NCBI GenBank assembly: GCA_015179125.1
Contig: WHVA01000118.1
Span: 1 to 64,000, forward strand
DNA from: Gautieria morchelliformis
Lineage: Eukaryota > Basidiomycota > Agaricomycetes > Gomphales > Gomphaceae
Direction of reading: 5' to 3'
Length of the DNA: 64,000 nt
Made by a program: the position numbers and the translations under genes. Every line of letters begins with the position of its first letter. Position 1 is the first letter of the stretch. Under the pieces are notes generated by a model. The model did not search any database. It saw only the letters and a list, made by a program, of their open reading frames with translations, and was not told the DNA's origin. Positions 1-64,000 of this stretch are shown piece after piece.

Positions 1-146
1 ATTATTGTGTCCTACTGGCATAATTCTGCTTGCCTCCCTCCCTCTCACACCTTCTAGCAAGCTTCCTTATAGCCTTTCTAGCCGCTCCTTTGATGAAATT
101 CGCGTCACCCCATGACATCCCGATGTGGCCATGAGCACATCAGCCG

Positions 147-1726
147 TCACCTCTTCAGTTCATTTAGGAAGTAAACGTTGTTTGCTTCAAATTTACCTTT
201 GAATTCATCAATGTTCCGCCCCCTAGCCTCAGGCCAATTACGGACATCGTCAAGAAGCTCTTCGATGCTTGGGTAAGCGATGTCACCGGGAGTCGCAGGG
301 GTCAACTGTTCCAGTCTTTGTCAGGATTGACTGGAGTAACAGGGCAGTTCAGGACCATGTTCTGAGCAAACATTCGATAGTCAATTGGTGGGAACATCAT
401 CATAGGAAATGATCCTTGAAGACCCAAGGCAGCGCCGGGCAGGTTCGCCGTTGACCCTTCATCGGTCTTCTCTTTTTGAATGGAGGAGTCTTTGCGATAA
501 TGGAAATCTTCGAAGTGAGCGTTGTTTGGAGGAACTTTCAGAGTGACCCCGTGAATGTTAGAAACCTAAATTCGCATTATTAGCAGCGAGTAATACATAT
601 AAATGCAAAGGTTGTACTCACCAAGGCTGTTACCCAGGACTGGAGTTGGCACCATGATAAATGTGTGTGCTCTCCGTTCTTATTCAGTTTGCAGACTTTT
701 GAAGCACATGCCGGTTTGCCACAGTTTGAATACTCTGCCTTCAACGCCTCCATGAAATCCCTTTCCCATTTTGTTGGTAGGCCATGCTCTTCGATCTCAG
801 ATCCTTCAGTGTCAGAATTGGCGTTCAAGTCCTGAATACGAGCTTTCTTCTTTTTGCCCCTGCCAGCTGCATTTGTCACAGTTTTGTCCCTTTTCCTGGA
901 AAGTGTATGCCGAAGCGATGCGATGTACTATAATTCTTATAATATCAGATGCGGCTGCCATGCGAAGTCACACGCACACGTACACTTTCATCCAGAATGA
1001 TGTCTACTTCCATGCCACTGGCATTGCCCTTTTTCTTCCTTGCCTGAGCACCCTTCACATCATCCTTGAGGTTGTCCCAGTCCTCTTCTTTTGCCAGTTT
1101 CGAAAGGTGTTTATCTCGCACACCTTTGAGCCGGTAAGCTAGGTGTGGCATCTTTTTCACTGTTTGATAGCACCCTATCGCTTTGAAGATACGTTCCTCG
1201 ACCTTCTTGTAACTGACATTGGCAGGAAGCTTCACACGCTCAACAAACCCTTCGGCTTCAGTGCCGTCCGGAACACGCAAGATAATTACTAGGCCGTGAA
1301 ATGAGCATCAAATTATAAATGAAAAATATGATGGCATACCAGGTTCATCAATATCCTTTACCTGTTTGGGAACTGCCACCTCTACTAACTCTTCAGACTC
1401 TGAGTCTCGATTAGGGTCGTTGGGCTCGGCTTCGGACTCGGATGCACTTTGAGCCGGCTGGGTCTCTTCCTCATATGAAGACCCTGACTCAGATTCTAAG
1501 TCTTCAAAAGTTACTTTTTTTGCCGCCTGACGTTTCGGTCGAAAAGTGCTAGTAGTTTGAACAGATTCTAAATAACTGGTGAGCTTGAAATAGCATCATT
1601 ATATATAAACCGACCTTTGCCCTGAATTCCCACTATGTCAGGTAACAGTTCCTCTGGAGGTTCTTTGACCTTTTTCGTTGCTCGTGTTGACTTGGTGGGC
1701 TGTCTTTTATTTTTGTTATTTCCCAT
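147..1726 (-). pseudogene. Uncharacterised multi-exon fungal gene with a frameshift near its 3' end
   Basis: The ATG at 1726 opens a Lys/Arg-rich N-terminus. I could place exons 1726-1615, 1567-1340 and 1288 to about 955 with GT..AG introns, then about 890-622, and a last exon from 565. The second exon encodes a Ser/Glu-rich acidic stretch. The central part (about 600-870) has a KWERDFMEAL block followed by Cys pairs and a GEHTHLSW segment. In the last exon the frame ends in a TGA near 308, while a shifted frame continues in the same style (ELLDDVRNWPEA) to a TGA at 147. This looks like a 1-nt frameshift or an unrecognised small intron. I do not recognise the family. It resembles the anonymous expanded genes common in basidiomycetes. 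The splice site between exons 3 and 4 is uncertain. It may be a decayed copy. Confidence 0.5.
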
Positions 1727-1859
1727 TGTTGGTAAGGCAAGTCGAACTTGGTCGGGTTATGCCGATTCATAATAGGCGGCTTGCCGCGCTGCACCATCGA
1801 CAACACCACGCACCACAGACACTTCAGCCTCTCTTGGTTCGGCACTCGTCTTCCATATG

Positions 1860-2534
1860 AACTTGCCCCGGGCTTCGAAGCATCCGCTGACCCTGTTCTT
1901 CAATCGCGCCTTTTCGCTTAGCTCCACAGGCTTGCCGTCAAGTACCAGCAGCTCCCTGTCAACTCCCCCATAACCCCAGTGGCCAACTTCCGTGAGTATC
2001 CCAGCCCGTATTCCTCATACCAGGGTGTCTGACCACTCGACTCCCGCAGAGCGCCACGGCCCAGGCACATTCGTGTCCCAGGGCACACGTACCTGCACCC
2101 GCACCCGCACCCACACCTGCACCTGCACCCGCACCCGCACCCGCACCCGCACCTGCACCCACACCCGCACCCACACCTGCACCCGCACCCGCACCCGCCG
2201 CTGCCCGCTCCCCCACCACCCCGTCCTCCTACACCAGCTCCCCCACCCCAGCACCTCCGCGCCCCTCACCCCACCGCATACGCGTGCACCCCCGTGGTTT
2301 CCGAGCTCAAGAACGTGTCAGGATCGGCGAAGTTGCCTTATGGTGCATTGGCACTCGGTGCAGAAGGGATCAAAGATTTCGGGGCTTATGCTACACAGGA
2401 GGAAATCCGACATCGAGAATGAACGCCTACCGTCAGATCTCACTGATCCAATGTCAGAAGAAGCTAAGCCCTTCCTCTCCAATCCTATGACACCCTCTTC
2501 TGGAGATTCTCCTGTAGTGGGTTCTCACCATTAG
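1860..2534 (+). other. Possible fragment of an uncharacterised gene around a Pro/Ala-type low-complexity tract
   Basis: Several short frames are open here but none gives a convincing complete gene. One frame after the repeat reads SELKNVSGSAKLPYGALALG and then stops. A second frame, ending at 2534, reads SDIENERLPSDLTDPMSEEAK. Both look like real coding style and might be joined by an intron. No family is recognised. It could be a broken neighbour of the gene at 147-1726, transcribed divergently. Confidence 0.25.
2088..2205. repeat. Hexanucleotide minisatellite (CACCCG/CACCTG)n
   Basis: About twenty head-to-tail copies of a 6-bp unit, mostly CACCCG with CACCTG and CACCCA variants. It gives long artificial open frames on both strands (Thr-Arg, Gly-Ala, Val-Arg repeats), which should not be read as proteins. 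Confidence 0.85.
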
Positions 2535-3285
2535 TACAAAGTAGCAAACAAAATTAAAACCTGCATTGAACTACATACAGTAAGCTAAGCTTGACATTGT
2601 TCCCCCCTCAGCACCCAAAATGCAAAATAAAAAAATGCTTGTTTTATTCGGATTTTTTAGTTCTATGCCCTAGCTATGGTCCACATAGCTTCAGATATGA
2701 AATTTCAAGCGAATTGGAGCGATATCAAGCAAGATATTGTTGTTTGAAGTTTGCGCGCTAAAACGGAAGCAAATCCGACGCGCGCCTTAGGTACTGCAAA
2801 CGGGTGTAAATGACATTTAATATAATACATTGTATATGATTTCCTTCTGTTTATAGATATCTGTTAATACTTTTGTTGGTACTCCATTTTTAAAAACTAA
2901 ACTGCAGTTCTTTCCATGTAAAATATGTAAGATACTATTGGAGATTTTTCATCCTACAGCCTTCCTAATTAAGCAAACCCACCCAGGTATCATTAGTATG
3001 TTGAATCAAATAGAAATATCTTCTAGTTAACTCACCCATTCTGAGTAACACATATGTATTTAAAGGTGTCAATGGCATACATGTGTATAAAATGTACTAT
3101 CTAAGGGAGTATACCTTTTAAAATTCTTTAAGTTCTAACTCACCACAGTGTTTCATAATCTATTCAGCTCTTAAAAGATGCTTTGTTTCATGATGTACAA
3201 ATAAGTTTTAAAAATTCCAAAAGTTTTAAAATCTAAATTATGTTTAGAATAGATTTCAAGTATTTAAATGATCTTAAGGAGATAT
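2535..3285. other. AT-rich intergenic stretch, nothing recognised
   Basis: Base composition drops to clearly AT-rich with short homopolymers. No open frame of note, no repeat family and no splice-supported gene was seen. It could be old mobile-element DNA. Confidence 0.5.
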
Positions 3286-3287
3286 TA

Positions 3288-4058
3288 GTGCTGCTCAATT
3301 CTTAGTTCGGTTCATTTCTTTCGTCTCGTCGTGCATCGAAATTTTGGACTCTGACTGTAAGCGAGCTGAAACAGGATGTTTTGCTTCCGTAGCAAACCGA
3401 ACTGGACGAGCTGGTCCTGGGCAGCTCGTTCCAGTTCATTTTGCTGCGGAAGCAAAACGACGCCCTCAGCTGCCCAGCCACATGAAATACTTAATAATAC
3501 AAACTAATAATTATCGACATTGCTGAGTAAACCAATAATTATTGACGCTTGACTGACTGCGCGCGCATGAGCAAGAAGGAATACCAGGACATCCTCCTGG
3601 CTGTAGGAGCTCAACTGCAGATTCTCGGTATGCAGGAGCTTAGAGGATGAAGGAGATCTAGATAATGATGAAATGGATGACAATCATGAAGGAGCTGTAC
3701 TTGAGAGCATCGGTGCAGGACTAATTGGTATCGCTCACCTTTCAGGCAATGGTTCGCGAGGGGTAGAGGGGGCTTATGAGGTTATACCCAAATCAAAGGA
3801 CTTTTTCATCAATTCCTTGCGTTACCAGCAAACAGAAGAGCGAAGAGCGTAGTAGGTAGGACCCAAATGAGCTGCTTCGCATGCAGTGGTAATTATGCAT
3901 GTTTACATAAGTCAAACTTGTCAATCTAGGCTCCACCAAAGCTCCGCACAGCAGTTCGAACCGAACTCAATTCTTACAGTTCAGTTCGTTGCAAAAAAAC
4001 CCCAAACGACCTTTTGCACAAACAAACCAAACAAACCAAACTAAGAATTGAGCAGCAC
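3288..4058. mobile_element. Non-autonomous TIR DNA transposon (771 bp)
   Basis: The left end GTGCTGCTCAATTCTTAGTT is repeated inverted at the right end (AACTAAGAATTGAGCAGCAC, about 4039-4058). Both ends are flanked by TA (3286-3287 and 4059-4060), consistent with Tc1/mariner-type TA insertion; a 3-bp ATT duplication is an alternative reading. The inside holds short broken frames near 3560-3850, including a DFF-like transposase-style segment, so it is probably a deletion derivative. No intact transposase is present. Confidence 0.65.
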
Positions 4059-4060
4059 TA

Positions 4061-5010
4061 TTAGAGTTTGATACTTCTTATAGTTTCCGAACAACCTCCC
4101 TATGATACATTAAAACACTCGAGAACCCAGCTGATGTCCTCACAAAGCCATTACCAGCTTGCAAGCATCTCCACATCCTCAGAACCCTTGGAATGCATTG
4201 AGATGCCATCTAATATTCATTCCAATAACACACTAATACACTGTAACAACATCATCTCCACTCTATGGACCATGGTGGACCACTTTCCTTATTTGGACAT
4301 TACAATTCACACCCATGCTATGACTTGTACATGTCACACTGTCACACTGTGTGTACACCGTTGCCGCACCGGCGTCTAACTGTCACAAACCCAGTACCTG
4401 CCCATCTCATCACACCCACATGCACTGACAAGTCCACAAGCCTGTATACACCTATCACCGAGCCAATAATATTGTTACAGCACTGTGAAGCCAAGCTGAT
4501 CCAAGCCTTATCCCACATGCCACACGTCACATGTGCATGTGATCGATCAAGGGATGTGACATGTCAAGGTGACCTGTACACATCTCAACTATTTCTCCTA
4601 TTCTCTTTCACCCCGTATTCCCCATTCACCATTACACTTTATACTCTATCATACTGCACACATGTTGTTCCTACTCCTAATACTCAAACCTATGCCAATT
4701 GCCCCATATGACATTTCTTTTGTTCTTATCTTGTAACACACCAAGAACGCCAAGTTCTTTTCTTGATAGTTAAATACTCGAGTTTGTATGCTACATTTGA
4801 TAGTGAAGTGAATCACTCAGTTCTTTTGCATTCTAGAGCTACTAGCTTCAGTCAGTGCTGTTGTAAGACACATATACCCTGGTATATGTGCAAACATTCT
4901 ACTCTCTTAAGCACTTCTTGATTCGACTTTTATTAGGAGTTTGAATCATATTCCTACTAGCTATATCTTCAACACCATAACTAACAAGAGTGATTACGTA
5001 ATAGGGGAGC
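4061..5010. other. Region without a recognised gene, probably mobile-element flank
   Basis: No supported coding exon. The block is rich in CACATG/GTCACA words (4,320-4,580). A stretch about 4,242-4,973 begins TGTAACAAC and ends CTTCAACA, so it could be a decayed LTR, but no partner copy is present in the window. I cannot assign it. Confidence 0.3.
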
Positions 5011-5014
5011 TGGA

Positions 5015-5160
5015 AACTTCTGGAAACTTGTAGAATGTTATGGAAACTCATGGAAGATGATGCAAACTTGTGGAAGATTATAGAAACTCATAGAAGGTTA
5101 CAGAAACTCATAGAAGGTTACAGAAACTCATAGAAGGTGACGGAAACTTGTGGAAGGTAA
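5015..5160. repeat. Tandem repeat, about 20-bp unit, roughly 7 degenerate copies
   Basis: The unit is approximately AGAAACTCATAGAAGGTTAC, with three nearly identical copies at about 5,084-5,146 and more degenerate copies on each side. It directly precedes the Gypsy remnant. Confidence 0.8.
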
Positions 5161-5166
5161 AAACGT

Positions 5167-6836
5167 GTGAACCCTGACAATGGGTCAGGTTCAGGTGACA
5201 ACAATGATTTGATGCTCCTGCACCCAGAGCTGTTCATTGTTCGTGCCCTGGAGGGGGAGGAACATGAGATTATTTGCAATGTGAAAAAGGCATTTGGAGA
5301 TGGGTCACTGGATCACTGGAGGATGAGGTTGCAGGGGCAGTCAGGAAGCTGCAAGAGTTGGGTGGGAAATCACTTGTGTCGGCAGAGTGGGCTAAGACAG
5401 ATGGGTTGCTCACATTGTGAGGTAAAGTGTACGTTCCAGATGTCCCAGACCTCAGGCGATGAATTGTCTCCCAGCACCATGATTCACAAGTTGCTGGTCA
5501 TCCTGGGTGGTGGAAGACCCTCAAGATCATCTCACATAATTACTGGTGGCCTCACATGTCATAGTACGTTGGTGAATACTCCAAGACATGCGATTTGTGC
5601 CTGCAAACGAAGGCGTGAAGGCAGCCACCCCTTGCTGAACTCCATCCACTCCCTGTCCCTGAAGCTCACAGGGACACAATCAGTGCGGACTTCATTGTGG
5701 AACTGCCTGACACACATGGGTATGACACTGTGATGAACATGGTGGATTCAGTCTCAAAGCAGGCACACTTCATCCCCACCAATACCACGACCACTGTGGC
5801 TGGGACAGCGCAACTTTTCCTACACAATGTCTGGAAGCTGCAGGGGGTGCCCCAAACAGTTGTGTCAGATTGCAGAGTCCAGTTGGCATTCACAAATTCA
5901 CTTGCGAACTTTATTGCCTCCTGGGCATTCGCATTGCAGCCTCCACAGCATACCACCCACAGACTGATGAACAGATGGAGTGACTCAATCAGGAGCTGGA
6001 GCAGTACCTTCACCTCTTTGTCAATGAGCGACAGGATGACTGGGATGACCTCTTGCCCATGGCCAAGTTCCAGTACAACAACCGTGTGCATGCTTCAACT
6101 CATCAATCACCCTTTGTGCTGGACACTGGGCAGCACCCACAAATAGGCTTTGAACTGCATCAACCTCCATCAAACCTTGAATCTGTCAATGAGTTCAAGG
6201 AGCACATGGAGGAGTCACTGTCAGAAGTGAAGTTGGAATGGCAAAGTCAAAGGAGAACATGGCAACATACTATAATCACTGATGTGAGCCAGCACCTACA
6301 TTCACACCAGATGACAAGGCTTACCTTGATGCAAATTATATACACATCACCCATCCGTCGAAGAAGCTAGCTCATTGGTGACTTGGCCCCTCATCATCAA
6401 ATGCCGAGTTGGGTTCTAAGCTTATCATCTCTGCCTCCCTAAGTCTCTGAATTGCCTCCACCCCATTTCCCCTGTCATCAAGCTAACTCCTGCTCCACAT
6501 GATCCAATCCCAGGTCAGCAACCAGCTCCACCACACCCACCTGTCCTTAGGGAGGGCGATGAGCATTTTCAAGTCAAACAGGTGTTAGACAGTCACATGC
6601 AAGCAAACCACCTGCAGTTCCTCATCAAGTGGAAGGGGTATGGCTATGAAGAGAATTCATGGGAGAATGAGACTGATGTACAAGCTCCTGACCTCATCAC
6701 TGACTTCTACCACTCACATCTGGGTGCCCTCCTTGTTGCATTTGCTCCTTAGAGGCTGTCACCTTTCAGAATTGCATCCCTGTTCCACTGGTAGGCCTTC
6801 ATGCATCAGATTGCTACATTCTAGAGGGGGGGATGA
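5167..6836 (+). pseudogene. Gypsy-A-related remnant: integrase and chromodomain part of pol
   Basis: Three frames broken by indels match the linker, integrase and chromodomain of the Gypsy-A element at 19.8-21.5 kb. Segments seen are the GSGSGDNN linker (5,180), VELPDTHGYD and VDSVSKQAHFIPT (about 5,695-5,790), NERQDDWDDLLPMAKFQYNN (about 6,020-6,080), and the chromodomain-like LIKWKGYGYEENSW (about 6,625-6,665). Gag, protease, RT and RNase H are missing. A purine-rich tract (GAGGGGGGG, about 6,822-6,832) just before the LTR is the expected polypurine tract. The copy is dead. Confidence 0.8.
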
Positions 6837-7804
6837 TGTCAGGGGAACCCAAATCACACACTGCATTATCACGATGTGCATTATCACTGATTGCACATTA
6901 TTGCCATGTGCATTATCACCAATGCATTATCATGGTTTGCACATTATCACCATGTGCATTATTACCACCTGCACATTACCATGGCATGCGCCTTATTGCC
7001 ATGTGTGATTGGTGGCCCCCAAGCCTCTCCCAGCCTTTGGCATCTTTGGGTCTTGTGTTCCGTTTATTCCCCTTCCTGTTCCAGCTGCTTCTGACATCAT
7101 TCCTTTCTTATCTTTCCGGCCCTGTTATCACTGATGTTATTGGTTACTGTATATAACTTGGGCATTTGGTGATTGGGCTAGCATGCCCACAGCTTATAGT
7201 CATAGCTAGCTGGCAGAGCAGTTCCTTAGAGTTTTCTCTTTGGATCCTGTAAGGGCAACCCTAGCTGGCTGTGGAGGTCATACTACCACACAACTGACAA
7301 GGGGAAATCCGAAGTATACATATAAATGAACCAAATACACAAAAGAGGGGATTCTCACCTGACAAGGGGAAATCTGAAGAGAAAAGTCTAAGGACCCCCA
7401 ATGTCAGCGAGCCTGTATTATACTACGCTAGTCCGCAGCCAGGGACAACACTCAGCACTCGCCATCAACCCTGCATTGCCCTGACCCCTGACCCTTGACC
7501 GACCCTACTACGTGAGTCACCTGACTCCCGACACTGTTCTGAAGGCAGAAGTCAGAGAGTGGAGCGGAATTTGCAAAGCAAACGGAACTGGTGGGAGCTC
7601 TCCCAGAAGCAGAACCATTTCCAAAAGCGGAGTTGGAGATGGAAGCGAACTTAGGGTGTTGTCGGAGCTGGAAAACAGGGTGTCCCCTGATAGATCCCCC
7701 TTTGCCAGGTATGTCTGTGTTGTGTATATAGTTCTCTTCACTTTGGATCCCCCTTTGCCAGTTCACCACTTGAGTGTAGAGCATCTGCCTAGGTTGCCCT
7801 TATA
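6837..7804 (+). mobile_element. 3' LTR of the Gypsy remnant, interrupted by a solo LTR
   Basis: It starts TGTCAGGGGAA, like the Gypsy-A LTR (TGTCAGGGGAC), and ends at GTTGCCCTTATA, matching the Gypsy-A terminus GTTGCCCTTACA. The 7248-7692 insertion divides it. The U3 part (about 6,855-6,990) is a degenerate tandem array of a roughly 15-18-bp unit like TGCATTATCACCATG. Confidence 0.65.
7248..7692 (-). mobile_element. Solo LTR of Gypsy-A family with perfect 5-bp target duplication
   Basis: The minus-strand LTR reads TATCAGGGGACACC at its start and ends GGGTTGCCCTTACA. It matches the Gypsy-A LTR at 19266-19755 along its length. It is flanked by the direct repeat GATCC (7243-7247 and 7693-7697). 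This is a solo LTR left by LTR-LTR recombination, nested in the LTR of a related element. Confidence 0.85.
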
Positions 7805-8271
7805 GTGTTGGATGCTCTTATAGTGTTGGAAGTCAGGATCATCTCAGGTCCATCCATGTGCAGAAAATATTGCTTTCATCCCCAGGATCATCATTAAGCC
7901 ATCAGAGGGAGAATTGCCATTTGTGCTGCAAAGGAGGCAGTTTCCAGTGCATTTGGAATTTGCAATGACCATCAACAAGTCTCAGAGACAGTCTTTGGGT
8001 ATGGTTGGGCTGGACCTGAGGTATCCAGTGTTTGGACATGGTCAGTTAGTTATATGTTGGTGTATCAAGAGGGACCAACTGGAAGAGAGTCAAGGCCTTG
8101 CTTGAGGAGGGTGTGCAAACCACAAATATTGTATATAAGGATGTATTACTTAGAGCTCCTTGAATTGTGAGATCCACTTCCCTGATACAATTTACATAGT
8201 ATACTTTTAAAAATCTTAATGCAGGTTTTTATTTTCTCTATGCGTGTGACCTTACCGATGCGTTTGACCTA
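7805..8271 (+). pseudogene. Helitron RepHel remnant: C-terminal Pif1-like helicase piece
   Basis: A frame around 7,914-8,105 reads [18 protein letters not shown] and then [15 protein letters not shown]. This is the conserved C-terminal part of the Helitron Pif1-type helicase (motifs V and VI). Here the expected Gly after NKSQ is Arg and the VALSR box is destroyed by a frameshift. Only the last part of the gene is present, next to the Helitron 3' end. The Gypsy LTR abuts it on the left. Confidence 0.7.
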
Positions 8272-8293
8272 CCGTGCGAAGCACGGGTACTAA
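8272..8293 (+). other. Helitron 3' terminus: hairpin plus CTAA end
   Basis: CCGTGC-GAA-GCACGG (8272-8286) forms a perfect 6-bp stem with a 3-nt loop, followed by GTA and CTAA at 8290-8293. Helitrons end in a short GC-rich hairpin a few bases before CTRR. The helicase fragment upstream in the same orientation supports the call. Confidence 0.75.
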
Positions 8294-8519
8294 ATAAACT
8301 GTCCGTTATTACTCATATCCTTCGAGCTGCCCCTGTGCCGATGCCGTGCCGGCGCACCACGATATCCTTCTCGAACGCCCGGTTAGTGTGCCGGTTCCGC
8401 GGTTGACACATCCCCCGGATTACTAACAAATCCCGGTCTGTTCTGTCAGACTGTCTCAGGGCCTCAGACTCTCAACTTATAAATGCCTTCTCTGCTGAAC
8501 ACAGAAACAACGCGTCCAA

Positions 8520-9781
8520 ATGCAACGAATTTATACAGCTCTAACCGATCTCCTTGGTAGTAACCTTTTTATATATCGTCTCGATCCAGATACTAAATGT
8601 GTTACTATTTCAAGGCATTAATGCGCCGATTGTCGCCCCCCCAATGGCTTTTGCAAGTGGTGGCAGGCTTGCGGCTCAAGTGACTTTGGGGGGTGGTTTT
8701 GGATTCGCTGCTTCTGGTTAGGATGTCATAGTTTTCCAAATGGTTACTTTTGACAACCCTTACCGTGACGCGTATAGGCCTGAGTGATGCCGCTTCGTTT
8801 GCACGTGAGCTCGACGAGGCTAGAAGCGTTCTTTCAACCCCCCACGAAGCTCCGCTCCAGCTGGGTGCAGGGTATCTTGGCTGGATGCTTGATCAAGGAG
8901 GGAATCCAGTCGATTGTCTGCATGTCGCTCTCGAGCGGCGAGTAAGTAGTATATGGTTATCTTTCGGGGATGACTTGGGGAAATGGGTTGAACATATCCG
9001 TCAATATGACCAGAGTCGAAAGGATACTTACAGGACGCTGATCTGGATCCTGGTGAATTCGGTTGCCGAGGCGGAGGTGGCCATTAAGCAATGGAAAGCG
9101 GATGTTTTGGTTGTCCAAGGTGTGACTCACTCACCATTCAATTTTCTTGTTTCTCATGGGTGTACTGCCAAAACAGGGATCGAAGCTGGCGGCCATGGTC
9201 AGAGTCAAGCCTTGCCTCTGGTCACACTCCTCTCGCTCATTAAGCAGTCGCTTCCGGATTTGCCACCATTAGTTGCAGCCGGGGGACTCGCGAATGGGGC
9301 CCAAGTAGCTGCTATGCTCGTTCTGGGTGCCTCGGGGGCGGCTGTTGGGACTAGATTTCTAGCTACTCCCGAGAGCACTTACACGATTAATCAGAAGAAC
9401 GCAGTGCTCGCTGCCACCCACTCTGTTCGTACACATTTGTTTGACCAAGTCAGGGGTACGGTAGGATGGCCTCTGGGCGTAGACGGGCGGGCAATACCCA
9501 ACCAGACACTTGAAGATGAAGCCAGTGGAGTTGAACCCGAAGAGTTGAAGAAGCGTTTTGTAGAGGCAGTGAAAAAGGACGACACTTCTCGGAGCGTGGT
9601 TTGGTCTGGTGCCTCTGTAGGATTGGTCCATGAAATCTCAGGGGCTGAGGTGTGTGTTTGACAAATTGATCTTGAACATTTGGTCCAGCTGATGAGTATT
9701 CTGTAGGCCCTCACCCGGGAGATTGGAATGGAAATCATGATGCACCTTCGTCAGGCCTCTAACATGATTACTGACAAGTAA
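8520..9781 (+). CDS. Nitronate monooxygenase-like protein (2-nitropropane dioxygenase family)
   Basis: Five exons: 8520-8556, 8615-8716, 8778-9119, 9177-9649 and 9707-9781. Together they make a 342-aa protein, normal for the family, and all introns are GT..AG and 57-61 bp. The protein is an FMN-binding TIM barrel that oxidises nitronates or nitroalkanes. Visible signatures are APPMAFASGG near the N-terminus, VVQGIEAGGHG (the FMN phosphate-binding loop) and LVAAGGLANGAQVAAMLVLG with GTRFLATPES downstream. The third intron (9120-9176, 57 bp) has no in-frame stop, so a reading that ignores it would insert 19 residues into the flavin-binding motif. The start ATG gives MQRIYTALTDLLG, the usual short lead-in. 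No targeting signal is seen. Substrate specificity cannot be told from sequence alone. Confidence 0.9.
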
Positions 9782-12751
9782 TGAGTTTATCATGATACCT
9801 TTATCATGATACCTTGTACACTCGTATCAAGTTCGTGTCCAAAAGCTCGAGCACTTGAAGCGTTGGTGTCCTGGGTTACCCAGCTATTGTGTGACTTACG
9901 AAGATACGGGTGTAGAAACTTGGAGCAACGAGAATAACATAGTATATTTAATTCTTTCGTTCCACAGGATTCGGTTACTCGGGCAAGCCTCCGAAGACGG
10001 CTGACGCAGAACGTTCAGGAATGTTCAGGATTACGTACCTCAAAGACGGCCTCAAGCTCCTGCTGAAGTTGTGCAAAAAACCAGAGTTACTGTACATAAA
10101 TAATTTATGTAATTGAGATTTTTCAAACTCCTGCGCTCTCCAGAGCTTTTCACCTGAGCTTCTGCAGCATGTCTCCCTATGACCTTCAACGCTCCAGGTC
10201 CTCAAGGCCTCACACCTCGATGACGCCGTGGCCTCATCTGCACTGATGCCTCCAGTCTATCTGAGTTTCTCCTTCCAGAGAACATCCTAACCCCAACCCT
10301 TTTCCAACGGTCTGCGTTCTCGTTTGGCTCAAGGCGAAATTGTTGTTTTCCATCGCATAGTTGAACAAGTGGTTGCGAGCGGTAACCCACGCCTCTGGTG
10401 TTGGAGATGGTGTGTTGTATTCAGTAGACCGGGAGCTGGCACGCCACTGCACTCCCTGTGCGAGCATGTCGCACAGGCCTCCCCTCTCGGTTCCAATATG
10501 CCACGGCGTATTCACGCCTTTCCGGCACGTGTGCTGGCCTACGAGACTTATGGAAGTTGTTTGGATACCTTCGCACAAATCTCTGCTCGCCCTCAGTATT
10601 TCTTCTTCGACCTCAGCTCGCGCAGAAAGTACTTTCATGGATCACCCTGGCTACGCACCGGCAGTGCGGCTTGTCTGTGGGTTGATATTTGACGAGTCAC
10701 TTTCCTGAGTGTTTGAGGTCTTTATTGAGGGACAGTCCTAGGATGCTACGAGATTGGGTAGCAACAACAACGACTCGGTCGAGACACTAGAAGGACGTCC
10801 GGTTTCGCCTGTGCTTTGGACGGCGAGTAACGCACAAGCCTGTCGACATGGTTTTGCTTTCAGAGAGATTCTCGGTTACGAACAGGCTCAAGCCTCCGTG
10901 GAGCTCAAATTACCGAAGGCCGCTCATGGCGTTCCACATCTCGTCTTCGCTCCATTTCCGTCCCAGCTTTGTTTTCATGCGACGCCTGTTACTTTGTTTA
11001 ACGAGTTTTCGCACAGCACGCGGCTGTTTCGGTCATACATATGACCACCACACCGGCCTTTCGTTTTCACAACGAAGCCACCCGGCGATCTTTATTGCGT
11101 TGTTTCATTCGCCGTGGACCGCGCTTTACCTGCCGGTTGTTTCCAGCCGAGCATCGGACGGGTGAACTGTCGGAGGTCCAGCAGCTGGCACGCAGCAGAA
11201 ATGACCAGGACTTCGAGGCCAGGCAGTGGGTTATCAACGGCATCATCCCGGCGTAGGTCACGAGAACATACAAGGGAGCATGCTGCTAGATTGCTTCAGC
11301 TGTGAGCAGTTCAAGGACCTTGCGTAAACTTACGCGACTGCGGTAAGCCAAGTCTTTTTTCTCCGCCAGTTCAGGTGCTAACCGGCCAAATTAGCGCATG
11401 TGTCCTTTGGGCGCTTCGCATCCCCCACCCCCGATTTTGCTCATCCATGACAAGATGACAATCCTAGTGATCGGGGCGTTAGTTGCCTTGATCCCGTCCC
11501 TCACGAGTCTACGGTACTTTCTTGCTCTTGTCAGATGTTCAGCGTCAGTCGCACCTCTAGCTCCGCTGCTCCGAGCCTTTGTCGGACGACTAAGAACTAC
11601 AAAGACGTGTTTCAGTGAACTAGCATTGATTTTCGGAGCCGCTCATCCGCTACGTATACCTGCAGCGCCTGAACTTATTCTACCTAATTTCGGACATCGG
11701 TTCCGATGACCCTACATCGCTTTCTCACCCGACCTGTTTCTCTTGCTTGTGTTGCGCGTCGTGGATCGGTGGTTAACTCTTACCTCCGTCGCGCCTAGGA
11801 CGAGAATATGGCACCTTCGGGATCTGTTTCAGACCTTGCGAGGTTTGGGACTGCCATATTAGAGATTCGTTCTCGCGTGCTTGTCCCCGGTGCCTCCTGT
11901 CAGCAGGTGGAAGTCGAGAGATAACGTACCACTATGCGACGCGACTATAGCTCGTTGAATGCCGCTGGGTGCAGAAAGTAGTATGAAGAAGAGGAAATGT
12001 CGGTTTCATCCGCATTAGGTATCAGGCATTGCACGGTCCCGCATAGTATGATGGCCCTGGGCTCATGATAGTATTGCTGGCGCCGAGTTGATCTGTCTCA
12101 GTGTCCAGGAGCAAAGGCTTCCAGACGAGTGGACTAGGTTTACGATTCCGTTACGCGGCGAAGTCAAGTGAGCATCTAGTACTCAAGGGATGGCGGAAAC
12201 TCGCCAGAGTAGTACGACGGAGCAGGGTTTTGGCGACAGCAACTCCATAATACTAGGAGAGGGGGAACTGTTAAGACATTCGAGAGTGGGCGGGTTGCAT
12301 CGTGGGGGTTTAGAGGAGAGCTGGTGAGCAAGAGCAACCCCCTGGCCGACGCCGAATGAACGATGGAGAGGACGAATGTCCAGAGACCTATCTGCCTTCA
12401 ATTTTTGGACCACCATCTTGCTTCGCGAGATTTTTTTTATCCTATCATTGAAACAAACTCAGGCCGTTGGTTCTCTGGAATTATGGATTATACTGATCAC
12501 AACAGATTATCAATTGCAGCATCAGCTAGCGCAAGTAAAACGAGCAGAAAGTATTAAGTATGGGAGGATTTATCGGTTATGCCAGCTGGAGCGGAGCTGA
12601 TGGTGATGGTTACTTGGACGGTGAGTCGACTAATGGTGACCACTCACAGATATATTGTCAGGTAACTGCAGTCGTCGAAAGTAAACGGGGCCTGGGGACG
12701 GGACGACGATCATGTAGATTTCTCGCCGCACTAGCATCTTGACAGTTTGAT
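9782..12751. other. 3-kb stretch without a recognised gene
   Basis: Many short overlapping frames on both strands (up to 134 aa, for example minus strand 10,234-10,638), but none shows a known domain, and I could not build a spliced model. Composition is GC-richer than the TE debris, so it may hold a diverged or lineage-specific gene or an old pseudogene. A minus-strand frame 12,183-12,416 and a plus-strand frame 12,363-12,557 are equally unsupported. Confidence 0.4.
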
Positions 12752-13938
12752 TTAGTCCTGTTCTGCAACATCTTGGGTATCAGGTGAATCAAAATCATCG
12801 GTTTTAGTTTCTGAAGTCACGTCGGGGTCATCGTCATGAGAAAAGGGTTTATTGGCCTCTGCCATAATAAAACAGATCAACTTGTCCTTGAAGTGATGAG
12901 AGATATCTCACCTGGCAGAGTAGTATCCGTGTGATACCTGGCCTTTCCAGGGGGTTGTCTGCCTCCGTACTTGCTTGAATAGATGGCGGGTTTGCCCCTG
13001 CCCGTGCCCCGCTTCCATTCCCCACTATGTTTATCCGAGTCCCACTCTCTGTTCCCCATCTTGTCCAATTTCTTCTTCGCATTCAGTTCCCTGTTTTGAT
13101 TGATTTGCGCCTGAACCTTGCGGTTAGCAGCCTGTCTAGCGCGATCGGCAGCAACGGAAGTGTTAAATGCCTCTTCATCGGCCTTCACGTGCTGTGTGCA
13201 TGCGTGATAAGTACCATTAACGTCCACGCCTGATGACAGGATACTAACCTCACGCCGCTCTTTTATCCTTTCATTTTGAAGCCGTATCTTTTCCATTCGC
13301 TCAGCTAGCTCCTCCGGTGTCATTTTAGCCTAGCAAGATTGGCACGTCAATAAGCGAGGAAGTTGAGGTTGCAGATGTTGGATACCCACTCTGGCAGGAG
13401 GTGTTGCTGGTACATATGGTGTCCCTTTGTCCTTCTTCGATTTATCATCCTTCTGCGTTGTGCCAGGTTCCTCCTCCTCTAATCCGACCTCTTTATCCTT
13501 CTTCGGTGCCACATCATTTTGCGCTGAGCTAGCTTCCTCCAGTGTGCCCCAGCTGTCCACTGCGCCCTTGTTCCATATATCATCCTGCTCGGTGGTGCTA
13601 GATATACCCCAGCTGTTATCTGCCCCCCCCGTCCACACATCATCCTGCTGAGTTGTGCCAGCTTCCGCCCCCCAACGGAGCTCGGCGTCCTCTGGATGGT
13701 CACTCCTAGGTGAAGAAGAGGTAGACCGAGCAGAATCAGGTGACTGACCTTGACCTTGAGACTCAGCATCATCCTGCTCAGTCGTGCCAGCTTCCGCCAG
13801 TACCCCCCAACGGAACTCGGTGTCCTCTGGACGGTCACTCCTAGGTGAAGAAGAGGTAGACCGAACAGAATCAGGTGACTGACCTTGACCTTGAGACTCA
13901 GCTGCACCATGCACGTCCAAACCAAGTGAATTCTGCAT
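12752..13938 (-). CDS. Coiled-coil protein with acidic repeats and a basic Gly/Arg segment (CCDC9-like, tentative)
   Basis: Four exons on the minus strand: 13938-13390, 13329-13249, 13191-12912 and 12858-12752. They join in phase to 338 aa. The N-terminal third holds two copies of a roughly 45-aa repeat (core ESQGQGQSPDSxRSTSSSPR, then EDxExRWG and AGTTxQDD), followed by W-containing acidic repeats and a Lys-rich linker. The middle is a predicted coiled coil starting MTPEELAERMEKIRLQNERI and continuing through a DEEAFNT...NRKVQAQINQNRELNAKKKLDK helix. A GxWKRGTGRGKP basic segment follows, then an acidic tail. The EEL...R..N order resembles CCDC9-like RNA-associated proteins, but I am not certain. 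It probably acts in RNA metabolism (inference). All frames are intact. Confidence 0.75.
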
Positions 13939-14754
13939 AGTTGCCCTAGTATGATACTTTCGAGCTGTCTTATGTAATTAGTCGGCCGATTCAGCATCCG
14001 ACGCATCACACATGTCTGCATGAATGCAAAACTACACGAATAAAATGTTGATGTTTTCGGGTAGGAGAACTTGGAGCGTAAGACAGACCGTTCGCCTCCC
14101 TCACTGCGCTCAGGGTCCCCGGCGGCACGCTAAAGCCTCGATAGTAGAGGGCCTCTGTAATTTTAAGTCTTGCATAGGTCTACTAGAACGATGAGAAAAG
14201 TTGATTACCACAGCTTAACGTTTAACATTTAACCACTAACTACATCACAGAGTTTTTAGGTTAGTAAGTTATAAGTAGCTATGAGCTTTGACCGGTGACC
14301 TTTCATGTTCTATAATCAGAATATTTGACACAAAGTGACGCATCACTCACTCGCCAAGCTCGACTTAGAGTCTACAACTTTTGGGATGTACAGCCCACAA
14401 AGGATTTCCTTTTCAAGCAACACCAGCATACTTTGGAGATAGACACCTCACCGAGCACTACCCCTTTGGGACTTCAACGAGATATTTTCTCTGGAAGACA
14501 CAGACTGGCAGGAGTGACCGACTTGCAGCATAGGCGTTGGTGTGGTCGGGGCATGAAGCATAGAACATAAAACATAAAACATAACACATAAACATAAAAC
14601 AAAGTAAAACAAAAATGAAAAAAAAGGTATTTTCACTTGTGTTGAGGTTTTACAGTATCGCGTCTGCCAGGTGCACGAAGAGGACTGACCATTAATCACC
14701 GACCCTCCCCGGCCTCGCTGCGCACTCGGCCAGGCAATCGAACTTTCCACTTTC
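13939..14754. other. Intergenic region with an ACATAA-type simple repeat
   Basis: No coding signal recognised. About 14,562-14,612 is an imperfect AC(A)TAAA-type microsatellite. The segment upstream of the coiled-coil gene should contain its promoter; no clear motif was found. Confidence 0.45.
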
Positions 14755-16440
14755 CACACCTACAACTCCCACCTTCAATCATATCTTAATTTCTGCAAGC
14801 TCCACGACTTTCCCATTGAACCAACCGCCAATACTCTTAGCTTTTTGGTAGTCTTCATGTCCCACCATATTAAACCTGCCTCCGTTGCCGCCTATCTCTG
14901 GGATCTGTAACTGCCTCGAGCCTCACTTTCCTAATGTCCGCGCTGCTCGCACCTCCCCCATTGTCACCCGTTCCCTTGCCGGCATGCGCAAACTACGTGG
15001 TGTGTCCCCTTCCCACCAGAAGCGTGCCCTCACCCTTGACGATTTATCCACCCTGCTGGCTGTTCACAACTCCCCCTCCCACGACAACCTCCTCTTCCTC
15101 TCCGTTCTCTTTACCGGGTTCTCTGCGCTTCTTCGCCTCGGGGAGATGAACATTACCAAATTCTGCTTCTAAGCGGTCCTCTAAGAAAATTGTCTCGCGT
15201 CACACCCTCCGAGTATCTCCTCCCTGACCAATTCTCCTTCCAACTTCCTCCACAAGGCCGACCCCTTCTATCAAGGGCGCAAAGTCATCGTCCTTCGTAA
15301 GCCTCATTCCCCCCTAGACCCAGTTCTATTCATGCAACGTTATGTCTCCTGTCGCGATTCCCCTTCCATCCCGAGCTCTGGCTGACTTCCACGGGCTTTA
15401 CCCCTATTTCTGCTTGGTTTGTTTCCCGCCTGCGTTCCACGCTTGGCGACGATGTCGGCGGGCACTCCCTTCGGTCCGATGGAGCGCGATAACATCATTC
15501 AGGCATGGGGCGCTGGTCCTCAGACGCGTTCAAAATTTAGGGCCCGTTCGGTGCCCAGAAACCGTTCCAGTTTCCAAAAGTAGTTTCGGTTTTTTCAGGG
15601 TGCAGAAACTGGAACGGTTTTTCAACTGTTTTGGAAATTGATGTGCCGCCGAACGCACAAATTTCTACAATTTCTGAAAACTGCTTGCTAAGGCCAGCTC
15701 TATGTGTCAGCTGATCAGTACTGTCATGTGACTAGTTACATTAGTATCCCCGCCCATCGCCTCCTGCAGTGAGTACAGCTCGTTGGCTCCCCTTACCTCA
15801 ACAGCGACTGCCATACTACTCCTCTTACGCTCACTCCCATTGTTAAGTAGATACCATATTGGTGTGAATGCCCTGATAAGAGAGTGGCAGATCAGTAGGA
15901 GGATGTGTGGCGACGGGCGGCGGGCGGCGGGCGGCGGACATGACATGGCGGGACTGCATGTGGGGTGACACAAACATGTATAATAGTGCGGGTGCCTTCG
16001 AGCGGCGGGCTTATGACATAAATTGACTCAAGCTTATAATGACCGTGCCGGCAAGCCTTGAGCAGTTTCTGATATGATGAGAAGCAGAAACAGCTAAAAG
16101 CAGTTTCTGAAACTATATAGGAGTTTTTGAAATAGGATTTCAGAAATCGTTCAAAAAAAGTGTCACCGAACGTCAGAGTTTTTGAAATTTCCGGATTTCC
16201 GGAAACTCCCTCAGTTTCTGAAATTTGGCTGGTGTCTGATGTCAGTTTCTGGGCGCCGAACAGGCCCTTATATTCGCAAACACCTCGTAGTTCTCCAAAC
16301 TCTCATTCACGGCCGTTCCGCTGTCAACGCACCACTGCGAAAAACCTTCCTCATCCATCTTGTAATCCCTCATACCGATACGGGCCTTCATTTTCAATAC
16401 CTTTTTTCTCGCCGCGGCAGCCGGCGTCCCTTTTCGCTTG
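14755..16440 (+). pseudogene. Crypton-type tyrosine recombinase, frameshifted and split by a MITE
   Basis: The reading begins in a SAM-like core-binding domain (TYNSHLQSYLNFCKLHDFP, about 14,757-14,815). A small frameshift near 14,900 leads into NCLEPHFPNVRAARTSP and KRALTLDDLSTLLAVHN. The catalytic domain follows: TGFSALLRLGEM (the first Arg box, about 15,118-15,150), a second frameshift, and a GGHSLRS box (HxxR, about 15,450-15,475). The end of the domain is SDAFKI, interrupted by the MITE at 15540-16267, then YIRKHLVVLQTLIHGRS. The Y in IYIRKH is the expected nucleophile. Fungal Crypton-type elements move by such a recombinase. At least three lesions make it non-functional. I did not find the element ends. 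Confidence 0.75.
15540..16267. mobile_element. PIF/Harbinger-like MITE (728 bp), TSD TTA
   Basis: TIRs begin GGGCCCGTTCGGTGCCCAG on the left and GGGCCTGTTCGGCGCCCAG on the right (inverted). They are flanked by TTA at 15537-15539 and 16268-16270. A 3-bp TWA duplication with GGG-starting TIRs is the Harbinger/Tourist signature. Subterminal AGAAACxG-type repeats occur throughout. No transposase. A short GCG-rich triplet tract lies at about 15,911-15,937. Confidence 0.85.
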
Positions 16441-16833
16441 CTCTGAGCTTTCTCCCCGCGTCAAGGAATTCGCCCCGAAGTAACCCTGCACTAATTGCCA
16501 TTTTTGTGTGTTGCTAAAAAAGGAAATCCTTTGTGTGGGCGTAATCCCAACTTCGGTGGGAATCGGCGCTAACGTAGTTGCCAAATCCAGAAATGGATGT
16601 GGGGCTGTGTTGGATTTTGAATCGGCACGCGAGCCTCAAAGTCCCCGTGTGCTTAGAACAACGGCACCGGTGCAGGCGTGCGCGTGCAGCGTCCCACAGC
16701 TTCCAGGTTTGGAGTACATTTCTTTTTTCATAGGTATATATTCTCGCATGCAGCAATTTGCCAGTCCAGAATTACAGATTTACTAACGGGAAAACCCGGG
16801 ATCTTGGCTGACCTAATTTCTCGAAGAGTCGCC

Positions 16834-18466
16834 ATGTCTCTCTCTTCTAAGTTGTCCATCACAGACGTAGACCTCAAGGGTAAACGAGTCCTGATTCGCG
16901 TCGACTTCAATGTCCCCATTCAAGATGGAGTCATAACGAACCCCGCTGTCTGTCTTCCAGCGTTTCCATCACTTTACCTCCTCTCTACTCATCTCACCTC
17001 TTTCAGAGAATCGTAGCAGCGCTGCCGACGATCAAATATGCGTTGGAACATGGTTCGGATCCTTTGTCTATGTTGGTTGCTTCTAATTCCAACGATCCTC
17101 TAACCTTGGGCATATAGGGGCCAAGGCTGTAATACTTATGTCCCATCTTGGACGGCCAGACGGGAAAGCAGTCAAAAAATACTCATTAGAGCCCGTTTCC
17201 GTTGAGCTCAACAAGCAGCTCAGCAAACCTGTGACATTCCTTCCTGACTGCGTTGGACCTGAGGTTGAAAACGCCGTAAATTCCGCGCCGCCAGGAACCG
17301 TCATTCTCCTCGAGAACCTCCGTTTCCACATTGAAGAAGAAGGCTCAATGAAGGATAAGGATGGCAACAAGATCAAGGCAGATCCAGCTGCTGTCGCCAA
17401 ATTTAGGGAAGGTCTGACGGCGCTCGGCGATGTTTACGTGAATGATGCGTTTGGAACCGCCCACCGTGCCCACTCGTCTATGGTGGGGATCAAACTACCT
17501 CAAAGAGCAGCTGGTTTCTTGGTCAAAAAGGAGCTGGATTACTTTGCCAAAGCACTTGAGAGTCCTGAGCATCCGTTCTTAGCTATTCTCGGTGGTGCTA
17601 AGGTAACAGACAAGATACAGCTAATCGAGAATTTGTTAGACAAGGTATTACATTCTTTGATGGTATAAACTCCACTGAGAGAGGAATGCCAGGTGGACTC
17701 TGTCATTATCACCGGTGGAATGGCATTCACTTTCAAGAAGACACTCGAACATGTATCAGTGCGTACCTCTCACATCTTCTCCTCACGACACTTACCGTCT
17801 GGTTCTCGGAGATTGGCGGTTCATTATTTGATAAAGCAGGCGCAGAGAAGGTCGCAGAACTCGTAGCAAAGGCAGAAAAGAACAACGTCAAAATAGTATT
17901 TCCGGTTGACTATGTCATTGCGGACAAGTTTGACAAGGATGCCAAGGTTTGACATTTACTCTCCTTGGACGCTGGCATGTCGTAAAGCTGGTCCTCTTAG
18001 GTTGGCGAAGCTACAGATGCGTCAGGAATTCCAGATGGATGGTTAGGTCTGGACGTCGGACCTAAAAGCCGCGAGCTTTACCGCGATGCCGTCTTGGAAT
18101 CCAAGACCATTCTATGGAACGGGTGAGACCCCCACCTTCTGATTGACTCTCCATATGAATTGTATGTCTCAGACCGTGTGGCGTATTTGAATTCCCTGCC
18201 TTTGCGGCAGGCTCCAAGGATCTACTGGAAGCCACGATACAGGCTGCTCAGAAAGGTGCTACGGTCATTGTGGGAGGCGGTGACACGGCTACTGTTGTAG
18301 CACAGTATGGCGCAGAGGACAAGCTCAGTCACGTTAGCACTGGCGGTGGTGCAAGTCTCGAGCTCCTGGAGGGAAAGGTGAGCACGACGTGATCAAGGCT
18401 TTGCATCGTTTGCTGACAATTTATAAGTCTCTCCCTGGTGTGTCAGAGTTGAGTCAGAAACCGTAA
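16834..18466 (+). CDS. pgk1: 3-phosphoglycerate kinase
   Basis: Eight exons: 16834-16947, 17007-17052, 17118-17644, 17693-17758, 17812-17946, 18001-18122, 18173-18377 and 18428-18466. They total 417 aa, the usual fungal PGK length. It transfers phosphate between 1,3-bisphosphoglycerate and ADP in cytosolic glycolysis. Signatures in order: [14 protein letters not shown] (residues about 16-29, substrate-binding), [48 protein letters not shown] in the hinge region, and the nucleotide-binding C-domain [13 protein letters not shown] and GGGDTATVV with [14 protein letters not shown]. The introns are 48-65 bp; ignoring them makes the gene look broken. The start context GCCATGTC is good. No lesion seen, so the gene appears functional, just left of the TE nest. 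Confidence 0.97.
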
Positions 18467-18606
18467 AAGAAATAATAGCCTAGTTCAATGTTGAGTAAGA
18501 AGCCATTCACATAGATTCAGAGCGCAATTAGAAGACTATTTGAGTCAAGAAAGCGCACAGCAGGATTTAGACGTGCTGTGCATGTGAATGTACACTTCAC
18601 TACGCA

Positions 18607-19265
18607 TTCACCGCGTTTTGTGGGTTAGTATTTACCGTCCGTATGACCAATAGCTCTCCAGGGCTGATGATATGGTACGGGTACCGTACCGTCCGTATTA
18701 CGGTTGACGGAAATATTAATGGTATGTTAATGACGTAATATATGGTATGTTAACGATGTAAAGGCCATATCACCGCGTTTTAGGGCTTGGTAATTGTGGT
18801 CTGAGAACCTGCAAATAAGTCAGTTTACGTTGGTGCTTGGCAAAAGAGTAGGTGAGGTACGCAGATCTCCAAATAGGTCTTTTGATGCATGCACATTAGA
18901 TACGTGCGTCATTGATTGTGCATCTGAGTATATAACATGTAAATACCTGAGTTAATCATATTCTAAGTGACCCTCCTTGTCAGAAGCCGAGTTTGCCAGA
19001 ATGGCCTTGGCCATATAGTCTACTTGGAGTGCAGTGACCTGCAGCCACACCTGCTTGTAACAGGTAATTAATTATATTCCAAACCACTAGTTAATTTGTA
19101 CACCACCCTCAGTGGAATGCCCCTCTGCACATGCCGCAGCAGCACACCCAGCTAGGTCCCAGTGCTTCAAAGCATCCGGTCGAGGATGCCACTCACAGGC
19201 CCTCACCATTTGGTGTGATCGCGACACTGTCCTTGTGCCCCACGAGGTGGTCAATCAGCTGCCCC
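18607..19265. mobile_element. Two direct copies of a CMC/CACTA-like terminus, truncated by Gypsy-A
   Basis: CACCGCGTTTTGTGGGTTAGT at about 18,609 and CACCGCGTTTTAGGGCTTGGT at about 18,770 match the terminus of the element at 37708-43853 (CACCACATTTTAGGGGTTGGT), in the same orientation and about 160 bp apart. No matching right end is found before the Gypsy-A LTR at 19266, so the second is probably a truncated element. Palindromic GGTACGGGTACCGTACC lies between them. No coding sequence. Confidence 0.5.
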
Positions 19266-19755
19266 TGTAAGGGCAACCCTGGCTGGTTGTGGAGATCACA
19301 CTACCACACAACTGACAAGGGGAAATCCAAAGCATGTATAAATGAACAGAGTATACAAGAGAGGGGATTCTCACCTGACAAGGGGAAATCCAAAGAGAAA
19401 AGTCTAAGGACCCCCAATGTCAGCGAGCCCGTATTATACTACGCTGCGCAGCCAGGGACAACACTTGGCACCCATCATCAACCCTGCATCCTCCTGACCT
19501 CCCTGACCCTTGATCGACCCTTGATGCCACCTATTACGTGAGTCGCTTGATTTCCGACACTGTCCCGAGAGCGGAAGTTGGAAATTGGAGTGGAACTGGC
19601 AAGGCGAACAGAACTGGTGGAAGTTCTCCCAGAAGCGGAATCATTTCCGAAAGCGGAGGCGGAGATGGAATCGGAACCGGAAGCGGAGTCGAAAATGGAG
19701 CCGGAACTGGGTGTGGTGTCGGAACTGGAAATGGAAAACAGGGTGTCCCCTGACA
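19266..19755 (-). mobile_element. 3' LTR of Gypsy-A (490 bp)
   Basis: On the minus strand it reads TGTCAGGGGACACC ... GGTTGCCCTTACA (TG..CA). A purine-rich GAGGGGGGG tract lies immediately upstream, as expected for the polypurine tract. The U3 side holds a GGAA-C hexamer-rich segment (about 19,600-19,740) that creates misleading open frames. The LTR at 32942 is in the opposite orientation, so it is not the simple 5' partner. Confidence 0.8.
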
Positions 19756-22585
19756 TCACCCCCCCTCTAGCGTGCTGCATCCTCGAAGCACGGGACACGA
19801 GGGATTGAAATGCCAGCGAGCAGATTCGGCGAGGGGCACCGGGGTGTGTCCTATAGAACTCATGGAGTTTGTCTGGAGCGGAAACGTCTTGCTCTGGGAC
19901 CCACGAATTCTCCTCGTACCCATACCCTTCCCATTTCACGAGGAATTGGAGTTGTCCTCGCACAAACCGGCTGTCCAGGATCCGTTCCACCACATAGTGT
20001 TCTTCCCCATCTACAATTTCCGGCGGGGGTGGCGGACGAGCCTTCCGACCTGGAATTGGGTCCTCAAGCATAGGGAGTAACTTCACCATGTTGAAGACGG
20101 GGTGGAGGCGGGACATGGACATCGGAAGTCGGAGGCGGTATGCATTCCATCCAACCCTCCGCGTCACCGTGAAGGGCCCAAGGTAGCGGTGGGCAAGCTT
20201 CTGCAAAGGGCATGTGGTGCGGATGTCACTTGCATCTAGATACACCTTGTCTCCAACTTGGTACTCTGGGGCAGGAACCCGGCGTTGGTTGTAGTACCTT
20301 GCCATGTCATCCTTGGCCTTCGCAAGGCCGACTTGGCTTCCGAAAGGGTGGAGTCCATGCGGCCCGGAACTCATTGACCGTCTCGAGTCGGGAGTCAGCC
20401 TGGCATGGTTCGAAGCCCATCCACGGGTGTCGTCCGGAGTCAAGCATGAAGGGAGTCTGTTGTGTGGCGGAATGTACATGGTTGTTGTATTGGAATTCCG
20501 CCAGTGGAAGTAACTCATCCCAGTCATCCTGCCTCTCATTGACAAAGAGGCGGAGATATTGCTCCAACTCCTGATTGACCCATTCCGTCTGTCTGTCACC
20601 CTGCGGATGGTATGCTGTGGTGGTAGCCAGCTTTATGCCGAGCAGGCGGTAGAGCTCCCGAGTCAGTTCCGCGACAAATTGCGGACCTCGGTCGGAAACA
20701 ACTTGCTTCGGGAGCCCATGCAACTTCCAGACATGTGCAAGGAACAGGCGGGCCGCTCTGAGGGCTGTGATCGTCGTGTGCGTCGGAATGAAGTGGGACA
20801 CCTTGCTTACCAAATCCACGACGTTCATGATCGCGTCGTAGCCATGAGACTCTGGGAGTTCAACGATGAAGTTGACACTGATGGTGTCCCAGCGGGATTC
20901 GGGAATCGGGAGCGGAACAAGTTCTCCGACGGGCGGATGTCGTTGTGCTTTGGTTCGGAGACAAAGGTCACATGTCTTCACGTACTGTCCAATGTAGCAG
21001 GACATCTGAGGCCACCAGTAATTCCGAGCCACTAACTCCAGTGTCTTCCACCTGCCAGCATGCCCAGCGACCCGTGTGTCATGGTGCTGGGACACGATGC
21101 GGCGGCGGAGGTCCGCCCCACCTGGAACGTAGACCTTGCCTCTGAAGTGGAGCAGTCCATCACGTTCCAACCATTCCGCTGCCCGTACAGACCGTGAGTG
21201 CCCTTTCCGAAGTTCCTCCACTGCCTTCACCACCGACTCCTCCTTCTCTCCATTCCGGTACTGCCTCCGGATATCTCAGAGCATTTCCGCTTCTGCCCCA
21301 ACTGCAGTCACTCCTTCTAGGGTGTGGATTGCAAAGAGACTTGGGCAGAGCAGTGTCATATCTGCGTTGTCTCCACTTCCGCTCCCATGATCCGCACGGT
21401 GGGATAGGGCATCAGGCTTGCCCATGGTGCGGCCGGGGTGGTGGTGGAGCATGAAGTCGAACCGGGACAGGTGTAGGGACCACCGTGCTTGTCGTCGGTT
21501 CAACTTCTTAGACGTGCGGAAATACTCGAGGTTCTTGTGGTCTGTCCAGATCTCAAATGGGCATAGAGCACCCTCGAGGAAGTGTCACCACTCCTCCAGC
21601 GCTCGGATGATTGCTAGCATCTCCTTGTCATGGATCTCATAGTTCCGCTCGACCGGACTAAGGCTCTTAGAGAAGAAGGCAATTGGATGCCACCCCCCAC
21701 CCTCTTCCGGCAACTGTTGTGACAAGACCGCTCCGGTAGCTGTGTCAGAAGAATCCGCCTCGACTCGATAAGGGCAAGAGTCGTCGGAAAAGATCAGGAC
21801 CGGGGCAGAAGTGATCAGCTCTTTGAGTTTGTCAAAGGAGGCCTGTTCCGGCTCTCCCCACTGCCATCCAACCTCCTTCTTGGTGAGGTCAAAGAGGGCA
21901 CGGGCGTGGCAGGAGAAGTCCTTGATGAACCGCCGGTAGAAATTGACAAACCCAATGAAGGACTGGACCTCCTTCTTGTTCCGTGGCACGGGCCATCCGA
22001 CACACCGGAAACTTTGACTGGGTCCATTTCCACCTTTCCTTCCGACACAATCACCCCAAGATACTCTATCCGCGTCCGCTCAAATTCGCACTTTTCCGGC
22101 TTGAGACACAGGTTGTACTCCCGGAGCCGTTCCAGCACTCTCCGCACGACTTCCCGATGTTCGGATATTGTTTTTGTGAAGATGAGGATGTTATCGAGGT
22201 AGACGCAGACAACCCCTTCTGCTATCATGTCACGGAAAATGTCATTCATCATCGTCTGGAATGTGGCAGGACTGTTGGTGAGGCCGAAGAACATGACCTG
22301 TGGCTCAAAGAGTCCTCGGTTGGTGCGGAATGCGGCCTTCCACTCGTCTCCCTCCTGGATCCGGACATTATTGAAGCCCCAGCGGACATCCAGCTTAGTG
22401 AAGTACCTTGCCCCACGGAGTTGTGTGATCAGTTCAGAAATGAGTGGAATGGGGTACCGGTTCTTGATCGTGATCGCATTCAAGGCCCGGTAATCCTGCA
22501 CAAGTCTGAGCGAGCCGTCCTTCTTCTTGATGAAAAACACCGGAGATGCCATGGGTGACTTGGAGGGGTGGATCCTCCCTGTACG
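19756..22585 (-). pseudogene. Gypsy-A pol: RT, RNase H, integrase and chromodomain, inactivated
   Basis: In element order (minus strand): reverse transcriptase 22,552-21,990 (KSPMASPVFFIKKKDGSLR, then the polymerase box reading YLDN instead of YxDD), RNase H 21,989-21,420 (VEADSSDTATG, then YEIHDKEMLAI), integrase zinc and core 21,233-20,400 (TCDLC, VVSDRGPQF, YHPQGDRQTEW), and chromodomain about 19,960-19,820 (FLVKWEGYGYEENSWVP). Lesions: a frameshift near 21,990, TGA stops at 21,585 and 21,276, a frameshift near 20,310-20,600, YLDN in RT, and ISVNFIVEL where ISVDF is expected for the first integrase Asp. It is interrupted on its upstream side by the Penelope-like element and continues at 32,500. 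About 50 codons of the spacer between protease and RT are missing at the insertion. Confidence 0.9.
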
Positions 22586-25500
22586 GCGGTGAGAAGTAAC
22601 CAACAACTCAATGGTACCCCTCCTTGAGAGGGGGAGCCATATAATATATGGGAAAGTCACAAAGTCACAGAAGATGTAGGCTAAAAAACATTTTAATGAA
22701 ATCGGTGCACTCACCTTTGCAGCACAAGTTAAGTCCAGAACACAAGTTTTTGGTTGAAAACAGTGGAGTATGACCACAGTAAAGGATGTAAACAGATGCA
22801 AACAAGAGGTGAATAAGTGACTGAGATTTTTCAAAAAAAATAATTTAGCAAACAAAGACAAATAAAGTGACAGTGATTAGTCACCAATGATGACTTAATG
22901 CAGCCTTGGTTGGAGGATGACTAACAGGGATTATGTGATATAATTGGTGGTAGGAATGTTTTAATAACAGTGGAGGGGTGTTTGGAAGTTAATTTTTCTA
23001 AGCATCCAGATCCTCTTTTTATATGATTTGTAGTGGTTGTGCACAGACCATGCAGAATTTTGTTGTATGGTTATAGTGAACAGACTGACATGGATATAGT
23101 GTAAAAACCAGACTGTGTGATGGAATTTTTTTCTTTTTGGGTCATGGACCACACCAGATTCAGTGACAGATCTGGGTTTGTAATAGATGGATTTACCGGT
23201 CTGTAGGATACTGTGGGTGTAGTGACAGACGTGGATTTTTGTGACAGAATATTGTTATGGACAGACATGGGCCAAATGTGACAGAATAAAAATAGATTTT
23301 TTGTCGCAAAATGTGCGCTTTGTATGTGGGTGTCTAGATGTTCAAAAATTATATCTGATATGTCATTTCTCATGACAGTGTGGGTGTTTTGATTTAGTTG
23401 AAAGTATAATTTTCAGATAAAAGCTATTGTAGCATGTGTACAATCACTGTGTAAAATTAAGTGAAGCGTAATCTGTGATTGTTTATATTTCTAGACCTTG
23501 TTCTCATATAGAAAACTTTATGTTCATGGCATCCTGGTATTTATTATACAAACATAAAATTCCTCAGGGTTGGTGACAGATTTCTTTTGTGTGTGTTTCT
23601 TTTGGCACGTGACATGTTATCTAAAGCGATGTTTTTTTTCTTCAGAGACACATATTTTGTCTTTAAAACCTTCTAAGGTAAATGAGGATATTTGAGATAT
23701 GTATATCTTTTCTTATTCTGAAAAACCTGAGCTTATCGATGAGTTTAGCGGTGCACGCTTCTTTTATATATGATGCCCATCGATACACATTTATTTATAT
23801 ACTGCACCCATCGATGATTTTGACAGATGTCTCTTTATAGCATCCAAAATAGCGTCACGATACATCCTTTTAACTTTGACCTAACCAATGGTTCAGACAT
23901 ACATGTTTTCTTTATCCCTTCAGCCAACCGACAATCCTACACCACATATTTCTGCTCCAAGTGAGCAGCCTTCGGGGCCATGCTTTTTGGCCTGTCGATG
24001 AAGGGGGTGATGGTGTTGGGTTACAAAGTTGGGCAGGTTGGTGGGGAAAATTGAAATGGTATGGGTCAAAACTGCAGCTTGTGCCGCTTTCAACGATGTG
24101 CATGTCTCCAGTACTTTCTTTGTCCTCCTGTGTAAAGGGGAGATCGTGGATTGGCATGTCAACTCGACCTGAAAGTGGGTCAAAAAAGAGTTCGTGGGGA
24201 TCTAGGCTGCTGCCCCAGTCCAAGCTGCTTATGCTCGTCCTGCCAGATTGGCATCTGTTGTGGGCTGGTGTTGGTGGTCGAACTCGAATGATTGGAATCA
24301 TAGGGACTGATGATGTTGATGTATGAGTGGAGTACATGGCAGCAGAGCTGATGGCTCAGTTTGGAGTATGATGGTGCTTTGTCTGATAGCTGCGGATAGG
24401 TTCCGCGTAGCGCTGTTTTTTAGCGGAGTTATCTGGTTGGTGATATTTTTAGATATCTGCCAGGGTTATTGTTTTTATTTTTATTTGGTTAGATTCCTTG
24501 TAGGTGCATAGCATCACATGGAGGAATAAGTTGATTTTTTTATTTTTATTTTGGAAGTAAACACTTTTTGATGGTTAGCTCCATTTAGGTGGTTAGATCT
24601 CACCACGGTCTGCAGGTAGTGAAAGTATTTATGGTCTGTTTATTTGTGAAAATATTGCATATCTAAATGAGATATGTGAAGTCCAACCTAATGTAATAAT
24701 TTGCTTCATTGTGTATCAGCCATACCAATTGGTGTCTTAATGACTTGCTATGTGGTTGGTTGATAGAATTATTAAATCAGATAGCAGCAGAGGTGGTTTG
24801 TTACCTGTTTGCGAGTCAGAATTTGCCATCTATATTTATTGGCAGCATCTACTATTGTATTATTTTGAGCAAGTCATTTGTACTGTAATAACAGAATTTT
24901 TGCAGGATGTTATGCGAGCATATGCACCGAACCTCTATGCCAGGTAGAGATTGTAGTGACAAAAGGAAAATGTGTTTTCTGCCTAGAGAGCAGTGTTTAT
25001 GCAGTTTTAAAATAACCGAGTGCATAATCAGCTTGTATGTTATTTTCCCAATTCAGTCAAAGCCACTATTTTTTAAGGAATGGTGGTCTTTAGACTTTGA
25101 CAGGCTGCTTGAATTCTGAGTCGATAAGAGTGCAGCAGACATATATGGCATTATCAGCCAATAGTACATGTCATTTTTGCATAAATAGTAGTGAGTTTTA
25201 TACTTGAACTGACATGTGCATGTGGTTTCGCACGGCTATTTTTTGCCTTTTGTTTTAGGCAGGAGGTGACCCGATCGGCAAGATATAAAAGTAGATTTAT
25301 ATCAGATCTACTTGAGTAAAATAAAAACTCCTTGCATTGTTATGCATGGAACAAACCGAGGTGTTTATTTGACTCTAAAGTATTATATCATTTACGATAT
25401 GGTCGGAAGGACATGTTTTTGTATAAATCATATGTATGTGAGGGCTATTCCTTGTTTGACTCAGTCAGACATGTGAATCATAGTCATCTGATATGAATGT

Positions 25501-26536
25501 TTTCCGAGCATTCATGTGCAGGCAGTCTAAGCATGCTTAGACAGTTAAAGCATATTGCTGTATGACTATAGCAGGGCCATTCAATCGAAGGCCTCTAGGA
25601 TAGTATTACAGTACAGTGGATAAGTGAATTAACTTTGCCTGTTTGTGCTGTTGTCAAGCAGATTGATGACACATTTGTGTCGGTAATTTCTTTATCCCCA
25701 TTCTCTGATACAGAGTCTTTTTTTATCTGGATTTTTTTTGGTGTATTTTTTTTTTTTTTTTGAATATTGGTTATATAGTTTTTTAGCAGTAGGCTTTTTA
25801 AAGCATGTATTTTATTTAATTGTTTATTTGGTATATATCTGGGGTGGTATGTAACAGGTTACCACTATGAATATTGTTTTCATTTTTTTAGTTTTAATTT
25901 TATATATAAAAGTGATAGTTGGATGGTAATAATTATAATCCCTTCTTTTTTCTAGCTTGTAGTAGCAGAGCAAGTAGTTTAGGAGGTGCTCAGTAGCATA
26001 TCATCACCGGTGTAGCCATTTTGGCAGGTAGTTCATAGATGTCTTTGATTGTTTTATGGAACTCATCTAGACTGTTTCTTAAAAACGAAAGTGATATGAT
26101 TGGATTGTACATGATTTTCAGGATGAATGGTACAGATTGGTTTTTAGGGTTTTGTCTAAGATAGTGTGCTCTGTATGACCATTTGACTGAGAGGAAGGCT
26201 TTGTGAATGAATGCTAAAGTATATCCTCTTCTTTGTAGTCGAAGTTTAAACAGCTGGAGGATGTGCTCGTAGTCTGTTTCTCTTGCACTAAGTCTGACAT
26301 ATCTGATTGCTTCCCCTTTGATAAAACCATTTTTGTTGTGGTTAGGGTGATATGAATGGAAGGGTAGATATGGATAACGATTGAGTTCTTTTTGGAATAC
26401 TTTTACTAGAACACCAGCTGAGTTTTTATATCGCCCAAGTGTTACATCAAGGAAATTAACAGACTGTTGAGAGATTTCAGCAGTAAGCTTTATTGTTTGA
26501 TCAATACTACTGAGCTCTTTTAGAAAGGTGAGGATT
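22586..26536 (-). repeat. Left arm of the 3.95-kb inverted repeat
   Basis: Its reverse complement equals 28548-32499. Paired positions sum to 55084 over nearly the whole arm and to 55085 at the outer end, because of a single 1-nt homopolymer difference (5 T near 22,993-22,997 against 6 A near 32,086-32,091). I found no other difference in the stretches compared. It holds the 3' part of the RT gene, about 3.4 kb of non-coding 3' sequence and a 141-codon open frame. Confidence 0.9.
23912..24337 (-). CDS. 141-codon open frame in the Penelope 3' region, left copy
   Basis: A frame rich in Ser/Thr/Pro (MYSTHTSTSSVPMIPIIRV, ending RIVGWLKG) lies 1.65 kb downstream of the RT gene on the same strand. 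An identical copy is in the right arm. I do not recognise it. It may be a small element protein, an exon of one, or chance. Its preservation is explained by the identity of the two arms, so it is not evidence of selection. Confidence 0.3.
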   Translation of the reverse strand: MYSTHTSTSSVPMIPIIRVRPPTPAHNRCQSGRTSISSLDWGSSLDPHELFFDPLSGRVDMPIHDLPFTQEDKESTGDMHIVESGTSCSFDPYHFNFPHQPAQLCNPTPSPPSSTGQKAWPRRLLTWSRNMWCRIVGWLKG

Positions 26537-28556
26537 TGGTCATGCTTCGCTCTAAAGATTGCCAGTACATCATCAATGAAGCGGATGTAAAATAAAAGTC
26601 CTTTGCTTTTCCATTTGTTAACTGTTGCTCGCTCGAGCATGTGCATAAAGATATTAGTATAGGAGGACCAACAGGACTTCCCATAGCTGTTCCATTTCAT
26701 TGCCTTTTGACAGAGCCATTAAATGTCATATATCCTGTGGTCAGGACTAGATGTAAGCTTTTGAGTAGAAATTCTCTTTTGGCATGACATTCCCAGTTGA
26801 TTTCTCTGAGAAAGGTTTGCATAGCAAGCATTCCTCTGTCTATATCTATGTTGGGGTATAGTGCTTCAACATCAGCTGTTACAAAGTGTATATCTTTGCT
26901 GTGTATGGGAATTTGTTGTCTAATCATATTAGATTCAAGCATGTTAATTAGCTCATTGGTATCTTTTGGCACGGTTCCTGTTTGAAGAGATAATGGATTC
27001 AGCTGTGCTGCAATCCATTCTGATAGATGAAAAGTCATCCAAGTCATGCTAGGTAGGATAGGTCGTCCTTTAACTGGCTGTTTTTGAACTTTGGCAGTGA
27101 TGTAAAACCTCATGATTTTCCATTCATGCTTTTGTAATATCCATTTGACTTCTGGTAGTTCTAGATAGTCTTTGTATTCTTGAGTCAGTTTACTGATTTG
27201 GTGAAAGATTTCATTCATTTTTGTTTGGCCTTGGTCTAACCCGAGGAATGCCTCAGTACATTCTTCATAGTTGTTTGTATTATTTAAGTGTGCCTCGCAG
27301 GCTTGTATATACCATTTGGTAGTTGTGACGGCATATCCAAGGTTTTTATCTGCTATGATAATCATGATGTCTGGTCTGGTGTGAAGGAAGCTGTTAAGCT
27401 CCTTCCTTAGTGACTTGTGCCAATTATATTTAGGCATAGACCCTGGTTGGTTTATAAGTGTATCATATAGGTTTTTTAGTCCTTTTTCTAGTTGTTTTGA
27501 ACTAGATATTGGTGGGGTTTTTTTTGACTTGATCCACCAGTCTGGTATTTTGTCTTTCTCAGGATCCAGTTTGTTCTTCCTATATAACCATTGCCATCTG
27601 CATTGTTTGATAAATTCAGACATAGCATCATGAATAACTTGGCATTCTGGTTTTGGTGTTGGAATAAACTTAGTTCCTAAAGATAAGGCATCAAGGACTT
27701 TTTGTGGGAGGATACAGTTGGTTAAGTTATGGATTGTGGTTGGGCAAATACCAAGTCTTTCAATGTGTGAGTTAACTTTTGACTGTGCATCAAGTTTTTC
27801 TGTTAGACGTATGATATTTGACTTTGATACAATTTTTTTAAGTCTGTTGGAATGTTTATTCCTCCTTCTATGTTTATGTATCAATTTTCCTTCCCCTTTC
27901 CCTTCCTCATCTGTTGAATGTCCTTCCTGGAGTAAGGAGAGTAAGTTACTTTCCTTTTCTCTGGTTTGACAGCCTTGCTGCCAGCTCTGACCTGTAATAG
28001 ATTGTTTAAAGGTAGAGAGAGATGATGGGTGATATATGCTAACATTAGCTTGCTCCAGCTGAGTGCTTTCTTTGCCATGTACTCTTTTGGCTCCTTCTTC
28101 CCATTGTTCAGCACCTTTTTTCCTTCCTTGTTCTATCCATGCTGCAAACTGCTCATCCCAATGTTTAATAACAGCAGGACACTCCACTAGAGATTGATCT
28201 AGGTGATCAGGGTGTTTGGCTGTCTCCTGATTGAGGGAATTCTTGAGTTCTCCAAGAAATTGCTCAGCAATAAGCCCTGAAGGTTGTATTATCTGAGCCA
28301 GGAGTGCTACATTATCAGTTTTGGCCTCCATAAAGGCATTTTCAAGGTGTTTGATGTATTCTGTGTGGATGGCCTTCCAAGTGGCTTGGAGGTCACCAAT
28401 GTGAGTGGTGGGGCAAGTGATTTCTTGTAGAAATTTAACTGGTTTTCCATCACCAACTTGCTTGAGTAGCCTATTGAGACTGGTCTCAGCAGTATAGTGG
28501 GTTCTGAGGAGAGCATGTGAGGTTTCTTTTATTAAAATTTGATTTGGAATCCTCAC
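25990..28556 (-). pseudogene. Penelope-like element polyprotein: N-terminal linker plus reverse transcriptase
   Basis: Two minus-strand frames, 28556-26697 (about 619 codons) and 26700-25990 (about 236 codons), form one reading broken near 26,640-26,700. A TGA follows FNGSVKRQ, and a further frameshift lies between TAMGSPVG and NIFMHMLERA. The first frame has no ATG: it runs back into the inverted arm, so the 5' end is missing. Motifs in order: ADKNLGYAVTTTKWY (Penelope N-terminal conserved block), AKVQKQPVKGRPI, ADVEALYPNIDI (RT motif A), GTAMGSP (motif B) and YIRFIDDVLAIF (motif C). SQQSVNFLDVTLGR and a C-terminal tail ending in VMICY follow. No GIY-YIG domain follows the RT or is visible upstream. 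Confidence 0.8.
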
Positions 28557-31500
28557 CTTTCTAAAAGAGCTCAGTAGTATTGATCAAACAATAAAGCTTA
28601 CTGCTGAAATCTCTCAACAGTCTGTTAATTTCCTTGATGTAACACTTGGGCGATATAAAAACTCAGCTGGTGTTCTAGTAAAAGTATTCCAAAAAGAACT
28701 CAATCGTTATCCATATCTACCCTTCCATTCATATCACCCTAACCACAACAAAAATGGTTTTATCAAAGGGGAAGCAATCAGATATGTCAGACTTAGTGCA
28801 AGAGAAACAGACTACGAGCACATCCTCCAGCTGTTTAAACTTCGACTACAAAGAAGAGGATATACTTTAGCATTCATTCACAAAGCCTTCCTCTCAGTCA
28901 AATGGTCATACAGAGCACACTATCTTAGACAAAACCCTAAAAACCAATCTGTACCATTCATCCTGAAAATCATGTACAATCCAATCATATCACTTTCGTT
29001 TTTAAGAAACAGTCTAGATGAGTTCCATAAAACAATCAAAGACATCTATGAACTACCTGCCAAAATGGCTACACCGGTGATGATATGCTACTGAGCACCT
29101 CCTAAACTACTTGCTCTGCTACTACAAGCTAGAAAAAAGAAGGGATTATAATTATTACCATCCAACTATCACTTTTATATATAAAATTAAAACTAAAAAA
29201 ATGAAAACAATATTCATAGTGGTAACCTGTTACATACCACCCCAGATATATACCAAATAAACAATTAAATAAAATACATGCTTTAAAAAGCCTACTGCTA
29301 AAAAACTATATAACCAATATTCAAAAAAAAAAAAAAAATACACCAAAAAAAATCCAGATAAAAAAAGACTCTGTATCAGAGAATGGGGATAAAGAAATTA
29401 CCGACACAAATGTGTCATCAATCTGCTTGACAACAGCACAAACAGGCAAAGTTAATTCACTTATCCACTGTACTGTAATACTATCCTAGAGGCCTTCGAT
29501 TGAATGGCCCTGCTATAGTCATACAGCAATATGCTTTAACTGTCTAAGCATGCTTAGACTGCCTGCACATGAATGCTCGGAAAACATTCATATCAGATGA
29601 CTATGATTCACATGTCTGACTGAGTCAAACAAGGAATAGCCCTCACATACATATGATTTATACAAAAACATGTCCTTCCGACCATATCGTAAATGATATA
29701 ATACTTTAGAGTCAAATAAACACCTCGGTTTGTTCCATGCATAACAATGCAAGGAGTTTTTATTTTACTCAAGTAGATCTGATATAAATCTACTTTTATA
29801 TCTTGCCGATCGGGTCACCTCCTGCCTAAAACAAAAGGCAAAAAATAGCCGTGCGAAACCACATGCACATGTCAGTTCAAGTATAAAACTCACTACTATT
29901 TATGCAAAAATGACATGTACTATTGGCTGATAATGCCATATATGTCTGCTGCACTCTTATCGACTCAGAATTCAAGCAGCCTGTCAAAGTCTAAAGACCA
30001 CCATTCCTTAAAAAATAGTGGCTTTGACTGAATTGGGAAAATAACATACAAGCTGATTATGCACTCGGTTATTTTAAAACTGCATAAACACTGCTCTCTA
30101 GGCAGAAAACACATTTTCCTTTTGTCACTACAATCTCTACCTGGCATAGAGGTTCGGTGCATATGCTCGCATAACATCCTGCAAAAATTCTGTTATTACA
30201 GTACAAATGACTTGCTCAAAATAATACAATAGTAGATGCTGCCAATAAATATAGATGGCAAATTCTGACTCGCAAACAGGTAACAAACCACCTCTGCTGC
30301 TATCTGATTTAATAATTCTATCAACCAACCACATAGCAAGTCATTAAGACACCAATTGGTATGGCTGATACACAATGAAGCAAATTATTACATTAGGTTG
30401 GACTTCACATATCTCATTTAGATATGCAATATTTTCACAAATAAACAGACCATAAATACTTTCACTACCTGCAGACCGTGGTGAGATCTAACCACCTAAA
30501 TGGAGCTAACCATCAAAAAGTGTTTACTTCCAAAATAAAAATAAAAAAATCAACTTATTCCTCCATGTGATGCTATGCACCTACAAGGAATCTAACCAAA
30601 TAAAAATAAAAACAATAACCCTGGCAGATATCTAAAAATATCACCAACCAGATAACTCCGCTAAAAAACAGCGCTACGCGGAACCTATCCGCAGCTATCA
30701 GACAAAGCACCATCATACTCCAAACTGAGCCATCAGCTCTGCTGCCATGTACTCCACTCATACATCAACATCATCAGTCCCTATGATTCCAATCATTCGA
30801 GTTCGACCACCAACACCAGCCCACAACAGATGCCAATCTGGCAGGACGAGCATAAGCAGCTTGGACTGGGGCAGCAGCCTAGATCCCCACGAACTCTTTT
30901 TTGACCCACTTTCAGGTCGAGTTGACATGCCAATCCACGATCTCCCCTTTACACAGGAGGACAAAGAAAGTACTGGAGACATGCACATCGTTGAAAGCGG
31001 CACAAGCTGCAGTTTTGACCCATACCATTTCAATTTTCCCCACCAACCTGCCCAACTTTGTAACCCAACACCATCACCCCCTTCATCGACAGGCCAAAAA
31101 GCATGGCCCCGAAGGCTGCTCACTTGGAGCAGAAATATGTGGTGTAGGATTGTCGGTTGGCTGAAGGGATAAAGAAAACATGTATGTCTGAACCATTGGT
31201 TAGGTCAAAGTTAAAAGGATGTATCGTGACGCTATTTTGGATGCTATAAAGAGACATCTGTCAAAATCATCGATGGGTGCAGTATATAAATAAATGTGTA
31301 TCGATGGGCATCATATATAAAAGAAGCGTGCACCGCTAAACTCATCGATAAGCTCAGGTTTTTCAGAATAAGAAAAGATATACATATCTCAAATATCCTC
31401 ATTTACCTTAGAAGGTTTTAAAGACAAAATATGTGTCTCTGAAGAAAAAAAACATCGCTTTAGATAACATGTCACGTGCCAAAAGAAACACACACAAAAG

Positions 31501-32499
31501 AAATCTGTCACCAACCCTGAGGAATTTTATGTTTGTATAATAAATACCAGGATGCCATGAACATAAAGTTTTCTATATGAGAACAAGGTCTAGAAATATA
31601 AACAATCACAGATTACGCTTCACTTAATTTTACACAGTGATTGTACACATGCTACAATAGCTTTTATCTGAAAATTATACTTTCAACTAAATCAAAACAC
31701 CCACACTGTCATGAGAAATGACATATCAGATATAATTTTTGAACATCTAGACACCCACATACAAAGCGCACATTTTGCGACAAAAAATCTATTTTTATTC
31801 TGTCACATTTGGCCCATGTCTGTCCATAACAATATTCTGTCACAAAAATCCACGTCTGTCACTACACCCACAGTATCCTACAGACCGGTAAATCCATCTA
31901 TTACAAACCCAGATCTGTCACTGAATCTGGTGTGGTCCATGACCCAAAAAGAAAAAAATTCCATCACACAGTCTGGTTTTTACACTATATCCATGTCAGT
32001 CTGTTCACTATAACCATACAACAAAATTCTGCATGGTCTGTGCACAACCACTACAAATCATATAAAAAGAGGATCTGGATGCTTAGAAAAAATTAACTTC
32101 CAAACACCCCTCCACTGTTATTAAAACATTCCTACCACCAATTATATCACATAATCCCTGTTAGTCATCCTCCAACCAAGGCTGCATTAAGTCATCATTG
32201 GTGACTAATCACTGTCACTTTATTTGTCTTTGTTTGCTAAATTATTTTTTTTGAAAAATCTCAGTCACTTATTCACCTCTTGTTTGCATCTGTTTACATC
32301 CTTTACTGTGGTCATACTCCACTGTTTTCAACCAAAAACTTGTGTTCTGGACTTAACTTGTGCTGCAAAGGTGAGTGCACCGATTTCATTAAAATGTTTT
32401 TTAGCCTACATCTTCTGTGACTTTGTGACTTTCCCATATATTATATGGCTCCCCCTCTCAAGGAGGGGTACCATTGAGTTGTTGGTTACTTCTCACCGC
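28548..32499 (+). repeat. Right arm of the 3.95-kb inverted repeat
   Basis: Mirror copy of 22586-26536, separated from it by a unique 2.0-kb spacer (26537-28547) that carries the upstream part of the RT frame. The arm starts inside the RT coding sequence (KELSSIDQTIKLTAEI, about 28,565) and runs to the shared outer terminus. Confidence 0.9.
30747..31172 (+). CDS. 141-codon open frame in the Penelope 3' region, right copy
   Basis: Exact mirror copy of 23912-24337 in the inverted arm, with the same start and stop. The function is unknown and the same reservations apply. Confidence 0.3.
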   Translation: MYSTHTSTSSVPMIPIIRVRPPTPAHNRCQSGRTSISSLDWGSSLDPHELFFDPLSGRVDMPIHDLPFTQEDKESTGDMHIVESGTSCSFDPYHFNFPHQPAQLCNPTPSPPSSTGQKAWPRRLLTWSRNMWCRIVGWLKG

Positions 32500-32941
32500 T
32501 GCAGGTACTCCGGAATTTCCGCCTCCACTCTATCATGCCTCTTGGAGGCTTCAGCAAGGTGTTGCGAAATATTTCCGGTGGCGCGGATGTGTTCCGCTTC
32601 TGGCGGAAGGTTTACGTACAGCAAGCGCTCCCCTTCCACCAGAGTGTCTTCCGGGCTGAGTCGGATGACGTCGGAGTCGGAATCGGAATCGGAATTGGAC
32701 GTGGGATCTGGTTCAAATTCCGCTTCCGAGTCTTCTTCTGCAAGCAGTGGATGGGGGCCAGAACGACATGTCTGTATGAGCCGTTCGGTCTTCCACTGCT
32801 CCTGGCGTTCCTTCTGCACTTCCGACCGGCACATGTGACACTTGGCTGGACATCGACTCATCAGTACCTTCCAAGTCTGCCAATTGATCTCCGGGTTGTG
32901 CTCCTGAAGCCAGGTAAACCCGAGGATGATGTCTTGCTTCC
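32500..32941 (-). pseudogene. Gypsy-A protease end and protease-RT spacer (5' part of the interrupted pol)
   Basis: The minus-strand frame reads DIILGFTWLQEHNPEINWQ (end of the retropepsin domain) and LMSRCPAKCHMC. An acidic spacer follows, ending AEIPEYLQR at the Penelope junction. It continues at 22,552 with the RT. Upstream protease and gag are absent because an LTR in the opposite orientation begins at 32942. Confidence 0.85.
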
Positions 32942-33372
32942 TGTCAGGGGACACCCTGTTTTCCATTTCCAGTTCCGACACCACACCCAGTTCCGACTCC
33001 ATTTCCGACTCCGCTTCCGGTTCCGATTCCATCTCCGCCTCCGCTTTTGGAAATGATTCCGCTTCTGGGAGAACTTCCACCAGTTCTGTTCACCTCGCCA
33101 GTTCCACTCCAATTTCCGACTTCCACTCTCGGAACAGTGTCGGAAATCAAGCGACTCGCGTAATAGGTGGCATCAAGGGTCGATCAAGGGTCAGGGTGGT
33201 CAGGGAGATGCAGGGTTGATGGCGGGTGCCAAGTGTTGTCCCTGACTGCGCAGCATAGTATAATACGGGCTCGCTGACATTGGGGGTCCTTAGACTTTTC
33301 TCTTTGGATTTCCCCTTGTCAGGTGAGAATCCCCTCTCTTGTATGCTCTGTTCATTTATACATACTTTGGAT
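32942..33372 (+). mobile_element. Gypsy-A family LTR in opposite orientation, 3'-truncated
   Basis: It starts TGTCAGGGGACACC on the plus strand and matches the 19266-19755 LTR in inverted orientation. It breaks off at TTTGGAT, about 70 bp before the expected end, where an inverted Gypsy-B LTR begins. It sits directly against the Gypsy-A protease, so it is a later insertion or a rearrangement product, not the 5' LTR of the interrupted element. Confidence 0.75.
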
Positions 33373-33939
33373 ATACGATCCTTCGTAAGGTTGACCGAGC
33401 TTGGGGTGAAACCCAAGGTAAGGTCCGAGGTTACAGAGCGAGGTTCTGATAGGGAGGTCGGAGGGACTTGGCTTCAGCTTATGTGCTGTGCCGACCCTAC
33501 ACACGAGTCCCAATTTCGGAGGTAAACGAATAAGAGGCGAGGTTTGGCTCAAGAGGCGAGGTTTGGCTCAAGAGGCGAAGGCTTAGAAACTAACTAGGGA
33601 TCAAGAGGTACAATAGTTGATTTTCAGACTGAGGAGTAGGAATGCATACAAGGGGGTTTATATACGAGCGAGGGTACGAGTCAGGGGCGAGCATATTCGG
33701 GGGAAGGTCAGGGCGAGGTCAGGGCGAGGTAATATACGAATGATGCGTGATGGAGTGGAATCAGTAACTAAGGGGATTCGGGCATGGGATCAAGGTCGGA
33801 TATGAGCTCGGGCTCAGGCTCGGGCTCGGGCTCGGGCGCAGGATTAGAATCACAAGTACTCGGGCACGAGTATCACAAGGCTCGGGCTCGGAAGAAAGGT
33901 TATACCGGTAAGTAACCGGCCAAAGGCCGAGTCCTTACA
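33373..33939 (-). mobile_element. Gypsy-B family LTR, inverted copy
   Basis: The reverse complement starts TGTAAGGACTCGGCCTTTGG and ends at CGAAGGATCGTAT, 7 nt short of the full LTR (34365-34910). It contains the CCCGAGCCCGAG-type repeats typical of this LTR (about 33,800-33,840). Confidence 0.8.
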
Positions 33940-34364
33940 CCGAGCTTAGGAACTTCATGCTGGAATGCGACAGCCATTATTGGGAGTGTAAGGAATACGA
34001 TGCTATGGCCAATGGTTGTAACTCTCAGCCTGCGCGCCCCACTAGTCAGTCCACCAACAATGCCGCTAACAACAATCAGTCTTCCAGTGGTTCTAACAAC
34101 AACAAGAACTGCAACAAGACCAACAACAATGGCAAGGGTTCCAACAACAACAACTCAGCCAACAACAAAAGCCAGCCCGACATCTTGAGCAAGCTCGGGA
34201 CAGACGGTAAATTGCTTCCCGACGAACGCCAACGTCGGATCGACCAAGGCCTTTGCCTGCTCTGCGGCACCAAGGGTCACATAGTCAAGGACTGCCCGAA
34301 GAACAAGTCTACCAACGGTAGCAGTTCCAAAGGTCGGGCAACGAAGACCTCTAACGAGGGAACT
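33940..34364 (+). pseudogene. Gypsy-B gag fragment (zinc knuckle) between inverted LTRs
   Basis: It reads ELRNFMLECDSHYWE, an Asn/Ser-rich linker, and a CLLCGTKGHIVKDC zinc knuckle (CX2CX4HX4C), then stops at the LTR at 34365. It is closely similar to the gag C-terminus at 36,210-36,640, so it belongs to a second copy of the same element. It is flanked by LTRs pointing away from each other's usual arrangement. Confidence 0.8.
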
Positions 34365-34910
34365 TGTAAGGACCCAGCCTTTGGCCAGTTACTTACCGGT
34401 ATAACCTTTCTTCCGAGCCCGAGCCTTGTGATACTCGTGCCCGAGTACTTGTGATTCTAATCCTGCACCCGAGCCCGAGCCCGAGCTCATATCCGACCTT
34501 GATCCCATGCCCGAATCCCCTTAGTTACTGATTCCGCTCCATCACGCATCATTCATATATTACCTCGCCCTGACCTTCCCCTGACCTTCCCCTGAATATG
34601 CTCGCCCCTGACTCGTACCCTTGCTCGTATATAAACCCCCTTGTATGCATTCCTACTCCTCAGTCTGAAAATCAACTATCATATACTTTGATCCCTAGTT
34701 AGTTTCTAAGCCTTCACCTCTTAAGCCAAACCTTGCCTCTTATTTGTTTGCCTCCGAAGTTGGGACTCGTGCATAGGGTCGGCGTAGCACATAAGCTAAA
34801 GCCTAGTCCCTCTCCGACTTCCCTATCAGAACCTCGCTCCGTAACCTCGGACCTTACCTTGGGTTTCACTCCCGAGCTCGGTCAACCTTACGAAGGATCG
34901 TATCGTAACA
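34365..34910 (+). mobile_element. 5' LTR of Gypsy-B (546 bp)
   Basis: It begins TGTAAGGACCC and ends CGTATCGTAACA (TG..CA), followed by the element leader and gag ATG. It matches 46360-46896 (3' LTR), 33373-33939 (inverted) and 50609-51171 (solo). Confidence 0.85.
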
Positions 34911-34954
34911 GTATTTTCAGACTGCTTACACCCAACGTATCCCTTTTCTTCACT

Positions 34955-36663
34955 ATGTCCATGATAACTCGTTCCCGCACCCTTTGGGGTATCTCAGAAC
35001 AACGATGTTTCTCGGAAGCCCCCGACGATTCACCACCGTCCCCGGGGATACCCCTCACAGACCCCGCTGAGCCTAGTAACAAAGGCAAAGGTAGGGCTGA
35101 CCCCGGTGACCCTTCAGGTGATCCAGGTGATGGGTCTGGGGGTTCTGACAATGATCGGGACCTCCCCAACCTGCCACCCGAGGACCTCGGTGACCTCGAG
35201 GACAACGAGCTAATGCGTCGAGTGTTCATCAAGCTCGCGAAACCTCACGAGTCCAAAGCACGAGCCAAGGCCAAGGAACCAGATAGTTATGATGGTACTG
35301 ACCAGGCCAAGCTTTGCACCTTCTTCCTCCAATGTGTACTCAACTTCCGAGATCGCCCCTCAGCTTTCAAAACTGGGGCCTCGAAGGTACAGTATGCTAT
35401 CTCTTACCTGTGTTAAGAATGCAAGTCGTACTTAAGACTCAACCCAAGGGCCGAGCCGAGGATAACCGAGGTTTGGAACAGAGGGCTTGGCTTCAACTTC
35501 GTAGGTTGCGCCCACTACAGTGTTCCGCCCTAATTTCGGAAACGGAATTGGAGATGGGTTCGGCTGGAAGCTGAGGTTCGGAAATGAGGATCAGACAGAG
35601 GAGCGGAAGATACGAGGAATCTAAGTCAATATCAGAACTGAGGAATTAGCGTACATGACGGGGGGTTTATATACTAATTTGCAAGGAACGGAAAGAGGGC
35701 ATCAATGCCCGTATCGAGCAGGAAGCAGGGTTGATGGATGATCATCAGAAATGGAACAGGACTATCTAGGAATGGGGATCAGGGTGAATGATGAACCGAT
35801 AGGGAACCCAAATTAAGCCCGAAGGTTCCCGAGCGAGAACCGAGGCCGAGGCCTCGGGTCCAGACTTGGGAACGGGTCTTAACAACCTGTCTGGTTCAGC
35901 TCTCCAGTACTTTGAACCGGCGATCCTCGGCGAAGTCCAACCCAAGCCAGATTGGCTCGAGGACTGGGACAGCTTCAAGGCTGAGCTTAAGCTCAACTTC
36001 GGTCCATACGACAACGCTGCCCAAGCCAAGATCGACCTCAAGAAGATTGTTATGAAAGAGCACCACAAGGCAGCACGATTCTTTATCGACTTCGCTCGAG
36101 CTTTGACTCGGACTCAGTGGAACGATTCGGCCCTCTGACACTTCGCGTATAAGGGCTTGGCCAAGCGAATCAAGGACAATTTGCTTCACTTCCCTCGATT
36201 CCGCAGCCTCACCGAGCTTAGGAACTTCATGCTGGAATGCGACAGCCGGTACTGGGAGCGTAAGGAATATGACGCTATGATCAATGGTCGTAGTTCCCAG
36301 CCCGCGCGCACCACTAATCAGTCCAGCAGCAATGCCACTAACAACAACCAGTCTTCCAGCGGTTCTAACAACAACAAGAACCGCAACAAGACCAACAACA
36401 GCGGCAAGGGTTCCAACAGCAACTCTTCGAACAACAAGAGCCAGCCCGACATATCGAGCAAGCTCGGGAAAGACGGTAAATTGCTTCCCAAGGAACGCCA
36501 ACGTCAGGTCAACCAGGGCCTCTGCCTGCTTTGCGGCACCAAAGGCCACATCATCAAGGACTGCCTGAAGAACAAGTCTACCAATGGTAGCGGTTCTAAA
36601 GGTCAGGCAGCGAAGACCCCTAACGAGGGGACTTCAGCCTCCATTACAGAGGTGAAAAAATAG
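34955..36663 (+). pseudogene. Gypsy-B gag, interrupted by a solo LTR
   Basis: ATG at 34955 gives MSMITRSRTLWGISEQ, a Pro/Asp/Gly-rich N-terminus and the retrotransposon gag domain (LAKPHESKAR, FLQCVLNFRDRPSAF). The frame stops at 35,416 because of the LTR insertion at 35411 and resumes after it (LSGSALQYFEPAILG). Removing the LTR plus one ACCTG copy restores the frame exactly. A TGA at 36136-36138 then interrupts DSAL-HFAYKG. The end carries the zinc knuckle CLLCGTKGHIIKDC. Confidence 0.85.
35411..35884 (-). mobile_element. Solo LTR (family E, 474 bp) with TSD ACCTG, inserted in gag
   Basis: On the minus strand it reads TGTTAAGACCC ... TTCTTAACA (TG..CA). It is flanked by direct ACCTG repeats at 35406-35410 and 35885-35889. 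It shares a GTAGGTTGCGCCC segment with the family-C LTR, so the two families are probably related. Confidence 0.9.
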
Positions 36664-36713
36664 GTAGCAACCTCGGAACCACACAATCCGAGGATTGTGG
36701 TGACCTCACCCAT

Positions 36714-37707
36714 GTGCTCAGACTCAGTGCCGCTTCTCATTCATTGTCCAAAGATTCCCTTAATGTAGATCTAACCTCGCCTTCACTCCCCAACGTCTCT
36801 TTTGTTGCATTAGTTGACTGCAGGTCTTCCGATTGTTTTATTGAATCCATATTTGTCCAGAAGTACTCTATGCCTGCTTATCCTGTCTCTCCTATACCCT
36901 TGAAACTATTTGACGGTAGCACTAACACTACCATTACCCAAGCTCTAGACCTCTGTATCTGCTTTCCGACCGGCGAACAACAATGGGTTACTTTCTACGT
37001 AACCTCACTCGACTCGAGTTGCTCGGTGGTACTTGGCCACAACTGGCTCACCCGCTACAATCCATCGATTGACTGGGTATTGGGCAGTATTACTTTCAAG
37101 ACCATCAATTTGACTACGACTCCAGTGACCATGGCGACTTCAGCCCGCTCGGCTTCGGCTACGACATCGACTTCGCCTACGGCATCTTCACCTCCACCTT
37201 TGACCTCGCCTCCAAACTCGCCTCCGAAGTTGCAAGCACCACTCATTTCCCTAATCAATGCACCCGCTTTTATGTGCGCATCCAGGTTAGAAGGATCCGA
37301 AGTGTTTCAGCTCAATCTGGCTTCGCCTGAGGAGCAACATCGGGAGAAAGCTCTCCCGAGCTTTCTGAGAACATTAAGAAACATGTTCCCGAAGTATACC
37401 ACGAATTTGCAGATGTGTTCAGCAAAGCATGCGCTGACACTCTAGCTCCTCACCGACCCCACGATATCAAGATCAACACTGAAGAAGGGACCTCACCGCC
37501 TATCGGTCCCATCTACTCCCTTTCCGCTTCCAAACTCAAAGCACTTCACAAATTCATCGACGAGCATCTGAACATCAGTTTCATCTGACCTTCACGCTTG
37601 CCTCATGGTGCACCGGTATTGTTTGTTCGCAAAAAAGATGGCTCACTTCGGTTGTGTGTCGACTTCCAAGGTTTAAACAAGATTTCAAAAAAAGATCGGT
37701 ACCCATT
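36714..37707 (+). pseudogene. Gypsy-B protease and N-terminal reverse transcriptase
   Basis: The retropepsin domain reads ALVDCRSSDCF where D-S/T-G is expected, so the catalytic triplet is lost (DCR). VVLGHNWLTRYNPSIDW follows, then a Ser/Thr/Pro spacer and the start of RT ([12 protein letters not shown]-like, about 37,605-37,690). A frameshift near 37,440 and a TGA at 37586-37588 (FI-stop-PSR) are present. The gene is cut at 37707 by the 6.1-kb element and resumes at 43,857. Confidence 0.85.
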
Positions 37708-37849
37708 CACCACATTTTAGGGGTTGGTAATCATGGTCGGAATACATAGGCTAGTCTGATATAGAAGCGCCAACTCCTAGACATTAGTAGGTACTCGTGA
37801 TCTACGATGATGTACAGAATTACTGACCGATGACCACCTGCCATTCCAT

Positions 37850-39638
37850 TCTTCGCCCCCCAACTCACCTTCGACAAAGAGGGCAACACCGCATATAAGC
37901 CTAATCAGTGCGTCCGCCTTCGAGCTAATCATAAAACTCAGCGAAGAAGAAACCTTCATGTTGAACATGCACCCTACCATCCCTGAACTGACTTCGCTTC
38001 GCGCTGTAGGCAACACCCCAGCCCCGACTACACTCCTCCACAAGAAACCTCTACCGAAGGACGAGTTAGAGATGTTCAGGGCTGTGGTACCAGAGGAGTG
38101 CCATGACTTCTTCAATATCTTTTCGCATGCTAAAGCCAAAGACCTGCCCCCACCATCGTTCCTACGATCACACCATCGAGATCGAGAACGATGGCACACC
38201 ACCTCACGGTCCCATATACCCACTCTCGAACAGCGAATTAGAAGCGCTCCGCGAATATCTCGACGACATGCTTGGCAAGGGATTTATCCGCTCCTCCCAA
38301 TCACCTGGTGGCGCCCCTGTTGTGTTCGCGAAGAAGAAGGGTGGTACACTGCGAATGTGTGTGGACTATCGAGGGTTGAATCGTATCACGTGAAAGAACA
38401 CGTACCCCATCCCACTGATTCCGAGTCTTATTGACCAACTCAAAAGCGTGAACATCTATACAAAATTTGACCTTCGCACCGGGTTCAATAATGTTTGGAT
38501 CGCCTCTGGCCAGGAGTGGAAGACAGCCTTCTGAACTCGATATGGGTCCTTCGAATATCTCGTCATGCCGTTTGGATTAACGAATGCTCTGGCGACGTTC
38601 CAGCACTTCATGAATGATATCTTCCAAGACATGGCTGACATCTTTGTTGTAACTTGTAGTCTACCTCAACGACATCCTTATCTTCTCAAAGAACAGGAAG
38701 GATCACTTGGAACATGTCCGAATGGTCCTCGCCCGTCTTCGAAAGCACAACCTCTTTATAAAGCCAGAGAAATGCCTCTTCCATTCGAACTGGGTTGAGT
38801 TTCTCGGATTCATCATCTCTCCTGCTGGGGTCTCCATGGACATCGAAAAGCCAGCTGCAATCACAAAGTGGCCTGTACCGACGAACGTTTGCGAAGTCCA
38901 ATCGTTCCTAGGCTTTGCGAACTTCTACAGAAGATTCATCATTTCATTCTCAGACATTGTCCTGCCACTCACTCGCCTGACCAGAAAGGATACTCCATTC
39001 GCCTGGGATGCAAAGCAGCAGGAGGCTTTCGAAGCACTCAAGGCCGTGTTCTCACAGGCCCCAGTCCTCATCCACTTTGACCTGGATAACCCGATCGTCA
39101 TCGAAGCTGACGCCTCTGACTACGCCATCGCCGCCATCATCTCCCAGATCACCCCCTCCGATGGTGATATCCACCCGATCGCCTTCTATTCGCAAGGGAT
39201 GGCACCTGCCGAAATGAACTATGAGATCTATGACAAGGAGCTACTCACCATCTTTTGTGCCTTCAAGCAATGGCGAAACTACCTCAAAGGGGCATCCCAC
39301 GTCATCCTCGTCCTCTCTGACCACAAGAACCTTGAGTACTTCGCGACTACAAAGCAGCTGACCCGACGACAGGTTCAATGGTCCGAACACCTGTCAGGGT
39401 TTAACTACATCATTCGCTACCAAGCTGGGCAACTTGGCACAAAGCCGGATGCATTGACCCGTCGGGGCGACATGTACCCTAAAGGGGGGATGGTGCTTAT
39501 GCATTGGCGAATCCCCACAACTTCCAGTCAATGTTTAAAACCGGACAACTCATTCGCGCCATCATCCTTGACTCTGCATCACTGTTGACATCCATCCAAC
39601 AGGGCCAGTTGACCAATCCCTCGTCCTCAGCCCACATC
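37850..39638 (+). pseudogene. Gypsy-C pol: spacer, RT, RNase H
   Basis: The order is a spacer (37,850-38,100), RT 38,160-38,800 ([51 protein letters not shown], and a polymerase box reading YLND instead of YLDD at about 38,660), connection (FLGFANFYRRFI) and RNase H (IEADASDYAIAA, YEIYDKELLTIF, up to about 39,480). Lesions: TGA at 38391-38393 and 38532-38534, and frameshifts near 38,150 and 38,650. It is cut at 39639 by the family-C LTR, shortly after RNase H. Integrase is absent. Confidence 0.85.
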
Positions 39639-40293
39639 TGTTACGACCGTTCATTCCCGACTTCCGACCTTCATTTCCGCAACACTTTCCGCCCCTCCGA
39701 TATTTCCGACATTCCGTCCATTGTTCTATTCCCTTGTTCTTTCGACTCAATTACTTGGAGCCACCGGACCTGCTTCATCGTTCATCAAGACCATATGTCC
39801 GGCCCTCCTTATGTTTCGTTGTCAGATATGTTTTCCCAACCCCTTGTTCTTTGCCATTGTTTTACCTTACCCTGAACCCCCCTTGTAGTCCCATTGTTCC
39901 CAATTAGTTAGTTCCCACACATTGTCTACTCGACTTCCGCTTCCCCCGGAATTTGCTTAGTACTACCCCATTACCTGTTGTCTCAGCTCTTTGTATAAAG
40001 GCCTGTCATGTATGTCTGTTATTCTGCAATCAGATAATCACCTTCGATACTTGATTTCCCTCGCTCCATCTCCTGTTCTTAGCACAGTGAGTCTAGCAAG
40101 GCCTCCGTCTCTCCGCCTTCCGTCTTCCACCTCAATTCCGCCTCAAGTTCCGACTAAACCTTCAGTTCAGTATATTCCGGCTTCCGACCCATTTCCCAAA
40201 TACCTAGGACGATAGTTCATTGGGGGTGCAACCTACAAGTTGAAGCCGCTGTCCTTTCCAGTTCTGACTTAGCGGAAATCTCGATATGTAACA
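39639..40293 (+). mobile_element. Family-C LTR, plus orientation (655 bp)
   Basis: It starts TGTTACGACCG and ends CGATATGTAACA (TG..CA). It has an inverted partner at 42292-43456. The next 116 bp (40294-40409) are also mirrored (42173-42291), so the inverted unit is LTR plus leader. Confidence 0.8.
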
Positions 40294-40409
40294 GGAGATA
40301 AAAGTAGTTCCATTACTCTAATAGGTAGCACCTCAATGTGATGCTGTCAAGATTGGTTTTTAGGCGTTAATATCGTGTATTAGTGAACACAGCGAATGCC
40401 CGAATGACT

Positions 40410-42172
40410 TATGTACCCCTCGCTATCCGTGCCCTCTTACCTTCCCCATCAGAAGCGAAGCAGATGTGCAGTCGCCTCACTGTGACAGGCTCTGCAGCTT
40501 TCGCCGACCCAGGCATACCCCCGGCTGACTGCGAATCAGAGCAGGGGACTTCGCCGAATGCATCACCGAGTTAGCATAGTCGTCACAAGAATACATGAGA
40601 AAACCATACCTTCCGGGTCCTTCCTAGTCACCTCCCTTCCTTCACACCCCTTCGACGTCAGCGTAAAGATCGGAGCCAGAGTCGAATCAATATCCGCTTC
40701 TGCGAGTACCGGTTCCAACGTCAATGCCGAACTTTCTAACCACACCCTCGCTTTCTGGATCTCCTTCGCCAGCTCGTCTACTTTGGACGGTCTTTCGAAC
40801 GTTTGGACGACCACCTCCTCGACCTGCAGCATTTTCCAAAGCTCCTCCTAGACCTCATCATTGAGCGAACGAAAGCTAATAAAGAAAAAGAGCAGTGCTC
40901 ACTTGAACTCCTGCCGCATCAACCAACCACTGCTCCACATCCCCTCGCGACTCTCCCCGAAGCTCCGGCCTAACCCTCAACACGACCTGCGATCGATCGA
41001 GGAGAACTGAGTACCCAGGTGTCGTCATAGGGGCAGTACGCTTGGCTGGGGTGCTTAGATGGGTCCCATAACCCCGTTCCGCGCCACGTTTTTAAACAAA
41101 AAAAGAAGTCGTGCACGGGCCACGCAGCTATGCAGGGCCCAGACTTCAGAGATCCCATCGGGGAACCCATTACGTCTTTAACGGTTCCGCCCCACCATAG
41201 GGCGCAGCGTCGTTGGACTCCGAAGCTAGGAGGGGGGTACTGTCATGACCTGTCTATTTCTCTTACCCCACTGCCTCTATGTTCCCCCTCGTCACTCCCT
41301 AGCATCTTCACCAGAGTTTGCCGTACCCACTGACCACTCCCCCTCTACGTCCACTCTACCCGCTGTTCGCCCCATTTTCCGAACCGCTATTCGCTGCTCG
41401 CGCATTTCGCCAGCAGGCACGCCATCAAATATGATCGATACCATTTACCCTGCATGATGGTTCATCATTAACCCCATCATCTTCTTAATCCAACCCCTTT
41501 GGGTGTTCGTATGGCCAAAGTGTGTTCGCAGGACGTCCCTTCCATAGGTCGTGCAGGATCAACCCAGTAGACGAAGAGTCCATGCAGGTAGCATGTATGC
41601 AGGTCCCAAGACATGGTTTTGTCCATAAGTGCCTTCGCCACCTTTACTCTCCGTCGTTTCATGTTCGCAGTCTTCCCTCACTCTATTGTATGTTTATTCC
41701 ATCTACTTAGTATCGTGACTGCGCACCCCTATCCGACCCTGACTCACGACGGCCTCTTTCCTATTCGCTAATACCTTACGAGCATTCGATATAAGTAGTT
41801 TACATTTGCATGTATATTCTCCAGTTCAATTATCATACGTCGTCCGTCTTGTGCAAACTTGACCTCGCGGTGATCATCGTCTTGAGCCTTCTCCTGGAGG
41901 TTTCTATCTTCAACCAGAAGAGGACTTAGGCACCACTGGTGAGTTCTCATACTTCATCTTCGTTACCTTAGCCTTCGAACTATTTTCTGTGCTGACGGCG
42001 AAGGGATTGTTGCTACTTAGACAACCCTTCCATGACACCTTGCACGTTACATCATCAAGTGCCATGGGCTATTTCGCTATGACTGTAGATATGGCGAGCC
42101 CCGCTTGGGCAGCCCTCTTATCTTGTGAACATTTATTGGTTCACCTATTCGCCGAACGGCATACTTATTCGC
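40410..42172. other. 1.76-kb spacer between inverted family-C LTRs
   Basis: Contains a minus-strand frame at 40,563-40,832 with coiled-coil character (VDELAKEIQKARVWLESS) that I cannot name. It also contains a GGAGGGGGGTAC tract followed by TGTCATGACC at about 41,228-41,250, which looks like a polypurine tract and the start of another LTR. The rest is unassigned. It could be the remains of a further LTR element. Confidence 0.4.
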
Positions 42173-42291
42173 ACAAGTCATTCGGGCATTCGCTGTGTTC
42201 ACTAATACACAATATTAACGCCTAAAAACCAATCTTGACAGCATCACATTGAGGTGCTACCTATTAGAGTAATGGAACTACTTTTATCTCC

Positions 42292-43456
42292 TGTTACATA
42301 TCGAGATTTCCGCTAATTCAGAACTGGAAAGGACAGCGGCTTCAACTTGTAGGTTGCGCCCCCAATGAACTATCGTCCTAGGTATTTGGGAAATGGGTCG
42401 GAAGTCGGAATGTACCAAACTGAAGGTTGGTCAGAACTTGAGGCGGAATTGAGGCAGAAGATGGAAGGCAGAGAGACTGAGGTCTTGCTAGACTCGCTGT
42501 GCTAAGAACAGGAGATGGAGCGAAGGAAATCAAGTATCGAAGGTGATTATCTGATTGCAGAATAACAGACATACATGACAGGCTTTTATACAAAGAGCTG
42601 AGACAACAGGTAATGGGGTAGTACTAAGCAAATTCCGGGGGAAGCGGGAAGCGGAAGTCGAGTAGACAATGCGTGGGAACTAAATAATCGGGAAACAATG
42701 GGACTACAAGGGGGGTTCAGGGTAAGGTAAAACAATGGCAAAGAACAAGGGGTCGGAAAAACATATCTGACAACGAACTACAAGGGTGACCGTGTTGGGT
42801 GCATTTATGCTCCTGCACAAAAATCAAGCATAATATATTCAATTTACTGTATGGGGTTTCAATTTCTTCTCACATTGTTCTTGTACCATGCATCCATTTC
42901 TCTGATTATTTTCGAAATTTTCCAGTCACTCCCTACCTCTCCATTCCACTTTGTTATTTCTACTTTCATAGGCGGCTGCACCAAGCGGAGTCTGAAATGA
43001 CTTCGACGCGCGAGCTCTTGGGCGCTAAAGGGCCGGGTAGTAGTACATGCACAGTGAGACAGATTTCCCCCTCTCTCAGTGACAACTAAATTCACTGAGA
43101 GAGGCAAGTAAATTAGTCTAGTGTTCCTTCGATTTATTGACCTAGAAATCCTCTATAGTGAATTAATTTCTAGGTAGTGTATAATATATTTATAGTGACA
43201 ACTAAATTCACTGAGAGAGTGAATTAATTTCTAGTCTATTCTTTTGAGCAACAAGTCCATACCTACTGCCTATAATTCCTGTCTACTACAGACCGGATAT
43301 ATGGTCTTGATGAACAATGAAGTGGGTCCGGTGGGTCCGAGTAATAGAGTCGAAAGAACAAGGGAATAGAACAATGGGCGGAATGTCGGAACTATCGGAG
43401 GGGCGGAAAGTGTTGTGGAACTGATGGTCGTGAGTCGGAAATGAACGGTCGTAACA
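42292..43456 (-). mobile_element. Family-C LTR, minus orientation, with a 0.5-kb insertion
   Basis: The minus-strand start is TGTTACGACCG at 43456 and the end TGTTACATATCG is at 42292. Sequence between about 42,785 and 43,290 has no counterpart in the plus copy, so it is an insertion. Inside it is a perfect 13-bp inverted repeat (CCTCTCTCAGTGA at 43070-43082 with TCACTGAGAGAGG at 43092-43104), partly repeated at about 43,195-43,220. Confidence 0.7.
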
Positions 43457-43856
43457 TCTCCACCAATCTGCCTGGTTTCGAGGGGCTCAAGTATAATCAG
43501 ATTAGGACTACTTGTGAGGCTTAAACGTGGATGTAGGTAATAGCATCGCAAATACACGATATGCGCAGGCACAATTTGACAAGTTCATAAAAACTTGTGC
43601 TCAGAGGAGGCGGGTCGGTCAGGCTGTGATGAGCCCACGTGTTATGATGCTGAATACCTATATTGTTTGGACCTACGAACAAGGACTAACATCTATGAAG
43701 GCATCTAAACTGAACGCAAGTCACGCCATATTCGTATTGGCTCATGATCCGAGTACCCCGACTGATCACAGCCCGAGCACCCACTATAACCCCGCTAGAT
43801 CTCACCTACTCGTGAGAATTCCCACCACGATTACCAACCCCTAAAAGGCGGTGATT

Positions 43857-45668
43857 GCCATTGATTGCTGACCAAAGAATGCTCGCATCTATACGAAGAT
43901 TGACCTTCGTCACGCTTAGCACCTCGTACGGGTGGCCGAGGGTGACGAATGGAAAACCGCCTTCAGGACTCGCTATGGGTCCTTTGAATGGTTGGTTATG
44001 CCATTTGGTCTCACTAATGGCCCTGCTTCTTTCCAGAGATTCATGAACGAGATTTTCACCAACCTTTTGGATGTTTGTGTGGTGGTATACTTGGATGACA
44101 TTCTAATCTATTCCAGTGACCCCTCCAAACATGTTGAACATGTCAAGGAAGTCCTGCGATGACTGCAACTCAACAACCTCTTTGCCAAAGAGGACAAATG
44201 CGAGTTTCATCGCGATTCGGTTGAATTCCTCGGCTACATACTCTCTCCTGAGGGCCTCACTATGGCGGATGACAAGGTAAAGGTCATTCAAGACTGGCCT
44301 GAACCTCGCAAAGTTCGCGACATCCAGTCCTTCCTCGGTTTCGCCAACTTCTACTGACATTTCATTCACAACTACTCCGACATCACCATTCCCTTAACCC
44401 GACTTACCCACAAGGGCACCCCCTGGAACTTTTCTGAGGACTGTCGACAAGCCTTCAACTTGTTGAAAAAGGCGTTCACCACTGCTCCTATCCTTACCCA
44501 CTGGATTCCTGATCTCCCACTAATTGTAGAGACTGATGCTTCAGATTACGCCTTAGCGGCAATCTTATCATTACGAACCTCGGAAGGCGAACTTCATCCC
44601 GTCGCCTTTCACTCCCGCACATTCACCTCTACCGAGCTCAACTACAATGTTCATGACAAGGAGCTCCTAGCAATCTTTGAAGCTTTTCAACATTGGCGAC
44701 ACTACCTCGAGGGTTCTGGCAACCCTGTCAACGTTATAACCAATCATAAGAACCTCGAATACTTTTCAACAACGAAGCTCTTAACCCGTCGACAAGCTCG
44801 GTGGTCAGAATACCTCTCCCAATTCAACCTTGCCATCCGTTTCCGACCGGGTCACCTTGGAACGAAGCCTGACTCTCTCACTAGACAATGGGACATCTAC
44901 CTTAAAGAGGGGAATAGCGACTATGCCACCATAAACCCACAGAACCTATGGCCAGTGTTTACTCAACACCAGCTGGCATCATCCCTTAGAGCTACTAACC
45001 TCGCTCCCATCGTACTCCGAGCTGCTTCACTGCTTGATACCGAGCAGATCCGAGCTGACATACTAGCAAACCTCCCCTCGGACCCCATAGCCAAGTCGCA
45101 CCTCGGCTTGGTTAATGACCCGAGGTGGACCACAGACCCTGAGGGCTTTCTCAAGCTCGACAACCGAACCTATGTTCCAGCGGCACACGACCTTCAACTT
45201 CGCATCCTGCAATACAAGCACGACCACATTCTCTCGGGACACTTCAGGGTCAACAAGACCTTGGAGTTGATCCGACGAGATTACACTTGGCCAGGGATTA
45301 GATCCTTTGTCAAGGAGTATTGCAAGACTTGCACCACTTGTATGCGAAGCAAGCCGCAAATTCACAAGCCCTATGGTCTCCTCAAACAACTCCCCGTTCC
45401 TGAAAAGTCTTGGAACTCCATCTCTATGGATTTCATTGAGCAGCTCCCACCTTCATCCGAGTTCACCTCCATACTAGTGATTGTTGACCGCTTCACTAAG
45501 CAGGTTATCTTCATCCCAACTACAGACAAGATAACCTTGCAAGAGCTCGCTCACCTCTTCGTCCTTCATGTCTTTTCCAAGCATGGAGTCCCCTCACACG
45601 TCACCTCGGATAGGGGTTCTGAGTTCGTCTTGCACTTCTGGCATTCTCTAGGCACCTCGCTCACCTGA
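43857..45668 (+). pseudogene. Gypsy-B RT C-terminal part, RNase H and integrase
   Basis: The frame resumes with PLIAD and KNARIYTKIDLR. RT motifs: [17 protein letters not shown] and an intact [11 protein letters not shown]. RNase H: VETDASDYALAAIL and YNVHDKELLAIF. Integrase: HDHILSGHF ... YCKTCTTC (HHCC zinc) and SMDFIEQLP with VTSDRGSEF (core Asp residues present). It stops at 45,668, long before the chromodomain. Stops: TAG in RHA-stop-HLVRV (about 43,918), and TGA at 44160-44162 and 44355-44357. The catalytic boxes of RT are intact here, unlike in Gypsy-A and Gypsy-C. Confidence 0.9.
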
Positions 45669-46130
45669 TCTTTCCCCACGTTCACTTTACTGCGACAACC
45701 ATGGGCTATACTGCAGCCCAACGATCGTGTCCTGCACCATACGCAGGCCCCCTGGTCGGCGATCCCGAAGTCGAGGCTAATGGCCCGAAGGCACGTGTAA
45801 TCGTGCTCTTCGCAGTGCACGCACCTCGCCTCGGCCTTAGTCACGAGCTGCCACTCGCGGGGCCCTCCGTCGGTGAGCTTGTACCCATATAGGGTCAAAT
45901 CTGACAGATGATATGTGAATAACATCCGTTTATACTACTCAAATCAGCAGCGTTCCATGACGAGACTACAACAGTACTCACCTTCTTGCCTTTCGGCCCT
46001 TCCTGCCATGGGTCCTGCATGTCTATGGCCCCCACATCCTCGATGGGCCACTGGACTACCTCGGGTCGAACCTCAGGCATAACCTCACCCGAGGGACCAT
46101 CCTCCTCAGACAGCAAGGTCTGGTCGAAAG
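45669..46130 (-). pseudogene. Cys-rich gene fragment inside Gypsy-B, opposite strand
   Basis: Two minus-strand frames (about 46,116-45,960 and 45,925-45,690), likely joined by an intron, encode an acidic segment (SEEDGPSGEV) followed by a double Cys cluster (CVHCEEHDYTC ... CVWCRTRSLGC, CX2CX6C twice). Such Cys clusters are common in anonymous basidiomycete proteins. It replaces the integrase C-terminus and chromodomain of Gypsy-B and is followed by the expected 3' tail (46,150-46,350), with a polypurine tract AAGGGGGGG just before the LTR. It may be captured host sequence or a separate insertion. Confidence 0.5.
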
Positions 46131-46359
46131 TGTTATTCGCGCGTTTTCGTCGACAGCAGAGTTGAAGAGAGGTTGAGGGCGCACCATATTCGTTGGCACT
46201 TGGGTTTGCTGCCTCCTACCCAGCTTTTTATCTAACCTCAGCTACGATTTAAGCTTCGCCTTTCCAGCTACTTAACATTGGGCCGGGATCTAGATTCAAG
46301 GATAGGCGAACCTTGTTCATATTACGGCCTCGAGGGTCTCGGCCATAAGGGGGGGATAC

Positions 46360-46896
46360 TGTAAGGACCCAGCCTTTGGCTGGTTATTTACCGGTATAAC
46401 CCTTTTTCTGAGCCCAAGCCTTGTGATACTCATGCCCGAGTACTTGTGATTCTAATCCTGCGCCCAAGCCTGAGCTAGAGCTCATATCCGACCTTGATCC
46501 CATGCCCTAATCCCCTTAGTTACTGATCCCGCTCCATCACGCATCATTCGTATATTACCTCGCCCTGACCTCGCCCTGACCTTCCCCCGAATATGCTCGC
46601 CCCTGACTCCTACCCTCGCTCGTATATAAACCCCCTTGTATGCATTCCTACTCCTCAGTCTGAAAATCAACTATCGTATACTTTGATCCCTAGTTAGTTT
46701 CTAAGCCTTCACCTCTTAAGCCAAACCTCGCCTCTTATTCGTTTGCCTCCGAAGTTGGGACTCGTGCGTAGGGTCGGCGCAGCACATAAGCTAAAGCCTA
46801 CTCCCTCTCCGACTTCCCTATCAGAACCTCGCTCCGTAACCTTGCACCTTACCTCGGATTTCGCTCCCAAGCTCGGTCAACCTTATGAAGGATCGT
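46360..46896 (+). mobile_element. 3' LTR of Gypsy-B, last 9 nt missing
   Basis: It starts TGTAAGGACCC right after the polypurine tract and runs to GAAGGATCGT, where foreign sequence (TGTTTTGGAACCC) begins. It matches 34365-34910. No target-site duplication can be scored because of the truncation. Confidence 0.85.
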
Positions 46897-48480
46897 TGTT
46901 TTGGAACCCTTCAAGACTTTGGTGTTATTGCTAACACTTCAATCTATCAGAATGTGTCGTTTATGAGACTCAAAGAATATTAAACAATGCTGCAGCACAA
47001 CTCTGGAAATAATTTAATATTTGTACCTTGGTTGCAATCCACGTAAGAACTAGTCCAAGTTAATACAGATGGAAGGCAATGCGTTTCTTAGCAGCACTGA
47101 ACAATAAACTAAAAGACTGTAGGTTCAAGGACACTATCGGGGTCCAAGCGTATTCCAAAATATAAAGGAATGTACTTAGCAGGCGAGTTTATAAATGGAC
47201 TGCCCTGATAATCTACCAGCACACAGCAATAAAACGAGGGATGAGTTTTGTGAACAAAGCGACTTGTGAAAGTCTCTAATCAGGAAAATCGACTGACTAG
47301 ATCGTCTTGGGTATTGGAGTGCGAATGGCAAGACTTTCAATTGACAGACTCACTCTGTAGAATTACACCCGGAGGATTAGTCCAAGTGGCTAAGCAGTAA
47401 AGTAACTACTTAACAAGGAATTAGACACTAAAGTAAGTGAATAACCCTAGCTGGGATTAGCAGCTTAGTAAGATGCAAGTCACACGAGGTCACATGTAGG
47501 ATAGAAGATGGGTAGATTGGCTGATGAAAGGCAGGCAAAAAGGGCCTCCTTTTATATCGTATTGTACAGGTGCTTAAATAAGCGGTAGGACCTTCTATCT
47601 ATTAATGGAATGGGGGAATGAGTCACGAAGAAGCTTTTGGAAGGTGTGGGAAGGTTCTGTCTGACTCATAATGACTCACAGTGACTGAAAATGACTCCTA
47701 CTGGTGACTCCACTAGGTTTTCCACCAATCAGGGCTTGATTTGTCAGGAATGAGTCATTAATTGGGCCCATGTGATTCATGACAGCTTGGGTGAGTCATG
47801 TGCATGTGACTCACCAAGGTGTGCATGAGTCAGTTGAGTCATTGAGGCTGTACAAGCAAATGACTAGGCTTTTCAAACTCAGAGGCTGAGTCTGAAGGAG
47901 CCATCTGACCGAATTTGTGGGTGACAGCGGGCGCACAAGCCGCGAGTGATGCGAGCGTCTGGTTGGAGTTTGAAATTGGAAGTCCGAAACAGAGTTGTGG
48001 GGACGTGTGTATCCACAACTCTGCTGCACAGAAATAAGTGAGTTTGAGTGAAGACAGCCTCGGAAAAATAGGTAAAATTCATAGTTAATTAGAGGGATGT
48101 TTGAATAGGCCTTATGAGGACAGTAGACATTTTTATAATGGCGATAATTGGTTGTTTTTAAAGGCCTTTGATGCAGACTACAAATTTACAATAAAGAGAC
48201 ATTTGAATGCTGGTTGAACAGCAGTTCCCATACAATCGTATCGTAACAAAGACCCACAGCGAAAGGAACTGGACCGGCAGCAAATGCCGCTGCCAGCCGC
48301 CCCAGTTGAACAGCACATGCGGTTCAGGAATGAACCCCAAGGAGAGCCGGCTGCCCCCATGGACAGCCGTAAGACGATCCAACAGATCGTCAGAGAGCAA
48401 GTCGCCTCAGAGCCTGACTCTGAAGCAACGACGGAGAGCTTAGAGCTCTAAGCCACGCACTGGCAGCGAAAAGAGGCCAC
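46897..48480. other. Unassigned repeat-like DNA
   Basis: No coding exon recognised. It contains a cluster of TGASTCA sites (separate entry) and a perfect 11-bp inverted repeat around 47,990-48,023 (CAGAGTTGTGG ... CCACAACTCTG). Imperfect inverted ends (AGGCTTTTCAAAC near 47,867, AAGGCCTATTCAAAC inverted near 48,100) could mark a small TIR element. Confidence 0.4.
47619..47841. promoter_or_regulatory. Cluster of eight TGA(C/G)TCA sites
   Basis: Exact TGASTCA heptamers occur at 47619, 47662, 47672, 47751, 47792, 47807, 47826 and 47835, with additional TGACTC half matches at about 47,692 and 47,705. The motif is the palindromic Gcn4/AP-1 (bZIP) consensus. It lies in TE-like DNA with no adjacent gene, so it may be an LTR enhancer. 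Function is inferred. Confidence 0.55.
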
Positions 48481-49127
48481 AGCCACATGCCGCCACACAT
48501 GGGCCCTCAAGCTGCTAGCGAAGAACGCCGAGGAAGCGGTGGCCCAAAGCCACGCCGCTCAGCAGCCCAACAAGCAGCTCACACAGGCCGTGCAGGATGC
48601 ACGACAAGCACGCGGCAGCCGCTCGTTCAGCATCTCCTGAACGGTTTTCATGCCCTGCATGACCGTGTCAAATTTATTCAATGTGTGGTGGTATGTCAGT
48701 GTGTGCAGGAACCTTTTTTGAAGGCCCTGCATCACTGTTTCCAGGGTCCAGCTGCGGACCTGGAGGTCAAAGCATTCTACGTTTCAAAGGAACCACTCCT
48801 GGGCTTCGCTGGTCAGGCGAGTGCCCATGTAGCCGACCTGCATGTCTATGCTGGTTGGCCCCAGGAGGCAGTTCATTTTCTTTCATCTTCACAATCTTCG
48901 GCCTGTACCGCAGCATCATCCATATCAGCTGAGAATTGCGACTCATCCTCTCCTGCATTCATTGCCAGGTCTTTGGCATCTCCTGCACCCCCAACATCAC
49001 TTCCTTCGTGCTATAATGTGACCAGGTCTGACAAGACAGTGGAGGATCGACGATGCAGAATCACTGCAGCTCCAAGTGGCAGTGATTCTGCATTGTTGAG
49101 TCCATCAATATTCAATGGTGAGGACAC
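48481..49127. other. No supported gene; possible decayed extension of the transposase-like gene
   Basis: A long plus-strand frame (48,487-49,137) exists, but its composition looks like a shadow. On the minus strand, acidic pieces (SQFSADMDDAAVQAED near 48,900-48,960) may belong to the gene at 49128-49714 after further frameshifts. Confidence 0.3.
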
Positions 49128-49714
49128 TCATTGCTGAAATTGGGGGTTTGGACGTGGGTGTGAGGCAGTAGGCATCATCATAAATCCAAAGTGTGTGAGT
49201 GCAGTCTGGTTCCTGTTAGCCTTTGCGTATCGGCACTGAGTATGAGCTGACTTGCTCATTACATCAGGTCCTTTTGTATATGCCATTGGGCGAGCTGGTA
49301 CATGCAATAAGGTACAAATCATCAATCTGGAAATTTGAAAAACTCACATTTCCGGCTACTTCTTTGCTTATCTTTCTTTCTCAGGAGCCGTTCCGGTACC
49401 CAGTCCACGTCTTTAGGATCATCCTCCAATACCATCGCTGCAACATGACTTCCAAAATCCTCATCATCAAATTCCCCCCAGTCTGATTGTTCCTCCACCT
49501 CATCACTGTCATCAGCTCCTTCCTCAAACCGGGCAATGTCGGCCTTCAGACAGTACTGAAAGAGACACTGTGTGCTATCTTCTTTCCTTGCATCCGGACT
49601 GGGTGCTCGAGAACGGGATCTTTCAATGTCGCTGGCAGAGTTCAAAGAGCCCAAGAAGCCTTTATGGAGGCCAGTAGTGTTTTTCCTCTTCTTTGCAGGG
49701 TGTCCTCGAGCCAT
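49128..49714 (-). CDS. N-terminal part of a basidiomycete DNA-transposase-associated protein
   Basis: Two exons, 49714-49348 and 49294-49128, join in phase (GT..AG) to 177 aa. It starts MARGHPAKKRKNTTGL, continues through an acidic EEGADDSDEVEEQSDW stretch and DDPKDVDWVPERLLRKK, and then reads YTKGPDVMSKSAHTQCRY and NQTALTHFGF. This order matches the N-terminus of a family found upstream of the DDE catalytic domain in basidiomycete transposases (recalled from family knowledge). A TGA at 49128 ends the frame. Weak similar-style frames continue to about 48,880 on the same strand but no catalytic domain is seen, so it is probably a truncated transposon gene. Confidence 0.5.
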
Positions 49715-50035
49715 TGTGAGCAGAGTTAAAATTAGGTATTACATAAACAGGAGGTCAAACAATTAGGAGAAAATAATTCTCCATTATGAGAAAATAATTC
49801 TAACTGCCGTCCCAATATCAGTGATTAAATTGCAGTTGAATGGCAATTTTTTCCTTATTTTTAGCTATTATTTTTGGGGTTTGGCCAAATTTTGAGCAAT
49901 GAAAAACATAAATAAGGCATTTATTACAAAATGGCTCGTGCAATTCGATTCAACTAATCTAGAACACACTATTTCCATTGAAAATGGCCAGTTTGGATGG
50001 TTCCTGGAGCACGGAAAATTTGGTCATGAAAATTG

Positions 50036-50362
50036 TCAATTTTGCTTGTCCGCAACTGTAGCAAATCCACAGGCTTGGTGGACCTCCTGCAGGCTCTCCC
50101 AGATCTCCTTCAGGTGATCATAGTGTGTGTGCAGGAGCTGGGACTTGTCGATGTTTAGGATGATTTTCGCATGAGCGAGTTGCTGTTTCTTCACAAATGC
50201 ATGGACAGCTTTTGAGTTCACAGAGCCAGGGGGTTGGGTCTCAGTGCCATCAACAACATCCCATAGATCCTTCTCAACCAGTAGAGTGGCCATTACGTAG
50301 CACCAGTCGTTGTAGTTGGTTTCATTAAGTTTCTCAAAACTCAAGTCGGGCATGGTGCACAA
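50036..50362 (-). pseudogene. Ty1/Copia gag N-terminal fragment
   Basis: The minus-strand frame reads MPDLSFEKLNETNYNDWCYVM, then EKDLWDVVDG and LNIDKSQLLHTHYDHLKEIWESL. This is the N-terminal gag domain of Copia elements (UBN2/DUF4219 type). It ends abruptly at about 50,040. No protease, integrase or RT follows, so it is a fragment. Confidence 0.8.
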
Positions 50363-50379
50363 GGCTGGGTCAGTACATT

Positions 50380-50600
50380 TTCAGTAGGTGTAAAAAGAGT
50401 GGGGGGGAGGGGGAAGAGCTTTCAGTAGGCTCAGAGTGAGTGCTTTCAGTAAGCACAAGTACGGTCAACGGTTTGGCACGCTTTCATTAGGCGTGGCGCA
50501 CTTTCAGTAGGTGCATCTTCCAGGGTTCAGCATGCTTTCGGTAGGCGTGGCGCACTTTCGGTAGGTGAGACTTTTGGCAGGCAGCACCTAGGCAGGGTTG
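50380..50600 (-). repeat. Copia leader with repeated CACCTACTGAAAG motif
   Basis: Upstream of the Copia gag start, the word CTACTGAAAG or CTACCGAAAG (plus strand TTTCRGTAGG) recurs about seven times, often followed by TGCGCCACGCC. It is probably the 5' leader of the Copia element. Confidence 0.6.
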
Positions 50601-50608
50601 TGATCCAT

Positions 50609-51171
50609 TGTAAGAACCCGGCCTTTGGCGGGTTACTTACCAGTATAACTTTCTTCCGAGCCCAAGCCTTGTGATACTCATGCCCGAGTACATATGATTC
50701 TTATCCTGCGCCCAAGCCCGAGCCCGAGCTAGAGCTCATATCCAACCTTGATCCCATGCCCGTATCCCCTTAGTTACTGGTTCCGCTCCATCACGCATCA
50801 TTCATATATTACCTCGCCCTGACCTCGCTCCCCTGACCTCGCCCTGACCTCCACTAATATGTTCACCCCTGACTCGTACCCTCGCTCGTATATAAACCCC
50901 CCTGTATGCATTCCTACTCCTCAGTCTGAAAATCAACTATCGTATAACTTTGATCCCTAGTTAGTTTCTAAGCCTCACCTCTTAAGCCAAACCTCGCCTC
51001 TTATTCGTTTGCCTCCGAAGTTGGGACTCATGCGTAGGGTTGGCGCAGCACATAAGCTGAAGCCTAGTCCCTCTCCGACTTCCCCATCCAAACCTCGCCC
51101 CGTAACCTCGGACCTTGCCTTGGGTTTCGCCCCCGACCTCGGTCAACCCTACGACGGATCGTACCGTAATA
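50609..51171 (+). mobile_element. Solo LTR of Gypsy-B family with TSD TCCAT
   Basis: It starts TGTAAGAACCC and ends CCGTAATA, and matches 34365-34910 throughout. It is flanked by direct TCCAT at 50604-50608 and 51172-51176. Confidence 0.92.
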
Positions 51172-51179
51172 TCCATTTG

Positions 51180-51367
51180 TGTTGGAATTTCCAGGGAGAG
51201 GGGACGCAGAGGAAGGGGACAGCACTGACTGGGTGTTGTGGCAAGTTACAAACGGATGGGACAAATACATATAAACTACTGTATTTGTCAGTCATGGCCA
51301 AAAATATCAACACACCCAGTCAGTGCTGTCCCCTTTCTCTGTGTCCCCTCTCCCTGAAATTCCAACA
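51180..51367. mobile_element. Hairpin MITE (188 bp)
   Basis: Inverted arms of about 60 bp start TGTTGGAATTTC and continue through AGGGAGAGGGGAC, AGAG and GGGGACAGCACTGACTGGGTG on both sides. The spacer is about 65 bp. The arms could fold into one long hairpin. It begins 4 nt after the target duplication of the solo LTR. No coding capacity; the family is unknown. Confidence 0.75.
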
Positions 51368-52517
51368 TACCATCCCCAGCATCTCCAGCATCTCATCTCA
51401 TCTCCTCTCTCTCAGACTCAGCTTCCCTGTCATCTCATATGGATCTTGATGAAGAGGAAGAGACAAAATACTTGCAAAGCACAGTACTGCGACAGCGCAC
51501 GTGTGTACTGTGAAAAATTAAGCAAAGAAAATTGTCTAGTACTGTAGTAATTAATTTCCATAAGTATTGGACGTCAGCTGTGCCGCAGAGCGGCATGCTG
51601 GGGACCGAGTTGGGGACCGAGTTCACGGACGAGCGAGTTTGCTGCGAAAGGAGGTTGAGCTTCGAGGCTGCTTTAGCAAAGTTGCAGAATTCACAAAGCT
51701 GATTAATGAGTTTCTGAAACTCGTGAGGGAAAGAGTGGCGGCAAACACTTAGACCAACCTGGAGGTCAACTGTTTCCGCCGAGTGGAGCATAGGGAGTCA
51801 TCAGCCAGAGGATCCGCGGGATTTGCCGAGAGGTGGGAACTCCCGGTTGCAGGTCCCTGAGGGCGTGCAACCCACAACACGTCCATACCATGACGTAGCG
51901 ACGAGCCTCGAGCGCGAGGTGGCAGGCTATACCACCACCCCAAGCGCTGGTAGCAGAAAAGGGAGTGGAGGGAGGGGGAAAGACAGTCCTATGTCTCACC
52001 AGAAGGGAGGTAGATGGAGGCGAGAGGCAGGAGTGACCGTTATTTCGTGCGGGTCTGTTATTTATAGAGGGGGGCTTACTTCAGCTACCTTAATCAGCCC
52101 GGCAACTTCCCACAAGTTCGCGTCGGGTCGGAGTGCGGGATCGATTTCAGGACCGATTTCACGTCGAATTCTTCGTGAAACGGCCCTAATGATCGACAAC
52201 TACTGTCTCATTTCTGAGGTAACACGCATTGCAAAGCAATATTCATAAATAAACATCTAGTCTAATACTTCAAGTTGGGAACGGTTTCGAGCCATCATGT
52301 TCGTTACAACCGCGCTAGCTAGATATAAGTCATGGATTGCAAGGGCGTACGATGAGTATTGGGTTATCACTGCAGACGCCAAAACCTACCAGAATTCTAA
52401 GCACAACTATTAGAACCATGGGCGATTGTGAGATTCAAGACAGTTTGTCTTAGAGGTCGCATTGATAGAGACAACGTCGTGGTAATCACGATGATTATTA
52501 AGGCTCGCGCAACAAAT
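51368..52517. other. Intergenic, nothing recognised
   Basis: Short frames only. Downstream (3') flank of the Rco1-like gene. No repeat or gene supported. Confidence 0.45.
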
Positions 52518-55500
52518 CTAGAATGGAGGGCTCTGGAGACCGGATATCCCAAAACCATTAGGACGTGATGTATCCCCTTTCTTTGCTCGAGTCGTTCTAG
52601 TAATAAAGGGTGCAGAAGAAAGACTCGAGTCTGAACTAGAAGAAACTCCCCTCCGAATAGACCGTGAATGACCGTTCGATCGCGGCGTACTTGATGATGC
52701 AGGGCCTGATGCTGCCGCTGCCGTCGCCGCAGCAACAGCTGTATTGATGGCGCGTGGTATTCGTATTTTGAACGGGGACTTTGTCGTATTCGATGGAGGC
52801 GCAGGTAGCGGAGTGATAACCGAGGGTTCAGTCTTGGCTGACGCGACGGGAGAAGTACATGGTCTCCGCCGTGTGGGAGATTCGGTAGCGGAATGGGAAT
52901 TTTGGATGACTTGTATCGGCGATGAAGTCAAGGTCCGAACTGTCCTTCGATTCTCAATCGGCGACGAAATAGTTGGTACAGTGGATGGGGCGACCATGCT
53001 CGTTTCCGCAAGAGAACGGGAGGCCCTAGTAGCGTGAGTTTGAGTCGACGAATCAGAGGGAACCGACTTTGAAGGGTGACCGGGGGTTGAAGCAGCAGAT
53101 AGTCGTGAGGGGGCTGCCTTGGACCTTGTTACCCTGCTGCTCCCTGAGTCGGTCGGAAGTCGGGATGACTTCCTGAAACGGCGTGGATTCGAACGCGCGG
53201 GTCTGAGAATGTTTGCGATTCTCGTCGTTGGTGTATGGTAAGGCTTTGCCTGAGCGCTGCTTCCTGTGGGTGAACCAGGGAAATCAAGCTACATCCGGTG
53301 TTACTCAAAACTGTAACAGAATCAAAATAACGAAGTGCACACATCTTGGAGTGTTGCGGATATTAATCCACTGAGCTGTTTGGCATCACTCACGTCCAGT
53401 TTGACACATCCCTCAGGATCCGTCTGGACAGCCACATCATTTTTTCCACCTGAACCTGGATCTACATCCATGCGGTCACCTCCTCCATGGCGGACAAAAG
53501 CAGTCCGGCAAGCGATCAGTAGCTGGGTCATAAAGATTAGTATCGTGACGCCGTGTCATTAACTCTACGTACCTTGACAGCATCCAATACCTCCAGATCA
53601 GGACTTAGGAGTTCAGATCCTGAGTCGGTATCTCCAGATGAGGGGGGCTGCGACCCAGAAGGAAGGTTCAACGGTTCGATGCCATCTAAAGAGCTGAGCG
53701 AAGTTAGTGGAGAAGATAATCCTGACAGAAGTCCAGACGGTGGTCTATACCACGGCAAAGAAAAACGCAATCAGCCCAATCAGAACTGACGCACGAGACT
53801 GTCAGAACAGGACTACGCACTGTGGGCGACGGCCGTGTCCAAGTTTGTCCCAGAAGTCAAGGACAATCACACGTTCAGGAACTCTATACCGTCGGCCATT
53901 TATATGTACCTCATCAACACTCATCCTCTTTGAGTTTTCCACAGTGTTATCTGCAGGTATTATTTCGATGTTCCCATTGTTCGGTCGATTTCGTCCCGTA
54001 ATATCTGTCACCGGCGGGACCTGCTTGGGGACCCGTCGTTTGGGCTTTGCACAGTAAACATCTTTAATAGAAATTGTCAGCTATCCAAAACTCACAGCTA
54101 TATGTTCCACATGTGCTGGGCACATCCATTTCTTATGAGCCGCGGGCATAGAAGACAGCGGAGGGTCTAGACAATCTAGGTGCCAATGCAGAGAGCAATG
54201 GTCGCATGACACGGTGCTTTTCCATAGTTTCTGTCCGGGGAACGTCCTGAGAGTTGAGCGTAGAGATCTCGTTTCTCGTCCATTGGTTGGAGATGAGCTC
54301 TGGCCTGAGGAAGGTTCACTATCAGGCAGTGCTGATTTACCACAACGAAAGCAGAGAACAGGCGCTCCATTCTTGTCTTTGAGGCGAAAGGGATCCCTCT
54401 CTTCGATAATGGCGAAGCGACTGTACACCGTATTGGGGTTATTATTGGAGTGTTTCACAAAAAAAGAAAGAAAGAAAGAAAGGAGGGGGGCTTCGTCTAA
54501 TGCACACCTTGCGCGTGTCAGCTTGCTTTCTGTAACATCCTGATATGATCCTTTGGGTCCAGTGGCCACTACGAATAGAGTGAAGTCAAATATGCCACGG
54601 ACGGAGGTTACTTGGAAGACCGACCATCTTTGAAGAAGCCACGAATATCCTCAGGAAGCTCGAATTCGGTAGGAATCGTCATCTGAAGTTGATGCAAAAG
54701 CGGGGAAATCAGCGAGCGGCGTGGCTTTGGTGGCGGATTCTGTCTGAGGGAGTAAGCAACTCCACAGCGAGGATGTCTGAGCTGCGCTGACCTGCCGAAT
54801 GACGCAGGCCGGGCAGTACCATCGATTGTCGCCTTCAGGTACATCTTGCGCATCCAATGGGGGGTCAAGACACCACAGATGAAATGATCTGGGGCATCCA
54901 TCACAATATAAAAGGCCACCGTGAAAGCGGCAAGAGGAGCAATGGTCATCGTTCGGTTGCTGAGCCGTAGAATGAGGGAAATCAACGTTATTGGCCCTTG
55001 ATGTGGTGACAGACTCACATGCGTAGCACTGGGCTCGAGCATGTCGAGTGAGACGGATTGTGGCTCTTCTTTCACCCTAGGCGGGGCTTTTTCCTTTCCT
55101 TTCCCCTTATCCCTGTTTTTTGATGTAACAATGCCATTAGAAGCAGTGCCATCGGGCGTCGCCTCATCCGAGATGGTAATCAAAGAGTTTGTGCGACGAG
55201 GCGCAGGGCGCGATTCCCCTTGTTCGATAATGGAATCAGAAGTGGATGCCTCTGGGGGAGATAGAAGGACATGTGCAACGTTAGGATTGAGACCGCGAGC
55301 CGAGGCACGGTGTGCACGACTGTTGATGACGCTGGGTCAAGGGTTCCCCGTAGACGACGAAAGGGGTGCGATAGATACCGATGTGAAAAGAGGCAGAGAA
55401 AAGACATGTTCAGCATCCATAGAGTACGAACAACATAAGAGAAGAACGTACGTCTTTTCTGTACGAGCACGCTTTCTGAGCCTGCTCTCTTCTTCGGGAA

Positions 55501-55753
55501 CTAGGACGAGACCAAGACCACCCATAAGCCCAGAGTAGGTAGTACCAGGATCAGAAGCTGGCAGATACGAGAACACCTGTGTGGGACGCCTTAGATGTGA
55601 GTCACGTCGCTGACCGACGATGGACGCCAAAGGTGGAGGTGCGGGCAGAACCTCGGTTGCGAGGCTTGGATCGTCAGTCTCAAGGTCGGGTGGGTGGACA
55701 GCGGTTACGGGCGCCAGCATGTACGCTGGCTGGGTCGACAGCGGTGCCTCCAT
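52518..55753 (-). CDS. RCO1: Rco1-like double PHD-finger protein (Rpd3S histone deacetylase subunit)
   Basis: Ten exons on the minus strand: 55753-55452, 55331-55019, 54959-54792, 54739-54625, 54568-54508, 54420-54096, 54044-53821, 53744-53573, 53522-53394 and 53288-52518. They join in phase to 859 aa. PHD1 (third exon): [21 protein letters not shown] and LWCLDPPLD, ending [10 protein letters not shown]. Next, the segment typical of Rco1: [13 protein letters not shown] and [12 protein letters not shown]2 (sixth exon): [28 protein letters not shown] and WMCPAHVEH. The C-terminus is low-complexity Ser/Thr/Pro and basic. In yeast, Rco1 with Eaf3 targets Rpd3S to H3K36-methylated gene bodies to silence cryptic transcription. 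One intron carries a CTTT microsatellite (about 54,463-54,482). All splice sites are canonical and no lesion was seen. Exact borders of the last exons are less certain. Confidence 0.85.
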
Positions 55754-57528
55754 TGCGCAAAGATAAACTGCAATGCTAAGGGTTAGGGAGGCGCGGCTAA
55801 CAAGAAAGTCCAAGGGACAACGGTGGGAGGGTAGGAGACACCCGCATTCGGGACCTCCGTACGCACAGACGCACAGATCACATCCGTTGATTGTCAAAAC
55901 TACGGAAATACAATTGGTACAAGGGCCCGACTATCTCCATACTTTGCACCACATAATTTGCCAGGTCGAAAAGAAAAGAGGTCGCCTAGTTGCAAAGAAA
56001 TCCGACGAATGGTGAGTGCGACTTTGAAGGTCGATAAAAACCATCGGTCGAGGTCGTGGATAAGGAGGTTGACAATTTAGAGACTCGACAACGTGGGAAC
56101 AGATGAGCGCAGCGAAGGAGCAACAATAACACGCCTCGCCTAGGGATGGTCTGGATCGAACTCAGGCGAGGTGGTTTGTTCGCCTTGAGAATGAGACGGC
56201 CACGTAGAGTAGAAGCTAATTCCCAGAGCGAGAATGCGGCGGCATGCAGATAATGTCATGTCCTGACACAGATACCCATGACGTTCAGGCCTGCGGGATA
56301 CAAGCGGTAATGGAACCAAGCAGAAGAAACGACTCGAGCAGCCAGCCGAATGTAGAATGAGAGGTGGGCAGAATCGCCAACGTAGCTTGCGCCTGGGGGT
56401 TGTGCACAAATGATAATTCACAGTAATACTGCTCACTTTACGAAACGAATCAAGAGATAGGTGTGCTGTGGGCACAAAAGTTGTCGAAACATGTCTCCCT
56501 GCATTTTAGCGAGAGTTACTCCCCGGGGACATCAAGGCACTCCAAGAGGCATTCTCTAAATAGCCCATATTATCCACCGGGGAGTCAAAGAAGCGTTGTT
56601 CCGGGAATAAAGGACCCGGGCTGAAGTGAGTGACATAGCATTCAGGTTGGCCTCTCGCGCAAACAGCCGACATGACGAGCCAGAGATGTTAACCAGTGTG
56701 TCCACTAGCAGTACCTTCCTATATCTGGAGTTGAGCGCAGCCTTCGAACAGTTGTCAGAGGGAGAAATAAACGAGCAGGGGGAGCAGGCGATCCCAATAT
56801 CGTGTATAGTCCGACTAGCAAGCCAAAATGAACAAGTGGTGATACAAGGGCCTGAAAAGTGCGATTGTTCTGACGTTGATGTTGAACGCCAGACACCGGG
56901 CATACCAAAAGATAAAAAGGCCGCCTCGCAGGGAATAGACTGCCCTCGAACGTTGAACACCAGGCAGTGCAGTGGCCGGTTATGACTAACTTAAGTGGGG
57001 TGAACCTAATGGGTGGCTGTGGACGTCATAAGTGATGGCATCTCCGCTGACGGTCTACCGAGACCTACACTCGAATAATTATTGGCAACGAACCAGCTTT
57101 ACCCCAAACGAGTTTAGTCTCAAGGAACGTGGATCGGAAGGAAGGCTAAGCACCATACGTCAGGACTAGAGAAACCTGTGCTCTGAAGAGAACACCCATA
57201 TGGGATGCTCTACAAGAGGCAACGCTCAAGACGATAGGCGTGAAATACTGTGCAGACAAAAGAACTTTGAAAGAGCGGACCTCAATATGAAGAATTCGAA
57301 CAGAAAATAGCGCCAACGTGATTGAAGGATAAATTATCAATTCCTTCGGAAGAAACTCCTACAGATCGTCGCCTATCTTCCTGACTGTAATCAAGATCTG
57401 TGCCGTGGTGCGGGCTTTCGAACTCGCTAATGTTAGCCCGTCGCCCCCATGGCCTTCTATGGCGCCTGCTTTGGCCGTTTTAAAAAAAATCCTCGTCCTT
57501 TACCCCGCTCTACCTCTAGTCTTCCTTT
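55754..57528. other. Intergenic region between divergent genes
   Basis: Shared upstream region of the Rco1-like gene (minus) and the methyltransferase (plus). It also holds a minus-strand frame 56,140-56,475 (or a spliced variant starting MQGDMFRQLLCP near 56,500) and a plus-strand frame 56,626-56,985 (119 aa). Neither shows a known domain. The start of the methyltransferase may lie slightly upstream, at 57,449 or 57,425. Confidence 0.45.
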
Positions 57529-60010
57529 ATGCTCAGCCTCAGCCTCCAACGCTCTCCACGCCGTAATGTCCCTTGCCTGCAGCCCAAACCGGCATCGCGG
57601 CTCCTCCATAAATCTGCCTCCGTACCGAGGCTGACACTGGAGCCCCCCTCCAATCCACTGCCACGTCCCCCTCAAACCTGTCCACAGGGCTCCTTTGTCC
57701 TCAAATCGGGTGTCAAGCACCATGCATTTTCACCAGACGTGCCCTACCCGCTTTCTTACCATCGGGATATCTTAGCTTGGTTCGTGAACATGGAGCGCAT
57801 ACTCCACCTCCAACTCACCCTCTACCACGCCACACCCTAGTGACGCCCTCGACCATGCTCTCCTCCGATCCCTCTACAAGTCAACCTCCGCCGTTGATTT
57901 TACGGATCGGGGTCCTCCAGCACGCTGTTTGGACCTCGGATGTGGTGCGTGAGCTTCGCCAAGTAGTATAGAGACAACGCCCTGACTCGATGACCATCCA
58001 GGCCTGGGCTGTGCGTCTGTCTGTGCTGATTTACCGTCATCCACATGTCTGAATGCTTCCACTCACCCTAGCTTGGGTAATAGAAGCAGCAACCCAGTGG
58101 CCCGTATGTGGTTTCGCCACTTCACTTCCAGCGATTCATTAACTCGCAACGCTCTTCGTTTCCAGGACTGTCTGTTCGTCGGTTTTGATATTGTGAACCT
58201 CCAGATCCCCCCCCATCGTTTATCCCCTAAGTATTCCAGTCGTATAAAGTGGGTTCAGGGTAACTTGTAAGCAGTGCTTTCCGTCTCCCTCCCTACCGTT
58301 CCCTCACTACTATGTTTCCTGCATCCTAGTCTAGAACCGCTTCCTTTTGGTAGGCCATTCCCCGTGTCTCGGGCAGCGTTTTCGCACCTACCTTTCTTCT
58401 TACATGTAGATGACGATTACTTTGACCATGTCCACATTCGCCATATATCCCGCGGCGTACCAGAAAACAAGGTTAGTCCATGTAACGTGCACATCTGTTT
58501 GATGCTCACGCTGTACGCCAAGTGGGACTTGATGATGGCTGTAAGTAACGTGAATGATGATGTCCAAATCAGACCTGATCCGAGCACGCCGCAGGAAGTC
58601 ACTCGTGTGCTAAAAGTTGGCGGAAGTGTGGAGATCTTTGAAGAGGGTAAGCTGTGCCACTCCTCCCTATGTAGCCCGAGTCTCACATTCCACCCTTACA
58701 AACCCAGACATAATCTTTCCTGTCCTCCCGCGCTCTTCCACTGCAACACCTCGCACAGATAAACGCAAACGCAAGACTCTGGCCGTTCCCGTATCCGCAT
58801 CGCCAGATGCCGCTTCCATCACCACACAGATTTTACCCACAAGCCTTCCGGAACACGACCATGCCATCCTGGAGGCGCTATTTTACCGCCTCTTTGAACG
58901 CCGATTTATAAACCTCCGGCCCACCGCCCTCATCATGAACACCCTAAATATGCATATGCAACACGCGGGGGGAAGTCCCCTGATCAACTTTCCCCTCCCA
59001 CCTGCCCCACTACAAGATGACCACTCTGCTCACATGAGGGGCTCAAGCGATGTCTCCTCACGTTCAACGACACCTAGGATGCTTGATCAATGTCCTGTCG
59101 AGAACTTAACGTCTCGTTCTTCGACGCCAGTACCAGACAAGCGTGGTGCGGCTGAAGATTGGCAGACTGATGGCACAGCGAGCAGTCCTCGGCGTTCTAC
59201 GATGGGCTCGTCCAAGTCCACACCGGCGACATCGGTGGTGGAGTATGAGCACACTGGCAAAAACGGAGATCGGTCCATCGCTGATGAGAGGCCGATAGCC
59301 TTTTTTTCCGACGCGGAATTGACTAGTGCATCCAGGAAAGAAGTACTTGAGGTCTTGCCGCAGGAACGGCTCGTAGTTACATCGGGCACGATGGGTCTCA
59401 ACTTACATCGAAGGCGCGTCTGACGTCCTGCGAGTGTGCCATCAAACTGACAAATTCTTTCTCTTTTCGTTCCGTGCAGTTGGCAAGGTATTTAGGCAGC
59501 CATCGCGTGCTTGACATTGACTAACCATTACGATGGCACTATGAATTATCCAGGTGTGATGGCATGTCGACAGGCGATGTGGGATGAGTACCGACTGGCA
59601 GTCGACACCGCTGACCCACTGCTCGACATGCTCGACTGGGAGGAGCACGAACTTGATCTCTCAAACCAAGAAAAATTTGACCTTCTTATCGGGCGTTACC
59701 AGGCGTAAGTGCTTAATCTCCATCTCTTTGCAGACGGTGCACCGCCTTACTCCATCTCCTTCCTATCTCCAGCGATATGGAAGCGCACTATTCAATGGCG
59801 GGGGCTCTTGTCTCTGATCTGAACTGGAAGGCGCCGCTGCGCGACACGAGAGGAGACGACAATGCGACAAAGCGAGCGGTGGCTGCAGCGCGACGTGATG
59901 CATTAATATTGGAACGGTCTGGTATCGGCGCAGTACCTGAGAGGAGTCGCTTAAGCCGGAAGGCTAGAATCTTCATTGGGCGTAAAAGTGCCGTGTTTGG
60001 TGCAGAATAA
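57529..60010 (+). CDS. SAM-dependent methyltransferase with a long C-terminal extension
   Basis: About 12 exons: 57529-57779, 57841-57948 (3' border uncertain), about 58,073-58,112, 58166-58266, 58330-58349, 58410-58471, 58523-58540, 58595-58646, 58708-59417, 59480-59506, 59574-59704 and 59773-60010. Class I fold: RCLDLGCG (motif I), WVIEAATQWP, FVGFDIVN (acidic loop), KWVQGNLLEPLPF, DYFDHVHIRHISRGVPENK (motif IV region), VTRVLKVGGSVEIFEE (post-motif). The region after it is Ser/Pro-rich, then a conserved-looking AMWDEYRLAV and MEAHYSMAGAL segment. Fungal relatives are annotated as methyltransferase-domain proteins; the substrate is unknown. Exons of 20 and 18 nt are present. The intron after GCG in motif I has no splice choice that cleanly restores GxG, so this part of the model is unsure. 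Confidence 0.75.
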
Positions 60011-60588
60011 CAATTGTTACATAATAATGAGGAGGAAGTTCCAACTGTCTTGGGAGATTTAATTCTTCAGTACTACCCTACGTATACTCACTTGATTATA
60101 CATGGACATCTTGGTCAAAGTGGCCACCACCGCTATTCTTCCTCGTGACGTAAGAGTCGTACATAAACCAAGCTTTATTATAACCTAGTCTCCTGCATTA
60201 ATTCGTGGTGAATGTATAGTAACGTCTTAACTGCTCGCGTATGTTGCCTCTGATAAGCATCTGGCTACGCATCAGTACAATCATCAGTATTCGACGGAAA
60301 ATACTCGGAACGATCAGACGGTAAAGTAAGAGGTACCCGGTCCATCGGCGTCAGTCGCCGCGCGTACCTATGTACCAGGAGCCGCAAGCCCATATGATCT
60401 CCGTGATAGCCATACATGAGTAAGCTTCAGGTCCTCACCACAATCACTGTCTTGGTAGGGAAAGGTAAATTAATATGGGCTCAAAGTTTCATGCATTTGA
60501 CCTCTCTATGATCTATATACCACTTACTGCAAAATACAAGACATCCTGATCTTTTTCCGCTGATGCCCTTACACAACGCACATATAAT
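60011..60588. other. Intergenic region between convergent genes
   Basis: Lies between the 3' ends of the methyltransferase and transketolase genes. It should contain both polyadenylation regions. No gene or repeat recognised. Confidence 0.5.
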
Positions 60589-63518
60589 CTACAACGCCGA
60601 GATTAGTGGCGACACAACTTCGCCGCCCTTCTTCTTGTAGAACGTCACAACCTTCTTGCCAAGCTCAGCCACGTCTACGGGCAAATGGCGTAAGCCGGCG
60701 TACATGCATTTATAATAAAAATCAACGCACTGGGACCTGTGAACCCATGTCTAGCATAGACTTTCTGGAATGGAGCGGACGCGCCAAACGTGTCCAAGCC
60801 AAATTGCTGTAACATATCAGTTAAGCAATAAGCGTTAAAATGAATGTGACGGAACCTCATGGCTGTATTTTGCCCAGCCCAGGGTCTGTGACAGCGTGAT
60901 CAGCCACGAAACTGGGGCGTACAGTATGATTCACGCACTGTCAAAGCCTCAAACGACAAGATCGGGGCACCGCTCCTGAGTACGGACAATCTGTACTCCA
61001 CATCCTGCGCATCGAAGACCTCCCAAGACGGCAAGGAGACTACTCTGGTCTTGACGCCCTCTTTCTCGAGTAGCCCAGCAGCCTCGACGGCGATGCTGAC
61101 CTCACTTCCCGTAGAAACGATGGTCAAGTCTTCCTGGCTGACCTCTCGAAGAACATATCCGCCTCGGGAGGCTCGCTCGATTGTGGACCCTTCGAGGTTA
61201 GGAAGATTCTGGCGAGACAGGGAGAGCACAGAAGGCGTGTTCTTGGATTTGAGCGCGACGAGATAAGCCGCGCTGGTCTCGTTACCGTCAGCCGGTCGCC
61301 AAACATCGAGTTGCGGGATTGCACGCAGGTGAGCAATTGTCTCAATGGGTTGGTGGGTTGGGCCGTCTTCGCCCAAACCGATAGAATCATGAGTAGCTGA
61401 GGGGTATAGCAGTCTTAGACATAGAAACACGGTGCCCACATCCGAGGGGGCACTCACCAACCCATATAACGTGGTGTCGGCTAAGGGCACTCAAACGCAC
61501 TGCACCAGCGGCGTAGCTCACAAAGTTCTAGCGTGTCATGTATAAGGGAATGAAAAATTGTCGAGTTTGATGACTGACCAAGAATGTGCCAGCGAAAGGA
61601 ACGATACCGCCGTACGCGGCAATGCCGTTCATAATTGCACCCATTCCGTGTTCTCGAACACCATAACGGATATAGTTACCTTTATACGAACCGAGTTTTG
61701 TGTCGGGATGTTGGAAGTCCTCCGCAGTCTTGACCCTTGTTAGGTTAGATCCTGTCAGATCGGCCGAACCTCCTGTTTTAGGACGAAATCCATGAGCAAC
61801 TCCCTCGTGACAACGTAACAAGTACCCACCCATTAAATCAGGAATGTAAGGACTGATCGCAGTCAATGCGACTTCTGAAAGCTTACGGGACGCAGTAGCG
61901 GCGTCCGACGGCTTGTAAACGGGGAGATGGTTTTCCCAGCCATCAGGCAAGTCCCCATTAATGCGACGAGTGAGTTCCGCATATTCTCTGGGATACGTCT
62001 GGCCATATGAATGCAAATGAGAACTCCATTCTTGTTCGAGCTTGGCACCACGCCTTGCAATGTCAGAATATACGTCGTACGTTTTCTGTGGAACATGGAA
62101 TGTTGCTTTCGGGTCAAAACCAAACTTAGCCTTGAGCTGCTCGGTATCATCGGGTTTCAGGGCTGCAAGTGTGCGGCGACTGTTCTTAAAATCTAGTGAC
62201 GGAACGATAGCTGGAACTCACGAGAGCCGTGGATACCATGTGTTCCTTGATGTTTACTACCAAAGCCTATGATGGTACGCAGTCGGATGATCGTGGGCTT
62301 ATCCGTCACCTGCCTGGCTTCGGAGATGGCATTATAAATTCCCTCAAGATCACTACAGGAGTATTCAGAATTTATTATAGACCCCCGTGTCGAAACATAC
62401 TTATCGCCATCATTGACATGTAAAACGTGCCAGCCATAGGACAAGAAACGTTGTTCCACATTTTCGGTGAACGCAATAGCTGTGTTCCCATCGATGCTGA
62501 TATCTTGGAGAAGGTGTTAACATTTATCCGCATGCATATGGTTATGGACACACGGTTGTCATCGTAAATCTTATGATTCATAATAAATAGGTACCCGTGG
62601 AACATTAAAAAAGCAGACAAACCGCTATCAAGTTACCGAGACGAAGGTGACCGGCAAGACTGGCAGCTTCGCTGGAAACTCCCTCCATTAAACAACCGTC
62701 ACCCAAGAAGACTGGGATATCGCAAATTAGCGCCAATGACAGTCAAATAATAAATACAAAAATATGCACCATATGTATAGTTGTTGATGAGGTCGAAACC
62801 CTCCCTGTTGTAGACAGCCCCCAAATGAGCCTGAGCGATGGCCAGACCCACTGCGTTGGCGAAACCTTGTCCAAGAGGGCCGGTGGTGACTTCGACGCCT
62901 AAGAAAATGCCAGGTCCATGGTCTCTGTGGTTCGACGGCAAGCCGATGGATCACTAACCATCGGTATGCCCACGTTCTGGATGGCCTGGCGTCAAGCTGT
63001 CCAGCTGACGGAACTGCTTGAGATCATCCAAGGAAAGCTTGTATCCCAGGAGGTGCAAAAGGATGTACTGTAGAGCACAACTGATATCCGGCGTGTTGTC
63101 TGTCACACCCTTCCTTCCCCATAAACATAGGAACAGACTCACGCATGTCTGATGTAAAAGGATAAGTGTATATTTTAGATGGTACAAGTAGATATCACAG
63201 CCCACCCGTTGGAGAGTACAAATCGATCCCGGTTGAACCACGAGGAGTTCTTAGGGTTTGCGACGAAGAATCTATCCAGTCATCAGCCCTGAAGAGCAGA
63301 AATGCTACTGAAAGGCAGCACCGAGAAAATAATACATGAGCCACAGGAGCCATTCCCATCGGTGCACCTTACCATGACGGACATGAGTGTAAGTACATTC
63401 CTAATGTGCTGAAAATCATACCAGGATGGCCCGAATTCGCCTTGTTTACGACATCAGCAGCCAATGCCCTGATAGTGTTGATAGAAAGGTCATCGGTGTC
63501 GACTTTTTGGAACGGCAT
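60589..63518 (-). CDS. tkl1: Transketolase
   Basis: Sixteen exons on the minus strand: 63518-63422, 63367-63322, 63271-63206, 63148-63143, 63080-62959, 62898-62770, 62711-62623, 62569-62554, 62503-62401, 62352-62222, 62162-61579, 61527-61458, 61396-60939, 60885-60856, 60806-60737 and 60674-60589. They total 700 aa, near the usual 680-700. It is a thiamine-diphosphate enzyme of the pentose phosphate pathway that moves two-carbon units between sugar phosphates. Signatures: [57 protein letters not shown] (ThDP/Mg binding), [31 protein letters not shown] (catalytic Glu), and [16 protein letters not shown]. The 6-nt exon 4 supplies the His of SNGHA. All introns are canonical GT..AG. No lesion. Confidence 0.95.
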
Positions 63519-64000
63519 TGTGAGCAGAGTGAACGAGTAAATTTGTGGATTATGGGGCGCGCACTTTGGCTGGGAAACTTCTCGCGGATGCGGATGTGGA
63601 GCGCTTGCGTGACAATATTAATCGTCCGGATCCACACGACAGTACACCATATATACTTACCTATTCATGATTCGGAAAATTTATAAAAATGACAAGTTCT
63701 TCTCACCAGACGTACTTAGTACCACATGTGGGGGCCCACATCTGCCGATTGTGGTCGCGTTGCAACGTACGGCTTGCAACGACAGCAACAGATCTAATAT
63801 AGTTATTTTGACGTACAAATCTAACACTAGCCTATGAATACGAAAGCGCTGGTCTCTACTGGGTCGAATGCGAAAGTTGCTTAATCTTAAGGATGATAGC
63901 TAGCAAGGCAAGCTTGTCACCAGGGGAAAATTGCGCACGGCGAGCGAAGACTTACACTGAGGATCCAAGCCCTGGTGGGGAATCTGTTCCTGCAACCCTC
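63519..64000. other. Upstream region of transketolase
   Basis: Non-coding as far as I can see. Should include the transketolase promoter. A short palindrome (CCACATGTGG, about 63,723-63,732) is present. No other gene recognised. Confidence 0.45.

Follow-up and report, generated by a model that had tools for sequence, protein, structure and literature searches.

Head-to-head copies of a Penelope-like element within a Ty3/gypsy copy of Gautieria morchelliformis, with signs of a two-ended insertion

The window, the whole 64,000-nucleotide stretch of DNA that was analysed, contains two copies of one element lying head to head, with their 3′ ends outward, within a Ty3/gypsy copy (Table 1). When the window was compared with itself by BLASTN, the inverted arms (22586-26536 against 32499-28548) aligned over 3,952 columns with 0 mismatches and one gap. 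A repeat search recovered the same arms in two overlapping pieces (3,544 and 412 nt, each 100% identical); the inner ends are 2,011 nt apart. Similarity of this kind by chance is out of the question. The sole difference is a 1-nt gap in a homopolymer, an A-run of 5 in the left arm and of 6 in the right; the same run is 6 long in 6/8 other loci examined and 5 long in two. These searches confirm a preliminary description of this DNA, in which the arms were inverted copies one homopolymer nucleotide apart. Its reading of the structure as a 5′-truncated, head-to-head pair with a shorter second copy was likewise supported. It had also mentioned tandem pseudo-LTR (pLTR) copies, a form that the window structure does not have; no head-to-tail tandem with a pLTR was seen in the loci fetched for this element family.

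Table 1. Features of the insertion and its surroundings. Positions are those of the window; E numbers follow the left copy.
Feature	Position	Strand	Description
Ty3/gypsy, part left of insertion	19260..22585	-	LTR, integrase and chromodomain; RT recognised in translation
Left priming site	22584..22586	+	CGG in 6/6 empty gypsy copies
Left arm	22586..26536	-	3′ two thirds of left element copy, E2012-5962; 3′ end is the outer left terminus
RT C-terminal part, other frame	25990..26700	-	236 aa; window copy broken between both RT parts
Left-copy part missing from right copy	26537..28503	-	E45-2011; most of the reverse transcriptase (RT); matches complete-looking copy at locus C296 from E45 on
RT frame, N-terminal and palm part	26697..28556	-	619 aa as listed
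Head-to-head junction sequence, 44 nt	28504..28547		Joining filler or divergent 5′ end
Right arm	28548..32499	+	Second, shorter element copy, E2012-5962, inverted, 3′ end outward
141-aa open frame, long 3′ region	30747..31172	+	Right arm; mirrored at 23912-24337 (-)
Right priming site	32499..32501	-	Priming strand CGG in 5/6 empty gypsy copies, CGA in sixth
Same Ty3/gypsy, part right of insertion	32500..32941	-	Collinear with left part except for 169-172 missing bp

The left copy matches C296, a complete-looking copy elsewhere in the genome, up to position 28503 only. A 30-nt piece of the 44-nt junction sequence had no match elsewhere in the genome with up to 3 mismatches allowed, and in all seven contexts tried as a template (7/7) the longest shared words were no better than those of shuffles. 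The heptamer CCAAATC at the 5′ end of the left copy reappears across the start of the right copy, a recurrence noticed post hoc and expected by chance at about 0.27% of positions.

The first codons of the longer RT frame fall in the right arm, which is an accident of the junction. In the left copy the RT frame has two breaks, one of them a single-base length difference in a short run. Assignment to the Penelope-like elements (PLEs), already proposed in the preliminary description, rests on sequence motifs and on weak HMM matches. The motifs TADVEALYPNI, GTAMGSPVGPPYANIFM, FIDDVL, VNFLDV and SYHPNHNKNGFIKGE are ones which we take to be PLE-like. Pfam RVT_1 matched at E 3.8e-5 in the copy at C281 and at 0.025 in the window, both below the Pfam cut-off, and an NCBIfam group II RT match (E 1.4e-4) was below the curated cut-off; the best solved-structure match was an RNA-directed DNA polymerase (E 0.011). 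A profile search for a GIY-YIG endonuclease after the RT gave no match in 3 frames of the window (E up to 1), in 3 frames of C281 and C296 (E up to 10) or in 10 of a set of 22 frames (E up to 10), several short frames lying outside the scan; this negative covers the scanned frames, and introns could hide a domain. The frame ends shortly past the RT in C215, C281 and C296. As far as the scanned frames show, the element apparently fits the type with an RT and without an endonuclease (Athena/Coprina type). No constraint was found on the 141-aa frame, which has 16 synonymous, 38 non-synonymous and 5 stop variants among the element copies. Hammerhead ribozyme motifs are found in many PLEs, not in all; none was found at 22000-33000 of the window (Rfam, up to E 10), where two weak snoRNA matches (E 1.2) were below gathering. 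There was no run of at least three TTAGGG/CCCTAA units in the window or in any fetched locus. A TTAGGGx4 array is present on one contig only of the assembly, so telomeres seem to be mostly missing from it.

All of the gypsy copies fetched without the insertion (6/6) were continuous across the site with collinear flanks, and the insertion has replaced 169-172 bp; the earlier placement of the element inside a gypsy copy is supported. Six collinear empty sites, each with the stretch that the window lacks, speak against a simple assembly fold-back and in favour of a single genuine insertion that deleted part of its target. The left flank is 96-97% identical to the other copies (1 kb, 6 copies) and the right flank 96-97% identical to five copies (441 bp) and 92% to the sixth. 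The wording 'heavily mutated' used earlier for this gypsy is thus strong; a second rearrangement at 32941/32942 also breaks the copy.

The last 200 bases of the element, used as a query, matched the genome at 12 places, including the two window arms; nine other copies in the 122 Mb retain 3′-terminal sequence. A second PLE family was not found in the genome, all scored candidates (12/12) being at loci known for this element, and the weakest match of the RT search was a 70% fragment in C162. Element copies begin at different points, that is, they are 5′-truncated. Both outer ends of the palindrome stop at the terminus TTACTTCTCACC, present in 8 other copies retaining that terminus. It is followed by GC in C392, C336, C296 and at both window ends, by AC in C215, C783 and C363, and by AT in C242, while the C281 terminus reads CTCACTGC. 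A genome search for this outer terminus had been suggested at the outset: the terminus is indeed shared by other copies, but of the five with both ends readable, not one has the head-to-head form (0/5; 1.9-3.7 kb of 5′ flank each). C242 holds a tail-to-tail pair. Other insertions of the element have target site duplications (TSDs) of 36, 41 or 82 bp, the copies of which have already diverged (1/36, 2/41 and 4/82 positions), or nothing detectable.

Both outer ends of the palindrome fit a priming strand ending in CGG. This trinucleotide makes up 2.9% of those on each strand in the empty-site region and would therefore seldom turn up at a junction that had nothing to do with priming. At four of the five sites with a known pre-insertion target the priming strand finishes in CGG; the fifth is ambiguous. 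Family-wide, 6/8 independent target sites have CGG, read from the empty site, from a TSD copy or from the junction, the exceptions being C392 (AGG) and C242 (which reads TGA; TGG by inference); the junction letters of C215, C392 and C242 were read without an empty site and could be the element's own. These counts omit the pieces at C156, C162, C171 and C349, which have no 3′ end, and the older copy of C242, which does not have the last 50 bases. The idea that CGG is part of the element alone was rejected, since the empty sites carry it in the target too.

The best explanation is probably a single two-ended insertion event, in which the RT was primed from both sides of one break and the cDNAs were then joined. 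The element, apparently without an endonuclease, would have entered the gypsy copy at a double-strand break or at two opposed nicks. The 3′ ends on either side, each ending in CGG, would have paired with the CCG at the 3′ end of the element RNAs, a pairing that may underlie the CGG tendency of the family. Primed simultaneously on two RNA templates, reverse transcription would have yielded a left cDNA of about 5.9 kb and a right cDNA of 3.95 kb. Head-to-head joining of their facing ends would have added some 44 nt, and the gypsy sequence between both priming sites would have been lost. The arms also speak for this reading, since they differ by no substitution, whereas the least diverged other copies each have from 15 to 18 private arm substitutions and the TSD copies of other insertions have already diverged. 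There is a precedent in vitro, where a purified Poseidon PLE cleaved and extended both target strands (PMC11167929). However, that enzyme has a GIY-YIG endonuclease and none was found in the window element. Arm identity alone could equally stem from gene conversion, and a deletion is not the usual outcome among the insertions of this element. Moreover, no head-to-head case besides the window was seen, which leaves it without a replicate; no template was identified for the 44-nt junction, and the model does not explain the recurrence of CCAAATC. The right CGG reads CAG in the window, where a CpG has changed or a nucleotide has been added, and CGA in one of the six empty copies. The broken RT frame of the left copy means that, if the insertion is young, the RT came from elsewhere, the break is younger still, or it is an error.

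Alternatively, the copies might have been inserted on separate occasions, or together long ago, and have become identical only later through gene conversion between the arms, long inverted repeats being known substrates of this process. The arms have 14 private substitutions in common, as well as a private deletion of 6 bp, with no substitution between them, and the spacer has 10 private substitutions. This load resembles that of the better-preserved other copies (private arm substitutions in the least diverged: C336, 15; C783, 16; C215, 18), and the element need not therefore be young. However, conversion would need to have homogenised the full 3.95 kb, to both ends, and two separate insertions must also account for the exact head-to-head contact and the loss of 169-172 bp between two CGG sites. 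Most of the private changes (13/24) are T>C, whereas decay would be expected to give C>T; this favours a distinct source without being decisive. We consider such a history unlikely. Priming at a single end could give an arm, a loop and an identical arm in one step, if the first cDNA folded, primed itself and the second arm was copied from the first. Self-priming on an antisense template is the explanation offered for head-to-head Penelope repeats in the available text of PMC3846280, and the 7-nt CCAAATC common to both 5′ ends could reflect folding. Yet extension should then continue into the left flank, whereas on either side the inverted identity goes no further than the element terminus, and the right flank begins at a CGG-type junction. 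By reasoning alone, the orientation of CCAAATC cannot prime the observed product, and an unrelated 44-nt sequence sits at the turn, which makes snap-back rather improbable.

We also see little chance of an assembly artefact, be it a missed hairpin, a chimeric read or a misjoin through repeats. Single-base differences in run length, as in long-read assemblies, account for the sole difference between the arms and for one of two breaks in the RT frame, and so abundant a gypsy (943 and 1349 first-look candidates in the genome) invites misjoins. A fold-back read would nevertheless mirror the flank, and the actual flanks differ, are collinear in the six empty copies and each start at an element 3′ end; a simple fold-back artefact was rejected on this ground. 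For a misjoin to give this structure, there would have to be two separate insertions, opposed to each other and both falling within 172 bp of one gypsy position. L1-type twin priming, where the second strand primes internally on one RNA, likewise uses both target strands and gives opposed cDNAs (PMC12016303). The inverted piece would, however, start inside the RNA, whereas both outer ends here are the same element 3′ end, and the window cDNAs overlap over 3.95 kb. Contradicted by two identical 3′ ends, the L1-style process was rejected and we give it hardly any credence. Among the explanations that the preliminary description had left open, a two-ended insertion is thus best supported by the collinear empty sites, the deletion and CGG at both ends; gene conversion is a possible cause of the identity, and a simple assembly artefact is unlikely.

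The mechanism of PLE insertion is still little known (PMC11167929). If the two-ended reading is true, the palindrome is a natural record of how this poorly understood element class inserts. The locus can be read as a footprint left in vivo, with the empty sites, the two priming ends and a common 3′ terminus all visible, and it illustrates one way in which a retroelement could give rise to palindromes of several kilobases. The CGG tendency makes a base-pairing model of priming testable for an element without an evident endonuclease. More tentatively, a PLE lacking an endonuclease may use broken chromosomes in a telomerase-like manner, its RNA CCG pairing with CGG 3′ ends wherever breaks offer them; where both ends are captured, the cDNAs would come together and seal the break with a head-to-head patch. 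This is a single locus, in a group with head-to-head copies already known.

Endonuclease-deficient, telomere-associated PLEs (Athena, Coprina) were reportedly described by Gladyshev and Arkhipova in 2007; in the model for these elements the RNA end pairs with a G-rich 3′ DNA end. The likeness to the present element lies in an RT without an endonuclease. A telomere-localised fungal PLE family is described in Mycosphaerella graminicola (PMC4522978). This family, like Athena and Coprina, ends in telomeric repeats, whereas the present insertions are found in gypsy, in a short dispersed repeat and in other sequence. Fungal genomes are stated to contain only endonuclease-deficient PLEs (PMC3846280). 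For Poseidon of Anolis carolinensis, the likeness is that one enzyme primes from both target strands in vitro; the text available describes a GIY-YIG endonuclease, AT-rich sites with ATT preferred and initiation inside the RNA, in contrast to CGG ends and a fixed 3′ end here (PMC11167929). Both strands of a break also take part in L1 twin priming, which differs in its internal priming (PMC12016303), and L1-bridged fold-back inversions are alike in their opposed orientation, but there sister chromatids are bridged with duplication of the flank (PMC7058536); as described in the text available, neither yields two full 3′ ends in collinear flanks. In the literature searched, with subscription journals mostly outside its scope, no published two-ended PLE insertion with a target deletion was found. 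The closest likeness is to Penelope of Adineta vaga, where inverted partial copies occur most frequently head to head and Pen3 and Pen4 also build long tandem or inverted structures (PMC3846280). According to the available text of that paper, Penelope-type inverted partial copies, 5′-truncated partners and insertions with and without a TSD are common to both, and one 5′ junction formed by microhomology, read against a related target copy, may be counted as a likeness. The Adineta families are, however, of the GIY-YIG type, with TSDs of 8-10 bp where given, inverted pLTRs of about 0.2 kb and palindromes at the turn, whereas the window has no endonuclease found, 3.95-kb near-identical arms comprising the 3′ region and the RT end, a 169-172-bp deletion and empty sites in which both priming ends can be read (PMC3846280). 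Head-to-head Penelope copies are already known in rotifers; what is new here is that the near-identical arms are long, that an endonuclease is apparently lacking and that both priming ends can be seen in an empty site.

Compared with itself, the window aligns its two arms as inverted copies; across 3,952 columns there were 0 mismatches, and the sole gap was 1 nt long and fell in an A-run. The inverted arms differing by one homopolymer nucleotide in the preliminary description are thus real. The head-to-head arrangement that it proposed was likewise recovered, with the 3′ ends of both element copies pointing outward and the copies meeting at 28547/28548. In the numbering of the left copy (E), the heptamer CCAAATC occupies E1-7, recurs at E2009-2015, where it spans the start of the right copy, and is found once more at E1347. 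The first 44 nt of the left copy lie outside the match to C296, a contig carrying another member of the family, which the left copy follows from about E45. A 30-nt piece of this junction sequence had no further genome match at ≤3 mismatches, and no template for it was found nearby. It is either filler from the joining of two copies or a divergent 5′ end; we favour filler.

Features of the palindrome and of neighbouring structures in the window
Feature	Window position	Element position	Strand	Remark
Left arm	22586-26536
Right arm	28548-32499
Left element copy		E1-5962	minus	defines E numbering
Right element copy		E2012-5962	plus	from self-comparison
Junction sequence	28504-28547			first 44 nt of left copy
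RT frame, one part	26697-28556		minus
RT frame, other part	25990-26700		minus
141-147-aa frame	30747-31172		plus	element 3′ region
Mirror of 141-147-aa frame	23912-24337		minus
Gypsy LTR piece	32942-33372			opposite orientation; adjoins truncated gypsy at 32941
Opposed LTR-like copies	33373-34903			two, each about 550 bp, flanking a 426-bp gag-like fragment that recurs at 36210-36634; adjoins broken gypsy on right
Third inverted pair	39639-43456			607 columns at 94.6% and 164 at 90.9%; outer ends TGTTACGACC / GGTCGTAACA

Both insertion flanks match abundant gypsy copies (best 40 candidates scored per flank). Six gypsy copies with both sides (loci L031-L035 and L038) are continuous across the insertion site in the same orientation, and hold 169, 170, 170, 170, 169 and 172 bp between the flank ends; the insertion therefore took the place of a segment of this length in one gypsy copy, and a search of the window did not recover the missing segment. 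A fold-back would mirror the flank, yet the inverted identity of the arms ends at the element ends and the flanks are not mirrored, which speaks against an origin from a folded read. The collinear empty sites and unmirrored flanks are the strongest evidence against such an artefact. The opposed LTR piece abutting the truncated gypsy shows that the host gypsy was also rearranged separately from the insertion.

The genome (122 Mb, 1,113 contigs, the window lying in C136; a TTAGGGx4 array is present on one contig) was searched with the last 200 bases of the element, and 11/11 candidates were scored. The 12 matches were the two window arms, C336, C392, C783, C215, C281, C296, C242 (two, opposed) and C363 (two pieces of a single copy, which looks split by later rearrangement). 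The terminus is retained in 8 of the 9 copies other than the window arms, and 5′ ends fall at differing points among the fetched loci. The preliminary description had suggested looking for the head-to-head form at the same terminus elsewhere; in the five copies readable at both ends (C215, C783, C281, C336 and C296; 5′ flanks of 1.9-3.7 kb), no second outward-pointing arm was present there. C392 stops at a contig end and was left out of this count. The pair in C242 (L025, about 4337-4340) is tail-to-tail, the 3′ end of a 96% copy standing against the 3′ part of another whose pieces are 88-96% identical; the former apparently inserted into the latter. C296 looks complete. Its 82-bp target-site duplication (TSD) repeats 5′ flank -629 to -548 at 3′ flank 2-83, and the 547 bp between the 5′ TSD copy and E45 are probably the element's true 5′ end, since they have no second genome match and carry an ATG opening a frame that runs into the reverse transcriptase (RT) frame.

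Of 3,241 arm positions that are invariant among the other copies, 14 carry a substitution private to the window copy; in the spacer between the arms, which fewer copies cover, the count is 10 of 1,588 positions. Moreover, a private 6-bp deletion is present in both arms. Private arm substitutions number 15 in C336, 16 in C783, 18 in C215, 18 in C392 (fewer positions), 22 in C296, 29 in C281, 38 in C363, 71 in C156, and 22 and 76 in C242. Arms ageing independently at the C336/C783/C215 rate would be expected to show about 30 differences, assuming that all changes are post-insertion; 0 were observed. The paired TSD copies that flank other insertions are mismatched at 2/41 (C783), 4/82 (C296) and 1/36 (C363) positions. 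Arm identity reflects either one recent common source or conversion keeping the arms equal. T>C accounts for 13 of the 24 private changes of the window copy, an excess unlike simple decay that leans weakly to a distinct source.

On the strand presumed to prime reverse transcription, the ten 3′ junctions share the form flank + (C/T)(G/A)GTGAGAAG. For five target sites the sequence before insertion could be read. CGG stands at the window's left site in 6/6 empty copies and at its right site in 5/6, with CGA in one and CAG in the window itself. C296 has CGG in the 5′ TSD copy and CAG adjoining the element; C783 has CGG adjoining the element and CAG in the other TSD copy. In C281, C336 and C363 one nucleotide of the same short dispersed repeat was hit three times, at CGG. 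With C215, C392 and C242 read from junction letters rather than an empty site, CGG was found at 6/8 independent target sites, the exceptions being C392 (AGG) and C242 (TGA; TGG inferred from the invaded copy); in the gypsy region CGG makes up 2.9% of the trinucleotides of either strand. We read the CGG pattern as a putative 3-nt pairing of a DNA 3′ end with CCG at the 3′ end of the RNA. The CAG cases are consistent with post-insertion mutation at CpG, but they may instead be added nucleotides. The three insertions into the dispersed repeat (L019, L021, L022/L026) are truncated at different 5′ points, and candidate copies of the repeat number in the hundreds (488 and 558 at first look, best 40 scored each); this points to the repeat's GCGGCGG site as a preferred target.

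The element's RT is called Penelope-like from weak profile matches and from motifs that we take to be of that type. Its frame is broken in the window copy between the two parts; C296 and C215 read through this region, and C281 has a stop there without a shift. The 141-147-aa frame is 56% identical in amino acids, across 144 codons, to a frame of a 1.15-kb repeat; at least 21 places match it at 68-69% DNA identity. Neither Pfam nor NCBIfam gave a match to the 141-aa frame at E ≤ 1, and no sign of constraint was seen among element copies.

Two-ended priming at one break is the simplest account of the palindrome, for a single locus with no second head-to-head case among the copies readable at both ends. 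Both 3′ ends of the break would prime reverse transcription, two cDNAs would grow toward each other, and their facing ends would be joined. No endonuclease domain was detected in the scanned frames (3 window frames, 3 more of the element family and 10/22 of a further set), from which we infer that the break pre-existed and was not made by the element's enzyme. Other family insertions have TSDs of 36, 41 and 82 bp (C363, C783, C296), or none found (C215, C281, C336); ends of variable stagger therefore seem to be used. According to PMC11167929, a purified Penelope-like element extends both target strands. Self-priming of an element copy would also yield a head-to-head palindrome, and PMC3846280 proposes it for the head-to-head inverted Penelope copies known from a rotifer. 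Under self-priming there is no reason to expect what is observed in the window, where the target DNA is collinear and the second outer end, too, is a proper element 3′ end placed at a CGG.
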